From Massilia sp. PAMC28688 (GTDB lineage: Bacteria > Pseudomonadota > Gammaproteobacteria > Burkholderiales > Burkholderiaceae_D), in contig NZ_CP080378.1 in NCBI RefSeq assembly GCF_019443445.1, forward strand, positions 5,270,001 through 5,334,000: 64,000 nt of DNA. Reading direction: 5' to 3'. Position 1 is the first letter of the stretch; each line of letters opens with the position of its first letter. A program made the position numbers and the translations under genes. The notes under the pieces were generated by a model. It saw only the letters and a program-made list of their open reading frames with translations. It was not told the origin of the DNA and did no database searches. Positions 1 through 64,000 of this stretch are shown here, in pieces.

Positions 1-564
1 ACGCGCGACGCCGAGCTGGCGCGGCGCGTCCGGGTGATGCGCATCCACGGCATCAGCCAGGACGCCTTCCAGCGCTACACCTCGCGCAAGCCGGCCTGGT
101 TCTACGAAGTGATCGCGGCCGGCTTCAAGTACAACCTGACCGATCTGGCGTCGGCCATGGGCATCGCGCAGCTGCACAAGATCGACCGCTTCCTGCAGCG
201 GCGCGAATTGCTGGCCGCGCGCTACCACGAAGCGCTGCGCGGCCTGCCATTGCGCCTGCCGACGGCGGCCAGCGGCGACAGCACCCATGCCTGGCACCTG
301 TATGTGGTGCGCCTGACAGATCACGCGCCGATCGGCCGCGATGAGCTGATCGCCCGCCTGTCCGAGCGCGGCATCGGCACCAGCGTCCACTTCATTCCGC
401 TGCACCGCCAGCCGATCTGGCGCGACAGCTGCCGCCTCAGTCCGGCCCAGTTTCCGGCCGCCGAAGCGGCCTACCACAGCATGCTGTCCTTGCCGCTGTA
501 CACCAAGATGAGCGATGCCGACCAGCAGCGCACTATCGACAACCTGAGGGAGTTACTGTCATGA
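1..564 (+). CDS. DegT/DnrJ/EryC1/StrS-family sugar aminotransferase, C-terminal part
   Basis: The reading frame is open from the first base, so the 5' end lies outside the window. About 187 C-terminal residues are visible. The segment [12 protein letters not shown] followed by [17 protein letters not shown] is typical of PLP-dependent DegT/StrS aminotransferases, which make amino-sugars for surface polysaccharides. The PLP lysine region would lie upstream and cannot be checked. The stop overlaps the next start (ATGA at 561-564), which implies translational coupling to the sugar transferase and a shared polysaccharide operon. The exact sugar substrate cannot be inferred. Confidence 0.88.
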
Positions 565-1148
565 TCAAGCGCATCTTCGACTTTACGGCCGCCGTGGTGG
601 GCCTGGTGGTCCTCTCGCCCATGTTCCTGGCCATCGCGGCCTGGATCAAGCTCGATTCGCCCGGCCCCGTGTTCTTCCGCCAGCCCCGCGTGGGCAAGAA
701 TGGCGAGATGTTCGACATTGTCAAGTTCCGCACCATGTATGACGACGCCCACGACGCCCTGCTCACGGTAGGCCACGACCGCCGCATCACCAAGGCCGGG
801 CGCTTCCTGCGCCGCCACAAGCTCGATGAATTCCCCCAGCTGTTCAACGTGGTGGCCGGCACCATGAGCCTGGTCGGCCCGCGCCCGGAAGTGCCGCGCT
901 ATGTCGACTGCTATCCGGCCGATGTGCGCGAGGTGGTGCTGTCGGTGGCGCCCGGCATCACCGACTGGGCATCGATCTACTACAAGGAGGAAAACTCCCT
1001 GCTGAGCCGCTCGTCCAACCCGGAGCAGGCTTACCTGGAAACCATCCTGCCGGCCAAGCTCAAATACAACCTGCGCTATGTCCATGAGCGCAGCTTCTGG
1101 AACGATGTGCGCATCATCTTTACCACCCTGGCCACCCTGGTGCGCTAG
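561..1148 (+). CDS. Initiating sugar transferase (undecaprenyl-phosphate glycosyl-1-phosphate transferase family)
   Basis: A 195-residue protein with the full bacterial sugar transferase signature: an N-terminal KRIFDF plus one hydrophobic segment, then [35 protein letters not shown] and [10 protein letters not shown]. These enzymes transfer a sugar-1-phosphate to undecaprenyl phosphate at the inner membrane and so start repeat-unit assembly. The length matches the short, catalytic-domain-only class (PglC-like) rather than the long WbaP/WcaJ forms with five membrane segments. It overlaps the upstream aminotransferase by 4 bp, which supports co-translation. The sugar itself is unknown. Confidence 0.93.
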
Positions 1149-1171
1149 GCGCCAGGCGCCGGGCGGCCTCG

Positions 1172-1753
1172 ATGCAGCTGGTCGAACTGGGCGACCTGGG
1201 CCTGACGCTGCCCACCGCCATTGCCATGACTGCCCTGCTGGCGGCCTGGCGGGCCTGGCGCATGGCCTGGTGCTGGAGCCTGCTGTTCGCGCTTGGCTTC
1301 GGAACTGTCGCCTTCAGCAAGATTGTGTTCATGGGCTGGGGCGGCGGCTGGCAGGCGCTGTGTTTCAAGGCGCTCAGCGGCCACGCCACGGGCGTTACCG
1401 CCGTGTATCCGACCCTGCTTTACCTGCTGCTGCAAGGTGGCGGTGCAAGCCTGCGCCATGGCGCGGTAGTGGCCGGCCTGGGCCTGGGCGCCCTGGTGGC
1501 GGTGCAACTGGCCGTCAGCGGTGAACACAGCATGGCCGAGGCGGTGGCCGGCTGGCTCATGGGCGCCGTGGTGAGCCTGCTGGTGATTGCATTGTCCGGC
1601 CCCCTGCCGCCACCGCGCCCGCTGCCGGGGATGCTCGCCTTTGGCGCTGTGTTCGCGCTGTTTGCGTGGCTGATGCAGTGGGCCCATGTCGGCTACTGGA
1701 TGGCGAAGCTGGCACGCCTGCTTTCGGGACAGCAGCAATTGTTCCCGCTCTAG
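1172..1753 (+). CDS. PAP2-type membrane phosphatase-like protein
   Basis: A 193-residue, strongly hydrophobic protein with about five or six membrane segments. LSGHAT near residue 70 fits the central PAP2 motif (SGH), and VSGEHSMAEAVAG near residue 115 resembles the third motif (S..xH...D/E). A lysine in SKIVFMG may belong to the first motif. PAP2 enzymes dephosphorylate lipid phosphates such as undecaprenyl pyrophosphate, which would suit its place right after an undecaprenyl-dependent sugar transferase. The motifs are divergent, so activity is uncertain. It starts 23 bp after the previous stop. Confidence 0.6.
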   Translation: MQLVELGDLGLTLPTAIAMTALLAAWRAWRMAWCWSLLFALGFGTVAFSKIVFMGWGGGWQALCFKALSGHATGVTAVYPTLLYLLLQGGGASLRHGAVVAGLGLGALVAVQLAVSGEHSMAEAVAGWLMGAVVSLLVIALSGPLPPPRPLPGMLAFGAVFALFAWLMQWAHVGYWMAKLARLLSGQQQLFPL

Positions 1754-1773
1754 ACTGTCATAAGGATGCCGAG

Positions 1774-2967
1774 ATGAACACCCCAAGCCTGCCCCGCCTG
1801 CGCCTGCTCGACCATAGTCAGCTGGACGAAGACACCTGGCATTCCTTCCTCATTTCCCTGCTGCGCGGCCTGGCCGCCCTGCAGGTGGCGGCCGCCCACC
1901 TGCGCGCCGATTTCTTTCCGGGCCTGCGCTCGCTCGACGATCCGGCCCTGTGGTACCAGGCGCTGGCCTTTGCCACCGGCTTTGCGCACCAGGCCGTGCT
2001 CGTGTTTTTCCTGGTCAGCGGCTGGCTGGTGGGCGGCAGCTTCCTGAACAAGATGGCCCATCCCGACGCACTCAAGATGTATGCCATTGACCGCGTCACC
2101 CGGCTGTGGACGGTGCTGGTGCCGACCTTCCTGCTGATTCTCGCCTTTGGCATCGTGAGCGGCGCGCTCGATCCACGCCATGCCGACTTTGGCCTGGACA
2201 ATCCGTATTCGGTCTCTGCCTTTGCCGGCAACCTGCTGGGCCTGCAGACCATCACGGTCCCCCAGTTTGGCGGCAATTTCCCGCTCTGGAGCCTGGCCAA
2301 CGAAAGCTGGTACTACCTGATGTTCCCGCTGCTGGTACTGGCGCTGACCGGCCGCGCCAGGCGCAGCCGGCTCCTGCTGGGGTCGCTCCTCGGCGGCGCG
2401 GTCCTGCTGCTGCCCGTGGCCATCACCCTGTACTTTTCCATCTGGCTGCTGGGCGCCGGCTTTTCCCGCGTGCGCCTGGAATGTGGCGCCATTACCCGTG
2501 CCACCCTGCTCACTGCGCTGCTGGGCCTGTCCGTCTACTTCCGTCTGTTTGGCAGCAATGACGACCTGGTGGCGGCGTCCTACCCCCAGGATCTGCTGCT
2601 GAGCGTGCTCTTCCTGCTGTTTTTGTCCAGTACGGTGACCAAGGCGCCGCCGGCCTCATTGATCGTGCGCGCCGTCAAGCCGTGGGCCACCACGCTGTCC
2701 AATTTCTCCTTCACGCTCTATGTGGTTCACATTCCCGTCATGGACATGCTCGCCTGGCTTGGCAGGGTCGTGCTGGGCAAGAACAAGCTCGCTGCCGCCA
2801 GCGTGGGCGACCTGGCCATCTTTCTCGCCATGCTGGCGGTGGTGGTGCTGTTCAGCTATGGCTTTTACCGCCTGTTCGAGGCGCGCACCTACCGCGTGCG
2901 CCGCTGGCTCAAGTCACAGCTGACAAAAAAGCCGCTGCCGGGTGTGGCAGCGGCAGGCAAGCGCTAG
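1774..2967 (+). CDS. Acyltransferase 3 family membrane protein
   Basis: A 397-residue integral membrane protein. The early RGLAALQVAAAHLR motif is the hallmark of acyltransferase-3 (OafA/ExoZ-like) proteins, which O-acetylate or succinylate surface polysaccharides. Many hydrophobic helices follow, and the C-terminus is basic. I chose ATG 1774 because AAGGA lies 7 bases upstream; an in-frame ATG at 1666 would run into the preceding gene. It sits 20 bp after the PAP2-like gene and probably modifies the same polysaccharide. Its last codons also encode a hairpin that looks like the terminator of the opposite-strand gene. Confidence 0.88.
   Translation: MNTPSLPRLRLLDHSQLDEDTWHSFLISLLRGLAALQVAAAHLRADFFPGLRSLDDPALWYQALAFATGFAHQAVLVFFLVSGWLVGGSFLNKMAHPDALKMYAIDRVTRLWTVLVPTFLLILAFGIVSGALDPRHADFGLDNPYSVSAFAGNLLGLQTITVPQFGGNFPLWSLANESWYYLMFPLLVLALTGRARRSRLLLGSLLGGAVLLLPVAITLYFSIWLLGAGFSRVRLECGAITRATLLTALLGLSVYFRLFGSNDDLVAASYPQDLLLSVLFLLFLSSTVTKAPPASLIVRAVKPWATTLSNFSFTLYVVHIPVMDMLAWLGRVVLGKNKLAAASVGDLAIFLAMLAVVVLFSYGFYRLFEARTYRVRRWLKSQLTKKPLPGVAAAGKR
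2925..2954 (-). terminator. Intrinsic terminator of the methyltransferase gene, inside the acyltransferase 3' end
   Basis: GCCGCTGCC (2931-2939) pairs perfectly with GGCAGCGGC (2946-2954) across a 6-base loop. The adjoining A6 run at 2925-2930 reads as U6 on the - strand, directly after the stem. This is a textbook rho-independent terminator for the - strand gene ending at 2981. It lies inside codons of the convergent acyltransferase. Confidence 0.75.
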
Positions 2968-2980
2968 TCCGCAGGAACGC

Positions 2981-3694
2981 TCAGCCCGGCTTGCGCACCA
3001 TGTACACGAAGTGGGAGCGCAGGGCCGGGACGCAGGCGGTCAGCAGCGCCGATACCAGATGGGGCGCATGCCCCAGGCGGCGGGCGACAGGTGGCGCCAG
3101 CAGCAAGGTGCGGTAGCGGCACTCCTGGCCCGGCCACCAGGCCGCCAGTTCACGGCGCCGGACCCGCTTGACTTCGGCGTTGTTGGGATTGTTGTAGCGG
3201 AAGTCAAACACCATGCACCAGCCACCGGGCATGACGATGCGCCACATCTCGGCGGCCAGGCGCGAGCGCGCGTCGGGTTCGAGGATGGACGAGAACACGG
3301 TATTGGCCACCGCCAGCGTGACACTGCCGTCGCCCGCGAAATCGAGGTCGCCCAGGTGCCAGTAGACGCCGGGCGCGGTGCGCTGGCGGGCCAGGGCCAG
3401 GCGCTCGGGCTGGTATTCGGTGCCGGCCAGGCGCGCGGGATCGGCGCCCCAGTCGATCAGCTGGCGCAAGAAGCCGCCGCTGCCACAGCCCACATCGACC
3501 ACGCGCGCGTGGGCAAGATCGGCGCCGACGGTGGCGGCGAGCATCTGGCCCGCCACGCGCAGGCGTGCGGCGCTTTGCTCGAGCACGTCGGGCCGGTGCC
3601 AGGCGTACGCCGATACGCGCTCGCTGGCCAGCCACTGCTGGTACACCGCACGGATGCGGTCCTGTTCCTGGGAAGTATGGTCTGGAGGGTTCAT
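2981..3694 (-). CDS. Class I SAM-dependent methyltransferase
   Basis: A 237-residue cytosolic protein. DVGCGSGGFLRQL near residue 70 is the glycine-rich SAM-binding motif I, and ALARQRTAPGVYWHLGDLDF carries the later acidic motif. A tail of about 50 residues is rich in Arg and aromatic residues. The family methylates small molecules or glycans, and the substrate is unknown. It is convergent with the acyltransferase and divergent from nothing close, so it is probably monocistronic with its own terminator. Its start codon sits inside a 35-bp palindrome, which suggests regulation at that point. Confidence 0.85.
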   Translation of the reverse strand: MNPPDHTSQEQDRIRAVYQQWLASERVSAYAWHRPDVLEQSAARLRVAGQMLAATVGADLAHARVVDVGCGSGGFLRQLIDWGADPARLAGTEYQPERLALARQRTAPGVYWHLGDLDFAGDGSVTLAVANTVFSSILEPDARSRLAAEMWRIVMPGGWCMVFDFRYNNPNNAEVKRVRRRELAAWWPGQECRYRTLLLAPPVARRLGHAPHLVSALLTACVPALRSHFVYMVRKPG

Positions 3695-3723
3695 GCTCCC
3701 ATACTAAGTAAGGGAGCATGAAC
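3689..3723. promoter_or_regulatory. 35-bp near-perfect palindrome over the methyltransferase start codon
   Basis: GTTCATGCTCCC (3689-3700) is the exact reverse complement of GGGAGCATGAAC (3712-3723). The 11-base centre is itself symmetric apart from one base pair and the central base. The left arm contains the methyltransferase ATG. It could be an operator for a dimeric regulator or an mRNA hairpin hiding the start; the sequence alone does not decide. Confidence 0.5.
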
Positions 3724-3768
3724 AGTGTTGATGACCGTCATGGCCGGCAAGGCCAGGAAGGCGCCCGG

Positions 3769-3792
3769 CGCCGGTGGCCGCTGCCACCGGCG
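3769..3792. other. Strong GC hairpin between the methyltransferase and beta-helix genes
   Basis: CGCCGGTGGC (3769-3778) pairs perfectly with GCCACCGGCG (3783-3792) around a 4-base loop. No T run follows on either strand, so it is not a classical terminator. It may stabilise the 3' end of the beta-helix mRNA. The rest of 3724-3886 shows only short CTG/TGCT-rich imperfect repeats. Confidence 0.45.
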
Positions 3793-3886
3793 AACCGGGA
3801 TGGTGATGCTGGAGCAGCCGGAATACTGCGTGCTGCTCAGTGCTCCATACAACTGCCTGGTACTGCCTGGTGCTGCTTAGTGCCGC

Positions 3887-6241
3887 TTAGTGCTGATACG
3901 CGCCGATATCGTAGCCGGTCGTGGCGTTGCGTGGACGGCCGTCAAAGTCGGTCGCCGGTGCATTGGTCGCCGTGCCCTTGCCGATGGCCGGCGAGGTGGT
4001 GGTGATATGCAGGTCCGGCGTGCCGGTGCGGGTATAGCTCTTGAAGCCAGGCGCCGCGCCGATGGTACCGGAGTGCGTCAGACCATTCTTCAGCTGGAAG
4101 TTGTAGGTCGAGTTCTGGTACACCAGGTTGTTGGTGTAGCGGTTGCCCGTCCCGGTCTGGCCCTGCTCCGAAATACCCATCTTGTTGTCATACACAATGT
4201 TGTTGGCAACGATGGTGTTATTGTTCGGACCGCGGGTGTGGTAGTAGTCACCGCCGCCGACAATGATGCCCGTGTTCGAGGCCGTCACCGTGTTGTTGGT
4301 GATGATCACGTTCGTTGCATCGTGCCACAGGTGGATGGCGCCTTCGGCCACGCGGTACACCACATTGTTCTTGACCGTGCCCGAGGTGCTGACATAAATG
4401 CCCTGCACGAAACGGCAGCCCACGGGGCCGATGTCATGCACCAGGTTGCCCACCACATCGGACTTGATGCCGCGGTAGTAGCTGTCCACCCCAATGGCCG
4501 AGCCGCCGGCGCTGGTGCAGGCAGAGGTCTTGGCAATATGGTGGACCCAGTTGGCCTGGATCATGCCGTAGGAGCCGCCGTTGTAGATACCATGGGTCCA
4601 CTTGGTGCCGCTCTGGGTGTTGGTGCCATCGATATGGAAACCGATGATCGACACATAGCTGCCACGGTTGTCCCAGGCGGTATCGTTGCTCGAGCTGGCA
4701 GGCGGCACAATCTTCACACCCCACTTGGTGGTGGCCACGTAGTAGATGCGGCCGGTGCTGGAACCGCTGGTGTTGGTGCGGAAACCACCGGCATACGTAC
4801 CTGGCAGCACGCGTACCGTGGTGCTTGGCTTGGCCAGGCCTGCAGCCTTGGCAATGGAACGGAATGGCGCAGCCTGGGTGCCGGGATTGCTGTCGGAACC
4901 CGTCGGCGAGACCCAGTAGTTATAGGTCGTGGCCGGAATGACCGGTGGCCAGGCCGTTGCCGGTGGCGGCGGTGGTGCCGGATCGTCGCTTGGTGGCGGC
5001 GGTGGCGGCGGCGGCGGCGGGGTCGGCGTGGTGGTACCGGCACGCTGGTAGGCGCCCAGGTCGATGCCGACAGTCGTGTTGCGGGCAGTGCCTTCAATGT
5101 CCACGGTAGGCGCATCCAGTTCCAGGCCCTTCTTCACGGCAGGCGAGGTGGCGCTGGGGTGGTAATCGCCGCCGCCCGTCTTGACGTAATTGACAAAGCC
5201 AGGTTCGGCTGCCACGGTACCGGTCGCCACCAGGCCATTGTTGAGCACAACGCCCACGCTGCCGCTGCGGTATACCAGGTTGTTGGCATACTTGTTGTTG
5301 CGGCCGGTCGAGCCGATTTCATGGATGCCGTGGCGGGCACTGTCGTAGAACAGGTTGTTGCTGACACGGGTATAGTCATTCGGCGCCGTGCTGATATAAC
5401 CGCCATCGCCACCCACCACCAGGGCCGTGTGGGTATTGAATACGGTATTGTTGACGATCACATTATGGGTCGCGTCATGCCACAGGCGGATGCCGGCATT
5501 GCTGATGTTGTAGATCAGATTATTGTCGACGCGGGTACTGGCCGTGTTGACGAACACACCCAGGAAGGTGGCGCAGCCGGTCGGGCCCACGTCATGCACG
5601 ACGTTGCTGCTGATGATGTTGGCCCTGCCCTTGTAGTAACTGTCGGCACCAATGCCGCCCCCGCTGCCGGCGCAGGCAACGGTCTTGGCAATGTGATGCA
5701 CATAGTTGTTCTTGATGGTGGCGAACGAGCCGGCGGTGTACAGGCCCATCAGCCATTTGGTTCCCGACTGGGTGGCCGAGCCGTTCACTTCAAAGCCTTC
5801 GATCTGCACGTAGCTGCCGCGGTTGTCCCAGGCGCTGTTGCTCACCGAATTGGCGGGAGGAACAATCTTGGCGCCGCGCGGGGTGGTCGACACATAGCGG
5901 ATGGGCGCCTCGGCCGTACCGCTGGCCGTGGTCTGGAAACCGCCGGGATAGGTGCCGGGCAGCACGCGCACCGTGACGCCGGCCGTGGCCGCGCGCGAAG
6001 CGCGGGCAATGGTGCGGAAAGGCGCGGCCTGGGTGCCGGCAGCGGTATCGGAACCGGTAGGGGACACATAAATATCGGCAGGTGCCACGGTGCCGTTGTA
6101 AGTGACAGCGGCGCCCTGCACCAGTTGCTGCGTGGTCTGAGCCGGTGCACTGGTGGCCAGTGCGGCCAGCAAGACAGCGATGCTGCTCGAGACGAGGGCG
6201 TTGACACGGCGGTCGGCGTTGAAGCGGAGTGACTTGTTCAT
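3887..6241 (-). CDS. Secreted right-handed parallel beta-helix protein with two tandem beta-helix domains
   Basis: A 784-residue protein with a Sec signal peptide (hydrophobic SSIAVLLAALATSAPAQ near residue 20-35). Two homologous halves, about 55-400 and 445-784, each begin with YVSPTGSD, then AAPFR(T/S)IA, VRVLPGTY and GGF. Both share AWDNRGSYV, TQSGTKW, VHHIAKT, DSYY and LWHDAT, and end with a (I/V)G(I/Y)DIGAYQ-type segment. These features match DUF1565/NosD-like beta-helices found in polysaccharide lyases, epimerases and surface proteins. A linker of about 25 mostly proline residues joins the halves. Next to export genes, a role in binding or trimming the exported polysaccharide is plausible. 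An FNR-type box lies just upstream. Confidence 0.85.
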   Translation of the reverse strand: MNKSLRFNADRRVNALVSSSIAVLLAALATSAPAQTTQQLVQGAAVTYNGTVAPADIYVSPTGSDTAAGTQAAPFRTIARASRAATAGVTVRVLPGTYPGGFQTTASGTAEAPIRYVSTTPRGAKIVPPANSVSNSAWDNRGSYVQIEGFEVNGSATQSGTKWLMGLYTAGSFATIKNNYVHHIAKTVACAGSGGGIGADSYYKGRANIISSNVVHDVGPTGCATFLGVFVNTASTRVDNNLIYNISNAGIRLWHDATHNVIVNNTVFNTHTALVVGGDGGYISTAPNDYTRVSNNLFYDSARHGIHEIGSTGRNNKYANNLVYRSGSVGVVLNNGLVATGTVAAEPGFVNYVKTGGGDYHPSATSPAVKKGLELDAPTVDIEGTARNTTVGIDLGAYQRAGTTTPTPPPPPPPPPPSDDPAPPPPPATAWPPVIPATTYNYWVSPTGSDSNPGTQAAPFRSIAKAAGLAKPSTTVRVLPGTYAGGFRTNTSGSSTGRIYYVATTKWGVKIVPPASSSNDTAWDNRGSYVSIIGFHIDGTNTQSGTKWTHGIYNGGSYGMIQANWVHHIAKTSACTSAGGSAIGVDSYYRGIKSDVVGNLVHDIGPVGCRFVQGIYVSTSGTVKNNVVYRVAEGAIHLWHDATNVIITNNTVTASNTGIIVGGGDYYHTRGPNNNTIVANNIVYDNKMGISEQGQTGTGNRYTNNLVYQNSTYNFQLKNGLTHSGTIGAAPGFKSYTRTGTPDLHITTTSPAIGKGTATNAPATDFDGRPRNATTGYDIGAYQH

Positions 6242-6276
6242 CAGAGTTTCCTTACTCAGGTGGGTATGAGCAAGGT

Positions 6277-6290
6277 TTGATGCAAATCAA
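6277..6290. promoter_or_regulatory. Candidate FNR/Anr-type binding site
   Basis: TTGATGCAAATCAA matches the consensus TTGAT-N4-ATCAA exactly. It lies 36 bases upstream of the beta-helix start codon, in an AT-rich 171-bp gap. This points to control by oxygen through an FNR/CRP-family regulator. If a transcription start were 41 bases downstream of the box centre, the leader would be almost absent, so repression is as possible as activation. Confidence 0.5.
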
Positions 6291-6412
6291 GTTCCTAAGT
6301 TCAACGTTTTTCCAGAAAAATTTCTCTGCATAATCAAATGCTTAAAGGTATTTTCTCTCGTGAAATATCGATGGCAAAAATGGTAGCGTGAGCTTCCAGC
6401 CATGACATGTGT

Positions 6413-8695
6413 CTAGTCGTCATGGGCCAGTTGCGGGACGTGGCCGTAGGTAAAATCAAAGGCGCGGCCCCCGATGCGCAGCGGCATGTCATTGAACACC
6501 ACGCCCTGCGGGGCAATGCCGGCATGGTTCAGGCGCTTGAGCGACTCCGTGATTTCCGCCTCGGTCGTCACGCCCGAGCGCGCCAGGATGAACACCGCTC
6601 CCACGTGGGCGCCAATGATCAGCGAATCGGACACCGCCAGCACGGGCGGCGGATCAATCACCACCAGGTCGTACTGCTCGCTGACGGCCTCCAGCAGATT
6701 GGAAAAATTCAGGTGCTGGAGGAATTCGGCCCGGTTGGGCGGCAGCGCCCCGGTGGGAATGAAGTCAAGGTTTTCCAGCACCCGGTGGTGGATGATGTGT
6801 TCCAGCGGCATGGAGCCGGAAATGGCCTTGGTCAAGCCCTGCTCGCGGCTGACGCCGAAGTAGCGGTGCAGGTGGCCGTTGCGCAAGTCGGCATCCATCA
6901 GCAGCACGCGCTTGCCGGAGGCGGCCAGCACCGCCGCAAAATTGGCGGCCAGGAAGGACTTGCCCAGGTCGCGCCCGGGTCCGGCAAACATGACGATATT
7001 GTTCTTGAGCGTAGGCAGGGAAAACATGAGCGCGGCGCGGAAGCTGCGCAAGCTTTCAATGGCAATGTCTTCCGGATAGGCGCGCGCCAGCAGGGGCAGG
7101 TAGCCCGGCGTGTTCCTGGCCTTACGCGCCAGCTTGTCCTGGTTGCTGCTGTGCGGAATGCTGGCCATCACCACGCGCGCACCGAGCAGGCGCTCGATGC
7201 GCTGGGGATCATCAATGCCGCCACTGAGGGCCTTGCGCACGAAGGCCACCAGCGTGCCCAAAAAGATGCCCGTCACCACGGCCAGCACCACGATCAGCGG
7301 CCGGTTCGGCTTGAGCGCCCTTTCAGGCGCCATGGGCGCGTCAATCAGGCGCACATTGCTCACGCGCCCCACGGAAATCAGGCGCAGCTGCTGGGCCGTA
7401 TTCGACAGCGCTGTATACAAGTCGGTATTGACCTTGATTTCGCGCACCAGGCGCGCTTCATCCTGCTCCAGGGTGGGCAAGGTGCGGATGCGGCGCGCCA
7501 CGCTGTCGATCTCGTCATTGACTTCCTGGCGCTGCTTGTTCAAGCCCACCAGCAGCGGATGGTCTTCCGTAAAGCGCATGAGCAGCTCAGTCTTCTTTTG
7601 ATCAAGATCAAAGCGGCGCGCCTGGGCCGCCGCCGCTTGCTGCAAGCTCATGCGGGCTTCTTCACGCATGTCGATCGTGCCATGGCTGTTGCGAAAGTTG
7701 TTGTACTTTTCTTCCGACTGTTCCAGCTGGCGTTTCAGCGCCGGCAGCTGCTGGTTGAGGAAGGCCAGCGACTTTTCCGCTTCCTCGGTCTTGCGCGCCA
7801 GGTTCTGGCGCATGTATTCGCGCCCGATTTCACTGAGCAGGCTGTTGATGCGCTGGGCGTCATCGCCCTGCAGCCGCACCTCGATAATGCCGGACTGCTT
7901 GCCCTGCTCGGTAATCACCATCGCATTCTGGATGCGCTCGATGGTGGCAAGGCGCGACATGCGCTTGAGCGTGAACTGGGCGCCGTCGCGCGCGTCCAGC
8001 CGGTCAATGCGCAGCTCGATATTGCCGCCCCTGGCAGCGGCCTTGAGGGTGGTGCCGACAATGCCTTCATAGATGACCGGCAGGCCGGCCCCGCCGAGCA
8101 GGTAGCGCCCTTCCCCGCGCGCGGTAATGATGAATTCGCGGTTTTGCCACGCTTCGGGAATCTCGAATACCGACACGTCGGCCCGCTCCGGCCCCCATAC
8201 AAAGCCCCCATAGCCGAAAATGCCCGGCTCCGACAGCTCCGTTGCATTGCGATTGGCGAACCAGAACCCGACCACGGGGAAGTATTTTGGCTTCGTTTCA
8301 ATAAACAATTGCAGGTTGTCGACGGCATGCGAAATCACCATCCGCGAGCGCAGTAGTTCCATTTCCGCAATTGCAGCCTTCTTGGTTTCGAACAGGGACG
8401 ACACTTCCGACAGGATGTTTTTCGAGGCGTTGGGGCTTTCCTCTTCCACGTGAATCATGAGGTTGGCTTCGTATACCGGGCTGGCAATGAGGGCATAGAC
8501 AATCGCCACCGCCGTCACCAGCAAGGTGACGCCACCGATCAGCCAGCGGCTGTCGTACAGGATGTTGAAATAGCCCTTGATATCGATATCGTGGGCATCG
8601 CGTTCAAAATCCTGGGTGTGCGCCGACAGCGGGGTATTGAGTACCGGCACATTGTGCAGGACAGGCGACAGATGCTGCTCACCAGGGTGGTTCAT
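6413..8695 (-). CDS. Polysaccharide chain-length determinant fused to a BY-type tyrosine autokinase (Wzc/EpsB-like)
   Basis: A 760-residue inner-membrane protein. The N-terminal Wzz domain has a first membrane segment near residue 50 (WLIGGVTLLVTAVAIVYAL), a long periplasmic coiled-coil stretch and a second segment near residue 470. The cytoplasmic kinase has Walker A GPGRDLGKS, Walker A' VLLMDADLR and Walker B LVVIDPPP. Such proteins control polymer length together with an outer-membrane Wza partner, here the next gene upstream. The C-terminus ends FDFTYGHVPQLAHDD with a single tyrosine, not the usual Tyr cluster. ATG 8695 is preferred over 8701 because AAGGA lies 7 bases upstream. Confidence 0.92.
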   Translation of the reverse strand: MNHPGEQHLSPVLHNVPVLNTPLSAHTQDFERDAHDIDIKGYFNILYDSRWLIGGVTLLVTAVAIVYALIASPVYEANLMIHVEEESPNASKNILSEVSSLFETKKAAIAEMELLRSRMVISHAVDNLQLFIETKPKYFPVVGFWFANRNATELSEPGIFGYGGFVWGPERADVSVFEIPEAWQNREFIITARGEGRYLLGGAGLPVIYEGIVGTTLKAAARGGNIELRIDRLDARDGAQFTLKRMSRLATIERIQNAMVITEQGKQSGIIEVRLQGDDAQRINSLLSEIGREYMRQNLARKTEEAEKSLAFLNQQLPALKRQLEQSEEKYNNFRNSHGTIDMREEARMSLQQAAAAQARRFDLDQKKTELLMRFTEDHPLLVGLNKQRQEVNDEIDSVARRIRTLPTLEQDEARLVREIKVNTDLYTALSNTAQQLRLISVGRVSNVRLIDAPMAPERALKPNRPLIVVLAVVTGIFLGTLVAFVRKALSGGIDDPQRIERLLGARVVMASIPHSSNQDKLARKARNTPGYLPLLARAYPEDIAIESLRSFRAALMFSLPTLKNNIVMFAGPGRDLGKSFLAANFAAVLAASGKRVLLMDADLRNGHLHRYFGVSREQGLTKAISGSMPLEHIIHHRVLENLDFIPTGALPPNRAEFLQHLNFSNLLEAVSEQYDLVVIDPPPVLAVSDSLIIGAHVGAVFILARSGVTTEAEITESLKRLNHAGIAPQGVVFNDMPLRIGGRAFDFTYGHVPQLAHDD

Positions 8696-8726
8696 CGTCA
8701 TTCCTTCGCTCCAGTGGTCGACGGCG

Positions 8727-9833
8727 TCAGGGCCGGGTCACGCTGACCGCCTGGGTCAGGGCGCCAGGGAAAATCATGCTCAGGCTGCGGTGCCAGTTGG
8801 CCAGCGGCGAGGCGGCCACGTACACCAGGTCCTTGGGATGCAGCTCGAATGATTCGGCCAGCGCCAGCGCCCCCTTGCGCCGCGCGTCGAGCTGGAACAC
8901 GCGCGTGCTCTCCCCGGTGCGGCGCACCACATACACCTGGCGCGCGTCGCCCGTCATGGGACTGATGCCGCCCGATTCGCCCAGCGCTTCGTTCAGCGTC
9001 AAGCGGCCGTTGTGCATGGTCAGCGCCTTGGGCGAAACCACTTCGCCGGAGACGAACACCTTGCTTTCCTCGCGCGAATGGACGCGCACCACGTCGCCCG
9101 GCAGCAGCAGCACCTTGCCCGGATTGATGCCCTTGGCCACCATGGTGCGCAGGTCGATGTGATAGCGTTTCTCGCCCCGCTCCAGCACGATGCGGCTCTG
9201 GTCGGCCGAAGGCAGCATGCCGCCGGCGCGGTTAAGCGCTTCGGTCAGGGTCATGGGAATGTCATTGATGGCCTGCAGGCCGGCGTTCTTGACTTCCCCA
9301 TCTATATACACGCGCTTGCTGCGGTAGGACTGCACCCGCAGTGTCACGTTGGGCGAGGCCAGGTAGCGCGACAGGCGCCTGGTGAGCAGGCTGCGCGCCT
9401 GTTCCTCGGTCAGTCCGGCCACCGTGAGCACCCCGGCAAAGGGAAACTGCAGCCGCCCTTCATGGTCGACCACGAAGCCGGCCGCCGGCGCGCCCGGGGT
9501 GCCCATATCGGCCATGGCCGACGAGGCGGCCGTGCCCTGCCCGGCCAGCTCCGGATGGTCCCACACGACAATGGACAGCACATCCCCCTTGTCGATGGTA
9601 TAAGGTGGGGGATCGCGCACGATCAGGTGGACAATATGCTTGTTGACATGCTGTTCGCGCTGCGCGCGCTCGGCCGCAATCAGCTGCTCCGTGATGAGGT
9701 CGGTTGGTGGCCCCGGCTCGTCGCGCGTGCCCTCTTCCATTGCGCCCACGGCATGGCTGGCGCAACCGCCAAGCAAGGCAAGGAAAGCGATCAGGACAAT
9801 TCTTGACCATACGGACGACTGAAAAGTTTTCAT
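8727..9833 (-). CDS. Wza-like polysaccharide export lipoprotein (Poly_export plus SLBB domains)
   Basis: A 368-residue protein with a lipoprotein signal (LALLGGC lipobox near residue 24). Poly_export follows (YTIDKGDVLSIVVWDHPELAG near residue 90), then SLBB segments (VYIDGEVKNAG and VFVSGEVVSPKAL). It forms the outer-membrane channel of Wzy-dependent or related capsule/EPS export and would dock on the BY-kinase encoded 31 bp downstream. ATG 9833 gives the normal lipoprotein signal; a GTG at 9854 would add seven residues and has no better ribosome site. It is divergent from the hybrid kinase gene. Confidence 0.92.
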   Translation of the reverse strand: MKTFQSSVWSRIVLIAFLALLGGCASHAVGAMEEGTRDEPGPPTDLITEQLIAAERAQREQHVNKHIVHLIVRDPPPYTIDKGDVLSIVVWDHPELAGQGTAASSAMADMGTPGAPAAGFVVDHEGRLQFPFAGVLTVAGLTEEQARSLLTRRLSRYLASPNVTLRVQSYRSKRVYIDGEVKNAGLQAINDIPMTLTEALNRAGGMLPSADQSRIVLERGEKRYHIDLRTMVAKGINPGKVLLLPGDVVRVHSREESKVFVSGEVVSPKALTMHNGRLTLNEALGESGGISPMTGDARQVYVVRRTGESTRVFQLDARRKGALALAESFELHPKDLVYVAASPLANWHRSLSMIFPGALTQAVSVTRP

Positions 9834-9978
9834 TTTGCTTGCCAATATAAACACGATCTGAGCCAGAGTAAGTGAGCCCCACCCGCTTGGCTTTGGTAAA
9901 TATCAATCCCGAATCACAGCGATGGCGTTTGTATAACGCAAGCTTGTGGCGACAAGAAAGACTGTTTGTGGCAAGCTC

Positions 9979-12066
9979 ATGCAATTCCCAGTGTTGCCAT
10001 CCGATAAGCGATTCATGCCTGCCTCCCGCCCCCTCCCTGACGATGTTTCGCGCGAAGAATTGCTTGCCAGCGAGGCACGCTACCGCGCCCTGGTGGAGGC
10101 CAACAGCGCCATCGTGTGGACCACGCCGCCAAGCGGCGAGTTTACGGCGCCGCAGCCTGGCTGGAGTGCCTACACCGGCCAGCCGCTGGCGCAACTCTTG
10201 GGCTGGGGCTGGCTTGACGCCATTCATCCCGACGACCGCGACAACACCGTGCGCAGCTGGCGCGACGCCATGCAGCGCCGTGCCCTGTATGTGTGCGAGC
10301 ACCGCCTGCGCGGGGCTGATGGCCAGTACCGCTACATGTCGGCGCGCGCCGCGCCCATCCTGCATGCCGATGGGACGGTCAAGGAATGGCTGGGCATTCA
10401 CATCGATATTGACGAGCGCAAGCGTGGCGAGGAACGCCTGCGCCTGCTCGACGCCATGAGTCAGGCCACGCGCAGCGCCGTCGATCCCAGGAGCATCATG
10501 GACATCACCACCCGCATGCTCGGCCAGCATCTCGATGCCACGCGCTGTCCTTATGCGGACGTGGAAGCGGACAACGATAGCTTTACCATCCGCCACGACT
10601 GGACCGCACCGGGCGCCTCCAGCACGGTGGGCAATTACTCGCTCGACCTGTTCGGCGCGCGCGCTGCCGGCGAGATGCGCGCGGGCGCGACGCTGTGCAT
10701 TCGCGACGTTGACGCCGAACTGGACGCCGCCGCGGGCGCGGCCATGTTCAATGCCATTGACTGCAAGGCCATCATTTGCTGCCCCCTGGTCAAGGAAGGC
10801 AAGCTGGTGGCCATGATGGCGGTGCACCAGGACCGGCCGCGCGCCTGGACCGCGCACGAAGTGGCGCTGGTGGAAGAAACGGTGGAACGTTCGTGGGTGC
10901 ACATCGAACGCGTACGCGCCACCGAAGCGCTGCGCGAGGCCGACCGGCGCAAGAGTGAATTTCTGGCCATCCTGGCGCACGAACTGCGCAATCCCCTCGC
11001 CCCGATCCGCAACGGCCTGCAGGTGATGCGCCTGGCAGGCGACGACATGGCGGCCATGCAGCGGGTACGCGCCATGATGGAGCGCCAGGTGGGCCAGATG
11101 GTGGACCTGGTCAACGATCTGCTGGACGTGGCCCGCATTACGCGCGGCGAGTTTGAACTCAAGCGCCGGCCCGTGCTGCTGGCCGAACTGGTGTCGAGCG
11201 CGGTGGAAACGAGCCGGCCGCTGATCGACCAGCACCATCATGCGCTCAGCATCAGCCTGCCCGACATCGACGTCTGGCTCGATGCCGACCCCACCCGCAT
11301 TTCCCAGGTGATCAGCAACGTCTTGAACAACGCGGCCAAATACACGCCACCGTCAGGGCGCATCGCGCTCAAGGCCTGGTGCGAAGACGACGGCCTGGTG
11401 CTGCAGGTCAGCGACAATGGTCCCGGCATCGCCCCCGAGGCCGAGCAGCGGGTCTTTGACATGTTCTCCCAGCTCGGCAGCTCCGCGCAGCGGGACCAGG
11501 GCGGGCTTGGGATTGGCTTGTCGGTGGCGCGGCGCCTGATGCAGCTGCACGATGGCCGCATCGACCTGGTGCCGCGTCCCGGCCAGGCCGGCAGCACGTT
11601 TGAATTGCGCCTGCCGCTGCCGTCCGCGCCGGCGCAGGCCCCGGTTCTGCCGGCAGTTGGCGCAGCAGGCGCCCCGGCAAGTGCCCTCCGGGTGCTGGTG
11701 GTGGACGACAATACCGATGCGGCCGACATGCTGGCCACCCTGCTCGATCTGCTTGGTCACCAGTGCCGGGTGGCCAATGATGGCGTGCAGGCACTGGCGC
11801 TGGCCCAATCCTTCGTGCCGGACGTGGCATTCCTGGATATTGGCATGCCGGGCATGAATGGCTACCAGCTGTCCGAGAGGCTGGGACGCCTGCCGCAATT
11901 GTCCGGCATGGTGCGCATCGCCCTGACCGGGTGGGGCGAGCAGAACGACCGCGCACGCAGCAAGCTGGCCGGTTTCGACCACCATCTGCTCAAGCCGTGC
12001 AACCTGCAGGCTGTCGAAGCCTTGCTGCAGGAGCTGGCCCTGGCTAAAAGCCGACACCCCGCCTAG
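9979..12066 (+). CDS. Hybrid sensor histidine kinase (PAS-GAF-HisKA-HATPase-REC)
   Basis: About 695 residues with no membrane segment. In order: PAS near 30-140 with a PAC tail (WLGIHIDIDERKR), GAF near 155-310, HisKA with the phospho-His in LAHELRNPLAP (about residue 334), N-box NVLNNAAKY, G1 DNGPGI and G2 GLGIGLSVARRL. A receiver domain closes the protein, with VVDDN, the phospho-acceptor Asp in FLDIGMPG (about residue 620) and the Lys in LLKP. The start is uncertain: GTG 9946, ATG 9979 and ATG 10015 are all in frame and none has a clear ribosome site. It is divergent from the wza-like gene, and its stop overlaps the convergent TonB-family stop. The output partner is not in the window. Confidence 0.9.
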   Translation: MQFPVLPSDKRFMPASRPLPDDVSREELLASEARYRALVEANSAIVWTTPPSGEFTAPQPGWSAYTGQPLAQLLGWGWLDAIHPDDRDNTVRSWRDAMQRRALYVCEHRLRGADGQYRYMSARAAPILHADGTVKEWLGIHIDIDERKRGEERLRLLDAMSQATRSAVDPRSIMDITTRMLGQHLDATRCPYADVEADNDSFTIRHDWTAPGASSTVGNYSLDLFGARAAGEMRAGATLCIRDVDAELDAAAGAAMFNAIDCKAIICCPLVKEGKLVAMMAVHQDRPRAWTAHEVALVEETVERSWVHIERVRATEALREADRRKSEFLAILAHELRNPLAPIRNGLQVMRLAGDDMAAMQRVRAMMERQVGQMVDLVNDLLDVARITRGEFELKRRPVLLAELVSSAVETSRPLIDQHHHALSISLPDIDVWLDADPTRISQVISNVLNNAAKYTPPSGRIALKAWCEDDGLVLQVSDNGPGIAPEAEQRVFDMFSQLGSSAQRDQGGLGIGLSVARRLMQLHDGRIDLVPRPGQAGSTFELRLPLPSAPAQAPVLPAVGAAGAPASALRVLVVDDNTDAADMLATLLDLLGHQCRVANDGVQALALAQSFVPDVAFLDIGMPGMNGYQLSERLGRLPQLSGMVRIALTGWGEQNDRARSKLAGFDHHLLKPCNLQAVEALLQELALAKSRHPA

Positions 12067-13919
12067 CGCACTTCTTCCATCAGCCTGAGCGTCGCGCCAA
12101 AGCGCCAGACACGGCGCACATCGATCACGTCGTAGCGCTGCGCAATGGCGGCCGGGAACGGGGCGTAGCGCGCATTGACGCGCACGATGCGGCGCACTGC
12201 CTCGTCCATTTCCGCCAGGCCGCTGGAGCGCACGATGACCACGTCTTCCACCGAGCCGTCGCTGCGCACGGCAACGCTGACCAGGATGTCGCGTTCGATG
12301 TCACCCGGACGGCGGTCGGCCCATGAGGCGGGGAAGTTGACCGAGGCATTGCGCTCGATCTTCTGGCGCCAGCTCTCTACATACATTTTCAGCGGCAAGT
12401 CGCGCTCGTTGGCGCCCACTGCCACGCGCCTGTTGTCGCGCAACAGGGGGCCTGGCGGGTCTCCCTTCAGGACATCGATCCCCTTGAGCATGTCGCGGGC
12501 GCGGTTGGCCAGGTCGCTGCCCATCGCGTTACGGGGCAGCTGGCCACGTGCGCCGCTGCCGCCGGGACCGGCGTTCAGACCGTCGGCACCGCCATTGCCG
12601 GGCGCGGTGCCGGCAGCATTACGGGCCCGCTCGGCAGCCAGCAGGTCGGCCTTTTGCTTTTGCTCGGCCGCGAGGCGGTCGGCGGCGCGCTGCGCGGCTG
12701 CCTGCTCGGCCGCTTCCCGCTGCTGCTGGGCGAGCTGCTCGGCGCGGCGCTGCGCTGCCGCCTGCTCGGCCGCTTCCCGCTGCTGCTCGGCGAGCTGCTC
12801 GGCGCGGCGCTGCGCTGCCGCCTGTTCGGCCGCTTCCCGCTGCTGCTGGGCGAGCTGCTCCGCACGGCGCTGCGCTGCGAGCTGTTCCGTGCGCTGGCGC
12901 TCCAGCTCCTGCTGCACGATCCGCTGCTGGTCGATCCGCTGCCGGTCGGCCAGATCCTGCTCCATCCGCTGCTGCGCCAGGCGCGTTTGTTCAAGTTCGG
13001 CCCGCTGCTGTTGCTCGCGCTGCCGGGCCAGCTGCAATTGTTCCTGTTCCGCCCGCTGCTGCTGTTCCTTTTGCTGGGCCAGCTTCGCCTCGGCACGCTC
13101 GCGTTCCAGCTGCTGTGCCAGGCGCTGCTCTTCTTCACGCTGCTGCTGCGCTGCCTTCTGCTGCGCCTCCTGCTGCGCTTCCTGCTGCGCTATCTGCTCA
13201 CGCGCCAGTTGCGCCAGGCGCTCCTGCTCCAGCACCAAGTCCTGTTCGCGCCTGCGTTCCTGTTCCAGCCGCGCCTGGCGCGCGGCTTCTTCATCGGCGC
13301 GCTGCCGGGCCTCGCGCGCCAGGCGCTCCTCCTCGACCCCGGCCCGGCCCGCTTCCTCCGCCAGTGCCGCGGCCACCTCCGCGTCCCCCTCTTCTTCGCC
13401 TTCGCGCGCGGCCTGCAGGTCGAGCGATTTGTCTTCGGCTTCCTGGGGCCGCGCGATCGGCATGGCGAAGTCGTTGACAATGGCGTCCTGCGCCAACACC
13501 GGCGTGGGGTCAAGCAGCAGCTCCCGCTCGGGCAAGGGGGTGCTCACGCGGCGCACGCGGCGCGGCTTGTCTTTTTTTGCCGTCCGCCGTGCCTTGGCCA
13601 CTGGCGGCGGCGCTGGCGGTGCAATGTCGACCAGGCGCATCCCGCTCACCGCGGTTGCGGGCGCCGTTGGCACTATCGTCACCGGCGGCGCGGATGGCAT
13701 CGGGAGCGGCGCCGGCGCCGGCAGGGGCGCGGGCGGCATCGCCGCAGGGACGATGGTAACGGTCAGCGGTGGCGGCGTTCCCGGCAGGCCCATGCCCGGC
13801 ACGCCGAACTGGAGCAGCAGCGCCAGCCCATGCAGCAGCAGCGACACGCCCACGGCGGCGAACAGGCGCCGGTCGGTACGGCTGGCAGCCGGGCTGTCCG
13901 GTTGCGAGCCGAACTTCAT
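12063..13919 (-). CDS. TonB/TolA-like energy transducer with a very long Gln/Glu/Arg coiled coil
   Basis: A 618-residue protein. One membrane segment (VGVSLLLHGLALLLQFGV, near residue 25) is followed by a Pro-rich stretch. Then comes a charged, Gln-rich helix of about 250 residues (roughly 200-460), and a TonB-type C-terminal domain with ILVSVAVRSDGSVEDV and VRRIVRVNARYAPFP. It would span the periplasm and pass inner-membrane energy to the envelope. It is much longer than typical TonB, and the helix recalls TolA. No exbB/exbD or tolQ/R lies nearby. The helix contains three DNA-level 60-bp repeats, so its length may vary between strains. Confidence 0.8.
   Translation of the reverse strand: MKFGSQPDSPAASRTDRRLFAAVGVSLLLHGLALLLQFGVPGMGLPGTPPPLTVTIVPAAMPPAPLPAPAPLPMPSAPPVTIVPTAPATAVSGMRLVDIAPPAPPPVAKARRTAKKDKPRRVRRVSTPLPERELLLDPTPVLAQDAIVNDFAMPIARPQEAEDKSLDLQAAREGEEEGDAEVAAALAEEAGRAGVEEERLAREARQRADEEAARQARLEQERRREQDLVLEQERLAQLAREQIAQQEAQQEAQQKAAQQQREEEQRLAQQLERERAEAKLAQQKEQQQRAEQEQLQLARQREQQQRAELEQTRLAQQRMEQDLADRQRIDQQRIVQQELERQRTEQLAAQRRAEQLAQQQREAAEQAAAQRRAEQLAEQQREAAEQAAAQRRAEQLAQQQREAAEQAAAQRAADRLAAEQKQKADLLAAERARNAAGTAPGNGGADGLNAGPGGSGARGQLPRNAMGSDLANRARDMLKGIDVLKGDPPGPLLRDNRRVAVGANERDLPLKMYVESWRQKIERNASVNFPASWADRRPGDIERDILVSVAVRSDGSVEDVVIVRSSGLAEMDEAVRRIVRVNARYAPFPAAIAQRYDVIDVRRVWRFGATLRLMEEVR
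12681..12878. repeat. Three 60-bp tandem repeats plus a partial copy, in the TonB-family gene
   Basis: The 60-base units starting near 12681, 12741 and 12801 differ at only a few positions, and a degenerate fourth follows to about 12878. Each encodes a 20-residue helical unit containing RRAEQLAQQQREAAEQ. In-frame gain or loss of units would lengthen or shorten the coiled coil without breaking the gene. Confidence 0.85.
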
Positions 13920-14096
13920 GCAAGGGTATCGTTACGCGAACCTGCCAGCAACGCCATAAGAGTCGGTTTGAAAGAGATAAACCTCTGAATTCTAAGCGAA
14001 AACTGCCGGTGCGGCTGCGCGGGGAGCGTCTTTTTTCTGCGATGTCTGTACGACAAGTAGAGCACCCCTTCTGCAAATCATCGCTATCATTACGCA

Positions 14097-14849
14097 ATGA
14101 AATACGGCCTTCTTTTCTTTTCGCTACTGCTCGCCGGCGCTCCTTGCCGGTCGGACAATATCGTCTTTGCCGTGTCAACGGGCAGTGCCATGCCCATGAC
14201 CAAGTTCCGCACGGCGGCGCGGGGGACCGAAGAACTGACGGGCGGGCTGCTCAAGGATTTTGGCGACGCCCTCGCGCGCGAGCTGGCCATGCAGCCGCGC
14301 TACCTGAACCTGCCGCGTAAGCGGGTCGAAGCGGCGCTGGCCGATGGCCGGGCCGACCTGCTGTGCGACCTGCGTCCGGAATGGATGGAAGGTGGCGGCT
14401 GGGCCTGGAGCGAGACTGTCTTCACCAATTACATGATCATCGCCGGGCGCGCCGACACGCCGCCCCTTTCCATGCTCGAACAAGTTGCCGGGCGACGCAT
14501 CGGCACCGTGCTGGGCTACCGTTATCCCGAGGTGGAGAGCCTGCTGGGCGGCGCTTCGCGTTTCCGGCGCGACGATGCCGGCAGCGATGACGTCAACACA
14601 AACAAGCTGCTCAATGCCCGCTTCGACTACATGATGTCCAATTCGCTGTATTACAACTACCAGCGCAAGGTCCATCCCCGCGGAGCCCAGCTCAATCCTG
14701 CGGTATTCACAATCCGGCCTTTCGATACCTATTGCGCCCTGCCGCCCAACGGCCGGCTCGACCTGGCGCAGGTGAACCGGGCCATCCTGACTCTGCACAA
14801 AAGCGGGGAGATGCAGAAAGTCTACGCCCGCTACCGGCCTCAAGGCTAG
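14097..14849 (+). CDS. Periplasmic solute-binding protein, family 3 type
   Basis: A 250-residue protein with a signal peptide (GLLFFSLLLAGAPCRSD). The body follows the SBP family 3 pattern: GGLLKDFGDALARELAM, a repeated NLPRKRVEAALADGRADLLCD segment, then FTNYMIIAGRAD and a C-terminal LTLHKSGEMQKVYARY helix. These proteins bind amino acids or similar small ligands. No ABC permease or ATPase is adjacent, so this may be an orphan binding or sensing protein, as is common in this group. It is divergent from the TonB-family gene across 177 bp that must contain both promoters. Confidence 0.8.
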   Translation: MKYGLLFFSLLLAGAPCRSDNIVFAVSTGSAMPMTKFRTAARGTEELTGGLLKDFGDALARELAMQPRYLNLPRKRVEAALADGRADLLCDLRPEWMEGGGWAWSETVFTNYMIIAGRADTPPLSMLEQVAGRRIGTVLGYRYPEVESLLGGASRFRRDDAGSDDVNTNKLLNARFDYMMSNSLYYNYQRKVHPRGAQLNPAVFTIRPFDTYCALPPNGRLDLAQVNRAILTLHKSGEMQKVYARYRPQG

Positions 14850-14933
14850 CCTAATCGTCATTGTTTCACATCAAGATCACCAAACAGGCGTCCTCTAGTA
14901 TGGGTTGAAGTCCACCATGCCTGCAGGCCGCCC

Positions 14934-15455
14934 ATGTCCGCTCCCGCCCTCACCGCCACGCCGGCCGCGCCCCCTGGCCCCGGTCCGGAATTCAATTCCG
15001 CCCAGTTTCGCAGCGCCCTGTCGCAGTTTGCCACCGGCGTCACCGTCATCACGGCGCGCCAGGCAGATGGCAGCTTTGCCGGGGTGACCATCAACTCCTT
15101 CAATTCCGTGTCGCTCGATCCGCCCCTGGTGCTGTGGAGCCTGGCCCATGGCGCCAGCTGCATGGCCAGCTTCAGCGCCGCCCCGGCCTACGTCATTAAT
15201 GTCCTGGCCGGCGACCAGGTCGAACTGGCGCAGCGCTTCGCCCGCCCGGGCCAGCACCGTTTTGAGTCGCTGGCCTTTTCCCTTTCGCGCCACGGGGTAC
15301 CGGTGCTGGCTGGAAGCGTGGCCTGGTTCGAGTGCCGCCACCGCAGCCGCTACAGCGAGGGCGACCACGTCATTTTCGTGGGCGAAGTGGAACGCTGCCA
15401 CTCGCATCCACACCGTACGCTCGGCTTTCACCGCGGCCGCTTCATCGCCATCTGA
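14934..15455 (+). CDS. Flavin reductase-like protein (FMN-binding split barrel)
   Basis: A 173-residue cytosolic protein. FRSALSQFATGVTVIT, then FAGVTINSFNSVSLDPPLV and YVINVLAGDQ, is the signature of the HpaC/RutF short-chain flavin reductases. These use NAD(P)H to supply reduced FMN or FAD to a partner monooxygenase. The tail GDHVIFVGEVERC and a His-rich segment are also typical. No two-component monooxygenase is adjacent. The next gene, an MBL-fold protein 24 bp downstream, is probably co-transcribed, so an electron-transfer partnership is possible but unproven. Confidence 0.85.
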   Translation: MSAPALTATPAAPPGPGPEFNSAQFRSALSQFATGVTVITARQADGSFAGVTINSFNSVSLDPPLVLWSLAHGASCMASFSAAPAYVINVLAGDQVELAQRFARPGQHRFESLAFSLSRHGVPVLAGSVAWFECRHRSRYSEGDHVIFVGEVERCHSHPHRTLGFHRGRFIAI

Positions 15456-15479
15456 ACCTGTCAACCACGGACTGCGACC

Positions 15480-16832
15480 ATGCCCCACGCGCTCACCTTC
15501 GTCAACCACGCCAGTTTTTACATTGCCAACACCGCCAGCCTGCTGTTGATCGATCCCTGGGTCGAAGGCGCGGTATTCAACAATGGCTGGAGCCTGCTCG
15601 ACACGTCCACCTCCAACGAGGCACTGGTGCGCGATATTGCCGCGCTCAATCTCAATACCTTCATCTGGTACTCGCACGAACACCCGGATCACTTTTCGAT
15701 TTCCTTCATCAAAAAGCTCAAGCAGGCGGCGCCGGGCAAGGTCACGGTCCTGTTCCAGCGCACCAAGGACCAGCGGGTAGCCGGCTTTCTTCGCAAGAAT
15801 GGCTTCGATGTCATCGAATGCGCAGCCGGCGCGCGCCAGGTGCTCGATCCCGAGCTCTCGATCGCCGTGTTCCCCTATGCCGACGGCGACTCGTGGTGCC
15901 TGATCCAGTCAGGCCAGAAAACCATCGTCAACCTCAATGACTGCGCCGTGACCGATGCTGCCGGCTGCCAGGCAATCCGCAAAGCCATTGCACCGCACTC
16001 GAAAAAAGTGGATATATTGTTTACCCAGTTTGGCTATGCCAACTGGATCGGCAATCCTTTCGAGCCGGGCCTGCGGCGCCGCGCCGCGGCCGAAAAGCGC
16101 AACCGCATCAGCCTGCAGATGGAGATCCTCAAGCCGGCGGTCACAATCCCATTCGCCTCGTTCGTGGCGTTTTCCAGCGTGGAGAACTGCTACCTGAACG
16201 ACTACCAGAATTCGGCCTACACCATCCGCCAATGGGCCAGCCTGTCGCCGCTGACCGAATCGGTGCGTTTCATGAAGCCGCATGATGTCATCGATGTCGA
16301 ACAAGCCAGTGCCGGCTCCATGTCGCGCATGAGCCACGCAGCGGTGGAGCACTGGGAACAGCTGGGCAGCCGCACGCGCGCGCCCACCCCGGCCGAAGCA
16401 CCGGTCGCTCCCGCCGATGTGGCGGCAGCCTTTGCCCGCTACCGCGCCGCCGTCGGCACGAATCTGCCCTGGCTGCCCTGGCTGCTGGAAAAGTGCGGCC
16501 TGATCAAGCCACTGCTGCTGCACATGCCGGACCTGGCGCTCACAGTGCGCTGTTCGTACGTGAGCGGCTACACGGAACTGCCGGCGGCCGCTGCCTACGA
16601 TGTGTCGATGACGTCATCGAGCGTGGTGTTCTTGTTCAGTAATGACTACGGCTTCAACACGACGCACGTGAACGGCCGCTTCCGTACCACCAGCAGCGGC
16701 GCCTTGCAGCGGTTCTCGCGCTTTTTCATGCCGCAGAACCTGGGCCGCCAGGGCTATGGCATCCGCCATCCGCTGGCCACCGCCGGCCACCTGGCCGGCA
16801 ATGTGCTGGGGCGCATGCGCGCAGGCGCCTAG
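15480..16832 (+). CDS. MBL-fold metallo-hydrolase-like protein
   Basis: A 450-residue protein. It opens with LTFVNHASFYIANTASLLLIDPW, a lactonase/UlaG-like strand pattern, and has the metal motif SHEHPDHFS (HxHxDH) near residue 62-70. VNLNDCAVT and FTQFGYANW supply later metal or substrate positions. A C-terminal region of about 150 residues goes beyond the basic fold. The overall layout recalls large MBL proteins such as the CMP-sialic acid hydroxylase family, but I see no Rieske motif. It follows the flavin reductase closely. Its stop codon TAG lies in the CTAG duplication that borders the inserted element. Confidence 0.75.
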   Translation: MPHALTFVNHASFYIANTASLLLIDPWVEGAVFNNGWSLLDTSTSNEALVRDIAALNLNTFIWYSHEHPDHFSISFIKKLKQAAPGKVTVLFQRTKDQRVAGFLRKNGFDVIECAAGARQVLDPELSIAVFPYADGDSWCLIQSGQKTIVNLNDCAVTDAAGCQAIRKAIAPHSKKVDILFTQFGYANWIGNPFEPGLRRRAAAEKRNRISLQMEILKPAVTIPFASFVAFSSVENCYLNDYQNSAYTIRQWASLSPLTESVRFMKPHDVIDVEQASAGSMSRMSHAAVEHWEQLGSRTRAPTPAEAPVAPADVAAAFARYRAAVGTNLPWLPWLLEKCGLIKPLLLHMPDLALTVRCSYVSGYTELPAAAAYDVSMTSSSVVFLFSNDYGFNTTHVNGRFRTTSSGALQRFSRFFMPQNLGRQGYGIRHPLATAGHLAGNVLGRMRAGA

Positions 16833-16880
16833 TGTCCTGAGTTATGAATTCGTTGATTGAATGCGGCGGGAATCGCCCCA
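16833..16880 (+). repeat. Left terminal inverted repeat of the 1.4-kb element
   Basis: It begins TGTCCTGAGTTATGAATTCG, continues through CGTTGATTGAATG and ends GGGAATCGCCCCA. It pairs, with small gaps, with the reverse complement of 18182-18230. Confidence 0.7.
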
Positions 16881-17041
16881 ATACCGCTTCACAAATGCTC
16901 GAGTGGCTTCTGACTGAACACAATAAAGTCGGTCGGGTTCATGCGGGATCAGTCGTTGGATTTTTCAAGCCCCCGAGCAATTGAGCAAAGTTGGTCGGGG
17001 CAAAGCTGGCGAACAACAAGCTCGCGGGCGCAACAATCAAG

Positions 17042-17197
17042 TTAGTCGGGATAGACCGCTTTCGCCCCAGGCTGTAACGCTGACGCGTCAAGTCTTCCAA
17101 GTGCGGGGCCGTACTCACCTCTGGCTAAATGCTCGAAGAAATCTCTCGCGAATGCTGTGAACGCCTTTGCTGGGCTATAGGGAGTACCGCAGATCAT
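17042..17197 (-). CDS. Possible 51-residue open reading frame inside the element
   Basis: ATG 17197 to TAA 17042 encodes a short frame. Its middle part (FARDFFEHLARGEYGPALGR) has the look of a real amphipathic helix-rich protein start. It is shorter than any family I can name and may be the truncated 5' end of a former gene. It overlaps another open frame (17175-17363) that looks spurious. Confidence is low. Confidence 0.25.
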   Translation of the reverse strand: MICGTPYSPAKAFTAFARDFFEHLARGEYGPALGRLDASALQPGAKAVYPD

Positions 17198-17359
17198 CAA
17201 TTTCTTTCGCTGGATTTAATTTTGATGCCCGCTTTTGGCCGATCTCTGCCGATTGTACCCGACAACTGGGGTCAGTCACCTCCGCCGCTGTCGCCCCAAA
17301 GACGTCCATCTTGCTGCTCAAAAGCGCGCGTTTGGGTATATCTGGCGCGAAGTGAATGA

Positions 17360-17956
17360 TCATGCCTCGCTTTGCGCATGACGTGCCGCCTTGATCGCTT
17401 CGGCGAGGCAGGCGATCCCTGGGTACTCCGGAATATCCTTTATTGCCCGATTCTTCACCGAACCAAGATTGCTCAGATTCTTGAGGACGCCATGCGCGAG
17501 CAGGTACGTGCCGTCATCAACCAAGAACATCAACTCCTTACGGGTAAGTTCATTTTTTGCAAAGAGGTCGGAGTACCTACGCAATCGACGTTGAACCGCC
17601 CTCGACTCACGACGGCAGTCCGGACAATGCACGCAGTCCGCATCCACGAAAAAGCGCAACGTCTCAAACCAATAGCGCTGCTCTGCTGCGAAGAAAATAA
17701 ACGGACGATGACATGTGCGGCAACTTCTCAGGACATCGACGTAATATTCTCTCGGGTAGATTGAAAAATTTTGCTTATTGGTTTCCGCAATCAGTGCCGT
17801 TTCCGGAAATAGCGTATCTCTATGCAGTCGCCAAAAGCCGCGTCGAAGGTCAGTCTCGGAGATCCTCACTCCTGACGGACGTGGTGACGAACCGTAACGG
17901 GGGTGCGGCACATATTGTCCTGAGCTTGTGGCTGACTTGGGCGATTTGCGAGACAT
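17360..17956 (-). CDS. Zinc-ribbon domain protein carried by the insertion
   Basis: A 198-residue protein. CRTCHRPFIFFAAEQRYWFE followed about 15 residues later by CPDCRRESR matches the small zinc-ribbon domain called zf-trcl, in which two CxxC pairs bind zinc and an F-x-A-x-EQ-x-[FY] core follows the first pair. The N-terminal 70 residues are basic (MSRKSPKSATSSGQYV). The C-terminal half has charged helices, and Ala-rich AIKAARHAQSEA ends the protein. The function is unknown; nucleic-acid or protein binding is likely for such ribbons. Its lower GC and its place inside an inverted-repeat-bounded insertion suggest acquisition as cargo. Confidence 0.7.
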   Translation of the reverse strand: MSRKSPKSATSSGQYVPHPRYGSSPRPSGVRISETDLRRGFWRLHRDTLFPETALIAETNKQNFSIYPREYYVDVLRSCRTCHRPFIFFAAEQRYWFETLRFFVDADCVHCPDCRRESRAVQRRLRRYSDLFAKNELTRKELMFLVDDGTYLLAHGVLKNLSNLGSVKNRAIKDIPEYPGIACLAEAIKAARHAQSEA

Positions 17957-18181
17957 GTTGTGGATTAGGTGTTAAAGATGCGAACGGCGATTTGCGGAAT
18001 TTGCCGTGGGACCGCTTCTGGCCCGTTAGCGGTCAGTCGGTATTGCCTAACTCTACACTAGCTTGATCGAGTCGACTAGAAGACCTGGCGCAGGGCGACC
18101 ACACCCCGACCAAATTTATTATTTACTTACCGACTTCCTGTTTCGACTCACCTCGGCCTTGCTGTCATGTGTTCATCGTCC

Positions 18182-18230
18182 TGGGGCGATTTTCCCACAT
18201 TGGTAATTCAACGACTTACCACCCAGGACA
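18182..18230 (-). repeat. Right terminal inverted repeat of the 1.4-kb element
   Basis: Read on the - strand it begins TGTCCTGGGTGGTAAGTCG, continues CGTTGAATTACCAATG and ends GGGAAAATCGCCCCA. It matches the left end at the outer 7 bases, the CGTTGA block and the AATCGCCCCA block. Confidence 0.7.
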
Positions 18231-20321
18231 CTAGCGCACCACCGTCAGGCTGCCGTCACGCTGTGGCCGCTCTTCGGCCAGGCGGGCCAGCAGGCTGCTG
18301 ACCAGATCGAACTGCACCGGCTTGGTCAGGTGATAATCGAAACCGGCTGCATCGGCCAGGGCGTGGTCGTTCTGCGCACCCCAGCCGGTCAGGGCGAGCA
18401 AAATCACGTGCTCCAGGCCGGCGGTGGCGCGGATGCGGCGCGCGGCGTCATAACCGTTCAGGCCCGGCATGCCGATATCGAGGAACACCACATCGGGCGC
18501 AAACTCGGCCGCCCGCGCTACCGCGGCCAGGCCATCGTGCGCGACGCTGATGGTGTGGCCGGTAAGTTCCATCATGGTGGCCAGCGTGTCTGCCGCGTCC
18601 ACATTGTCGTCCGCCAGCAGGATGCGCAAGGGCGCCACGGCACCGGGCACGCTGCGCTCAGGCAGTGCCGGCAGGCTGGCGGGGCCGACCGAAAACAGTG
18701 GCAGGCGCACCGTGAAGGTACATCCCTGCCCCGGACCTGCACTGTGGGCCGCAACCGAGCCGCCGTGCATGTCCACCAGCCGCCGCACCAGCGACAGGCC
18801 GATTCCCAGGCCACCCTGGGCGCGCTCCAGATTGCGGCCCACCTGCGAAAACATCTCGAATACCGTGACCAGGGCTTCGGCCGGGATGCCCACGCCATTG
18901 TCGGTGACGCTGACCACCGCTTCCTGGCCCTCGCGCCATGCCTTGAGCACGATGCGTCCCTGGGCCGGCGTGTACTTGGCCGAGTTATTGAGCAGGTTCG
19001 ACACCACCTGCGCCACGCGGGTGGCATCCACGTCCACCATCAGCTCTTCATCACTAACTTCCAGCGACAGCGCGTGCTGGCCGCCTTCAATCAGCGGCAG
19101 GCTCGTTTCGACGGCTGAAAACAGTACCGCCTTCAAGTCCACCACACTCTTTTTCAGTTCGAGCTTGCCGCCACTGATACGCGCCACATCGAGCAAGTCG
19201 TCGATCAGGCGCACCATGTGCGTGACTTGGCGGTCCATCATGTCGCGCACCTTGGCCACCACCGCCGGGTTGTCGGCGCCAAGGCGCATTACGCCAAGGC
19301 CACTGCGGATCGGCGCGAGCGGGTTGCGCAGTTCGTGTGCCAGCGTGGCCAAAAATTCGGTCTTGCGCCGGTCCGCTTCCGACAGCCGCGCTTCGGCCAG
19401 CTTGCTGTCGCTGATGTCCACCACAATGGCCACCAATCCCTGGTACACCCCATTGCCGTCGCGCACGCTGTTGACATTGCTTTTGGCCCAGATGAGGCTG
19501 CCATCCTTGCGCCGATAGCGTTTTTCGATCACAAAGCCGTTGCCGCCGGCCGCTGCCAGCGCCACCGATGCCTGCGTCGCGTCGCGCGAGTCTTCTGCCG
19601 TCACTTCCATCACGGTCTTGCCCAGCAGTTCGCCCTCTGTGTAGCCGAGCATGTCGCAATATTTTTTGTTGACCAGAATGAAGCGGCCATCCACGTCTGT
19701 CTGCACCACGCCGGTGGCGGCCTGGCGCACGATCTGCTGGAAGCGCTCGCGGCTGTCAAACAGTTCGCGCTCCGTCACCTCTTGCACCGCCAGCAATTTT
19801 TGCTGCTCGTGAATCGTCTTGTGCAGTGTGAGCTGGCTCATCACCTGCCCGGCCAGGGTCCTGAGGGCAAACATTTGGGATGGCGTCGCGCCCTGCGGCC
19901 GGGCGACCGTATCGAGCACGCACAGCGTTCCCAAAGGCACGCCCTCCGGTGTCTTGAGCAGGACGCCGGCGTAAAAACGCAGTCCCGGTCCGCCCGTGAC
20001 GAGCGCATTGCAAGCCAGGCGAGGATCTTGCAGGGTGTCCGGAATCACCAGTTCAGATTGTTCCAAGATTGCAATTTTGCAAATGGAATCATCCAGTGGC
20101 ATCTCGCGCACGCCCAGGCCTTTTTCTGATTTGAACCACTGGCGCCCGTCGGCGATCAGGTTGACGGCAACGATCGGGGCATCAAACAACTGGCTCACCA
20201 GCGTTACCACATCGTCATAGGATTGTTCCGGTGTGGTATCGAGGATCTGGTAGCTGGCGAGCACGGCAAGGCGTTCCGCTTCACTCCAGGGCCGCTTTTC
20301 AAGTTCATGAGGTGTGGGCAT
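18231..20321 (-). CDS. Hybrid sensor histidine kinase (GAF-PAS-HisKA-HATPase-REC)
   Basis: A 696-residue soluble protein. An N-terminal GAF domain (about 20-170; ILDTTPEQSYDDVV and GTLCVLDTVARPQG) precedes a PAS domain (about 190-310) with its PAC segment VAIVVDISDSK. HisKA has LAHELRNPLAP (His near residue 329); NLLNNSAKYTP and GLGIGLSLVRRL mark the ATPase. The receiver has LLADDN, the phospho-acceptor in FLDIGMPG (near residue 615) and HLTKP. The kinase core closely resembles the one at 9979-12066, so the two are paralogues with different sensor modules. It is divergent from the SRAP gene across 132 bp. Its stop codon borders the 1.4-kb insertion. Confidence 0.92.
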   Translation of the reverse strand: MPTPHELEKRPWSEAERLAVLASYQILDTTPEQSYDDVVTLVSQLFDAPIVAVNLIADGRQWFKSEKGLGVREMPLDDSICKIAILEQSELVIPDTLQDPRLACNALVTGGPGLRFYAGVLLKTPEGVPLGTLCVLDTVARPQGATPSQMFALRTLAGQVMSQLTLHKTIHEQQKLLAVQEVTERELFDSRERFQQIVRQAATGVVQTDVDGRFILVNKKYCDMLGYTEGELLGKTVMEVTAEDSRDATQASVALAAAGGNGFVIEKRYRRKDGSLIWAKSNVNSVRDGNGVYQGLVAIVVDISDSKLAEARLSEADRRKTEFLATLAHELRNPLAPIRSGLGVMRLGADNPAVVAKVRDMMDRQVTHMVRLIDDLLDVARISGGKLELKKSVVDLKAVLFSAVETSLPLIEGGQHALSLEVSDEELMVDVDATRVAQVVSNLLNNSAKYTPAQGRIVLKAWREGQEAVVSVTDNGVGIPAEALVTVFEMFSQVGRNLERAQGGLGIGLSLVRRLVDMHGGSVAAHSAGPGQGCTFTVRLPLFSVGPASLPALPERSVPGAVAPLRILLADDNVDAADTLATMMELTGHTISVAHDGLAAVARAAEFAPDVVFLDIGMPGLNGYDAARRIRATAGLEHVILLALTGWGAQNDHALADAAGFDYHLTKPVQFDLVSSLLARLAEERPQRDGSLTVVR

Positions 20322-20453
20322 AAATCAGGATGGTTCGTAGGGCAGTCAGGCATCCTACAGGGAAAACCTTGCGCATGGGGGCCGCGCAATATCATTTCGA
20401 CATTGTCTCGCGCGGCGCGGCAAATCCGCCAGGGAAAACGGTACTATGGCGGC

Positions 20454-21128
20454 ATGTGCGCCAATTACACCCCAAGCAAACGGGAAGCCTTCAGCCATCA
20501 CTACGGGCTGGACCGCGGCATTTTCGACAACCCGGCCGAAGCCTTTCCCGGCTATCTGGCACCCATTTTGCGCGAGTCGCGCGAGACAGTGGGCCAAGTC
20601 GAGTGCCTCAACGCCGTGTTCGGCATGGTGCCGCACTGGGCCGACATGAAACTGGCGCGCCAGACCTATAATGCGCGCACGGAAACTGTCGCCTCCAAGG
20701 CGAGCTTTCGCAATGCCTGGAAGCGCAATCAGTTCTGCATCATCCCGGCCGAAAATTTTTACGAGCCCAACTATGAAACGGGCAAGCCCGTGCGCTGGCG
20801 CATTGCCCACGCCGAGCAGCGCCCCTTGTCGATTGCCGGCATCTGGGAATGGAAAGCCAACGGCCCGGACGACCTGCCGGTGATCAGTTTCTCCATGCTC
20901 ACGATTAACGCCGACGGTCACGCCGTCATGAGCCGCTTCCACAAGCCCGGCGACGAAAAGCGCATGCTGGTCTTGCTCGACCCGGAACAGTACCAGCCCT
21001 GGCTCGAAGGCGCGCTGGTCAACGATCCCCAGGTCTACCAGCCCTACCCTTCGGAAAGGCTGGTGACGGAGGAGGCGCCCTTGCCACCTCGTACCAAGGC
21101 AAAGGGCGTCCAGGCGTCATTGCTTTGA
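20454..21128 (+). CDS. yedK: SRAP-family protein (abasic-site DNA-protein crosslinker, YedK/HMCES-like)
   Basis: 224 residues from ATG 20454. That start places the catalytic cysteine at position 2 (MCANYTP), which the family requires after removal of Met. Other expected residues are the Glu in PAENFYEPN and the His in MSRFHKPGDEKRM. SISGIWEW-type and FSMLTINAD segments also fit. Family members covalently trap abasic sites in single-stranded DNA. An upstream in-frame ATG at 20223 would bury the cysteine and overlap the divergent kinase gene, so it was rejected. I did not see a clear LexA box in the 132-bp gap. Confidence 0.93.
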   Translation: MCANYTPSKREAFSHHYGLDRGIFDNPAEAFPGYLAPILRESRETVGQVECLNAVFGMVPHWADMKLARQTYNARTETVASKASFRNAWKRNQFCIIPAENFYEPNYETGKPVRWRIAHAEQRPLSIAGIWEWKANGPDDLPVISFSMLTINADGHAVMSRFHKPGDEKRMLVLLDPEQYQPWLEGALVNDPQVYQPYPSERLVTEEAPLPPRTKAKGVQASLL

Positions 21129-21234
21129 TTGCAAGGATGCTGGCGCTTTGTCCTACACAGTTCCCTCCGCTGCGCCTATTCCGCCGACGTTGCCACAGGC
21201 CTACTATGTTTCCTCAATCTCATCGAGGCTCATC

Positions 21235-21615
21235 ATGGCACATCAGGACACTTCCATCGGCACCATCAGCGACTCGCCGGTTGACGGCATCCAGGGCAGC
21301 AATCCCGGTACTCAGCAGCCGGACGGTGCGCATGTCAATGCCGGCAAGGAAAAGACGCCGGGCAGCGGCGGCAACGCCGGTGTGGGCCAGCCGCCATCCC
21401 AATCGCCTGCGGCCGGGCAGAATCATGAAGGCGTCACCCAGCCAGGCGGCGTCACCGGCGCCATGGGCCGCCCAGCGCGCCGCACCCTGCAACCGGGCCA
21501 GCTGGACCAGATGGTGCGCGGCAAGTTCAATGGTTCGCTGTCACTGGCAGGGCAAACCATCGGCGTACGCATCGGCTGCGGCGCCATGAGCTTGCAGCAA
21601 ACCACACGACACTGA
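21235..21615 (+). CDS. Small Gly/Pro/Gln-rich hypothetical protein
   Basis: 126 residues from ATG 21235, with GAGG 6 bases upstream. The first 80 residues are low complexity (SNPGTQQPDGAHVNAGKEK and similar) and probably disordered. The last 45 residues (RRTLQPGQLDQMVRGKFNG, then LAGQTIGVRIGCGAM) look more ordered. I recognise no family. It stands alone between the SRAP gene and a terminator-like hairpin. Confidence 0.55.
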   Translation: MAHQDTSIGTISDSPVDGIQGSNPGTQQPDGAHVNAGKEKTPGSGGNAGVGQPPSQSPAAGQNHEGVTQPGGVTGAMGRPARRTLQPGQLDQMVRGKFNGSLSLAGQTIGVRIGCGAMSLQQTTRH

Positions 21616-21632
21616 TTGCAAAACATTAACGC

Positions 21633-21667
21633 AGGGGCATACCATGATGTGATGGCCCCTCCCTTTT
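21633..21667 (+). terminator. Terminator-like hairpin after the small Gly-rich gene
   Basis: AGGGGC (21633-21638) pairs with GCCCCT (21655-21660), extended by AT/AT across a bulge, and CCCTTTT follows. This is consistent with a modest rho-independent terminator for the + strand. A second stem, GACCCGG/CCGGGTC at 21733-21750, has no T run. Confidence 0.4.
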
Positions 21668-21780
21668 GTCGGCCGTAGTACGGGCACCCGGTGTGCGGGG
21701 CAGCCAGGCCTGTCGCATGACGCCGGTCGCTGGACCCGGGCTGCCGGGTCGGCAGGACCAGGAAACGCGCAGCCGCTACC

Positions 21781-22533
21781 TCACGGATAAACGAAGGATT
21801 TAACCAGCGTCAGTTCGCCGGCAGCGCGCATTGGAATGCGGAAGGTCTGCTGCTTTTCCGCCGGTGTGTTTTCGTTGGCGATGATCGTCACCTGGGCAAT
21901 GGTCAGCACGCCCGTGTCGGCGCCGCTGCCGAAGTAGTTGACATAGACGTGATAGTTGCCCCTGCCAGGCGCCGTGCTGGAAAAAATCTCCGGACCGTAG
22001 CCGGTCGTGACATCCACATCGAGCGCGCCGCCGTTGGCCATCACGCGCTCGCCATACCACGAGTGCTGTCCGTCCGGCGCAATCACGTGCAGGTCCAGGT
22101 CGGTGCCGGGGCTGTCCCACGACATCACCACGCGCAGGCGGGCCTGGGTCTTGCCGGCGTAGGCATCCACGAACTGCCTGCGTGCGCGGCCCTTGCCATC
22201 GGGTGAACGCACCTCCACGCTGTTGGAACCGCGCCCGAACGCATAGGGACGCGCAAAGCCGCCTTTTTCGTCAAGCGCAATTGGCATGGGCACCCCATTG
22301 ACCACCAGCTTGCCCGGCTTGCCCTTGGGCGCACCGGCAATGCGGCCCAGGATCTGCGCGCTGCCGGCCTGCCCTTCCTGCATGCTGACCGAGGACGCCG
22401 GATAGTTGACCGTCTGGGTATACTGCTCGCCTCTGCCGGCCGAATTGCGCCAGCCCGAAGACGGTGTATCGATCGTTACCTGCGCCGTGGCAGGAAGGGC
22501 CAACAGCAAAATGGGTATGAGCAGTGTTTTCAT
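21781..22533 (-). CDS. yfaP: YfaP-like periplasmic protein (DUF2135)
   Basis: A 250-residue exported protein with a signal peptide (LLIPILLLALPATA). The C-terminal half has the DUF2135 pattern: LRVVMSWDSPGTDLDLHVI followed by APDGQHSWYG, GGALDVDVTTGYGPEIF and YHVYVNYFG. A beta-sandwich region with GSNSVEVRSPDGKGR precedes it. It is the last gene of the five-gene yfa operon, 18 bp after yfaQ. Its molecular role is unknown; the DxDLHV segment suggests a metal-binding beta-sandwich, which is an inference. Confidence 0.88.
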   Translation of the reverse strand: MKTLLIPILLLALPATAQVTIDTPSSGWRNSAGRGEQYTQTVNYPASSVSMQEGQAGSAQILGRIAGAPKGKPGKLVVNGVPMPIALDEKGGFARPYAFGRGSNSVEVRSPDGKGRARRQFVDAYAGKTQARLRVVMSWDSPGTDLDLHVIAPDGQHSWYGERVMANGGALDVDVTTGYGPEIFSSTAPGRGNYHVYVNYFGSGADTGVLTIAQVTIIANENTPAEKQQTFRIPMRAAGELTLVKSFVYP

Positions 22534-22551
22534 TGGTTCTTCAGAAGTACT

Positions 22552-24240
22552 TCAATACGTGTCAAGCGGGGCGTCCATCAGCCGGCGTGCCAGTTGTTCC
22601 ACATAGGCTTCATCGTGGCCGCGCGGGTGATTGCGCAGGCCCAGGTGCAGGTATTCGTGGGCCAGGGTGATGCGCTCTTCCCGCGTTCCCAGTCCCCGCA
22701 CAAAAATGCGGTTGCGCGATTGTTCGGAATACGGCATCCCGGCCGCCAGGCGACAGATCGATGGCGGCTCGGCGGGCCGTTCATAACCCGGCTGGGTGTG
22801 CAGCACGCGCTCCCAGCGCGGCAGCTCGCGCGCCAGCCATGATTGCGCGCGCGTCAGACGCACGCATTGTTGGCCCCCACCGGACAGCGTGGTCAGCTCC
22901 GCCTGCGGATAGGCGTGGGCCAGGATATCGTCAAAGCGCTTGCCGCCCTGCGCCTGCCGCACTGCCACACTCCACGCCATGGTGTTGCGGGCCGGCGTGT
23001 CGGCGTGATAGAACACGTCGACCCCGGACAGCACCAGCTGGTCGGTCCAGTCAGCGATGGCCCGCGCCGCAAGCGTGGCGCGATTCGGACTGACACGCTG
23101 GGTGGCGCTGCTGTCGGCTATGCGCTGGCAGCCGTCGGCAAACCGCGCGTTTTGCTGCAGGTAGGTACGGGCAGCAATCGCCAGTGCCTTGGCCGCTTCC
23201 GGTTCGCCGGCACCGCCCTCCCTGTCTATCACGCGCGCCACGTATTCATTCAAGCCAAGGTGGCCTGTGAGCTTCGGCCTGCCGCGGCTGTCCTGTTCCA
23301 GCAGCAGTTCGCCGTGGCTGACCAGTTTCAGGCTGCTGCCGTTGTCAAACCTGACCACATGCCCGCCATGCAGGATGCCCGGTTTCGCCGGGCTGCCCGC
23401 CGCAGACACGCTGCGCAGCGGGTAGCGCGCAAAATAATCGACCATCACGCAGCCGGCGTCGCGCTGCAGCGGCGCGGCCGGCAGCACACTGGCCAGGCGC
23501 GGCGCCCAGCGTTGCAGGACAGCCTGGCTGCTGCCTTCGCTGCCGAACCATACGGGGGTGCCGTCGGCCAGCCAGCCGGCGGCCCCGCCCAGCCTCACTT
23601 TCGGCCGCACGGGATCATGCCACGAGTAGGTCTTCACGCGCAGGCGGCTGCCGGTCGCACCCACCGTGTTGACGCCGCGCGCGCCAAGTGCCACCCGCAG
23701 CAGGGCAGATTCCGCCTCCGCGCGGCTGGCTTGCGGGATGCTGGCGAGAGAGCGCAGCAGGCTGTCAATCGACACCAGCCTGCCAGGGGTGAGCTGGCCC
23801 GGATCGGCCAGCCACGCCATGTCGCCAGCCGGCGCGCTGCCCAACCGCTCGGTCCAGTACTGGCGCCATGGGCGCCCGCGCACCTGCAGCCGCGCGGGCG
23901 CAAAGAACAGGCCACACGACTGGGCCAGCGCGGCGTCGCGTCCGATGCTGCCCCCGCGCTCGCAGCAATACACTTCCTCCTGCGGCTGCTGGCCGGTGCA
24001 GGTGTAGTCGGGCGTTGCCAACTTGCGGTCAATGGCGTGCACATACACGAACAGCTTCCACAAGCTCCCCAGCGGCACCTGGCGCGCGCCGCTGAAAGGC
24101 TGCTGCCGAACCTGGCCACCGTCGCGCACCTGCACCGTAGTTACTTGCCCCCTTTCGAGCCAGGCCACGTCCAGCGGCGCGGCGCCCGACAGTTGCGCGT
24201 ACAAGGATGCGCCAAGGAGGAGCAGACCGTGGCGGATCAC
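22552..24240 (-). CDS. yfaQ: YfaQ-like protein (DUF2300) with a PBP-like SxxK and a SpoIID-like segment
   Basis: A 562-residue exported protein starting at GTG 24240, overlapping the yfaS stop by one base (TAGTG). The signal peptide is short (GLLLLGASLYAQLSGA). The N-terminal half contains PLGSLWKLFVY, an SxxK arrangement as in penicillin-binding proteins, followed by a Cys-rich stretch (YCCERGG, AQSCGLFF). Near residue 330-365, LNEYVARVIDREGG and AAKALAIAARTYLQ closely resemble the SpoIID/LytB amidase-enhancer core. A late HEYLHLGLRNH resembles a metal-binding HExxH. Known members are annotated only as DUF2300; the peptidoglycan link is my inference. Confidence 0.82.
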   Translation of the reverse strand: MIRHGLLLLGASLYAQLSGAAPLDVAWLERGQVTTVQVRDGGQVRQQPFSGARQVPLGSLWKLFVYVHAIDRKLATPDYTCTGQQPQEEVYCCERGGSIGRDAALAQSCGLFFAPARLQVRGRPWRQYWTERLGSAPAGDMAWLADPGQLTPGRLVSIDSLLRSLASIPQASRAEAESALLRVALGARGVNTVGATGSRLRVKTYSWHDPVRPKVRLGGAAGWLADGTPVWFGSEGSSQAVLQRWAPRLASVLPAAPLQRDAGCVMVDYFARYPLRSVSAAGSPAKPGILHGGHVVRFDNGSSLKLVSHGELLLEQDSRGRPKLTGHLGLNEYVARVIDREGGAGEPEAAKALAIAARTYLQQNARFADGCQRIADSSATQRVSPNRATLAARAIADWTDQLVLSGVDVFYHADTPARNTMAWSVAVRQAQGGKRFDDILAHAYPQAELTTLSGGGQQCVRLTRAQSWLARELPRWERVLHTQPGYERPAEPPSICRLAAGMPYSEQSRNRIFVRGLGTREERITLAHEYLHLGLRNHPRGHDEAYVEQLARRLMDAPLDTY

Positions 24241-27200
24241 TACTCCACCTGCATCCGGCGCTGCGCCTTGCCTTCGCCCTCGAATGCCTTCTGCTCCGGC
24301 TGATAGGTGCGGTAGTAACGGGCAGGCGGCATGGTGAAGGTTCCCTTCTGCGCAAAACGCAGCAGGTGGCGCACCTTCAATGGCGCTGCCAGCGGTTCCA
24401 CCGGCACCGCATAACCGTCGCGGCGCGATTCATGACGGGCGCGTTCGAGCGGGTCCTTTTCGCCGTCGATCTGGATGCCCCAGGTACCTGCCTCCACCGA
24501 GCCGCCCGGTGGCAGCGGCACTTCCAGCACGCCGTAGCGGTGGCGCGCGCCGGCTGCGGGCGTCAGTGTGATTTCGTCCATGTACAGGGCATCGGTGCGC
24601 AGCGCTTCGCCGTTTTTTACGACAGTGGTTTCGAAGCCGTCCTTGTCGGGCGTGAGCATCAGAATCCGGCGCTCCACTTTCACCGCCAGCTTGTGGGTCT
24701 CGGGCGCGCGGCTTTCATACTGCACCACCGCCACCGTGCCGGCAGGTGCCGCTTCGGTCAGCTGCAGCTGTGCCGGAACCGTGGCGCCCTGCCAGGCCCA
24801 CGAAGCCTGGCCGCTGGCCGTCGTATGCCGGAACCAGGTGCCTGCCGGCGCCACGGAAAGCGCCCTGGACGAAGGGGGGCCGCCCAGCTTCTTCTGCACC
24901 CACAGCAGCGCCAGCGTGCGGTCAATGGTCGGCATGTCGGCGCTCAGGGACGCCAGTATCGAGTCAGCCGCGCTTGCAGGCAGGTGACCCGCGAGCATCA
25001 GCAGCGACTGGACAAAGGGCGACGGGTTCGCGCCCAGCATGGCGACGGCAGCTGCAGTATGGCCTTGCAAGTCGGGGCTCTGTTCCAGGCCGGCGCCGGC
25101 AGATACCACCGACAGGATCAGCGCCGTCAGCGCGCGGCTGGTGGCGTCTTCGCTGCCCATCAGGGCACTGTCGGTGCGCACGAACAGGGCCGGTTTGCCC
25201 GCCAGGTTTGCGGCGCGCGCCACGTCTTCGGCCAGGCCGGCGGCCAGGGTCTTGACCGGCAACCCCATCTCCTGCGCCATCCACAGCATGAGCGCGCGGT
25301 GCAGCAGCGGCTCCTTGATGCCATCCTTGGTGTACACCGTGAGCAGGTTTTCCCAGTGTTCCGGCGGCAGTGCAATCCCGAGCGAGCGCGCCGCGTGCCA
25401 GTCGGCATAGTAGGCGTACGCGGTCATGAAGGCGTTACCCGCAGTCGCATTGCCCCACCAGCCAAAGCGCGCTTCCGGTCCCGCCATCGATACCAGGCGC
25501 AGGCGTTCGGACTGCAGGCGTGTCATGAGCCGCTCGCGCAGCACGGCAGGTTCCGGCGCTACCGACTGTGCGGCCAGCGACAGCGGAATGAGGCGGCTGG
25601 CCGTGTGCTCCACGCCATGCGAGGGATATTCGATCAGGTCGTCGGCGATGCGGGCGAAGTGGCTCGCTGCACCCTGCGCCAGCGCCAGGCGGATATTGCG
25701 GGCGTCGGCGGGCAGCGCCAGCGGCGACACCGCGCCGGTAATGGGTACATTGACAGTACGGGCACTGCTCCACTGCTGCGGTATGCTCTGCACACTGGTG
25801 TCGAGCGCGTCCACCAGCTTGCCGTTCTGGCGCACCTCCAGCCGCATGGCCCCGCCGCCCGGGGGCACCGTGAAGTGCACGTAATTGACACCGCGCCGGG
25901 CCTTGAGCCTGTGCGGCGTTACCATGCCCCCGCCGGCAAGCGACACTTCAAGATTCTGCTCGCCCGCGGTCTGGTTGAATACGGCCACCGACGCCTGCGG
26001 CACGTCGCCGGCACGCAGCCAGCCAGGCGCCGTCCACTTGGCAAAAAACGCCTTGTCTGAACGCAGGTAGCCGCTGCGCTGCCCTACCCGGCCCTGGGCG
26101 TCCATGGCGCGGCCGGTGATGCGCCAGCGCGTGAGCGAGTCCGGCATGATGAAGGTGACCCGTGCGCGCCCGTCGGCATCGGTCTTCACGTTCGGCAGCC
26201 ACAAGGCGGTATCCTTGTCGTCGCGGCGGGGGCGTTCGAGCACCTTGACTGCCCGCTCGTTGTAACTGCTGCGCGCCGGGGCGCCCATGGTACGGCCGGC
26301 AGCGAGGTCATAACTGATGAACGAGAGGCTGGCCGTGGTACGCACGTTGTTGCGGCGCGGGTGATAGAAGAAGTCGCCAATATCAGGCGCGATTTCCGGC
26401 TGCAGCACGTAGATCATCTCGTCCACCACGCCAAGCGCCACCATGGCCGACACTGGCTGTCCGTCCAGCTGCGCCGTCACGTCGAGCGTCACTTTCTCGC
26501 CCGGCTGATAGACTTCCTTGTCGGTCTTGAACTGCAGCGCGATGCGCGGCTCGATGATCTGCAGGCCCGCATTCTGGAACACGAAGTCCCCCTGACGCGT
26601 GTACGCCACCGAAAACGTGATATTAGGTCCGTATTCCGCCTTGACGGGAATGCGCACGCGCCACTGGTTGGGTGCCACGCGCACCGGCGCAATCCAGTCG
26701 GCACCTCCCTTGAGCAGCGCCACCGACTCGACCCTGTCGCGTTCCAGCGTCAGCAGGGCCTGATCGACCGGATCGGCAAAGGTCAGCAGCGCTTCGGCCG
26801 TGTCACCGGCGCGATAGCGTTCCCGGTCCAGCACGATTTCGATGCTGCCGGGCGTACCCTTGAGGCCATCGCCGGTGACCCAGTGGCTGGTCGCTCCCAC
26901 CAGGTTGCCCTGGGCGTCGCGCAGGCTGAGCTGGTACGAGCCGGGCCTGGCGAAACTGACATCCCATGCCGCCGCATTGGCAGCGAGCGCGCCTTCCGTC
27001 TTCGTCTGGTTTTCAAGCTGCACCATCTCCCACTTGACAGGTCTTGCCGTGGCCACGCCATCGGCGACAATCGCAAAGCGCACGGCTTCGCCAGGCTTCG
27101 AGAAGCGGCGCGGCGCGGTCACGCGGTACAGGCTTGCCGAGCGTTCTATCATCAGTTCGCGCGTTGACTTGACGCGGTAGGCAGCGCCGTCGGAGGCGAG

Positions 27201-28793
27201 CACCGTCAGGATGTAGCGCGATGGTTCCTTCGCTTCGGGCAGCTCGAAGTCCGCATTGCCGCTGCCGTCGGTCTTCATGGTCTGGGTCTTGAGTTCGATC
27301 GGGAACTGGCCGCCGTACCGCAGCTCGCCCTCCACCACCGTATTCTGCTGCGCGCGCAGGGTAAGCGACAGCGCGGCGTTCTCCACCGGCTTGCCGTCCG
27401 GGTAGCGCAGCTCGATGCGGCCCTTGATCTTTTCGCCCGTCTTGAAGTCAGCCTTGCCCGGGACGATGTTCATTTCAAAATGCGGCTTGACGTATTCCGC
27501 CACCCGGAACGCAGCGCCGTACTGGGTGTCGCGGTAGTGAAAACGCAGCTCGTATCCCCCTGCGCTTGCCAGCGGCGGCAGCTTGAAGCGCGTATCGGCA
27601 CCCAGTTCAGGGCTCAGCTGCAGGTTCTGCGTCAGGATCGGCGTGCCTGCGGGGTCCATGACGCTCAAGGTCAGTGGCGCGGCGGCCGCCGGCTGCGACA
27701 CGCGGGCGCTGACGAATTCGCGCGCCATGAACTTGACCTGCACTTCGTCGCCGGGACGGTACAGTGGACGGTCGGTGACGGCGTAGATCTTGGTGTTGTA
27801 GATTTCGCTGTCGTAGTAAAAATTCTCGGACACGAACACGCCGCCGTCGGCGTCTTCACCCATGACATAGGTGTGCTCGGGGCTGCCGCGTTCCAGCGTC
27901 AGTACGCCGTTGCCTGCCGTGGTCCCCGACTGCAGCACGCCGCTGCCGTCGGTCCAGCTCACATCCACTTCGGCAACCGCCGCGCCATTGTCGCGGCGCG
28001 CGGTCCATACCAGCATCTGGCCGGCAGAGACCTTGGTGATGGCCATCGTGTTGGAGACGAAGACCAGGGTAGTGGCGCGGTGTTCGCCCACGATGGCCTC
28101 CACCAGGTACAGTCCCGGGGGCCGTTTGCCGACCGGGATCATGACATTGCCGGCACTGGTCTCGATGAATTCGCTGCTCGAACCTTGCAGCTTGACTTCC
28201 TTGGGCGGCGCAATGGCCTTGGCCTGCCACAGTGGGTAGCGAAACTGGTCCACCAGCTCAAAACCCTTGAGCGGCTGGTACTGGCGCTGCGCCCTGAACT
28301 CGGCGGGGCGATGGATGGCAGGGCTGGTGGCCAGCGCCGGCTGCGCTTCGGTCACGGCCAGGCGCGCTTCCGAGGAGAACAGGCGGCGAAACGCCAGGCG
28401 CGATTTTTTCCACCAGTGATGCCACAGCTGCGACAGGGCGTTGATCAGGCCTTCGCCCTTGTAGTTCGCCGTGACATCGACACGGTGCAGGTTGCGCTGC
28501 TTTTTCAAAAATTCCAGCGGCTGCGGCACCTTGTAGACCAGCACGTCCACGCCGCCATACTGCTCAAGGCTGGACCGGGCATAATCGCGGCCCGGCACTT
28601 CCATGCGCACCTGCGCCATTTCGGTACTGCCGTAGGCGGTATCGGAGAGCAGGAAGAATGGCGCGCCCTTGAAGGTCTCGTAATTGCTGGCGGCGATGAC
28701 CGGCGCCACGGCCGGCTCTTCGTCAGCTGCGCGCGACGGGGCCACCGCGCACACCGCGGCCATGACCAGGACAATGGAGAGCAGTCGCTTCAT
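24240..28793 (-). CDS. yfaS: Bacterial alpha-2-macroglobulin-like protein YfaS, thioester-deficient
   Basis: 1517 residues from ATG 28793, with a signal peptide ([19 protein letters not shown]). Several macroglobulin domains carry [14 protein letters not shown] and LYRPGDEV. The A2M core follows ([20 protein letters not shown] and [11 protein letters not shown]), then a toroid-like complement domain. At the thioester position the protein reads [11 protein letters not shown] instead of the canonical GCLEQT, so the reactive Cys-Gln pair is absent, as in the YfaS subclass. Family members are thought to trap proteases in the periplasm. It overlaps yfaT (ATGA) and yfaQ. An upstream in-frame start at 28853 would run into yfaT and lacks a signal peptide. 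Confidence 0.92.
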
Positions 28794-29440
28794 GATAAAA
28801 AATTGAGCCGGAAGATGCCGGCGAAGTTGGGATTGTCGACCGCTGGTTGCCACCGCGTGTCCTTCCAGGTTTTGAGGTTGTTGACAGCAACGGAGCGCAG
28901 CCCGTTGTCACCGGGGTTGTTCGATCCGGTGTGGTACGCAATGCGCGCCCCCATCCAGACCATGAGATGCTGTTCGTCGCCCTGGTCGTAGAACAGCAGG
29001 TCGGCCGGCTGCGCCTGATTGAGGTCGCGGCCAATGAAACGGCTGTTGTTCTGCACCAGGGCGATGGCGGACACGTAATGGCCAATCGCACCGCCGGTCT
29101 GCACCCAGCGGTTCCGCAGCGTTTTCTGGGCCGGTGACAGGCCCAGTTCCGGGGGCAGCTGGCGGTCGGCGGCAATGCCGTTGGCGCGCAGCCAGCGTGC
29201 GTCATGCACGGTCAGCGCTTCATTGACGGCAAAACGCACCAGGCCGGCGCAGTCGCGATGCTGCCAGCGTGGGGACGGTCCCTGCTCGATCTGCGCGCTG
29301 ACGATGCGCAGCATCCATGCCTGGAAGGCACGCGACTGCGCCGGATTCAGGCGCGGCGCATCATCGGGCGCTGCGCGCAGCGCATGGGCACGCGGCAGCG
29401 CCGCGCAGGCGGCCAGCATCAACAGCGATCGGCGCAGCAT
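28790..29440 (-). CDS. yfaT: YfaT-like protein (DUF1175) with NlpC/P60-like features
   Basis: 216 residues from ATG 29440, with a signal peptide ([18 protein letters not shown]). [16 protein letters not shown] near residue 65 looks like the nucleophile helix of NlpC/P60 cysteine peptidases. [20 protein letters not shown] near residue 155 matches their G-D-L-x-F...H strand, and a further His follows (AYHTGSNN). This supports a cell-wall peptidase or amidase fold, which is an inference. The start lies 2 bp after the yfaA stop, and the stop overlaps yfaS by 4 bp. A GTG at 29464 is possible but would place eight residues before the signal. Confidence 0.85.
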
Positions 29441-29442
29441 GA

Positions 29443-31023
29443 TCAGCGTTCCAGCGCCTGCCACTCCACCGGTTGCCAGCTGGCACCGGAGCGGGGCAGC
29501 GATTTGAGCACCAGCCGGTAAGGGGGATATTTTTTGAGCGCCTCCAGGCGCGGCACCAGATGAACGTCGGCCGCGGCGCGCAGCACCGGCTCGCGGCTCG
29601 AAGGCAGCGCGTCAAAGGTCTCCTTGCGAATCAGTTCCGACAGCGCAGATGGCGCAATCAGGCCCACGGTGCGGCTGCTGTCGGCCAGGCGGTCTGCAAT
29701 CGCGGGCGCCTGCTTGCGGCCCACGGCCAGCGCCCTTTCCACCAGCGCCGCGTCTGGCGAAAACAGTACCGTATCACCGGCGATGGCCATGGTGGGCAGC
29801 TGGGCGCCAAGCGGGGTGGCGGCAGAGCGCTGCCACAGCGTGGCACCGCCCTTGCCTGCTGTTTTCTTCACGTCGCCGCGCCTGCTGTCGCCCACTGCCG
29901 TGTCAAACAGACGGGCCAGCAGCTCGTCGCTGCTGCCCTTTTTGCGGGTGGCGATGACCAGTGGGCTGTACAGGCGCGAGCTGCCATACCAGCACACGGC
30001 GGCGGGTCCGGCAAACTGAGTGGCCACGCCTTCGAGCGCGCTGTCGATATTGCCCAGGACCGGCTGCATGGCCGCCCAGTCGGCCGGCAGCGCGAAGCAT
30101 GCGGCCGGGTTGTGCGGCAGCGCCGGCCACAGCGCGCCGTTGTCGTAGCCGCCAGCTTGCAGTTTGGCGGCGTCCATCAGGGCGCTGGTGCTCCATTGGC
30201 CCTTCTTGAAATCAAAGCGCATGGCAGCCAGGCCGCCGAAGAATGGCTGGTAGCCGAATGAAAGGTAATCGGCCTTGACCGCCACGCTGTGGCCATCGAC
30301 GGCGCCGGGCGCGAGCTGGAACTGGTCGCGAAAGCTCGCGTTCTTCTTCCCTTCCGCCGCCAGCATGTTGATGACTGCGTCCGCATTGTCGCTATTGAGC
30401 GTCTTGCCGTCCTCGCCGCCAAACAGCATGCCGGGATGGGACAGGATCACCATGCGCTTGCCGTGGGCGGCGAACAGCATGGTGCGCTGATAGGCATACG
30501 CCAGGGCAAACACAGGCACGGCGTCGCCATCGACCCGGATCTCGCCGGCCCGCGTCATCTGGCTGTCCTTGAGGGCGACCTTACCGCCCTCTTCGAGCAG
30601 GCGCGTGAAGCTGTTGCGCGACACTGCAATGGCAAAGTGCTTGAGGGTGCCGTCGCCATCGCGCCACAGCGCCACTTCGGCCGGCTCGTCGAGCACCATC
30701 TTGATCAGCTGGTCGCCCCAGCCCAGCTGGTGCTCGTAAGCGATGCGGCGCAGGGTGCCGGACAGGCCCAGGCGGTCCTGGTGCTGTTCGTAGTAGAAAA
30801 CAAAGTCTTCGCGCAGCACGTCGCGCGCCAGCGGGATAGTGAGCAGGTCGCGCGGCAGCGAGGACAGGCTTTTGGTGACAATGAGCGCGTCAGGGGATGC
30901 CAGCCGCAGGTTCAGGCCCGTGGTGCGACCCATCCACTTCCAGCCAAATGCGGCATAGCCGACCACGCCGGCCACGCACACGGCGGCGCCGGCAGCGATG
31001 ATTCCCAACTTTTTCTTGTCCAT
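29443..31023 (-). CDS. yfaA: YfaA-like membrane-anchored protein (DUF2138)
   Basis: A 526-residue protein with an N-terminal anchor ([20 protein letters not shown]) and a large periplasmic part. [42 protein letters not shown] and [18 protein letters not shown] follow the DUF2138 pattern. It is the first gene of the yfaA-T-S-Q-P operon, with the same gene order as I recall for Escherichia coli. The biochemical role is unknown. A plausible promoter lies 36-63 bp upstream. Confidence 0.88.
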
Positions 31024-31058
31024 TCAATCCCACTGCCGCTAGTTGCACAAAGAGCATA

Positions 31059-31086
31059 ATGATAGCCTAAAATATAAAACTATCAA
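31059..31086 (-). promoter_or_regulatory. Promoter candidate for the yfaATSQP operon
   Basis: On the - strand TTGATA (31086-31081) is separated by 16 bases from TATCAT (31064-31059), inside an AT-rich stretch. The -10 box ends 36 bases before the yfaA start codon. The fit to a sigma-70 promoter is good. Confidence 0.55.
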
Positions 31087-31113
31087 TATTTTTATCGAGC
31101 AACGCTGATGGAA

Positions 31114-31497
31114 TTAATAGGATTGCACGCGCAGGAAGATACCCAGCGCCAGCAGTGCGCTGATGGCGCCAAACCACAGGTAAGTGTTGCGGTAGCGGCC
31201 GCCATTGAGTGCAGCGGCCAGCATGCAGCTGCCCAGGATAAAGACGAGGAAACTGGCGCCACCCACGGCGCCCAGCACAGCGCCAAGATACTTGAGGCGC
31301 AAGATCGCGTCCGCACTGAGGCGGGTGGCGAAGGCATCGGTGCCAAAGCCGTAAAAGAACACCAGCACCACCAGCACGCAGGCGCCCGTGAGCAGCGCGC
31401 CCAGCAGTACACCGATACTGGTGAGAAAGGTAACCATGGCCGTCTTGCGTTCCACCCGACTGGCCAGGTGCAGGCTCGTGCGCTGTTGCAGACTCAT
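31114..31497 (-). CDS. Small inner-membrane protein, three predicted helices
   Basis: A 127-residue protein with hydrophobic segments at about 22-50 (FLTSIGVLLGALLTGACVLV), 68-95 (AVLGAVGGASFLVFILGSCM) and 103-122 (WFGAISALLALGIFL). The N-terminus is polar and Arg-containing. I recognise no family. It is encoded upstream of the yfa operon on the same strand, but a promoter-like sequence lies between them, so it is probably separate. The M16 peptidase gene ends the next unit on the same strand. Confidence 0.6.
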   Translation of the reverse strand: MSLQQRTSLHLASRVERKTAMVTFLTSIGVLLGALLTGACVLVVLVFFYGFGTDAFATRLSADAILRLKYLGAVLGAVGGASFLVFILGSCMLAAALNGGRYRNTYLWFGAISALLALGIFLRVQSY

Positions 31498-31566
31498 CGC
31501 CGGGACGCCCCCTGATTGACTTTATGGCAATGCGCCATTGTACAACCAAAGGGCGGCCGGGTATCG

Positions 31567-34326
31567 CTAGCGTGCGGCGGGCGTGCCGTCCGGATTGAGG
31601 ACCATGACCTCGCCCCAGTTCAGCTCACGCACGTTCTTTTCCATCTTGCGCAGATCACCAACGACCAGCCATACCAGTTCGCCGGGGCGCACGAATTTGC
31701 TCGACGCCGCGGCCAGCTGGGGCTCGCTGAGCGCGCGCAGGCTGGCCGCGTAGCGCGACCAGTAGTCGTCCGGCAGGCCGAGGGTGAAGGAGGTCAGGGC
31801 CGCGTTTTCGAGCGCGCTGATGGTGGAAAAGCGGCCGGCCAGGCGCGCCGTGGTGTAGCGCATCACGCTCTGGTATTCATCGCCGGCCAGGGGACGCTCG
31901 CCGGCCACGCCGCGAATCTCCTTTGCCACTTCCAGCATTGCCTCGCGCGTTTTATCGGTCTGCACCGGCGCCACCACCATGAAGGCGCGCTGCCCGCGCA
32001 TATTGGTCACCATGCCCTGGGTGCCATAGCTCCAGTGCTTGTCCAGACGCAGATTGCGGTTCAGGCGCGAGGTGGCAATGCCGCCAAAATTCTGCATCAC
32101 GGTCTGGATAGCCAGGTCTTCCGGCTGCCCTGACGCCTCGGTGACATGGGCAGCCACGATGACCGACTGCGGTGCGTTTGGACGGTCCACCAGGTACACG
32201 CGCTTGCCGCTGGTGCGCGGGACTTCCGCTACCTGTGGCGGCGTTGCGCTCCCGGCCTGCCAGCGGCCAAAGTTCGCCTCCAGTACCGGCAGTACCTTCT
32301 CCAGCGTGGTGTCGCCGGTGACGATGATGGTCGCGTTGCCCGGCTTGAACCAGCTGGCGTGCCACTGCGCGAGGTCGTCGCGCGTAATGGCCGCCACGCT
32401 GGCATCGGTACCCAGCGGCGACTTGCCGTACGCATGCGCAGGACCATACAGCAGGGCCGGCATGAGGCGCCGCGCCAGCGCCGTGGGGTTGGCGCGTTCC
32501 TGGCCCAGTGCCGCCATCACGCGCTGCTTTTCAATGGCAAACTGGTCGGCGGCGAACGATGGGTTCAAGGCCGCATCGGCCAGCAGTGCGATGGATGGCG
32601 CCAGGTTGGCGGCGGTGGCCTGCAGCTGCATGACGGATGTATCGGGGCTGCTGTCGGTGGACAGGCGCGCGCCCAGCGACTCGAGCGCGTCGGACATCTG
32701 GAAGACATCGCGGGTGCGGGTCCCCTTGTCCAGCAGGTCCATTGCCAGGGCCGCGACGCCGGCCTTGCCAACCGTGTCGGTGGCCGAGCCGACGTTCAGC
32801 GCCAGCGCGACGTTGACGATGGGCGCCGAGTGGCGTTCAAGCAGTACCACTTTCAGGCCGTTCTTGAGCTGGGCACGCTGCATGGCGGGAAAGGCCACGT
32901 CGGGCGCCGCGCCCAGCGCCGGCAGGATCTTGCGGTCCAGCGAAGTCTGGACGGCTGCCAGCTTGGCGAACGGCTTGACCGTCATGGTGTAGTGGTTGGC
33001 GCGCAGCCATTTGGCAGATGCCGCCTTGACCTGGGCCGGGGTGGCAGCGGCCATGGTCTGCAAATGATCGAGGTAAGCCTCCGGGGTGCCGGCATAGGTC
33101 ATGCTCTCGGCCAGGATGTCGGCGCGCCCGCCAAAGCCGCCCAGGCGTTCGAGGTTGCGCGCGTGGGTAGCCAGGTTGGACGTCTTGACGCGCTTGAGTT
33201 CTTCGGCGGTGGGGCCTTTCTCGATCAGCTCCGCGATCACCGCGTCAATCTCGCGCTCCACCAGCAGCGGGTCCACACCTTCCTTGACAGTGGCGATCAC
33301 GCGGAAGGTGCTGCCCAGCTCTCCCCGGCCCACGCCGGCGGCCACGCTGGTGGCGAGCTTCTTGTCGTACACCAGGCGGCGGTCAAGGCGCGCGCTGCGC
33401 GAGCCGGCCAGGACGTCGGCAAACACGCTCAGATGCTGCACTTCGGGGTCCTTCCAGGCCGGCGCGTGATACACGCGGTAGACGCGCGCCTGCGGGACGG
33501 CATCTTCCATCTCGTCGCGGATATTGCTGTCCAGTTTGGGAATCCAGGCGGCCAGGCGCGGCAGCGCGGGGCCGGGCTGGATGCCGCCGAAGTACTTGGT
33601 CACCAGTTCCAGCGCACGCTCGGGCGTGATGTCGCCGGCGAGCGAGATGACCGCATTGTTGGGGCCATAGTAGGTGCGGTACCAATCCTTGATATCGTCC
33701 AGCGAGGCGGAGTTGAGGTCTTCCATGGTGCCGATGGGCGACCATGAATATGGATGCGAATAGGGGTAGATCTTGGCGCTGATCTCGCTGCCCACACGGC
33801 CATAAGGCTGGTTTTCGCCCTGGCGCTTCTCGTTCTGGACCACGCCACGCTCGCGCTCGAGCATCTCCTTGGAGATGTAGTTGGCCAGGTAGCCCATGCG
33901 GTCGGACTCGAGGAACAAGGTGCGTTCGAGCGCCGACACGGGAACGTCTTCAAAGAAGTTGGTGCGGTCAGTGTTGGTGGTGCCGTTGCGGTTGTTCGCG
34001 CCCAGGTCGTCCATGGCTTCGCGAAAGCCGCGGGGATAGTTTTCCGAACCGTTGAAGAAAAAGTGCTCGAACAGGTGGGCGAAGCCCGTCTTGCCGCGTT
34101 TTTCGTTGCGCGAACCGACGTGGTACCAGACGTTGACGCCCACCACCGGCACGCTGTGATCCTCGTGCACGAGCAGCGTCAGGCCATTTGGCAGCACGAA
34201 CTTCTTGTGTTCGATGGCGTAGGCCTTGCGGTCGAAGTTCGCAGCGGGCGCGGCGAGCGCGCCCGACATCGGCTGCGACGCCACGAAGAGTCCAAAGATA
34301 ACGGAAGCGAGCAGCGTTTTTTTCAT
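31567..34326 (-). CDS. Exported M16-family zinc peptidase (pitrilysin/insulinase-like)
   Basis: 919 residues from ATG 34326, with a signal peptide (TLLASVIFGLFVASQPMSGALA). The inverted zinc motif HLFEH sits in TGFAHLFEHFFFNGSENYP near residue 85, with the downstream Glu expected in the REAMDDLGANNRNGTT region. The second, inactive half starts near residue 500 with LKNGLKVVLLERHSAPIV. This arrangement is normal for full-length periplasmic M16 proteases, which degrade peptides and unfolded proteins. An in-frame start at 34395 adds 23 residues before the signal and was rejected. Confidence 0.93.
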   Translation of the reverse strand: MKKTLLASVIFGLFVASQPMSGALAAPAANFDRKAYAIEHKKFVLPNGLTLLVHEDHSVPVVGVNVWYHVGSRNEKRGKTGFAHLFEHFFFNGSENYPRGFREAMDDLGANNRNGTTNTDRTNFFEDVPVSALERTLFLESDRMGYLANYISKEMLERERGVVQNEKRQGENQPYGRVGSEISAKIYPYSHPYSWSPIGTMEDLNSASLDDIKDWYRTYYGPNNAVISLAGDITPERALELVTKYFGGIQPGPALPRLAAWIPKLDSNIRDEMEDAVPQARVYRVYHAPAWKDPEVQHLSVFADVLAGSRSARLDRRLVYDKKLATSVAAGVGRGELGSTFRVIATVKEGVDPLLVEREIDAVIAELIEKGPTAEELKRVKTSNLATHARNLERLGGFGGRADILAESMTYAGTPEAYLDHLQTMAAATPAQVKAASAKWLRANHYTMTVKPFAKLAAVQTSLDRKILPALGAAPDVAFPAMQRAQLKNGLKVVLLERHSAPIVNVALALNVGSATDTVGKAGVAALAMDLLDKGTRTRDVFQMSDALESLGARLSTDSSPDTSVMQLQATAANLAPSIALLADAALNPSFAADQFAIEKQRVMAALGQERANPTALARRLMPALLYGPAHAYGKSPLGTDASVAAITRDDLAQWHASWFKPGNATIIVTGDTTLEKVLPVLEANFGRWQAGSATPPQVAEVPRTSGKRVYLVDRPNAPQSVIVAAHVTEASGQPEDLAIQTVMQNFGGIATSRLNRNLRLDKHWSYGTQGMVTNMRGQRAFMVVAPVQTDKTREAMLEVAKEIRGVAGERPLAGDEYQSVMRYTTARLAGRFSTISALENAALTSFTLGLPDDYWSRYAASLRALSEPQLAAASSKFVRPGELVWLVVGDLRKMEKNVRELNWGEVMVLNPDGTPAAR

Positions 34327-34468
34327 GTATTCACCCGGGTCGATGTTGGCGCGCGCATGCTGCCCGCGCCGGAGCGAATATTCTGCCAGAAGCAAACCTG
34401 TTCAAGGCTTGAAAGTTGTTGGGCGGCCCAGTATTTTTGATATGCATGCGCAGCTGTAATGACAGCCT

Positions 34469-35290
34469 TCAGGCCACTTGCGCATGCCCGAATTCGTAGG
34501 ACGCCATCGGCACCTTCATTGCGTGATCGCGAAAGACCGTGCGGCCGGGGTCACTGCCGGCGGCGCCGGCGACCACCATCAGCGGCAGCAGATGGTCTTC
34601 GCGCGGGTGGGCTGCGCGCGCGTGCGGTGCCTGCTCCCACTGTTCCAGCAGCCGGTTGCGGGTGCCGGCTTCCTGTTCAATGGCGTGGCTCAGGAAGCGT
34701 TCAAACGCATCGGCCACGGCACCGGAATCGTCACGGCCAAAGCCGCGCATGTTGTGATACGTGAGCCCGCTGCCGATAATCAGGACGCCCTCTTCGCGCA
34801 GCGGCTGCAATGCCTGGCCAATGCGAATGTGTTCGCGCGGGTCGTAGCTGCTTTGCAGCGACAGCATGACCACCGGGACATCGGCATCCGGATACATGAG
34901 GCCAACGGGTACAAAGGTGCCGTGATCGAAGCCGCGCTTTGAATCTGCGCGCACGGGAAAACCCGCTTGTGCCAGCAGCGCTTGCACGCGCGCGGCGAGC
35001 GCCGGCGAGCCGGGCGCGGGATACGTGATGTGGTAGGTATGGGCGGGAAATCCGGTGTAGTCGTATTCCATCCCGGGCCGCTCGGCGGCCGACACGGCCA
35101 GCTCGTCTTCTTCCCAGTGCCCGGTGATGACGAGGATGGCAGATGGCTTGCGGGGCAAGCGCTGCGGCAGTTCGCGCAAGGCGCGCTCGGTCAGCGCGAA
35201 CTGCTCGCGCATGCCATCAACAAAAGGCCAGGGTCCGCCGCCGTGCGACAGAAAATAGACCGGCATGGTGGTGCGTGCGCTGGAATCCAT
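34469..35290 (-). CDS. ygiD: DODA-type extradiol ring-cleavage dioxygenase (YgiD-like)
   Basis: A 273-residue cytosolic protein. YFLSHGGGPWPF near the start, ILVITGHWEEDE near residue 55, DHGTFVPVGLMYPDADVPVV near residue 130 and REDHLLPLMVVAGAAG near residue 225 mark the class III (LigB-type) zinc/iron dioxygenase fold of YgiD and plant DODA. Family members cleave catechol-type rings such as L-DOPA. Substrate use here is unknown. It is monocistronic by spacing. Confidence 0.9.
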   Translation of the reverse strand: MDSSARTTMPVYFLSHGGGPWPFVDGMREQFALTERALRELPQRLPRKPSAILVITGHWEEDELAVSAAERPGMEYDYTGFPAHTYHITYPAPGSPALAARVQALLAQAGFPVRADSKRGFDHGTFVPVGLMYPDADVPVVMLSLQSSYDPREHIRIGQALQPLREEGVLIIGSGLTYHNMRGFGRDDSGAVADAFERFLSHAIEQEAGTRNRLLEQWEQAPHARAAHPREDHLLPLMVVAGAAGSDPGRTVFRDHAMKVPMASYEFGHAQVA

Positions 35291-35398
35291 GGTGCTGCTC
35301 CCGATGTGGCTAAGTGAAGCCCACTATAGGACGGATCGGGAGCGGCGACTAGCCGTGGATGCGGGTTTGACTATGCCACCAGCGGCACAATGAATGCA

Positions 35399-35755
35399 TC
35401 AGGGACGTGCCGCGCCTGCGAGGTTGCGGTCGCGGTGCTCGCCCACAAACTTGATGATGTAGGGACGCATCTGGAGTGCGGCCTCCCGGCCGCCGGCATC
35501 GAACTCTTGCTGCACCACGGCGCGCATGACCTGCTTGACGTCGTCGCTGGACGTGCACGCGGCGACGGCGGCTTCAAAGCGCGATCGGGCGGCTTCGTAA
35601 AACGCTTCGTCGAATGCACTTGGGGCGGCCGTGCCAGCTGCTGCCGCCGGCGCCACGATGGCGGCGCTGACCTTGGCAGGCGCCTTGCGCCCGGTGTCGC
35701 GACGCTGTAACTGGCGGTTGGTGAATGTTTTACGCTTGGAGCTTAACGACGCCAC
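35399..35755 (-). CDS. Small conserved-looking hypothetical protein
   Basis: 118 residues from GTG 35755, with AAAGG upstream. The N-terminus is basic (SSKRKTFTNRQLQRRDTGRK), followed by an Ala-rich linker. A helical C-terminal part carries FDEAFYEAARSRFEAAVAAC, then VKQVMRAVVQQEFDAGGREA. An in-frame ATG at 35845 would add 30 residues that do not look like protein. I recognise no family. Confidence 0.5.
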   Translation of the reverse strand: MASLSSKRKTFTNRQLQRRDTGRKAPAKVSAAIVAPAAAAGTAAPSAFDEAFYEAARSRFEAAVAACTSSDDVKQVMRAVVQQEFDAGGREAALQMRPYIIKFVGEHRDRNLAGAARP

Positions 35756-35927
35756 GGCGGACCTTTCAAATATGGGAGAACGATGCTTTAGATCAACTAG
35801 GACAATATGATAACCCGAACGCTGTCCATGTTGACTTCTCGACACATATTTTTCTTTGCAAATGCAACAAGTGGCCAGGGTTTGGATTCAGATGCGTCAC
35901 CGTTGCCGGGAACCTACGGCTTCCATT

Positions 35928-36308
35928 TCAGGCCTGCCAAATGAAGACAATCAAGGCAAGTGCTCCCACATAAAACAGGATCTCGCCGATTGAAATACCG
36001 CCGCTTCGCTCCTTAAGGAAGCGCTCCGGATCCTTGTTGACCGTGTCATTGATGACCTCGTGCGCCTTCGCAACCCAGGTCCCGGCGATGGCAGGGTCGA
36101 GTCCCTGTGCGGAAAGCGAGGCCACGACGTCTTCCTGCGACTTACCCTCTTCTTCAAGTTGCGAACATGCCTCGCCGACGATGACCAGCCCGGCAGCCAA
36201 TAAAGCCTCCGCGCTCTTGTCGCCAGCGTCGGTATGGAAATGAGCAATCGCATCTTGCAATGCGGCGTCATCGGGCTTGGTGATTGACAGCACCCTGTAA
36301 TCAGACAT
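35928..36308 (-). CDS. Hypothetical protein with a C-terminal membrane anchor
   Basis: 126 residues. An acidic helical domain (DAALQDAIAHFHTDAGDKSA, then LEEEGKSQEDVVASLSAQGL) is followed by a single hydrophobic tail (IGEILFYVGALALIVFIWQA). It would be anchored with its bulk in the cytoplasm. The function is unknown. The base composition is slightly poorer in GC than its neighbours. A promoter candidate lies about 90 bp upstream. Confidence 0.6.
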   Translation of the reverse strand: MSDYRVLSITKPDDAALQDAIAHFHTDAGDKSAEALLAAGLVIVGEACSQLEEEGKSQEDVVASLSAQGLDPAIAGTWVAKAHEVINDTVNKDPERFLKERSGGISIGEILFYVGALALIVFIWQA

Positions 36309-36394
36309 ATTTTGGTTTTGGAAAATGGTGAAGGACTATCGTCCTCGACGTTTGGCGTGGTTCCACCTGAGCAGAAGGTCGAAGCACTGACAAG

Positions 36395-36423
36395 AAAGAT
36401 GCAATTTTGGCAAACGTTGTCAA
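36395..36423 (-). promoter_or_regulatory. Promoter candidate for the tail-anchored protein gene
   Basis: On the - strand TTGACA (36423-36418) is followed after 17 bases by ATCTTT (36400-36395). The -35 is perfect and the -10 is weak. It lies in the AT-rich 170-bp gap between two - strand genes. Confidence 0.35.
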
Positions 36424-36478
36424 AAAAGTCTTATCAATTCTTTTCGCCCGCCTTTGGTGACAACGGCGCTCAGTGAAT

Positions 36479-36820
36479 TCAAGCCGGCTCGTCGTTTGCC
36501 AGCGCCGCATACCACGCGGCGTAAGGAGTGTTCACCACCTTACGGCGGTTGTAATCGGGGGCGCCGTCAGTCCACCAGACCGGCCCGCGCTCGCCCAGCG
36601 CACGCTTGGCTTCGTCAACTGCACTTCTCGCGCTGCGCTCTGCTTCCACATCGCCTGCCTTTTTCGCCACACCAACCCGCCTGCGGGCGCTCATCAGCTG
36701 GTCGACCAGCAGCTGTCGTTGCTCAGACGGCAGGGCGGGATTACTGAGCCGCCACAGGCGACCGGCGACGACGAAGTAGCGGCCGTCCGCCGTGCTTGGG
36801 TATGTGGGCGATCGTGTCAT
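36479..36820 (-). CDS. Conserved hypothetical protein (TADGRYFVV...RLWR type)
   Basis: 113 residues from ATG 36820. The pattern SPTYPSTADGRYFVV, then GRLWRLSNPALPSEQRQLLV and GPVWWTDGAPDYNRR, is one I recognise as a recurrent small uncharacterised protein in proteobacteria, with a Trp-rich end and a helical middle. No function is known to me. An in-frame ATG at 36892 would add 24 unlikely residues. It is divergent from the PEP-CTERM gene. Confidence 0.65.
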   Translation of the reverse strand: MTRSPTYPSTADGRYFVVAGRLWRLSNPALPSEQRQLLVDQLMSARRRVGVAKKAGDVEAERSARSAVDEAKRALGERGPVWWTDGAPDYNRRKVVNTPYAAWYAALANDEPA

Positions 36821-37018
36821 GGGGCGACTATAGCAATAAAGGCCATCCAAGGCGTCTACTACCCGCGTTGCATATTCGCCGCAGTCAGCCACTAAAGCGA
36901 ACTTATCCGTTGCATCCGTACATACGGAGACTATAATCGCAAAGTTGTTCAGTCAACAATGAACTGGCTTCGACGTTGTCGCTTCCCAAGCTTTTCGCAC
37001 CAGATCCATGCAGTAGCA

Positions 37019-37042
37019 CGGCCGGCCAATCCTGACCGGCCG
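37019..37042 (+). promoter_or_regulatory. Hairpin in the leader of the PEP-CTERM gene
   Basis: CGGCCGG (37019-37025) pairs with CCGGCCG (37036-37042) around 10 bases, just before the AGGAG ribosome site at 37051-37055. It may shape mRNA stability or translation of the PEP-CTERM gene. Confidence 0.35.
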
Positions 37043-37061
37043 CACTTTCCAGGAGATCATG

Positions 37062-37736
37062 ATGAAGATGTTGGCAAGATCACTCATCGGCGCCGCCATG
37101 CTGGCCGCCGCATCGAGCGCACATGCAGAAATTCTCACCGTCGATGTGTGGACACCACTGCCGGGAACGACCCTGGCGGCACAACCAGAGCTGGCCGGCC
37201 TTGCCCTGGAAGATGAGCTGCAAGCATTTTCCTTCGCGACGGCCGCCGGCACCATTTCGGGCACCGTGCAGTCCAGGGTGGTGCGTTCGAGTGTCGATGG
37301 CACGCTCGATTTTTACTGGCGTATCGTCACCGACAGGTCATCGAGCGAGGCGCTGACGGCGTTCCGCCTGGGGGGCTTTTACACCCCGCTGTACGACGCC
37401 AACTGGCGCATGGACGGTGAGGGCGATACCGCCCCGGTCGAGGCAAAACTGTTCCCCGGCGCCGGCGGCAATGTCAACTTCCGCTTTTCCATCCCCGGTA
37501 CGCCAGACTCCGGCATTGCCCCGGGAATGGGCAGCTACTACATGATGCTGGACACCAGCGCACTCACGTATGCGCGCACCGCCCGTTACGACATGACCGG
37601 CTCCGACGGCAGCATATCGGGCATGTTCGAGACTTTCGCGCCAGGACAGATCCCCGAACCTGGAACGCTCGCCGTGTTCACCCTCGGCCTGGCCGGCCTG
37701 GGTCTGGCGCGGCGCCGTAAGGATGGTACGGCGTAA
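37062..37736 (+). CDS. PEP-CTERM sorting-signal surface protein
   Basis: About 224 residues. It has a signal peptide (LARSLIGAAMLAAASSAHA), a beta-rich middle, and the C-terminal sorting tag: IPEPGTL, a hydrophobic helix (AVFTLGLAGLGLA) and RRRK. This tag is cut by an exosortase (EpsH/XrtA type), and such proteins travel with exopolysaccharide in Gram-negative bacteria. No exosortase is in the window. ATG 37062 is preferred over the adjacent ATG 37059 because AGGAG then has 6-base spacing. The ligand or role of the middle domain is unknown. Confidence 0.9.
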   Translation: MKMLARSLIGAAMLAAASSAHAEILTVDVWTPLPGTTLAAQPELAGLALEDELQAFSFATAAGTISGTVQSRVVRSSVDGTLDFYWRIVTDRSSSEALTAFRLGGFYTPLYDANWRMDGEGDTAPVEAKLFPGAGGNVNFRFSIPGTPDSGIAPGMGSYYMMLDTSALTYARTARYDMTGSDGSISGMFETFAPGQIPEPGTLAVFTLGLAGLGLARRRKDGTA

Positions 37737-37749
37737 GCTGTAATAAAAG

Positions 37750-37801
37750 AGGGACGCTCGCCACCCGGGCTTGCGTCCCTGCGTGGGCAGCCTGGCTGCC
37801 C
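37750..37801. terminator. Two hairpins between convergent genes, probable bidirectional terminator
   Basis: AGGGACGC (37750-37757) pairs with GCGTCCCT (37773-37780), and GGGCAG (37785-37790) pairs with CTGCCC (37796-37801). They fill the short gap after the PEP-CTERM stop and before the convergent gene's stop. T runs are weak. Confidence 0.45.
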
Positions 37802-37814
37802 TTCCCCGCCCGAA

Positions 37815-38327
37815 TCAGATCTCTGCCTGCAGGATGATGGCCCCGCTACGCGTGTCGCGGATCGTGATGGAGCGCGCACCCAGCGACTGGCCATCTGCAT
37901 ACAGCGGGACGATCAGCGGCCAGTCGATCGGCCCGGTGACACCGACCCATTGATACTTGTCACCAGAGCTCGGGTGCGCTTCGGCCTCGCGCATCGCGGG
38001 ATTATCGACAAAGAAGGAGCGCCGGGTTTTACCATCTATGATCACCTCCCACGGCCCGCCGCGGCGCGCAAACACCTTTGGCGCATAGGATGCGATCGTG
38101 CGCGACGAGTCTACGCGCGCCGCCATGATCTTGCCATTGTCCGCCTCCAGCCGGATGTTGAGCACCGCCACCTGCTGCCCTTTTGTTGGTGGTGCCGTGG
38201 CCCGCTGCTGGTCGGCGCGCGGCACAATCTTGCCGGGGTCGCGTCCGCGCGTGGGGTCGACAGTCTGTCCATGGACGGTACTGATCATGCCAATGGCAGC
38301 CATTGCTAAGCAAATCGAGGTTTTCAT
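37815..38327 (-). CDS. Small exported protein, partner of the metallopeptidase lipoprotein
   Basis: 170 residues from ATG 38327, with GAGG 8 bases upstream. It has a signal peptide (SICLAMAAIGMISTVHG). The mature part is beta-rich (VAVLNIRLEADNGKIMAARV, then VIIDGKTRRSFFVDNPAM and QWVGVTGPIDWPLIVPLY). I recognise no domain. It starts 10 bp after the metallopeptidase stop, so the two are surely co-transcribed. It may be a substrate, inhibitor or accessory of that enzyme, which is an inference from position only. Confidence 0.65.
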   Translation of the reverse strand: MKTSICLAMAAIGMISTVHGQTVDPTRGRDPGKIVPRADQQRATAPPTKGQQVAVLNIRLEADNGKIMAARVDSSRTIASYAPKVFARRGGPWEVIIDGKTRRSFFVDNPAMREAEAHPSSGDKYQWVGVTGPIDWPLIVPLYADGQSLGARSITIRDTRSGAIILQAEI

Positions 38328-38337
38328 CGTATTTTCC

Positions 38338-39243
38338 TCAAGGAGACCAAGGTGGTGGGACCGTGTAGCTCCATTGTGCCGGAGCGAAGGTGGCAGGCGC
38401 GGTGATGGTCGGGGAACCGGACAGGGTGCTGTACGCGGCCCGCATGACGGCCCAGTCTGCGGGGCCCGACTCCCACACCTCATTGCCGCCGCTGGACATG
38501 ATGAGGTTGGTGGTAATGTTGCCCTGAGAGCGCCACCACGTTGACCCATCCCTGCTCGACGTGTGCGACTGGCAATTGCGCCAGCCGGCGTTGGCCGCAT
38601 CGCCCGTGCATGCCGCCTGGGTCGCATACATGACGGGCGCCAGCGTGAAATAGCCGCCGTCGCAGCAGTACTCGTCCGGCAGGCCGAACAGGCCGTGGCC
38701 GGTCTCATGCACGATGGTGCGGAAACTGGTTGGCTCCGCCGTGGCACGCCCCCCTCCGCCGCAGTCGCGCAGTTCGTTCTTGTGAATCAGGATGATCTGG
38801 TCGGCAAATGCGCCATCGGTGTTGACCTGGGAGGGCCAGCTCACGGTGGGACACTGGAACTTGCCGTCAGGCGTCAACGGTCGCTCGGTAACGGTGCCCG
38901 ATGCTGTCATGTAGAAGTAGTTAAATCGTCCCCAGGCATTAAAGTAGGCGCGATTTTGCCAGTACGCGTTTTCGATCACGCTGGCCATGTCGTTGACAAA
39001 GGCCTGGCGATTGGCCAGTACGCTCATGTCGCCATAGGCAGTATCGGGCACGAACAGGACGTTAAAGGCTTTGTCGCGGTCCGTTTGCAGGACGTACATG
39101 TCAAAGACGGTGGTGCCCGAGGCGGGCGGGTCGTCCGGGTCGACAGTCTTCGTGATCTTGCAGCTTACGAGAAGACTGGCGCCCAGTAACAGCAGGCAGA
39201 GTTTGAAGGCATTGGGAGCATGTGAAACGATGTGCCGGAACAT
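38338..39243 (-). CDS. Zinc metallopeptidase-like lipoprotein (HExxH, M64-like)
   Basis: 301 residues with a lipobox (LLGASLLVSC near residue 28). FNVLFVPDTAYGD and FVNDMASVIENAYWQNRAYF precede IVHETGHGLFGLPDEYCCDG near residue 175-192. That carries HExxH plus a downstream Asp-Glu, like the M64 (IgA peptidase) or related secreted zinc proteases. Six cysteines lie around the active site, consistent with a disulfide-rich exported enzyme. The first gene of a two-gene unit; the substrate is unknown. Confidence 0.75.
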   Translation of the reverse strand: MFRHIVSHAPNAFKLCLLLLGASLLVSCKITKTVDPDDPPASGTTVFDMYVLQTDRDKAFNVLFVPDTAYGDMSVLANRQAFVNDMASVIENAYWQNRAYFNAWGRFNYFYMTASGTVTERPLTPDGKFQCPTVSWPSQVNTDGAFADQIILIHKNELRDCGGGGRATAEPTSFRTIVHETGHGLFGLPDEYCCDGGYFTLAPVMYATQAACTGDAANAGWRNCQSHTSSRDGSTWWRSQGNITTNLIMSSGGNEVWESGPADWAVMRAAYSTLSGSPTITAPATFAPAQWSYTVPPPWSP

Positions 39244-39587
39244 GGTAACTCCTGGACGGAACCCGCACCGGCCGAACCAATGCGGGAGACATCGATCGGA
39301 ACACTACATTTGCAGCTTTGCCCGGGTTGACATCAACGGAACAATGTTAAATATCGATATCAACGAAGCAAGAGTTCAGTATAAATACAGTTTCAGCGGA
39401 CACAAGAATTTTCGTAAATACAACCGGCGCCAGGCGGTGAGCGTGGGGAAATGGCAACGGTGTCTTGATACGGTAGAAAAAGGTCAATTCATGCGGTAAC
39501 GGTACTGTCGAGTTAGCAGCAAATTTTGCTGACACTGACGGTGATGGTGTTCAAGGGCGTAGAAAATGTCACTGCAAGTTAATGAGC
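39244..39587. other. 344-bp gap without a gene
   Basis: The stretch is AT-richer than its surroundings. It must hold the promoter of the metallopeptidase gene (- strand) and the 3' end of the DUF4240 transcript. A TTGACA at 39327-39332 faces the + strand with no gene after it. I see no RNA gene, repeat or clear terminator. Confidence 0.5.
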
Positions 39588-40103
39588 TCAAGCACCGGAG
39601 AATGCCCATAGCCGCGGGTAGCGAGCGGCCAGCTCGTGCTCGTCTTCGTTCCAAGGCTCCCCCGTCAACTCGCTGCTTGCCGTCGGGGTGTCACCCGGGA
39701 AGTCGTGAGCGGACTTGCCCAGCTTTTGCTCCCACGCCTGGGAAGCGGCATAGGCAAATTCTTCAAACTGGGCATCGCCATCCTTGTCAGCGAGCACATC
39801 GGCCAGGCTGTCGGGGTCCCTTAGCGCCGACTCGAACACTTCCTGGCCCTTCGATACCAGCCAGGCCCTGAAATCGGTAAAACCATCATCCGAGCAGCCG
39901 CCGCCAATCACATAGGCCGCTCCCCACAGATTCCAGTCATACGCCCGTGCCATATGCTCGCGGAAAATCCTGTCAAATTCCACGATCTCCGCTGGCGCGA
40001 GTGCCATGAGCTGTTCCCGGAGCACACGGATATGCGTGGCCGGGTCCGCACCGGCGGCGGCGCGAGACACGGCCAGGATGTGCCAGAAACTGGAAACGTC
40101 CAC
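39588..40103 (-). CDS. DUF4240 protein, candidate immunity gene
   Basis: 171 residues. FWHILAVSRAAAG at the start, then LREQLMALAPAEIVEFDRIF, LWGAAYVIGGGCSDDGFTDF and FRAWLVSKGQEVFESALRDP are the DUF4240 signature. DUF4240 proteins are small, cytosolic and of unknown function. It starts 2 bp after the LRR gene stop and closes an operon whose third gene from the end encodes an RHS nuclease toxin. Position at the end of such a cassette suggests an immunity or antitoxin role, which is inferred. Confidence 0.8.
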   Translation of the reverse strand: MDVSSFWHILAVSRAAAGADPATHIRVLREQLMALAPAEIVEFDRIFREHMARAYDWNLWGAAYVIGGGCSDDGFTDFRAWLVSKGQEVFESALRDPDSLADVLADKDGDAQFEEFAYAASQAWEQKLGKSAHDFPGDTPTASSELTGEPWNEDEHELAARYPRLWAFSGA

Positions 40104-40105
40104 GT

Positions 40106-41062
40106 CTACTCCAGATCCATGGTGAAGGCGGGAACCTTTTTGCTACCGATGCGCACGAAGTTGGACACCTTCCGGCCTGCGGCCTGTGCAAGGGCGAGAA
40201 TGGCGTCGTCACTCACCGCGTACCCTTCGTGCGTTCCCAGGGCAACGCTCTTGAGTGCGGGGAGGCTGAACAGCAACGCCCAGTCCACTTCCTGCACATT
40301 GCTCACCAGCAGACTTTCAAGTTTATGCAGCTTGCCCAGCCAAGCGAGGTTGTCCACCTTCTCCGGCATCTTTTCCAGGCGCACCTCGCGCAGGCCCGGG
40401 ATGCCTCCCAGGATCGCCACGTCGTCGAATCTGGGGCATTTTGTCATTGAAATGGACTGCAAACCGGGGTGACCTGCCAAGGCGCTGAAGTCCTTCAGTT
40501 TCGCCAGCGAAAACAGCGACAGCCGCGTCAGTGACGGGCAACCCTGCAATCCATCGAGCGATGCTACCGGGCCTTGCCGCAGATCCAGCGCCTGCAAACT
40601 GCCCAGCGTGGAGAATGCCAGACAGTCAGGACGCGACCAGGAACGCAAAATGAGCTCGCGCAGCTTCGGCAGGGAAAACAGGCCGTGATTGGCGGACTTG
40701 GCGTCATAAGCCTTGTCCCACGACAGCTGGCACTTTTCCAGCCTGATCAGCGTGCCAAACTGCGGCACGGGCTTGGCTGAGGTGACATCGTCCTGCAATT
40801 CCACCAAGTTGACCAGCTTGTCGATCCCGGCAAGGGAAGCGAGCCCGCCGGTGACGAGCAAGCGCGCCGGCCCGCCAGGCAGGCACTGCTCCAGAAAATC
40901 CAGGTTCGGCATATCGCCGGCTGAAATGACCAGCCGGTCAAACTCGCCCTTGCCGATTTCACGCTCGACGTCGCCCAGGTCTGCATCAGGCGCGACGCAG
41001 ACCGTCAGGTTTCGAAATCCCGCGACCGGAAACGCGGCGGTGCCATATCTGAACCAGGACAT
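40106..41062 (-). CDS. Leucine-rich repeat protein, candidate immunity protein for the RHS nuclease
   Basis: 318 residues from ATG 41062 (GAGG 6 bases upstream; a TTG precedes it). No signal peptide is present. Irregular leucine-rich repeats run through most of the protein (LPKLRELILRSW, LGSLQALDLRQG, CPSLTRLSLFSLAKLKDFSA, IPGLREVRLEKM, LHKLESLLVSNV). The gene begins 21 bp after the RHS stop and 2 bp before the next gene. A cytosolic repeat protein right behind a polymorphic toxin is the usual place for its inhibitor, so I propose it binds the GIY-YIG domain; this is not shown by the sequence. Confidence 0.75.
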   Translation of the reverse strand: MSWFRYGTAAFPVAGFRNLTVCVAPDADLGDVEREIGKGEFDRLVISAGDMPNLDFLEQCLPGGPARLLVTGGLASLAGIDKLVNLVELQDDVTSAKPVPQFGTLIRLEKCQLSWDKAYDAKSANHGLFSLPKLRELILRSWSRPDCLAFSTLGSLQALDLRQGPVASLDGLQGCPSLTRLSLFSLAKLKDFSALAGHPGLQSISMTKCPRFDDVAILGGIPGLREVRLEKMPEKVDNLAWLGKLHKLESLLVSNVQEVDWALLFSLPALKSVALGTHEGYAVSDDAILALAQAAGRKVSNFVRIGSKKVPAFTMDLE

Positions 41063-41083
41063 CAATACCTCAGTTTCACTTGA

Positions 41084-44000
41084 TTATTTGCACAGTGCCT
41101 TGATCGCCTGCAGCGGCTTGAACATGCGGCCAGTCGGGCTGACCGCGCGCTTTTGATTGATCAAGTCACCTTCTGCCGAAATTGCATCCATCACCATCTG
41201 CTCTGCAATACGCAGAATATCCTTGCCGGCCTGCCCACCGCCCAGCAGAGGCACAGCCACTTTCGCAAGCAGCGTGAAGCCTTTTTTCGCTTCGTCGCGC
41301 GCGTGCTCCGTGATGCGCCTGGCGATGTCGTTGGACTGGCCGACATAGTACAGGCCCGCGCCGTTGGTCAGCACATAAATACCATACTTGACGCCCTCTT
41401 CCGCCGCCGCGCCGACCAGTTCGCAGCCAATATTGCGCAGGACTGCTTTGCCCGTATTGACGGTAATCGTACGCTGGGCCGCGCTGATATTCATGCTGGC
41501 AGACAGTTCCGGCAGCGTGGTGGCGCCGCTCGGATCCGTGTTGCCAAGCGGGTCGGCATCACCGTACAGATACTTGTGCAGCGTGACCGGCTGCTGCAGA
41601 TGCCCGGCAAATCGGTCCTGCGACACAAAGCGGCCCAGCGCAGGATCATAGTAGCGCGCCCGATTGTACTGCAATGATGTGGCGTCATCGAAGGCTTCGC
41701 CGGTGTAACGGTGGGCATTGCCGGTGCTGCCCGTGCGGCTGTCGATATTGCCGAAAGCATCGTACACATAAGTATCGGTCGTGTTCCCGGCCGCGTCGGT
41801 CAGGGCGTTGACGCTTCCCTGGCCATCTGCGTGGTAGTAGCTGCTGCCTTGTGCGCGATTCTGGGAAATGAGCTGGTGGCCGCGAACATACAGGGTGTGC
41901 GCCTTGGCCGAACCCGTGACGACTTCTTCCTGCACCACCTGGGCATAAGGGAACGTGTCGTCGACCAGGTAGTTGGTGACGACCGTCGTGCCGCCCTCGC
42001 CTGGCGTGCGCGCTGCCACCCGGTTGCCAAGCGCGTCGTAGGTATACTTGACGACGACGGCCGCGGTGGGCTCAGTGGCACCCTGCTTGACTTCGATCAG
42101 GCGGTTATCGCTGTCCCACTGATAGAAAGTGGCATTGTTGCCGGTCGACTTGCTCTTCAGATTGCCATTGTCATCCCATGTATAGGCGATCTCGAAAGCC
42201 GGCCCGGCCACCGGCGAGACGGTTTCCGTTTTCAGGCGGTCGCGGTTGTCGTACGCGTAGGCGGTCGTGCTTACCCCAGCCTCGGTGGTGACGGTTTTCA
42301 GCGTCCGGTTGCCAGCCTTGTCATAGGCGTACTCGGTCTTGCGCACGCCGGCCCCGCCACGGGCGGTCGACTGTTCCGAGATCAGGCGGCCGGCAGCGTC
42401 ATGAACATAGGCGAGCGAACGTGCGGGATTGCCGGCCACACCATTGCTGAAGGTGCTCGCTGCATCGAGTTCCACCGTCGCGCTGCGCTTGCCATCCGGG
42501 CGCACGCTGTGCACCACGCCAGTGACCACACTGCCATCGGCACGGGTGTGCACCAGTTCCAGCAGGCGGCCGTTGGCACCGTGGCGCTGGCGGGCCGTGA
42601 CGCCATTGGGCATCAGGGTGGCGACCAGGCGGCCGGCGTCGTCGTAGGTGTAGGTGGTGACGCGGCCATCGATCGCGGTGACCGATTCCATGCGCCCGCC
42701 GGCGTCGTAGGCATAGCGGACGGTACCGGCAGCCGTACTGCGTTCGACGATGTTGCCGGCCGCGTCGTACTTGTAAGCCAGATAGCTGCCGTCGGGATTG
42801 AGCTGGCGCACCAGCCTGTCGTGCGCATCGTAGGTATAGCTCGTTTTGCCATTCTGTAGCGATCCGCCAGTGACCGTCCGGCTTGCCACCATGCCGGCCG
42901 GGGTGGTGGCGATGGCGATCGCGGCGCCATCCGGGCGTACCACCTGGCTCAGCCTGCCGGCATTGGAATACCCGTAGCGCGTGGTCAGGCCGGCGAAGTC
43001 CGCCCATGCCACCAGACGGCCTGCGGCATCGTACGCAAAGCTTTCAAAGCGGTCATCAGGCAAGGTGCGGCGGGTGACCCGGTTGCTGGCATCATAGGTC
43101 CAGCGGGTGATGCGGCCCTCGGCGTCCAGCTGCGAAATACGATTGCCTTGCAGGTCGTAGCCGTATACGGTTTCCTGGTTGCTTGCACCGTTGGTCTCTG
43201 TCACCTTGGCCAGGCGTCCTGCGCCGTCATAGCCATAGGTACGGCGGTTGCCGCCGAAATCGGTTTCCGAATTCTTGGTGCCATCCATGTTCCAGACGAT
43301 GGCCGCAGTGCGCCCGTCTGGCGCCGTGGTCAGCTCCAGCCGGTTCAGTGCGTCGTACTTATACAGCGTGACGTGGTTGTTCGGATCGGTGGCGCTGGTC
43401 TGGTTGCCGTTTTCATCGTAGGTGTAGCGCGTGGTCTTCTGCAGGGGATCGGTCACCGACAGCAGCCGCCCGGCTGCGTCGTAGCCGTAGGTAGTGCGCT
43501 TGCCCCTGGCATCGATATCGGCACTGATGCGACCGACAGCATCATATTCGCGGCCGGTCACGGTGCCGTCAGGCCGCGTGGTCGTGACCAGCCGGTTCAG
43601 CGCGTCGTACGCGAAGCGGGTGGTGCGACCCTGGCGGTCAACGAGTGCGGTATGGTTGTTTTCCGCATCGTAGCTCAGCAGTTCGCTGGTGCCGTCCGGG
43701 AAGACCATCTTGGCCAGGCGGCCGCGCGTGTTGTACTCGTAGGTGGTGACACGGCCCTGCGGATCGGTACTGCTGGTGACCTGGCCACCGGCGTTGTAGG
43801 TGAACTTGCTGACAAAGCCCAGTGGATCGGTCTCTTCCAGAATCCGGCCTTCGGCGTCCAGCGTGAGCTTGACCGTGACTGTCTGGTTGACACCATTGAC
43901 GGCATGCGTCCATGACCGGCTGATTTGCCTTCCGTTGGCATCGTAAGCATAGTGAATGACGCGGCCGGCGGCATCGGTCTCGCTGGTCTTGTTGCCGCGC

Positions 44001-47000
44001 GTATCATAGGTATAGGTGGTGACGCGCCCATTCAGATTCACCGACGTGGCGCGGCCAGCACTGTCCACACCGACGGCACTGTTGCGGCCCAACGGTTCAC
44101 TGATGCTGACGCTGCCGTTCATGGCATAGCCGAGCATGGTCACGTTGCTGCGCGCGTCGCTGATCGATTTCAGGCGATCACCGGCTTCCACGTCATAGTT
44201 ATAGGTGACCGTGTTGCCGAGTTCATCGGTTTCGGTCAGGGGCTTGACGATTTTCGGATGGTAGGTGGCCGTGGCCGACTTGCCCTCCGGGTTGACCGTG
44301 GAAATCAGGTTACCCACCGCGTCATAGACATACGTCGTCTTGTTGTTGAGCGCGTCAATCTTCTCGGTGATGTTGCCCGACTGGTCGTAAGCGTAGGTGG
44401 TCACATTGCCCAGGCGATCCTTGATGATTTCCTTGCTGTTGGCCGTGTCGTGGGTCATTTCGATCGCCTTGCCTTCAGCGTCGTACATCGCCACCAGGCG
44501 GCCTTCGTCATCGTAGACATAGCGCGCGGCCAGGGTGCCCGTCGGGTCGGTGTAGTCGGTCAGCCCGTGGCCGCGGTTGTAGTTGAACCTGGAAACGGCC
44601 AGGGTACGATCGGTCACGCTGATGAGGTCACCGGCGGCGCTGTACGCATACTTGATCTGCTTGCCGGCGGGATCGGTGATGGCGGTGATGCGGCCGGCGA
44701 CGTCGCGCGCGAAGGCAACAGACTGCCCATTGCTGTGGACAATGCCATTGGCGCCGTAGCTCAGGGAGTTTCCCGATGGATCCACCACCCGCGTAATGCC
44801 GATGCCATCGGTAAGGTAATAGACATAGCTATCCTGCGTGGTCAGCTTGAATTGCTTGGGATTCCACGGCTCGAGGTTATCCATGTCGTACAGATAGCCG
44901 CCACGCGCGTCGACGAACGGGACATTGACAATCTCGAGCTTGCTCGTGGTACCGGGCAATGCTGTGAACTTGATGTCGACCGGAGGCACCGAGGCAAATG
45001 CGCACTCCTGCGAATTGGCGGCTACGAAACGGTCCACTTTGCCATCAGGCATTGTGATATTGATTTTGCGCTTGCCAGCCGGGACCACGCACAAGAGGAA
45101 CTGGCGCTGCTGAATTTGCCAGTCCAGGCCGAGCACCATGTTCTTGCGCACCTGAACGCTCTGGTAATCCACAGTCCAGCCAAAGCCGAAATCGAGGTTT
45201 TGTTCCTTGGTGCGGGTGTCGTAGGTACGCGTGACACGAATGGGAATGCCGGACGCTTCCACATTCAGGTCTTCAAACGTCATGGCAAACTGGCCGACCT
45301 TCAGGTCGCGATAGATATCGACCGTGCGAAAGCTCGACTGGCGGTTGCCATTGACGTCGGTGACCATCAATACAAGTTCATAGATACCGTTAGCCAGCTG
45401 GGTCGGATCAAGCTTGCCGAGAACGCCGCCGTTGACGCTCGACGTGCCGCGCGCGATTTCGCTCCATGCCGTGCTGCCCGCAGGGCGCAGCAGCAGCTGG
45501 TAGTACGCAAAGTTGGCGGCCGTTGCAGTGCCGAGCACATCTACCGTCGCCGTCAGTTCGGCGTCGTCTTCCGGGGAAGTGATCAGCGCGACCGGATTGG
45601 TGCTGTCGGCAAGGTCGCGTACGCTGAAGGTACCAGTGCGGGTGATGGTACGAACCGCATCCTTGACGCTCAGGGTGATGTGATGGGCGCCCCCCGTGCT
45701 GGCCACGACCGACGCCTGGCCCGAAGCGTCGAGCACCACTGGCTGGCCGTCCACGTTCAGCACGATCGTGCGCGCGCCGCTGCCACCATTGGCCACGACA
45801 GAAATGCTGACACTTTCGCCGAGATTGACGACTGCCGGTGTCACGACCAGGCTCGCAGTTAGTTCCAGCGCCTCGGCGCTCACCGTCAGCTGGTAACGCT
45901 GCTCGGCATACGCCCTGCCGTTATCGGCACGCACCGTCACGCTATAGCTGCCGCTGACGGGCTTGAGCCAGGAGACCACACCGCTGTCGCTGATGGTCAT
46001 GCCGGTCGGCGCCCCAATCAGGCTGTAGGCCAGGGTGGCGCCCTGCGGATCGCTGGCGATGACGGGGTAGGCGTAACCCTGGCCGGCGCCGGCAGCGATG
46101 ACCGGTGCGCTGGTAATGACCGGCGCGCCCGATACGCCACCCTGGTCAAAACCGGCAGCCGCGGTCAGGTCGGCGGCCATGATCACGGCCACGCTGTCGC
46201 ATGGCTGGCCGTCCTGGGCTTGCGCCAGACGGGCCAGGAACAGGCCATTGACCGTCTCGGCCTGTCCGGGGAAGAAGCTCCAGCGCGTGGTGCTGGCCGT
46301 TTCGTCGAGCATCGCGGCCAGGATGGCGTCCATGGACTGCCCTGCCTGCGCAACCGGTGCCAGGGTGGCAGCCGACAGTCTGGGCGAGGCCAGCGCCAGC
46401 CAGCCCATCCCGGCGGCCGGGTACAGCGCCGCAGTGGCATTGCCCGCGTCACCGCTCAGGCGATAGCTGCCCGCGCCCGATACCAGGTCTTCCGTGGCGA
46501 TGCCCTGCCCGGTCCAGCCGCCCAATGTGAGCGGCGTCTTTGCCACCAGCGCGCGCAGGCCGCGTGCGACGTCACTTTCCAGGTCCAGCGCAGCGCTGGC
46601 CGACAATGTCAGCTGTGGCAGCACCGCCGTGCCATTGCTGCGCGTGACAGCATAAATGGTCTGGCCTGCTGCGGCGGCCGCTGCCAGCGACCGCACGGGC
46701 GAGACGGCCATGCCGGGCTGGCTGGCGCTGGTAAACAGGTGCGCCAGCACTTGATGCGAGTAAGCTGCATTGCGTTCGTTGGCCTGGCGCAGATAGGCGC
46801 TGCTATCCATGCCGTCGTCGAGCGACACCACCGCGCTGCTGGCGCGGTCGATATCAAGCGCCACGCCAGGGAAGCTGACGTTGTTGACGATGCCGAGCAC
46901 CATTTCGGGCTGAACCTGGGCCACCGCCCGGCCAAACGATGGCAGGCGCTGTTCGAGCACGCCGGCGGCGCGCTGGAACACGGCGCTGTTGGCGTCGGCC

Positions 47001-49159
47001 GTGGCAAAGTAGCCAAGTGCGCTTTGATACAGCAGTTCACCGGCGACATCGTCGCGGCTGAGAGACGCGGTCTGGCCGGCCGACAGCTTGGCATGCAGCG
47101 AATTCATTCTCGCCTTCATGGCGTTCAGATGGCCGGCGCCGATTCCCTGGGCGTTGACCGCCACCGCGTGATAGTCGCCGGCGTGCGCGAGGAAGGTAGC
47201 GCTGGTCCAGTTACCGGCAGAGGGATCAAAGGCGCCGCTTTCAGCGACCAGTTCACTGCCCAGTACAAAGCTGCCACCGCTCGACACGAGCGCGCCGTCA
47301 AGGCGGATTTCAGCCTTCACGCGAATCAGGTAACCGGGAATTTGCGGTGCGAATTCGGATGCCTGCACAGGGCTGTCGTCGGCATGCTCTTGCGGCAGGT
47401 ACAGTGCCAGCGTGCGCGCGTCAGCCTCGGTGGCAGGCACAAAGCTCAATGTCAGACGTTTGTCTGCAACGGCCGACAGATCGGCTTGAAATGCAGCGAC
47501 GCTGTTTTCCTGGCCCTGCTCGGCGCTGTTGGCGTACAGGTTCAGCTTGAACTTCCAGCGCAGCGTGTCGGGCATGACGTTGGCCACGGCCCCCGTGACC
47601 ACTACCTTGTACGGCAACGAGCCCATGAGGATGCTGTAGTTTTCCGCGGCGATGGCAGAGCTGCCCAGGACCTGGCCGACGGTCAGGTCGGCGCCCTGCT
47701 GCGCCAGGAAGGTGTCGAGCTGGCTCTTGTAGGCGGTATAGCCTTGCTGCAGATTGACCAGGTTCAGGTTGCGCGCATAATCGGGGGTGCAGACCGCGCC
47801 CTGTCTGGCCGAGTCGAACAGGCCCGCTTCGTTCAGGCTGACGGCGCCGCGCAGGTCGATGCCCGTCTGCTGCTTCATCTGCTTGAAGCTCGCGTCCAGC
47901 GACACCCAGGTGCGGGCCGCGCGGTTGACGGCGCCGCGGCTGGGCGAGTAGTCCACGAACGCTTCCACCCACACGTGTTCCATCTGGATCGCGCCGCCGC
48001 TGCTGCGGTTCGGGATGCCGGCCTGGGTCAGCAGCGCCAGCGCTGCACTGGCGCTGTCCACGCCCAGCCAGTTCTGGGCCCGTGCCGCTGGCACTTCGAT
48101 GGTGCCGTATGCGTAGCGGGCAGGGATTTTCGCGGCGCGCAGCAGCGCCACCAGCAAACTGGCGGTATCGACATCGTTACCACGGCGCGCCTTGAGCGTC
48201 GCGGCCGCGCCCTGCATGGCGCCAAAGCCGGGCGCAAAGCGGATCTGGTTGCGCACCCAGTTGTTGATCGCGACCGGGTTGTTGCCCAGGCTGGCCGCCA
48301 GGGCCACGATCTCCGGTGTGGCCGGCGCGTCTGCGGTTGCGGCCAGGTCGGCCGGCTGCACCGCGTCCGGCAAAATGGCGTCCGGCAGCTCAATGCCGGA
48401 GAGGGTGCCACTTGAGGCGAGCTGGATCGAGCGCGGGAAGCGCGCTTCGTGCTCACGCTCGGTCTGCGCCACCTTGGGCGCAGTCTTGTGTCCCTGCCCC
48501 CAGGGCAGCTGCTCCTTGCCATGCGTCTGCTGGCCAGACACGCTTGGATACTGGTCGAGCCATTTGGCCAGCTTGACCAGCGCGTCGCGCGTGGCTCCCT
48601 TGCCGGCCGCCGCTGCGTCGAGCGCAGCCATCACCTGCCTGAGACTTGCGCTGCGTTCGCTGAACTGGTTCGATGCGGCGCTATTGCGCTGGATGATTTC
48701 TTCCGGCACGCCGTTGGCGCGCAGGTGGGCGGCGGTGGCGGCAAAGCCTGCGGCCATGTCACCTTCCTGCTTGAGCACTGCAGCGTACTGCACGCGCAGG
48801 GCTTTGGCCATGGCCAGCGCGTCGCCCTTGCCGCCGCGCAGTCCGGCCTGCGCCTTGCGCGCCATTTCGTGCAGGTCGCCGATGGCCTCGCCATAGGTCG
48901 CTGGCTTGATGCGCGCTGCAGCTGCGGCCGGCGTGGCGTGAAGCACGCGTTTCGCGCCTTTGCCGGTCGGGATGCCGTTGGCATCGATTACCGGCAGGCT
49001 GCGTGCGGCCGGTGCCTGCAGCGGCACCAGCGGCGCATCGCCGACCATGGCCGGCGCACGGGTCTGGGCCATGGCGGCCGTTGGCGACAGCGTGCCGGCG
49101 ACGAGGGTGGCGATCAGGACGGAAGATACGGCGCGCTGCAGGGTGTGATTGAAAAACAT
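41084..49159 (-). CDS. Sec-exported RHS-repeat polymorphic toxin with a C-terminal GIY-YIG nuclease
   Basis: 2691 residues from ATG 49159, with a signal peptide (VSSVLIATLVAGTLSPTAAMA). Domains in order: a helical region, a transglutaminase-like domain near 300-420 (NDVDTASLLVALLRAAKIPA, HVWVEAFVDY) without its usual Cys, Ig/cadherin-like domains near 1010-1275, and RHS/YD repeats near 1290-2420. The RHS core follows (RARYYDPALGRFVSQD near 2503), then the boundary NTDPSG near 2543. The tail has GIYVLTNGAGLYYVG near 2590, Arg in IARRITEH, Glu in RIAEQMVMD near 2653 and Asn in LINQK near 2668: the full GIY-YIG catalytic set. RHS shells encase toxic tails for delivery. It follows the giant toroid protein by 86 bp. 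An in-frame start at 49270 lacks a signal peptide. Confidence 0.9.
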   Translation of the reverse strand: MFFNHTLQRAVSSVLIATLVAGTLSPTAAMAQTRAPAMVGDAPLVPLQAPAARSLPVIDANGIPTGKGAKRVLHATPAAAAARIKPATYGEAIGDLHEMARKAQAGLRGGKGDALAMAKALRVQYAAVLKQEGDMAAGFAATAAHLRANGVPEEIIQRNSAASNQFSERSASLRQVMAALDAAAAGKGATRDALVKLAKWLDQYPSVSGQQTHGKEQLPWGQGHKTAPKVAQTEREHEARFPRSIQLASSGTLSGIELPDAILPDAVQPADLAATADAPATPEIVALAASLGNNPVAINNWVRNQIRFAPGFGAMQGAAATLKARRGNDVDTASLLVALLRAAKIPARYAYGTIEVPAARAQNWLGVDSASAALALLTQAGIPNRSSGGAIQMEHVWVEAFVDYSPSRGAVNRAARTWVSLDASFKQMKQQTGIDLRGAVSLNEAGLFDSARQGAVCTPDYARNLNLVNLQQGYTAYKSQLDTFLAQQGADLTVGQVLGSSAIAAENYSILMGSLPYKVVVTGAVANVMPDTLRWKFKLNLYANSAEQGQENSVAAFQADLSAVADKRLTLSFVPATEADARTLALYLPQEHADDSPVQASEFAPQIPGYLIRVKAEIRLDGALVSSGGSFVLGSELVAESGAFDPSAGNWTSATFLAHAGDYHAVAVNAQGIGAGHLNAMKARMNSLHAKLSAGQTASLSRDDVAGELLYQSALGYFATADANSAVFQRAAGVLEQRLPSFGRAVAQVQPEMVLGIVNNVSFPGVALDIDRASSAVVSLDDGMDSSAYLRQANERNAAYSHQVLAHLFTSASQPGMAVSPVRSLAAAAAAGQTIYAVTRSNGTAVLPQLTLSASAALDLESDVARGLRALVAKTPLTLGGWTGQGIATEDLVSGAGSYRLSGDAGNATAALYPAAGMGWLALASPRLSAATLAPVAQAGQSMDAILAAMLDETASTTRWSFFPGQAETVNGLFLARLAQAQDGQPCDSVAVIMAADLTAAAGFDQGGVSGAPVITSAPVIAAGAGQGYAYPVIASDPQGATLAYSLIGAPTGMTISDSGVVSWLKPVSGSYSVTVRADNGRAYAEQRYQLTVSAEALELTASLVVTPAVVNLGESVSISVVANGGSGARTIVLNVDGQPVVLDASGQASVVASTGGAHHITLSVKDAVRTITRTGTFSVRDLADSTNPVALITSPEDDAELTATVDVLGTATAANFAYYQLLLRPAGSTAWSEIARGTSSVNGGVLGKLDPTQLANGIYELVLMVTDVNGNRQSSFRTVDIYRDLKVGQFAMTFEDLNVEASGIPIRVTRTYDTRTKEQNLDFGFGWTVDYQSVQVRKNMVLGLDWQIQQRQFLLCVVPAGKRKINITMPDGKVDRFVAANSQECAFASVPPVDIKFTALPGTTSKLEIVNVPFVDARGGYLYDMDNLEPWNPKQFKLTTQDSYVYYLTDGIGITRVVDPSGNSLSYGANGIVHSNGQSVAFARDVAGRITAITDPAGKQIKYAYSAAGDLISVTDRTLAVSRFNYNRGHGLTDYTDPTGTLAARYVYDDEGRLVAMYDAEGKAIEMTHDTANSKEIIKDRLGNVTTYAYDQSGNITEKIDALNNKTTYVYDAVGNLISTVNPEGKSATATYHPKIVKPLTETDELGNTVTYNYDVEAGDRLKSISDARSNVTMLGYAMNGSVSISEPLGRNSAVGVDSAGRATSVNLNGRVTTYTYDTRGNKTSETDAAGRVIHYAYDANGRQISRSWTHAVNGVNQTVTVKLTLDAEGRILEETDPLGFVSKFTYNAGGQVTSSTDPQGRVTTYEYNTRGRLAKMVFPDGTSELLSYDAENNHTALVDRQGRTTRFAYDALNRLVTTTRPDGTVTGREYDAVGRISADIDARGKRTTYGYDAAGRLLSVTDPLQKTTRYTYDENGNQTSATDPNNHVTLYKYDALNRLELTTAPDGRTAAIVWNMDGTKNSETDFGGNRRTYGYDGAGRLAKVTETNGASNQETVYGYDLQGNRISQLDAEGRITRWTYDASNRVTRRTLPDDRFESFAYDAAGRLVAWADFAGLTTRYGYSNAGRLSQVVRPDGAAIAIATTPAGMVASRTVTGGSLQNGKTSYTYDAHDRLVRQLNPDGSYLAYKYDAAGNIVERSTAAGTVRYAYDAGGRMESVTAIDGRVTTYTYDDAGRLVATLMPNGVTARQRHGANGRLLELVHTRADGSVVTGVVHSVRPDGKRSATVELDAASTFSNGVAGNPARSLAYVHDAAGRLISEQSTARGGAGVRKTEYAYDKAGNRTLKTVTTEAGVSTTAYAYDNRDRLKTETVSPVAGPAFEIAYTWDDNGNLKSKSTGNNATFYQWDSDNRLIEVKQGATEPTAAVVVKYTYDALGNRVAARTPGEGGTTVVTNYLVDDTFPYAQVVQEEVVTGSAKAHTLYVRGHQLISQNRAQGSSYYHADGQGSVNALTDAAGNTTDTYVYDAFGNIDSRTGSTGNAHRYTGEAFDDATSLQYNRARYYDPALGRFVSQDRFAGHLQQPVTLHKYLYGDADPLGNTDPSGATTLPELSASMNISAAQRTITVNTGKAVLRNIGCELVGAAAEEGVKYGIYVLTNGAGLYYVGQSNDIARRITEHARDEAKKGFTLLAKVAVPLLGGGQAGKDILRIAEQMVMDAISAEGDLINQKRAVSPTGRMFKPLQAIKALCK

Positions 49160-49245
49160 GGAATGGTCCAATGTGTGATTCGGGGTGCTGGTTTGTGTAA
49201 GCGGCCAGGGTGAAATGTGCTTTTTCGCCCCGGCCGGCTTCGGTA

Positions 49246-52200
49246 TTACTGCGCGGCGCTCCAGCGCCATTGCGCTTCGCGCAGGATGCGGTCAATGTCC
49301 AGACGCGCCGCCGTCGTATCGACCGCTGACAGGCTCTCGAGCATGTCGGTGACCTGCAGCAGACCCTGGATGGCCGTGTCGTAACCGCTCGCCGTGTTGC
49401 GATTAAAGGCGAGCATGGCAGCGTCGAACTGCGCCAGTGCGCGGTCACGCACCCGGCGATCCGGCGTGCGGGCGATCACCAGGGCGCCAATGGCCGTCTT
49501 GACGTTCACTGCCGTCTGGCTGGCAGGCTTCACGGTGAAACCCTGGGTCAGCGTCGGTCCATATTTAGTCGCCACGCCATTGACCACGGAGCTGACCACC
49601 GTGTCGATGGCATGGGCGCCGGCGGTGGCCGGGGCCCGCAGCGACAGATACAGGTCGGTGTTCTGATCCTTGCCCAGCGTGAAGCGCCACTGTGCACTGT
49701 GGCTGTTGGCATCGTAGCTGCCAGGGGCGCTGGCGTTCAGGTACGCGGCACCGGCCGGCAGGCTGCTGTCGACTGCCAGATCGGTGGCGCCGGCCAGGTT
49801 GCCAATGCTGGTACGCAGGCGAACCATGCCGCCCGGGGTCACAACCTGCGACTGGCCCGGCAGGACGGCCCTGAGCGTGGTACCGAGCACCGGCAGCCAT
49901 TGATCGTGCGCTTCCAGGCTGCGCGCCAGGTCAAAAGCGAACAGCACCGCCTGGCCACTGCCGTAGGCATTGCTGGCAATGGCCACACCGCCCGCTTGCG
50001 GATGGCGGCCGTCAAACACGGCCTGCAGCCTGCTGTCGACCAGTTCGGGCTTCTGCGCGCGGCCTACAGTGTTAAGGCGCTGCGAGGTGTACCACGGACC
50101 GGTCAGCTCGACCGGCAGATCGGTTTCGCCGATCTTGCCCTGGTACTTGACGCCGACGACGGTGTTGAGCACCTTGTTGCGCGAATCATGCACGCCGTCA
50201 AGGATCAGGCCATCGCCGCTGAAGACCGCTTCACGCACTTCCACCGGCAGGTCGTCGTGCAGCTTGTCCTGCTTGCCCGAGATCCAGTAGGTGTTGTACA
50301 GGCCACTGCGCAGTTCACGCCTGAACGCTTCCTCGCTGGTGACGATGGTGTGTGCCATGCCGAGCGTGGTCAGCGCTTCATCAATGGTGCGCGAGCGCTG
50401 GGTTTCGCACACGGGCGGCTGGCCGTTGGGGCCAACAGCATCATGCTCACCATCGTTGCACGACACCAGTACCAGAATCCGGCTGCCGCTGGCAAAGGCC
50501 TGCTTGATATCGAGCTTGACGGCCTGGTCGACCAGCATGAAATCATCCTGGGCCAGCAGCAGTGGCTTGCCGGCAACGGTGGCGGACAGCGCCGCGGTGA
50601 AGCGGGATCCGACAGTACCGGCTCCGATCCAGTTGCGGCCAAATTCATGGCGCGCGCCGGTGGCCACGGTCTGCACCTCGTTCAGCTCGGCCACCACCTG
50701 CTTGCTCGCCATGTCAATGATGCGAATCGACAGCGGCAGGTCGGCCAGCGCGGCGTTGCCGCTGTTGGTGGCGCTCGCTGCCATGGCCAGCGAAGCGCCC
50801 AGCTGGAGCTGCTTGGTGCTCAGGCCCAGGGCGCCGCTCAGGCCCACGCCGCTGGCATCGCTCGATGCGACCGCAAACTGCGTGCTGGCGGCCGCCAGGA
50901 CCTTGCCATCGGCGCCGGTGAACGACAGCGCAGCCATGTAATTGCCTGCCATGCCGGGACGCAGCGGCAAGCTGTAGCCGTAGTCGCGCGACTGGCCCTG
51001 GGCCAGCTGCGCCAGCTTCTCGGTCCTGCTCAGCACAACGTCGCCGGCAGGATTGCGCACCGTGGTCGTCACGCTGGCGTTATTGATATCGCTGTTCTGG
51101 GCGATATTGCTCAGGCGTTCCTTCAGCTGCACGGTGGCGAACGGCTGGTAGACCAGCTTGTCGGCAGCCAGGGTGGCGGTGGCAACCGGGGTGCCGGCCG
51201 CCGCGCCAAGGATCGCGAACTGGGTCTGGGCGGTGCCGATCTGGCGGCCCTGCTCGTCGAGCAGCGTGGCCAGCACGATGTAGCCAGGGCGCTCCGGATA
51301 GGCACCGGTGTTCCAGTAGGCGTCGAGCCTGACGCTGGCGCCGCTCGCCAAGCCATTGAACGGTTCCTCGGCCAGCATCGTGATCAGGGTACGGTCTGGC
51401 GCATACACGCCGAGCGTCACGCGCCCTGCCGTCAGGGTACCGCCGCTATTGGTGACCTGGCCGGTGATGTCGACCATGGTGTGCGCCGGGTAGGCCGGCT
51501 TGTCGGTCGTGACACCCAGGTCCAGGAAGCTCGATGCCTTGACGCTCGGCACATCGATCGGCGCATTCACCATACCGCCCGTGAACGAATTCTTGAACGT
51601 CATATGGGCGTCGGTCGAGACGGCGCGCGTTTCGCCGAGCTGCATGTCGATCAGGCTCAGGTCGTAGCTGAGCGAACGGTCAGCGCTGGTCACACCGGTC
51701 AGCTGCCACTGGTAGGTGGACGAACCGTCGGGATTGGCTGCGGTCGCGGTCGGCACCAGATCAGGATTGCTCATCTTGACGTTGGCCGGGAAGGTCACGC
51801 TCAGGTCGGTGTCGATGCCACCCAGGCGGTTCAATATCACGGGCAGCCAGATCGACACCCAGGTCGTCGCTGCCAGGCGGGTGCCGAACAGCCCATTTTC
51901 GCTGGTCCATGATCCGTCCGCCTGCTGGCGTGCCAGCAGCCACTGCACCGCGCTGCGGATATAAGGGTCGCTCGGCGAGGGATTGAGGTAATCGAGGGCA
52001 TAGCCGACGTGAGCGGTAACGAACGAGTCGCCCGTGTGGTTGGCGGTCACGCCCCAGCTGCCGTCGGCCCGCTGCCGCTGGCGCAAGGTCGCGGCGATGG
52101 CTTTCATTTTCGTTTCCAGCGCGGTGCGGCGCTCGGTGTCGTTGGCGTAGAAGCGTGCCGACTCACCCAGGCCCATCAGCTGGTGGGCCTGCACCAGCGT

Positions 52201-55200
52201 GTCGCTGCTGGTCAGGCTCTGGTTCTGCATGTACACCGTCGCCTTGTCGATCATGTCGGCCAGCTTGGTACGGCGCGCAGCCACGTCAAGTTCCTGCGCC
52301 TGCATTTGCCGCATGCCGATCGCGTTGTAGTTGACCGAGATGATCCGGCCGTCGGCCAGCACCACGTGGCCGGTGCCGACGTTGGTGTTGAGCTTGTCTG
52401 CGCGTTCGCGCAGCAGCGTGTCGCCCTTCCACTTGTCATTGATGCGCCAGGTGCCGCTGGTGGTGCCCAGCATCCAGCCGCCGTCATAGGCAAACAGGTC
52501 GCGCGGATAGCCGTCGAATACGGTGTCGGTGATGACGATATCCACAGTGCGGTCCTCCTTGACGCGGAAAACCTTGCGTGCATAGTACGACAGCACCAGC
52601 AGCTCGCCGCTTGGCGAGAACAGGATGCGGTCCGGATTCTGGAAGACCGGGTTGTGGAGCCACACTTCGGGCACGAACGAGGCATCCAGACGCGTGATGT
52701 TGTTGCCAGCATAGTCGTTCGCATACAAGGTGCCATCGGGCGCATAGGCCAGCATTTCGAGCGAGCCACGGCTGTTGAGCTTGGTCGAGACATTGCCCGT
52801 GCTTAGGCGGAAGACGCCGCTGGTGGTGCACACGAGCATACCGCCGCCGCTGCGCGCCTCCAGCAGACCGCGCGGGTCGCTCAGGCCAGTCCAGCTTTCG
52901 CCGAGGCTGCCGTCGGGCTTGTACTGCTGGACCTTGCCCTGCCCCATCATGGACACGTAGAAATTGCCGGCCTGATCGGTGGCGATGTTGCCGCGGCTTC
53001 GGAACTGCTGCTCGGGCAGATAAGGGGTAACGGGATAGGCTTTGAGCGCGGCAGCAGGTACCTGGGTCAGGGCTGCATGCAGGCCGACCAGGCTCTTCAG
53101 ATTAAGAGCGGTGTGATCCACGGGGTGCGTATAGCCGCCCAGCCATGGGTGCGCCACCGGCCAGCTGCCGTTCGATTGCTGGATGGTCGCGAGGTAGTCG
53201 GCGCCCTTGTTAATTGCGGTAATGCTCGCGGCCTTGTCGGTCCAGGCATCGAGCGACCACATGGCCAGCATGCTGGAGGTCCCCGCATAGCCTGGATGGC
53301 TGTCGAAGAACGCGCCGCTTGCCTGCTGGCGGCTCTTGACGAGGTTGTACAGCGCGCTGCGCTCGGCTGGATTGAAGGTGGCATGCAGGCGATTGGTTTC
53401 GCCGCCCACCAGTGCCTGGGTCTGGATATGGCAGCCGATGCAATTGCCCTGTCGGACCGTCCAGTTCACCGCTTCGCGGTCGTTGTAAGTGACCGATTTT
53501 TGAATTGCCGCCTTGACCAGGGGCGCCAGCGGATCGGACAGGGTGCCATTGACGATGTCGGCGCCATTGAGCTTGATGGTGCCACGTACCGACTGGGTAC
53601 CGGCCGGCACCACCACCTTGCTGGCGGTGTACTTGGCGGTGACCGCATTGCCAACGTACAGGGTCGACGTCAGCTTGCCAAGCGCAGGGTCGGCCGCGCT
53701 CAGCTCGAGCCGGTAGTTACCCCCCTTGGCCGGGGTCCAGTCCGAGAACGCCAGCGTCTCCAGGGCGCTCACGGCAAGCGCCCCACCTGCTGCCTGTTCG
53801 GTATGAACCACGCTGGCGTCGGCCACGTCGATCACCGACAGAATGTACGACTGGGCCGCAATCGGCTGGTTGCCCTTGTTCTGCACCACGGCCGACAGCT
53901 TGACCGGCGTGCTGGTGCCAGACTGCAGCACAGGTGGATTGGCCGTGATGGTGCCGCCGAAAGCGGACTTGCCGGTGACGGCCACCGCGCCCACGCGTTC
54001 TATCAGGAGCACGCCTTGCGGAGTAGCTTGCTGCAGGCTGCCAGCTTCCAGCAAACGTACATGCAGGCTGTAGCTGCCGGGCGGGTGCTGGGCCGAGTTC
54101 CACACCAGGCGCACGACCTGCTGGGCCCCGGCCGCCAGCGTGGTCTGGCCAATCAGATTGCCCTCGGTATCAAATGCCGTACCGGTACCGATCACTTTCT
54201 GATTCTGGTCACGCACCTGCAGCTGGATGACGGCAGTGGCACTGGCGTCGCCCGCGTTGGCAATACTGGTATTGACCGTAATGTCGCTGGCGCTGCCCAC
54301 GCTCGCCGGCGTCACGTCGAGCGTACCAATGGTGAACTGGCCCACGCCTTGCGAGGCGAGCGTGAAGTCCTGCAGCAGCTCGGTCGGACCCGACGCCTGG
54401 AGCGTCACGGCCTGCGAGTTGTAGCCACTGGCACTGGCGCGCAGCGCAAACGTCAAGCCGCTCAGGTTCTCGATCCGGTAGCTGCCGTCGGCCGCCGTGG
54501 TGGCGATGGCAGCGGTGCCCGTCAGCTGGACGCTGGCCCCGGCAATGCCCTCGCCGCTGGCATTGATGACGCGCCCCTTGACGGCACTGCTGGTGCGCTG
54601 CTGAGTCATGCTCACCACGCCGGCGTTCATGATGCTGCCTGCGGGGCCGACGAAGCGCTGGGTCACGCCGTTGTAGCCGGCCAGCGAGAAGGCGGCGCTG
54701 TAGCTGCCGGGATTGAGCGTGATCGAGAACTGGCCATTGCCGTCGCTGCTGGTATTGAAAACCGAGGTGCCGTCGGACAGTTCGACGCTGACGCCAGCCA
54801 GTGGCGCGACAGTACCGGCAGCGACCACCTGGCCCTGATAGCGCACGGTGCCCGATGGCGTTTCGGAAGCTGGATACAGGGCTGGCGAAAAGCTCAGCGC
54901 CTGGCCGGCGGCGATCACCGCGCTGCCCGATACGGTCTGATAACCGGAGGCGCTGGCACTGACCGACACGGTACCCGGCGTCACGCCCACCAGCTCGTAG
55001 CGGCCGGCGGCGTCACTGACAGCGGTGATCGGCGGCACGCCGTCAACGGTGATGGTCACGCCAGCCAGTGGAGCACCGCTGGCCCCAACGGTCACCTGGC
55101 CGCGCACGATGCCGGCGGTGGTGAGCTGGGTCAGGCCGACGGTGCCCGCATCGAGGGTTTGCCCGAGGACGATGCTGGCCGAGGCGATGGCACCGGTGTA

Positions 55201-56235
55201 GCCGGTGCGCGCATAGGTGATGCGATAGCTGCCCGCGGTCAGGTTGGGGACGGAAAACGTACCCTGCACGTCGCTGTTGACGGTACGGCTTTCGGCGCCG
55301 GAGAGGGTGATGGTGACGCCGGCGAGCGGCAGGCCACTGCCCTGATCAATGACGCGGCCCTGCACCACGCCGCCGCCGGTGGGCGGCAGTGACTGCTGGC
55401 CGGAGATGGCCCGCAGCACCAGCGCGGTCAAATAGGGATCCTTGTCCCAGCTGCCATCGGCAGCCTGGCGCGCGAGCAGGAAATTGCGGCCGGCCGTGCG
55501 CACGGCCGCATCTGCGGTAACGGGGGAAACGGCCGCCAGCGACAGCGCTGAAAGATAGGTGTCTTCCTGCCAGCCGCCATCGGCCCCCTGCTGACGCAGC
55601 AGCCAGGAGCTGAGCGAGCGCACCGCGTTGATGCTGGCGCTGTCGGCGGCGGTTTGCAAGGCCAGTAGCGCCATGGCGCTGTTCTGGACCCGGTCCGCAT
55701 CGCTGCGGCCAGTGATTGCGCCGTCGGCATCGAGCTGGGTCAGCAGCCACGCGCGCGCCGAGGTAGCGCTGGCGGCAGCGCCCATACGAGCCTCTGTCAG
55801 GGCCAATACTGCCCAGGCTGTGTCAAGCGCATTGCTGGCATAGCCGGGTGCGCCACCGAAGCCACCATCGCTGTTTTGGCGTTCGATAAGCAGATCGATG
55901 TGGACTGTGATGGCGTTACCCGAACCGGCCAGGGCGATAATCTTGCGCGCCAGGTATTCGGTGTTGTTCTCGGGGTCGGCAAGCATGGCGTTGCCCAGGC
56001 TCGGAGGCGCAGCGGCGAGCAGCTTGAGCGTCTGCCGCACTTCGGCGCGGTTCTGCTGCTTGGTCGCAATCGACTGGTCGGCGCCTTGCACCTCACCGTC
56101 AGCTTGAACCTGGGCCGCAAGCCACGCCAGGCCGCGTGCGATTTCTGGACTTTGCGCCCGCGCGGCAAACAGGACCGACAGCGAGATGGCGAAAAACAGG
56201 ACGCAGCGCGTCACTATGCGTTGAAATTTTTGCAC
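49246..56235 (-). CDS. Giant exported multidomain protein: alpha/alpha toroid, carboxypeptidase-regulatory-like domains, CxxCH, propeller
   Basis: 2329 residues from GTG 56235 (GGAG 5 bases upstream), with a signal peptide (CVLFFAISLSVLFAARAQ). A prenyltransferase/squalene-cyclase-type toroid (about 20-290; QNSDGGFGG, QQGADGGWQED, RQAADGSWDKD) is followed by four carboxypeptidase-regulatory-like beta-sandwiches (290-600) and CARDB-like domains (to 880). CIGCH near residue 930 is a c-type haem motif just before more toroid repeats, then an NHL-like propeller (1075-1310). Further toroid repeats (RADGSWGV, QADGSWTSE) and CARDB-like domains lead to a segment resembling an amidotransferase fold (1910-2110). 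It heads the RHS operon. ATG 56283 is less likely, since its extra residues precede the signal. No function is known to me. Confidence 0.82.
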   Translation of the reverse strand: MQKFQRIVTRCVLFFAISLSVLFAARAQSPEIARGLAWLAAQVQADGEVQGADQSIATKQQNRAEVRQTLKLLAAAPPSLGNAMLADPENNTEYLARKIIALAGSGNAITVHIDLLIERQNSDGGFGGAPGYASNALDTAWAVLALTEARMGAAASATSARAWLLTQLDADGAITGRSDADRVQNSAMALLALQTAADSASINAVRSLSSWLLRQQGADGGWQEDTYLSALSLAAVSPVTADAAVRTAGRNFLLARQAADGSWDKDPYLTALVLRAISGQQSLPPTGGGVVQGRVIDQGSGLPLAGVTITLSGAESRTVNSDVQGTFSVPNLTAGSYRITYARTGYTGAIASASIVLGQTLDAGTVGLTQLTTAGIVRGQVTVGASGAPLAGVTITVDGVPPITAVSDAAGRYELVGVTPGTVSVSASASGYQTVSGSAVIAAGQALSFSPALYPASETPSGTVRYQGQVVAAGTVAPLAGVSVELSDGTSVFNTSSDGNGQFSITLNPGSYSAAFSLAGYNGVTQRFVGPAGSIMNAGVVSMTQQRTSSAVKGRVINASGEGIAGASVQLTGTAAIATTAADGSYRIENLSGLTFALRASASGYNSQAVTLQASGPTELLQDFTLASQGVGQFTIGTLDVTPASVGSASDITVNTSIANAGDASATAVIQLQVRDQNQKVIGTGTAFDTEGNLIGQTTLAAGAQQVVRLVWNSAQHPPGSYSLHVRLLEAGSLQQATPQGVLLIERVGAVAVTGKSAFGGTITANPPVLQSGTSTPVKLSAVVQNKGNQPIAAQSYILSVIDVADASVVHTEQAAGGALAVSALETLAFSDWTPAKGGNYRLELSAADPALGKLTSTLYVGNAVTAKYTASKVVVPAGTQSVRGTIKLNGADIVNGTLSDPLAPLVKAAIQKSVTYNDREAVNWTVRQGNCIGCHIQTQALVGGETNRLHATFNPAERSALYNLVKSRQQASGAFFDSHPGYAGTSSMLAMWSLDAWTDKAASITAINKGADYLATIQQSNGSWPVAHPWLGGYTHPVDHTALNLKSLVGLHAALTQVPAAALKAYPVTPYLPEQQFRSRGNIATDQAGNFYVSMMGQGKVQQYKPDGSLGESWTGLSDPRGLLEARSGGGMLVCTTSGVFRLSTGNVSTKLNSRGSLEMLAYAPDGTLYANDYAGNNITRLDASFVPEVWLHNPVFQNPDRILFSPSGELLVLSYYARKVFRVKEDRTVDIVITDTVFDGYPRDLFAYDGGWMLGTTSGTWRINDKWKGDTLLRERADKLNTNVGTGHVVLADGRIISVNYNAIGMRQMQAQELDVAARRTKLADMIDKATVYMQNQSLTSSDTLVQAHQLMGLGESARFYANDTERRTALETKMKAIAATLRQRQRADGSWGVTANHTGDSFVTAHVGYALDYLNPSPSDPYIRSAVQWLLARQQADGSWTSENGLFGTRLAATTWVSIWLPVILNRLGGIDTDLSVTFPANVKMSNPDLVPTATAANPDGSSTYQWQLTGVTSADRSLSYDLSLIDMQLGETRAVSTDAHMTFKNSFTGGMVNAPIDVPSVKASSFLDLGVTTDKPAYPAHTMVDITGQVTNSGGTLTAGRVTLGVYAPDRTLITMLAEEPFNGLASGASVRLDAYWNTGAYPERPGYIVLATLLDEQGRQIGTAQTQFAILGAAAGTPVATATLAADKLVYQPFATVQLKERLSNIAQNSDINNASVTTTVRNPAGDVVLSRTEKLAQLAQGQSRDYGYSLPLRPGMAGNYMAALSFTGADGKVLAAASTQFAVASSDASGVGLSGALGLSTKQLQLGASLAMAASATNSGNAALADLPLSIRIIDMASKQVVAELNEVQTVATGARHEFGRNWIGAGTVGSRFTAALSATVAGKPLLLAQDDFMLVDQAVKLDIKQAFASGSRILVLVSCNDGEHDAVGPNGQPPVCETQRSRTIDEALTTLGMAHTIVTSEEAFRRELRSGLYNTYWISGKQDKLHDDLPVEVREAVFSGDGLILDGVHDSRNKVLNTVVGVKYQGKIGETDLPVELTGPWYTSQRLNTVGRAQKPELVDSRLQAVFDGRHPQAGGVAIASNAYGSGQAVLFAFDLARSLEAHDQWLPVLGTTLRAVLPGQSQVVTPGGMVRLRTSIGNLAGATDLAVDSSLPAGAAYLNASAPGSYDANSHSAQWRFTLGKDQNTDLYLSLRAPATAGAHAIDTVVSSVVNGVATKYGPTLTQGFTVKPASQTAVNVKTAIGALVIARTPDRRVRDRALAQFDAAMLAFNRNTASGYDTAIQGLLQVTDMLESLSAVDTTAARLDIDRILREAQWRWSAAQ

Positions 56236-56661
56236 AGACACTCCGGGACAACAGGGGTTTTGTTGTCGTCGGAACAGTGGCAAAAACGCCGAGCCTATTC
56301 AAAAGAACAACGTAATGCGGCAATTGTATCAACGAGGAAATATTTCCAGCAATCTATTTTGCGAGGAAAGCAATCTTTTGTATGATATTTACAACTATTG
56401 GATGACAGACGATGACGCGGCCGCTGCTAATGCTTTGTTACTCATGTTCGGGGACCTTGGCGGCTTGCCCAGTTGCGCTCAAAAAGAGAAATTTGCTGGT
56501 AGGGCTAGCTGTGAGCTGTCAATGTACTTTCTCACCGTACACGCGACCGTGACATCACAGCAACTGGCGCGTTAATGATGTAATCTGCAAAATGACAAAT
56601 GCTAAAGCGGCGCAAGGCAAGCAATGGCCCGCTATCTCGCCGAATGAAAGGATTGCTGACA
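56236..56661. other. Divergent regulatory gap between the giant operon and a lipoprotein gene
   Basis: The AT-rich 426 bp must hold the promoter of the nearly 17-kb operon (- strand) and of the lipoprotein gene (+ strand). The GGAG ribosome site of the giant gene is at 56241-56244. An open frame at 56315-56575 has no ribosome site and no recognisable protein character. No repeat or terminator was seen. Confidence 0.5.
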
Positions 56662-57060
56662 ATGAAACGTGCATTTTCGATGGTTGCCCTGGCCCTGACC
56701 CTTGGCGGATGTGCCTCTTCCGCAGTTGTCGTCGGAAAGGTTCGCCCGCCTATTGCGGCGTCTCAGGTGAAGCTCTACGTAACCCCGCCGAAAAAGTTTG
56801 AGGAAGTGGCTCTATTGCAGTCGAGCAGCCAATTGTCGATGGCTTTTACTGACCAAGCGAAGATGGATGCTGTCATCAACCGACTCAAGGAGGAGGCGGG
56901 CAAGGTCGGTGCGAACGGCGTGCTGCTGCGTGGTACGGGCGAGCAGTATGGCGGCAGTGTCGGCGTCGGGACGGGCGGCGGCGGGTTCGGCTTGGGTACA
57001 GGAATTGCGATCACGCAGAAGACTGGTACCGGTGTCGCCATCTTCGTGACTGAAGAATAG
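56662..57060 (+). CDS. Small lipoprotein
   Basis: 132 residues from ATG 56662, with AAGGA about 10 bases upstream. The signal is AFSMVALALTLGGC with lipobox LGGC. The mature part has a conserved-looking core (SQVKLYVTPPKKFEEVALLQ, then INRLKEEAGKVGANGVLLRG) and ends in a Gly-rich stretch (GTGGGGFGLGTGIAI). The core resembles short outer-membrane lipoproteins seen in proteobacteria, with no assigned function. In-frame ATGs at 56599 and 56644 lack a proper signal start. It is convergent with the DUF3592-like gene. Confidence 0.7.
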   Translation: MKRAFSMVALALTLGGCASSAVVVGKVRPPIAASQVKLYVTPPKKFEEVALLQSSSQLSMAFTDQAKMDAVINRLKEEAGKVGANGVLLRGTGEQYGGSVGVGTGGGGFGLGTGIAITQKTGTGVAIFVTEE

Positions 57061-57113
57061 CTGCTTGCGCTGGATGTCGGGCACATTCGACAAACCAGGC
57101 TTGCACCACCCTG

Positions 57114-57887
57114 TCAGGCTGGCTGCGCTGACAGCAGCGTTTTCACCGGCTTGGGCAAACTGTCGTAGCGCTGCACGGTCGATGGCGCATGGGCCAGATA
57201 CACGACACGGGTCGACTCGCCCTGATTGAAGTTGCCGACTGGCCCCAGATGAAGCTCGTATTCCTGTCCATCGAAGGCCTGAAACGTCAGGATCACCTGC
57301 GACAGGGGTTTCCCACGCCTGCCCAGCCCGGGCAATGGCCGGCGTGAGGAACGCGCTTTGGTGACGATGCCATAGCGAACCACGCGCCAGCTGGCAAGCA
57401 CAGCACGGACGTAGAACACGGCAGCGACGACACCGATCAGTATCGGGAATAAGCCCACCAGCCACAACCAGTTCGGGATATGCGTTTTTCTCAAGCCAGG
57501 AATGCGCGACCACTCTGGATGCCCTGGCACGTATTGCACGCGCAGCGGCGTGGCGGGATCGGGTTCTTCCGCCTGCGTCTTGGTAACGGCGACGTTCTCA
57601 TACAACACGCCATCGACCACGTAACGGTACTTGAGCTCATAGTAGTAGCGTGTTTTACGCCGCACTAAATTCAGCTCCACGAGTTGACCCATCGCGGCCG
57701 GATCGTCGTCCCGGAATTCCCATTCGGTGAAATCGGCGCCGGCCATGAAAGCCAACGACAGACCCAGCCCAACTACAAAGGGGATGACAACCGCCAGCCA
57801 GCCTTCCCCGCACATCGACAGGCGTTGACGCAGGGACAGCGAACGGGGCAAGGTTGGAATGGCCGTGGGCCGGACATGCGGAATCAT
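57114..57887 (-). CDS. DUF3592-like membrane protein downstream of vgrG
   Basis: 257 residues with three hydrophobic segments (WLAVVIPFVVGLGLSLAFMA near 35, WLWLVGLFPILIGVVAAVFY near 145, and a shorter run before it). RYYYELKYRYVVDGVLYENV and PLRVQYVPGHPEWSRIPGL are typical of DUF3592 domains. The C-terminal soluble part repeats a similar beta pattern. It lies 57 bp after vgrG on the same strand and is probably co-transcribed. It may be a membrane immunity protein or an unrelated passenger; the sequence does not tell. Confidence 0.7.
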   Translation of the reverse strand: MIPHVRPTAIPTLPRSLSLRQRLSMCGEGWLAVVIPFVVGLGLSLAFMAGADFTEWEFRDDDPAAMGQLVELNLVRRKTRYYYELKYRYVVDGVLYENVAVTKTQAEEPDPATPLRVQYVPGHPEWSRIPGLRKTHIPNWLWLVGLFPILIGVVAAVFYVRAVLASWRVVRYGIVTKARSSRRPLPGLGRRGKPLSQVILTFQAFDGQEYELHLGPVGNFNQGESTRVVYLAHAPSTVQRYDSLPKPVKTLLSAQPA

Positions 57888-57944
57888 TGTGAGAAAAATG
57901 AAATAGGAACAGCCCGGCCGACATCGTCTTTCAGGGCTGCGTCC

Positions 57945-60890
57945 TTAGTCAAAAAACAGCTCGATCGAATCGGCCTTGTTCTTGAAGATACGCGCAGTTT
58001 GGCCATGTTCGTCCGTAATGCCGCGGTATTCCTTGCCGTCACCGGTGACGATGCGGTAGGCAGTGAACGGCATTGGCGTGCCGCTGTGCTCGTCCTTGAT
58101 CACAAACTGCTCGTCGTATAGTGGCTGTGCCTTCGGCATCTCTGGCGCACCCATGGTGCCGTCGGCCGGGCCGGTCAGTTCCTTCTTGCTGGCTTTGAAT
58201 TCGATCTTGCCCGGGCCATGCAGCATGATGTTGCCGCCTTCTAGCTTCAGGTAGGCGCCCTGTGCCGTCATCAGCACGTGCTGCTTGGCAGCGACCCTGA
58301 CCGACTTGGTCACGCTCACCACCTCAACGGCCTTGTCTGCGGTGAGCTTGGTGGCAGCGGAGTTGGCGTGCAGGCTGACCTTGCCACTGGCCGCGTGCAG
58401 CTTGATGCCCACTTCCTGATTGGGCTTGTCGGCGCGGCTCGCCTTGCCGTAGGTGAACAGGCTGATACCATCCTTGACCACGCAGTGCGCATTCGCCTGC
58501 GAGAGCACATTGATGTCTTCGCCGGCCGTGATGCTGGTGGTGCGCGCGGCGGAAATGACGGCACTGGCAGGCGTTGCGGCGACGATGCCTGCGGGCGCCG
58601 ACAGCTGCAGATGCGGCGCGCCATATCCCGTAGCCGCGCCATCACCGCCAACCTTGCTGTTCCCCTCGCCTGCCTCGATCTCGTTTTCCAGCACCTTGAT
58701 GGTGTCGCCGAGGCGGCCCAGGGCGGGCAGCTTGTCCGGCTCCGCCTCACCCTTGAGTTTCGCATTATGATTTTGCGCTGTGGTGGCCATGCTGGTCTGC
58801 AGCTCGAGACTGCTCTTGTTCTGTGCCACCGCTTCGCGCGAATCAAGCTGGGTGCCGCTGGCGTTGGGGCGGGCATTGGTGGTGATCAGCATGCCCTTGC
58901 CGGCGCGAAGCGCAGCGCTCGCCTCCGTCTTGAGCTCGGCGCCGAAGCCCGCGGCCGCAAGCCGCTGGTTGTCGGTCTGGTGACGCAGATGGCCTAGGTT
59001 CAGTTCATCGTTGCCCTTGTGCGCCGATGCGTGACGCTGCAAGGACATGCGCGACTGGCCGGGACTGTCGTCCATGACCAGCTGGTTGTAGGCACCGGCG
59101 CCGGTCTGGCTGGTCGCCATCGCCTGCGTCTTGATGCCCGACAGAACCGCAGGATGCGCGTGGCCTTGGCTCTCGCCCGGGAACCACGACGGCGCGTTGC
59201 CGGTGCTAAGCCCCGCGCCCTGCGCCACCTGGTTGTGCTGGGCATCCTGTTCGCCGCTACCGTTGTAGAGCGTGCCGATGACGACTGGGCGATCGATGTC
59301 GCCTTCGAGGAAATCGACCAGTACTTCCTGGCCGACCCGCGGGAGGGCGTGACTGCCCCAGTTGCTGCCGGCCACCGGGGCCAGCGGCGTTGCCACCCGT
59401 ACCCACGTGCCGGCGGTATCGTCCGCCGGTGCGCCTGAATGATTCGACGAGTCCGGATGATCGAGGCGGCTGTGGCTTTGTGCGCCGCGCTGCCAGTGGA
59501 ACTGCACCTTCACGCGGTGATCGCGATCGGTATGGATCACGCTGCCAGCGGGACCGACCACAATGGCGGTCTGCTGGCCGCCCACGACAGGGCGCTGGAA
59601 CAGCGGCTGGCCCTGGTCGTCAAAGGCACAAGTGCGATACGGCACACTGGCGCGGATGGCGTCAATACGGTTGCGATACAAGGGACGCTCACCGATGTTC
59701 GTGCCGACCCGGTGCAGGCTGGCGTTTTCTTCCTGCTCGATCAGCGCTTCGAGAGCGCCGGTCTTGAGCCGGTCGACGATTTCAGCCTTCATGTCGGCGC
59801 TCAGGTTGTTGTGCATCAGATGCACCACACGGGTCACGAGGAAGCTGCGCGCATCATCATTGTCAGTCAGATCAAAGCTGGCCTGTCCCTGCAGGGTAAA
59901 GGTGGTGCCGGGCGCGAGCGTGCGCACGGTGCCGGCGGCAATGTGCACTTCCTTGCGGGCGTTCAAGCCTTGCAACAGATGGTCGGCAAGGCGCTGGCCT
60001 TGCTGGCGCGATTCGTACGCGTACGGTGCCAAACTGTCGGACGCGGTCAGCATGGCCGCGCTGACGTTACTCTCGGCTGCGTTGACGGGCCGATGATCGA
60101 GCGCCCGGTAATCCCAGCTGCGCAGGGCCAGCGCGTTGGTCTGCTGGCGGAACTCGGTGCGCCAGCGGTCAAGGCCATCCTCCTTCATCACGGCGCCCGA
60201 CTGCGTGTAGCGGATCTGTGCCTGCACGTTGGGCTGAAAGCTGGCGTCATGGTCAGCGATGACCATGGTGTGGCGGCCCAGCGAGTCGCTGTCGGCAGCG
60301 CCTTCATGCTCGAACCAGTAGAACAGCCCCTCTTCTGCCATCAGTCGGGCGATGAAATCGAAATTGCTTTCCTGGTACTGCGTAACGAGGCTGCGCACGG
60401 GATACACCGCTCGGTCGGCGATATCGAAGCGCCAGGACGGCGCCAGGCGCCCCTTGCCTTCGTACTCGCGCAGGATCGCGTCGATGATGTCGAACACCGT
60501 CACGTCCTGGAACACGCGGCTGTCGCGGCCCAGTTTCAGGAAACTGGTAAACGGCGACAGCGTCAGCGAATAGCGCGCGAGGCCGCCGTTGGCCCCACAG
60601 TGCTCGACAGCAGTGAGGTAGCCATGGAAGGGGCGCAGGTCATCACGGCTGTGGGCGGTCATCAGCTCCAGCAGCGCGGGCTGGCCGAGCAGCGAGCCGA
60701 GCTTGATGCCGGCATCGGTGGACAAGGCGCTGATGGTGAACTCGAATCCCTGACCAATGCCCTCTTCTCCGCGCACGCATTCGGCCAGCAGGGCATCGCG
60801 CCCCAGCGGGGTGGTCAGGTGCAGGATGCGCGTCGCCTGCGAGAATTGCGGGACCAGTGCCTGCAGGATGTCGGATGCCGTGAATGCCAT
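57945..60890 (-). CDS. vgrG: Type VI secretion tip protein VgrG with DUF2345 and a C-terminal carrier-like extension
   Basis: 981 residues. Gp27/gp5-type regions span about 1-520 (ILHLTTPLGRDALLAECVRG, YQESNFDFIARLMAEEGLFY, HRVKVQFHWQRGAQ, TWVRVATPLA, LPRVGQEVLVDFLEGDIDRP). DUF2345 is near 690-910, with the needle segments QHVLMTAQGAYLKLEGG and MLHGPGKIEFKASK. The last 70 residues (EQFVIKDEHSGTPMPFTAYR, then ITDEHGQTARIF) form a small beta domain typical of effector-binding tails. VgrG trimers cap the T6SS tube. No tss structural genes are in the window, so this is an auxiliary vgrG island. It is divergent from the SUMF1-like genes. Confidence 0.96.
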   Translation of the reverse strand: MAFTASDILQALVPQFSQATRILHLTTPLGRDALLAECVRGEEGIGQGFEFTISALSTDAGIKLGSLLGQPALLELMTAHSRDDLRPFHGYLTAVEHCGANGGLARYSLTLSPFTSFLKLGRDSRVFQDVTVFDIIDAILREYEGKGRLAPSWRFDIADRAVYPVRSLVTQYQESNFDFIARLMAEEGLFYWFEHEGAADSDSLGRHTMVIADHDASFQPNVQAQIRYTQSGAVMKEDGLDRWRTEFRQQTNALALRSWDYRALDHRPVNAAESNVSAAMLTASDSLAPYAYESRQQGQRLADHLLQGLNARKEVHIAAGTVRTLAPGTTFTLQGQASFDLTDNDDARSFLVTRVVHLMHNNLSADMKAEIVDRLKTGALEALIEQEENASLHRVGTNIGERPLYRNRIDAIRASVPYRTCAFDDQGQPLFQRPVVGGQQTAIVVGPAGSVIHTDRDHRVKVQFHWQRGAQSHSRLDHPDSSNHSGAPADDTAGTWVRVATPLAPVAGSNWGSHALPRVGQEVLVDFLEGDIDRPVVIGTLYNGSGEQDAQHNQVAQGAGLSTGNAPSWFPGESQGHAHPAVLSGIKTQAMATSQTGAGAYNQLVMDDSPGQSRMSLQRHASAHKGNDELNLGHLRHQTDNQRLAAAGFGAELKTEASAALRAGKGMLITTNARPNASGTQLDSREAVAQNKSSLELQTSMATTAQNHNAKLKGEAEPDKLPALGRLGDTIKVLENEIEAGEGNSKVGGDGAATGYGAPHLQLSAPAGIVAATPASAVISAARTTSITAGEDINVLSQANAHCVVKDGISLFTYGKASRADKPNQEVGIKLHAASGKVSLHANSAATKLTADKAVEVVSVTKSVRVAAKQHVLMTAQGAYLKLEGGNIMLHGPGKIEFKASKKELTGPADGTMGAPEMPKAQPLYDEQFVIKDEHSGTPMPFTAYRIVTGDGKEYRGITDEHGQTARIFKNKADSIELFFD

Positions 60891-60946
60891 GATGTGTCTT
60901 TAGTGTTCCTGCGCGAAAAAAGCTTAACGGGTTCAATTTATGCAAT

Positions 60947-60952
60947 ATTATA
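60947..60952 (-). promoter_or_regulatory. Perfect -10 box upstream of vgrG
   Basis: TATAAT on the - strand, 57 bases before the vgrG ATG, in an AT-rich gap. The matching -35 position reads only TTCGGC, so activation by a regulator is possible. Confidence 0.45.
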
Positions 60953-61029
60953 GTATTTGAAACATACTGGCCGAATTCTCTGGCGCATTTATCGCTCGGC
61001 TGCATTTACGAGCACTGTGATCCACAACG

Positions 61030-61490
61030 AATCTGGCAAACAAAACCCACAGTCAGCTGGTCGCGATCAAGGGCGGCACGTTCAAAATGGGCGACTTCGG
61101 CGAAACGCACTCAGAGGAAAAGCTGCCCTACACCCGCGAGTTTGACGACGGCCCGGTCCACGACGTGACGCTCGACGATTTTTCGATGAGCAAGCACAAG
61201 GTGACCGTAGGCGATTATGACGTGTACACGGCCGCAAACGGCTTACAAGGCGGTTACCTTGGCTCAAATCAAAGCGCGAGGTGACAAAATGGCGCGTTCG
61301 CACTCTAAAATCACCCAGATGGCGTGGACTAACGAGATGCAAAAAACTATTGTCAGTGGATAGGCAAGCTTGGCAAGACTTGACGTTTGCCCGCAACAGC
61401 CGGGAACCCGCGCTCAAGGATAGCAAGGCGTGATCACCGACCGCACGTACGGCTTTCGCTGCGTAGTGCGGCTTGCAAAAAAACTTAAGC
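61030..61490 (+). pseudogene. Decayed SUMF1-fold gene, first of three tandem copies
   Basis: From 61030 the + strand encodes NLANKTHSQLVAIKGG, then KMGDFGETHSEEKLPY and VTVGDYDVYTAANGL, matching the mature N-terminal part of the two intact copies downstream. The signal peptide and start are missing. After 61284 the frame is lost. A scrambled AKNYCQWIGK-like stretch is followed, after a large internal deletion, by the C-terminal TFARNSREPALKDSK and, in another frame, YGFRCV. It is thus a 5'-truncated, internally deleted, frameshifted copy. Confidence 0.85.
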
Positions 61491-61501
61491 TTGAATCGGT
61501 C

Positions 61502-62428
61502 ATGACTGCACATTACTACACCCTCACCACGTCGGCTATGACTGGCGTTCTCGCCCTATCCTGCGGCCTCGCTGCCTGCCAGACGAAGGCACCCGAGGCG
61601 CCAAAAGCATCGGTCGCTGATCTCGCAAACAAAACCCGCAGCCAGCTCGTGGCGATTAAAGGTGGATCGTTCAAGATGGGGGACTTTGGCGACACACACT
61701 CGGAAGATGAATTGCCTTATACCGGCGAACTTGATGACGGCCCCGTACACGAAGTAAAACTCGGCGATTTTTTCATGAGCAGGTACAAAGTGACGGTCGG
61801 CGATTACGACGTGTACACGGCGGCGAACGGATTGCCCGGCGCTTACCTGGGGCCAAATCCGAGTGGGAGCGACATAAGGGCGCGTGCCCATCCCAAAATT
61901 GCCATGATGCCCGTTGGGGTTGACTGGCAGGACGCCAAAAACTATTGTCAGTGGATCGGCAAGCAGATCGGCCTAGATATGGATCTGCCGACCGAAGCCG
62001 AATGGGAATACGCTGCGCGGGCGCGCGGCAAGGAAATGATTTTCGCTACTAACAACGGTGAAGACCAGCCAGGCGTGAACTTCGCGAGCTTCGATCAGAT
62101 GGAAGCTACTAACGCTGCGACGGGCGACATGCCGGTCGGACTGTACCCGCCCACTCCGCTCGGGCTGTATGACATGGCATCCAACGGCTATGACTGGACC
62201 AACGACTGGTATGACAAGGATTACTATGCACATTCACCTGTCGATAACCCAAAAGGCCCGCCAACAGGCACCCGCAAAGTGATTCGCGGCTCGCATAACG
62301 GACCCGACCACGCAGCAATGACATTCGCTCGCAACAGCCGCGAGCCGGCTCTAAAAGATAGAAAAGGCGGGGTTACCAAGCGCTCGTATGGATTCCGCTG
62401 CGTAGCACGGCCTGCCGTAATGCGGTAA
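61502..62428 (+). CDS. SUMF1-fold (FGE-like) lipoprotein, copy 2
   Basis: 308 residues from ATG 61502, with a lipobox (GVLALSCGLAAC near residue 24). The body has the formylglycine-generating-enzyme/SUMF1 fold: VAIKGGSFKMGDFGD, VTVGDYDVY, WQDAKNYCQWIGKQIG, LPTEAEWEYAARARG, LGLYDMASNGYDWTNDW, RKVIRGSHNG and YGFRCVARP. The cysteine pair that makes bacterial FGE catalytic is absent (RGSHNGPDHAAMTFARNSRE), so it is probably not a sulfatase activator. A lipid-anchored periplasmic SUMF1 protein beside vgrG and a partial gene suits an immunity role, which is inferred. Nearly identical to copy 3. Confidence 0.88.
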   Translation: MTAHYYTLTTSAMTGVLALSCGLAACQTKAPEAPKASVADLANKTRSQLVAIKGGSFKMGDFGDTHSEDELPYTGELDDGPVHEVKLGDFFMSRYKVTVGDYDVYTAANGLPGAYLGPNPSGSDIRARAHPKIAMMPVGVDWQDAKNYCQWIGKQIGLDMDLPTEAEWEYAARARGKEMIFATNNGEDQPGVNFASFDQMEATNAATGDMPVGLYPPTPLGLYDMASNGYDWTNDWYDKDYYAHSPVDNPKGPPTGTRKVIRGSHNGPDHAAMTFARNSREPALKDRKGGVTKRSYGFRCVARPAVMR

Positions 62429-62466
62429 GCGTGCGCCTGGATCAAGGGCGCAGTGGGCAACTTCAA

Positions 62467-62514
62467 TCAAGCATAGTTGGGGAACTCGTGCATGAACACA
62501 AGTGGTGTGATAAT
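62467..62514 (-). pseudogene. Short remnant resembling the 3' end of the converging effector-like gene
   Basis: Read on the - strand the segment ends IITPLVFMHEFPNYA plus stop TGA. The intact gene at the window end finishes AIHPLSSMDISTYA plus TGA, so I-x-P-L, Met and the YA end are shared. The same TCAAGCATA context follows both intact SUMF1 copies. It probably marks a former second copy of that gene. Confidence 0.45.
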
Positions 62515-62577
62515 GCCTGAACAATCTTGCCACAAACGCTCTTCCTTATTCAAAAATCGCTACGTTTGGACCTGCAC

Positions 62578-63510
62578 ATGACCTTCACTCGACACTCTTA
62601 CACCCGCACCACGTCGGCCATTACTGGCGTTCTCGCCCTCGCCTGCGGCCTCGCTGCATGCCAAGCGAAGGCACCCGAGGCGCCGAAAGCATCGGTGGCC
62701 GATCTCGCAAACAAAACCCGCAGCCAGCTCGTGGCGATTAAAGGTGGATCGTTCAAGATGGGGGACTTTGGCGACACACACTCGGAAGAGAAACTGCCTT
62801 ACACCGGCGAACTCGATGACGGCCCAGTGCACGAAGTCAAACTCGACGATTTTTCCATGAGCAAGTACAAAGTGACGGTCGGCGATTACGACGTGTACAC
62901 AGCGGCGAACGGATTGCCTAGCGCTTATATGGGCCCGAATCAGCGTGCAACCGACATAATGGCGCGTGAGCATCCCAAAATTGCCATGATGCCCGTTGGG
63001 GTCGACTGGCAGGATGCCAAAAACTATTGTCAGTGGATCGGCAAGCAGATCGGCCTGAATATGGATCTGCCAACAGAAGCCGAATGGGAGTACGCTGCTC
63101 GCGCGCGCGGCAAGGAAATGATTTTCGCTACCAACAACGGTGAAGACCAGCCTGGCGTGAATTTCGCGAGCTTCGCTCAGATGCAAGCTACCAACGCTGC
63201 GACGCGCGACATGCCGGTCGGAATGTACCCGCCCACTCCGCTCGGGCTATATGACATGGCGTCCAACGGCTACGACTGGACCAACGACTGGTATGACAAG
63301 GATTACTATTCGAAGTCACCTGTCGATAACCCACAAGGCCCGCCCACAGGCACTCGCAAAGTGATTCGCGGCTCGCATAACGGACCCGACCACGCAGCAA
63401 TGACATTCGCTCGCAACAGCCGCGAGCCGGCGCTACGAGACAGCAAAGGCGCCGTCACCAACCGTTCATATGGATTTCGCTGCGTAGCACGGCCTGTTGG
63501 GAAACGGTAA
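62578..63510 (+). CDS. SUMF1-fold (FGE-like) lipoprotein, copy 3
   Basis: 310 residues from ATG 62578, with a lipobox (GVLALACGLAAC). It shares almost every motif with copy 2: KASVADLANKTRSQLVAIKG, LPTEAEWEYAARARG and the same catalytic-cysteine loss. Differences cluster in a few surface stretches, for example GLPSAYMGPNQRATDIM against GLPGAYLGPNPSGSDIR, and FAQMQATNAATRDM against FDQMEATNAATGDM. Such clustered divergence fits specificity changes among paralogous immunity proteins. About 50 bp after the stop also resemble the region after copy 2, so the duplicated unit includes the 3' flank. Confidence 0.88.
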   Translation: MTFTRHSYTRTTSAITGVLALACGLAACQAKAPEAPKASVADLANKTRSQLVAIKGGSFKMGDFGDTHSEEKLPYTGELDDGPVHEVKLDDFSMSKYKVTVGDYDVYTAANGLPSAYMGPNQRATDIMAREHPKIAMMPVGVDWQDAKNYCQWIGKQIGLNMDLPTEAEWEYAARARGKEMIFATNNGEDQPGVNFASFAQMQATNAATRDMPVGMYPPTPLGLYDMASNGYDWTNDWYDKDYYSKSPVDNPQGPPTGTRKVIRGSHNGPDHAAMTFARNSREPALRDSKGAVTNRSYGFRCVARPVGKR

Positions 63511-63546
63511 GCGTGCGCCGGGAGCAAAGCCAAGCGGGCAATTTAA

Positions 63547-64000
63547 TCAAGCATAAGTGCTGATATCCATGCTGGACAGAGGGTGGATCGCCGCCATTGC
63601 ATAGTGCGGATTATCCTCGGAGTTCATCTCGTACATCATGGTGTTGTTGGCGGCAAATGCGTAGCCACGCGCCGGTGCATCATGCAGGCGCGCCTTGATC
63701 CGTTCCAGATCGTCATCCATGTCACGATAACCCAGCTTCATGAACTTCTCGACAGTGCCATAGTGGCTGCCATCGATCCGCTCGCCGCGTGGATGCATGT
63801 GCTGGAACACGTTATTCCATTCGCGCGTCGTCTGCACCCACTGCAAGACGCGTAGCACCGCTTTTTTGCGGTTATGAAATGCATCGGCCTTCTGATAGTT
63901 GTCAGGGTTAACCCAGTCGGTCTTGTCGTGACGCGTGAGCTGATAGAGCAGCATGCCCTTGGTTTCCGGAGTCGCCCGGCGCAGCATTGAATCATCGGTC
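63547..64000 (-). CDS. C-terminal part of an unrecognised protein, effector candidate
   Basis: The frame is open to the window edge, so the N-terminus lies outside. About 151 residues are visible, starting TDDSMLRRATPETKGMLLYQ. There are conserved-looking polar and aromatic residues (NVFQHMHPRGERIDGSHYG, YAFAANNTMMYEMNSEDNPH). I recognise no family. It converges on the SUMF1 genes, 36 bp from the last stop, and points towards vgrG. By position it may be a T6SS effector whose inhibitors are the SUMF1 lipoproteins. An in-frame ATG at 63987 exists, but codons continue upstream. Confidence 0.6.
   Translation of the reverse strand, partial: TDDSMLRRATPETKGMLLYQLTRHDKTDWVNPDNYQKADAFHNRKKAVLRVLQWVQTTREWNNVFQHMHPRGERIDGSHYGTVEKFMKLGYRDMDDDLERIKARLHDAPARGYAFAANNTMMYEMNSEDNPHYAMAAIHPLSSMDISTYA

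Follow-up and report, generated by a model that had tools for sequence, protein, structure and literature searches.

Toxins ending in a URI nuclease, which we take to be equivalent to the GIY-YIG nuclease, are among the described systems closest to the locus analyzed here. In the relevant sections of Zhang et al. (2012; PMC3482391), Tox-URI1 toxins end in a URI nuclease recognizable by Y, YxG, R, [RK]xxE, and N as its signature, are typically RHS proteins, and have immunity genes adjacent to them, their partners in Table 2 being Imm14, Imm26, Imm44, and Imm51. The same sections hold an Imm-LRR entry, which names no toxin class and describes leucine-rich repeat (LRR) immunity proteins beside toxin genes as "next to T5SS toxins" and in "heterogeneous polyimmunity loci". 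They also present a group of inactive-transglutaminase toxins combining a signal peptide, a transglutaminase-like domain short of a catalytic residue, an RHS array, and a variable tail, with bacterial Ig in some. PAAR-RhsA-GIY-YIG candidates from Salmonella also combine RHS with a GIY-YIG tail (PMC10469887, PMC11669294), and TepC/TipC from Yersinia pseudotuberculosis comprises a DNase toxin and an immunity protein with the Imm26 domain (PMC10833071), a class paired with Tox-URI1 by Zhang et al. (PMC3482391).

The window, i.e., the whole analyzed stretch of 64,000 nucleotides, shares with Tox-URI1 the signature, the RHS repeats, and an adjacent candidate immunity gene, but here the partner is an LRR protein, and a GIY-YIG/LRR pairing appears to be unlisted in Table 2 of Zhang et al. 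(PMC3482391). This LRR protein, predicted to be cytosolic and adjoining the toxin gene, has the arrangement of the Imm-LRR proteins, with the difference that GIY-YIG tails provide a toxin class. The RHS protein resembles the inactive-transglutaminase toxins in its probable signal peptide, its transglutaminase-like domain, its RHS array, and its variable tail, whereas the large toroid/CarboxypepD_reg protein encoded upstream in the window is unmentioned for those toxins in the sections concerned. The Salmonella candidates differ from the window in their PAAR/T6SS delivery and in a neighboring gene listed with CdiI (PMC10469887, PMC11669294 for delivery; PMC10469887 for the neighbor), and TepC/TipC differs in its immunity class and in that the part of the report describing it leaves RHS unmentioned (PMC10833071). 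We regard it as highly likely that the locus encodes an antibacterial polymorphic toxin, namely an RHS protein with a GIY-YIG tail and an LRR immunity gene next door. The locus comprises the following features:

49246..56283, minus strand: large protein with toroid repeats, CarboxypepD_reg, and CARDB (Pfam), just upstream of the RHS gene
41084..49159, minus strand: RHS polymorphic toxin, 2691 aa (ORF list, Pfam, start from the L013/L014 homologues)
49064..49159, minus strand: probable Sec signal peptide, approximately residues 1-32 (by-eye reading of MFFNHTLQRAVSSVLIATLVAGTLSPTAAMAQ)
47891..48283, minus strand: transglutaminase-like domain, probably inactive (PF01841, 55.6 bits)
41525..41764, minus strand: RHS-associated core, the shell end (TIGR03696, 65.9 bits)
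41087..41524, minus strand: toxin tail with GIY-YIG nuclease domain, ~146 aa (PF01541, I-TevI match, invariant residues)
40106..41062, minus strand: LRR protein, 318 aa, candidate immunity protein (LRR_4, pairing with the tail, structural model)
39588..40103, minus strand: DUF4240 protein, 171 aa (PF14024, 143.4 bits against a Pfam cut-off of 27)

The interval of the preliminary description had covered the two downstream genes in full together with the tail, leaving most of the 8-kb RHS gene outside. The mechanically called ORF spans 41084-49270, and its start was placed at 49159 (MFFNHTLQRAV...) by the homologues. Besides the transglutaminase-like domain (Transglut_core), Pfam detected RHS repeats with 415.8 bits (PF05593), and the order of repeats, RHS-associated core, and variable tail is an already described polymorphic-toxin architecture; in agreement with a variable tail, a scaffold relative of the window protein (L075) carries a different, HINT-bearing one. 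The transglutaminase-like domain is probably inactive, exhibiting an Asp at the presumed Cys position (GNDVDTA), with the His and Asp retained. Homologues of the large upstream protein were found in 8 of the 15 scaffold or tail loci tested. A VgrG gene lies at 57945-60890; between it and the RHS gene are the large protein and one or more further ORFs. T6SS delivery, which this VgrG might suggest, was rejected as the main route, given the signal-peptide-like N-terminus and the lack of any PAAR match, the T6SS loading domain, in the RHS protein at Pfam E-values up to 1.

The tail follows the core with all the GIY-YIG hallmarks in order: G2593-x-Y2595, Y2605-V-G2607, R2615, H2619, E2653, and N2668. 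The preliminary description had read GIY, YVG, Arg, Glu, and Asn among them. PF01541 scored 24.6 bits with the whole RHS protein and 30.1 bits with its last 150 residues (Pfam cut-off 22.6). The Tox-URI1 signature is complete in the window tail, where [RK]xxE reads R-I-A-E2653, whereas in the relatives' tails the basic residue ahead of the Glu is displaced or absent (K-V-E in Duganella). The GIY-YIG hallmarks were unchanged in two alignments, comprising nine close tails and seven diverse tails, respectively, and all nine close tails matched PF01541 at an E-value of 0.1 or better. A profile of these nine tails matched the catalytic domain of I-TevI (1mk0; E-value 2.8e-4), its conserved Arg aligning with an Arg of I-TevI, and scored lower on chain 1ln0, in which Ala replaces this residue. 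The structural model of the tail, of low confidence (pLDDT 51.6), exhibits the order beta-beta-alpha-beta-alpha, and its best Foldseek match was a weak one (E-value 0.032) to 1zg2, presumably a GIY-YIG protein. Some partner tails described below fell under the PF01541 cut-off (15.7 bits in both G235 and G725, 16.0 in Mucilaginibacter) or lacked a Pfam GIY-YIG match at an E-value of 0.1 (G506); these low-scoring tails are linked to the family by the tail profile and the aligned residues. The window tail is basic (pI 9.5). Its region matched nothing but itself in a set of 5.8 billion proteins, and the Duganella tail retrieved eight matches from the protein database, itself included; searches with three tails against plasmids and with one tail against viral_contigs yielded no match. 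With its catalytic residues intact, the tail is a putative GIY-YIG nuclease.

Downstream of the RHS gene, the spacing reported in the preliminary description was reproduced, with 21 bp between the RHS stop and the LRR ATG (41062) and 2 bp between the LRR stop and the DUF4240 GTG (40103), all three genes lying on the minus strand. The LRR protein scored 32.5 bits with LRR_4 (cut-off 27), and its model (mean pLDDT 84.4) had the LRR of a Roco protein as best Foldseek match (5il7; E-value 6.4e-9). No signal peptide was evident by eye in this protein, which is mildly acidic (pI 6.1), whereas the G235 and G725 LRR proteins are basic (pI 9.1 and 8.8), as is the tail. The DUF4240 protein is strongly acidic (pI 4.5, net charge -16) and, judged from its position, its gene is probably cotranscribed. 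Neither downstream gene matched Imm14, Imm26, Imm44, or Imm51, the Pfam matches at E-values up to 1 being LRR families and DUF4240 only.

Searching with the tail alone revealed six further RHS loci, and all six are followed directly by a gene for an LRR protein detected by one LRR profile, part of whose similarity may be repeat driven since LRR repeats are generic. These loci (G228, G282, G235, G506, Photobacterium L052, and Mucilaginibacter L054) differ in their RHS scaffolds and come from beta- and gammaproteobacteria and, in one case (L054), from a Bacteroidota metagenome-assembled genome; two of them are close relatives. One more tail and LRR locus (G725) was found from the LRR side and, like the window, is excluded from this count; L050 and L051 are the same loci as L013 and L014, themselves close relatives with 85% DNA identity. 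The RHS-to-LRR gaps are 6 bp in G228, 7 in G282, 3 in G235, -4 in G506, 4 in L054, 3 in G725, and ~77 in Photobacterium, the last measured to the first standard in-frame start codon. Conversely, an ORF matching the LRR profile was absent from all 70 RHS loci that carry different tails and served as controls, of which 30 were used as retrieved, 40 were picked from among the matches listed, and several end at contig ends. The candidate immunity gene thus switches with the tail (6/6 vs. 0/70), and the case that the preliminary description had named as contrary, an LRR gene kept by unrelated RHS tails, was sought and was absent in the 70 controls. GIY-YIG matches in G163, G142, and L053 were dropped from the counts as stand-alone genes rather than RHS tails, and none had an LRR match nearby. 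A genus search of 74 genomes yielded LRR matches at nine places in eight genomes, four adjoining a tail, one being a second copy in G228, and one lying in G709 with no RHS gene; the LRR relatives in G684, G253, and G288 had no RHS match in 14 kb, which counts against an exclusive link to RHS. Among the closest relatives, LRR partner identity was 70-87%, compared with 87-93% for the tail. What the sequences demonstrate is the order of the genes, their domains, catalytic residues that are intact, and the recurrent pairing of tail and LRR gene. Because tail and LRR gene co-occur on several scaffolds and across phyla, there is good support for reading them as a predicted GIY-YIG toxin tip and its cytosolic immunity protein, and the LRR gene very probably protects the producer.

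The proposal of a two-gene immunity cassette held for the LRR gene and failed for DUF4240, which we set aside. That DUF4240 is the true immunity gene, with the LRR protein in another role or with both required, would agree with the 2-bp gap and with a small and strongly acidic product, nuclease inhibitors being often acidic. This is nonetheless improbable: no DUF4240 match occurred around the other GIY-YIG/LRR loci in the stretches read, and neither RHS core, tail, nor LRR gene occurred beside DUF4240 in 24 other genomes (18 from a family sample and six from an order sample; wider stretches in 13, ~1.5 kb on each side in the other 11), on which ground it was rejected as a conserved second immunity gene. 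In G228 and G282, which possess DUF4240 as well as an RHS-GIY-YIG/LRR locus, the two lie apart, on different contigs in G228 and at a distance of ~630 kb in G282. A tentative alternative, unlikely but deserving more weight, keeps the LRR protein as immunity to the tail and makes DUF4240 an orphan immunity gene against another toxin in a small mixed array. Acidity and the 2-bp gap suit it too, and in G228 the pair is followed by 2.2 kb of DNA (with a 324-aa gene and the second LRR gene) that G282 lacks, hence the 3' side of these loci varies in gene content. However, the DUF4240 neighborhoods read lacked RHS or LRR matches and any toxin recognizable by eye, and DUF4240 was not named in the literature searched. 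DUF4240 is probably a bystander outside the tail-LRR pair, or immunity to something else.

Strict adjacency would also suit an LRR protein that, instead of inhibiting the tail, acts as its chaperone or delivery adaptor. We hold this to be improbable, given that at the site where G235 and G725 hold both genes, G709 has the LRR gene but lacks RHS, and that G228 has a second LRR gene, both of which fit protection better, and that the LRR protein lacks an evident signal peptide. It is scarcely credible that the tail is an inactive relic: its identity to the Duganella tails (33-36%) is indeed lower than that of the last 110 core residues (50%), but rapid tail change is normal for polymorphic toxins, all the hallmark residues are retained, and the RHS ORF is intact.

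Under the preferred reading of a nuclease toxin with LRR immunity, the RHS protein would exit the cytoplasm via Sec, and its repeats would present the C-terminal nuclease. Delivered into a competitor's cytoplasm, the tail would cut nucleic acid, most likely DNA, while the LRR protein would remain in the producer's cytoplasm, binding and blocking the tail in self and kin. We further consider it moderately likely that these LRR proteins form a GIY-YIG-specific immunity family across proteobacteria and Bacteroidota, in which tail and LRR gene are transferred together from one unrelated scaffold to another and the LRR protein tracks tail variants. The pair would supply a concrete target for LRR immunity proteins, so far listed without a toxin class in the Imm-LRR entry (PMC3482391), and a natural case of repeat proteins following a changing nuclease, which bears on the evolution of binding specificity.

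PADLOC gave no match, nor did the LRR protein alone in genome_contigs. The entries P0070 (tail) and P0009 (LRR) both have a longest contig of 178282 bases, which does not imply adjacency. Among plasmids, the Photobacterium LRR protein matched one Priestia LRR gene, which has no annotated toxin nearby in the stretch and is separated by three genes from an SMI1/KNR4 gene.

The RHS gene examined here lies on the minus strand of a genome assembled as a single 5.46-Mb contig, and among named records the nearest loci belong to two Duganella strains. The following features frame the locus (source of the assignment in brackets):

57945-60890, minus strand: VgrG-type protein with Phage_GPD, DUF2345 and T6SS_Vgr, on the upstream side of the large protein (Pfam)
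49246-56283, minus strand: large protein (toroid repeats, CarboxypepD_reg, CARDB), just upstream of the RHS gene (Pfam)
41084-49159, minus strand: RHS protein of 2691 residues (ORF and Pfam)
41087-41524, minus strand: toxin tail of about 146 residues with the GIY-YIG domain, after the RHS core (PF01541)

The RHS protein proceeds from a signal-peptide-like start through a transglutaminase-like domain and a bacterial Ig match below its cut-off to the RHS repeats. Its stop is separated by 21 bp from the start of a leucine-rich repeat (LRR) gene, which ends 2 bp before a DUF4240 gene; the minus-strand gene coordinates thus reproduce the spacing of the preliminary description. The GIY-YIG hallmarks ascribed there to the tail were likewise borne out. 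PF01541 (cut-off 22.6 bits) reaches 24.6 bits against the full-length protein and 30.1 bits against its final 150 residues, and it matches 9/9 close tails at E <= 0.1. A profile of these nine tails matched 1mk0, the catalytic domain of I-TevI, with an E-value of 2.8e-4; 1ln0, in which Ala replaces the aligned Arg, scored lower. The G-x-Y, Y-V-G, R, H, E and N set was unchanged in an alignment of seven diverse tails. The AlphaFold model, built from three sequences only, exhibits a strand/helix order that fits the GIY-YIG fold; because this model is poor (pLDDT 51.6) and its best Foldseek match weak (E 0.032), it is on sequence that we assign the tail as a GIY-YIG nuclease domain. Two cysteines flanking this domain, Cys2579 and Cys2690, were invariant in the nine close tails and not in the seven diverse ones.

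The pairing of tail and LRR gene was examined using tails alone as query, the next gene being read afterwards. Tail matches were found in 6/294 genomes of the family sample (RHS proteins of the window, G228, G282 and G235, plus two stand-alone GIY-YIG genes), in 2/399 of the order sample (the window and G506) and at five loci of the GTDB species collection, comprising the Duganella genomes G228 and G282 again, Photobacterium sp. JCM 19050, a Mucilaginibacter MAG and a stand-alone Ruminococcus gene. RHS repeats exceeded the Pfam cut-off in Photobacterium (275.5 bits), Mucilaginibacter (33.5) and G506 (254.6). Pfam GIY-YIG stayed below 22.6 bits in G235 (15.7), Mucilaginibacter (16.0) and G725 (15.7), a genome found from the LRR side as a seventh tail/LRR locus, and gave no match to the G506 tail; the tail profile ties all four in (29.9, 31.9, 29.0 and 63.6 bits, respectively). 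At all six RHS tail loci outside the window, a count that excludes the stand-alone genes and includes the closely related G228 and G282, the next gene encoded an LRR protein matching a profile built from the window and Duganella-type LRRs. The scaffolds of the paired loci vary, with DUF6531 in G235, G725 and Photobacterium, and in three further proteins (P0073-P0075) this tail family follows an N-terminus of a different type again. As controls, 70 RHS loci with other tails were taken among the matches listed in 60 relatives searched; none had an ORF matching the LRR profile, a GIY-YIG tail of this kind or DUF4240. Covariation of tail and LRR gene was observed, and the opposite pattern, an LRR gene kept beside unrelated RHS tails, was not seen in these controls. 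Gene order strongly supports the pairing, with the LRR protein as candidate immunity.

Among the most similar pairs, percent identity is lower for the LRR than for the tail (tail 93% and LRR 83% between G228 and G282; 92% and 87% between G235 and G725). The same holds against the tail P0070 and the LRR P0009, assumed to be a pair from the matching length of their contigs (90% and 71% for G228; 87% and 70% for G282), and distant pairs share 28-36% in tails and 22-31% in LRRs. At the G235/G725 site, G709 has the LRR gene and no RHS gene, which looks like loss of the toxin with the candidate immunity gene retained. LRR relatives in G684, G253 and G288 had no RHS match nearby, which weakens a simple LRR-with-RHS rule. 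Behind the G228 pair, an extra 2.2-kb stretch (locus L013, 9953-12112), missing in G282, contains a second LRR gene as well as an ORF of 324 aa that matched no Pfam family.

The two-gene immunity cassette proposed in the preliminary description did not hold for DUF4240, whose relatives occur in 19/294 family and 7/280 order genomes, the window genome counted in each. Stretches around DUF4240 genes in 24 other genomes contained no RHS core, tail or LRR match, and those around other GIY-YIG/LRR loci no DUF4240 match; membership in the toxin/immunity pair was set aside on these grounds. Since the protein is acidic (pI 4.5), it may instead act against another toxin. Full-text literature search found no paper naming DUF4240.

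URI and GIY-YIG nucleases form one superfamily. RHS proteins with GIY-YIG tails are already described as the Tox-URI1 class, for which the relevant passages of Zhang et al. 2012 (PMC3482391) list Imm14, Imm26, Imm44 and Imm51 as immunity partners, whereas the candidate partner here is an LRR protein, a group entered there as immunity without a toxin class. Salmonella RhsA-GIY-YIG candidates appear in PMC10469887, with a neighbour annotated CdiI, and in a further listing in PMC11669294. In full-text searches, Zhang et al. 2012 was the sole paper to combine GIY-YIG and immunity with leucine-rich repeat or LRR, or LRR with Rhs and nuclease toxin; since these searches covered few subscription papers, and the supplement of that study lay outside them, an earlier report of the pair may exist. 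The system is thus of a known kind, and its GIY-YIG/LRR pairing of toxin and candidate immunity is apparently unlisted.

Regarding delivery, the succession of probable signal peptide, transglutaminase-like domain with one catalytic residue probably lost, and RHS region matches the inactive-transglutaminase toxins, which the corresponding section of Zhang et al. 2012 (PMC3482391) places under a Sec-dependent route. Despite the VgrG gene upstream, Pfam found no PAAR in the RHS protein. Among the 15 scaffold or tail loci examined, 8 carry homologues of the large protein (L013, L014, L075, L076, L077, L078, L080 and L081), and our guess is that this protein may take part in export. Loci L078-L082 encode shorter proteins of about 1040-1105 aa (L078 2163-6086; L082 1648-6100) with a similar signal-peptide-like start, homologous to the N-terminal part of the RHS protein and ending in variable segments without RHS array. 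A similar small downstream gene is common to L078 and L082, and there the two genes look like a separate toxin/immunity pair. Elsewhere in the window, also on the minus strand, a lipoprotein-like protein without Pfam match (38338-39243) contains a HETGHGLFGLPDEY stretch resembling a zinc metalloprotease motif, and a bacterial alpha-2-macroglobulin-like protein (MG2, A2M_BRD, A2M) is encoded at 24240-28853.
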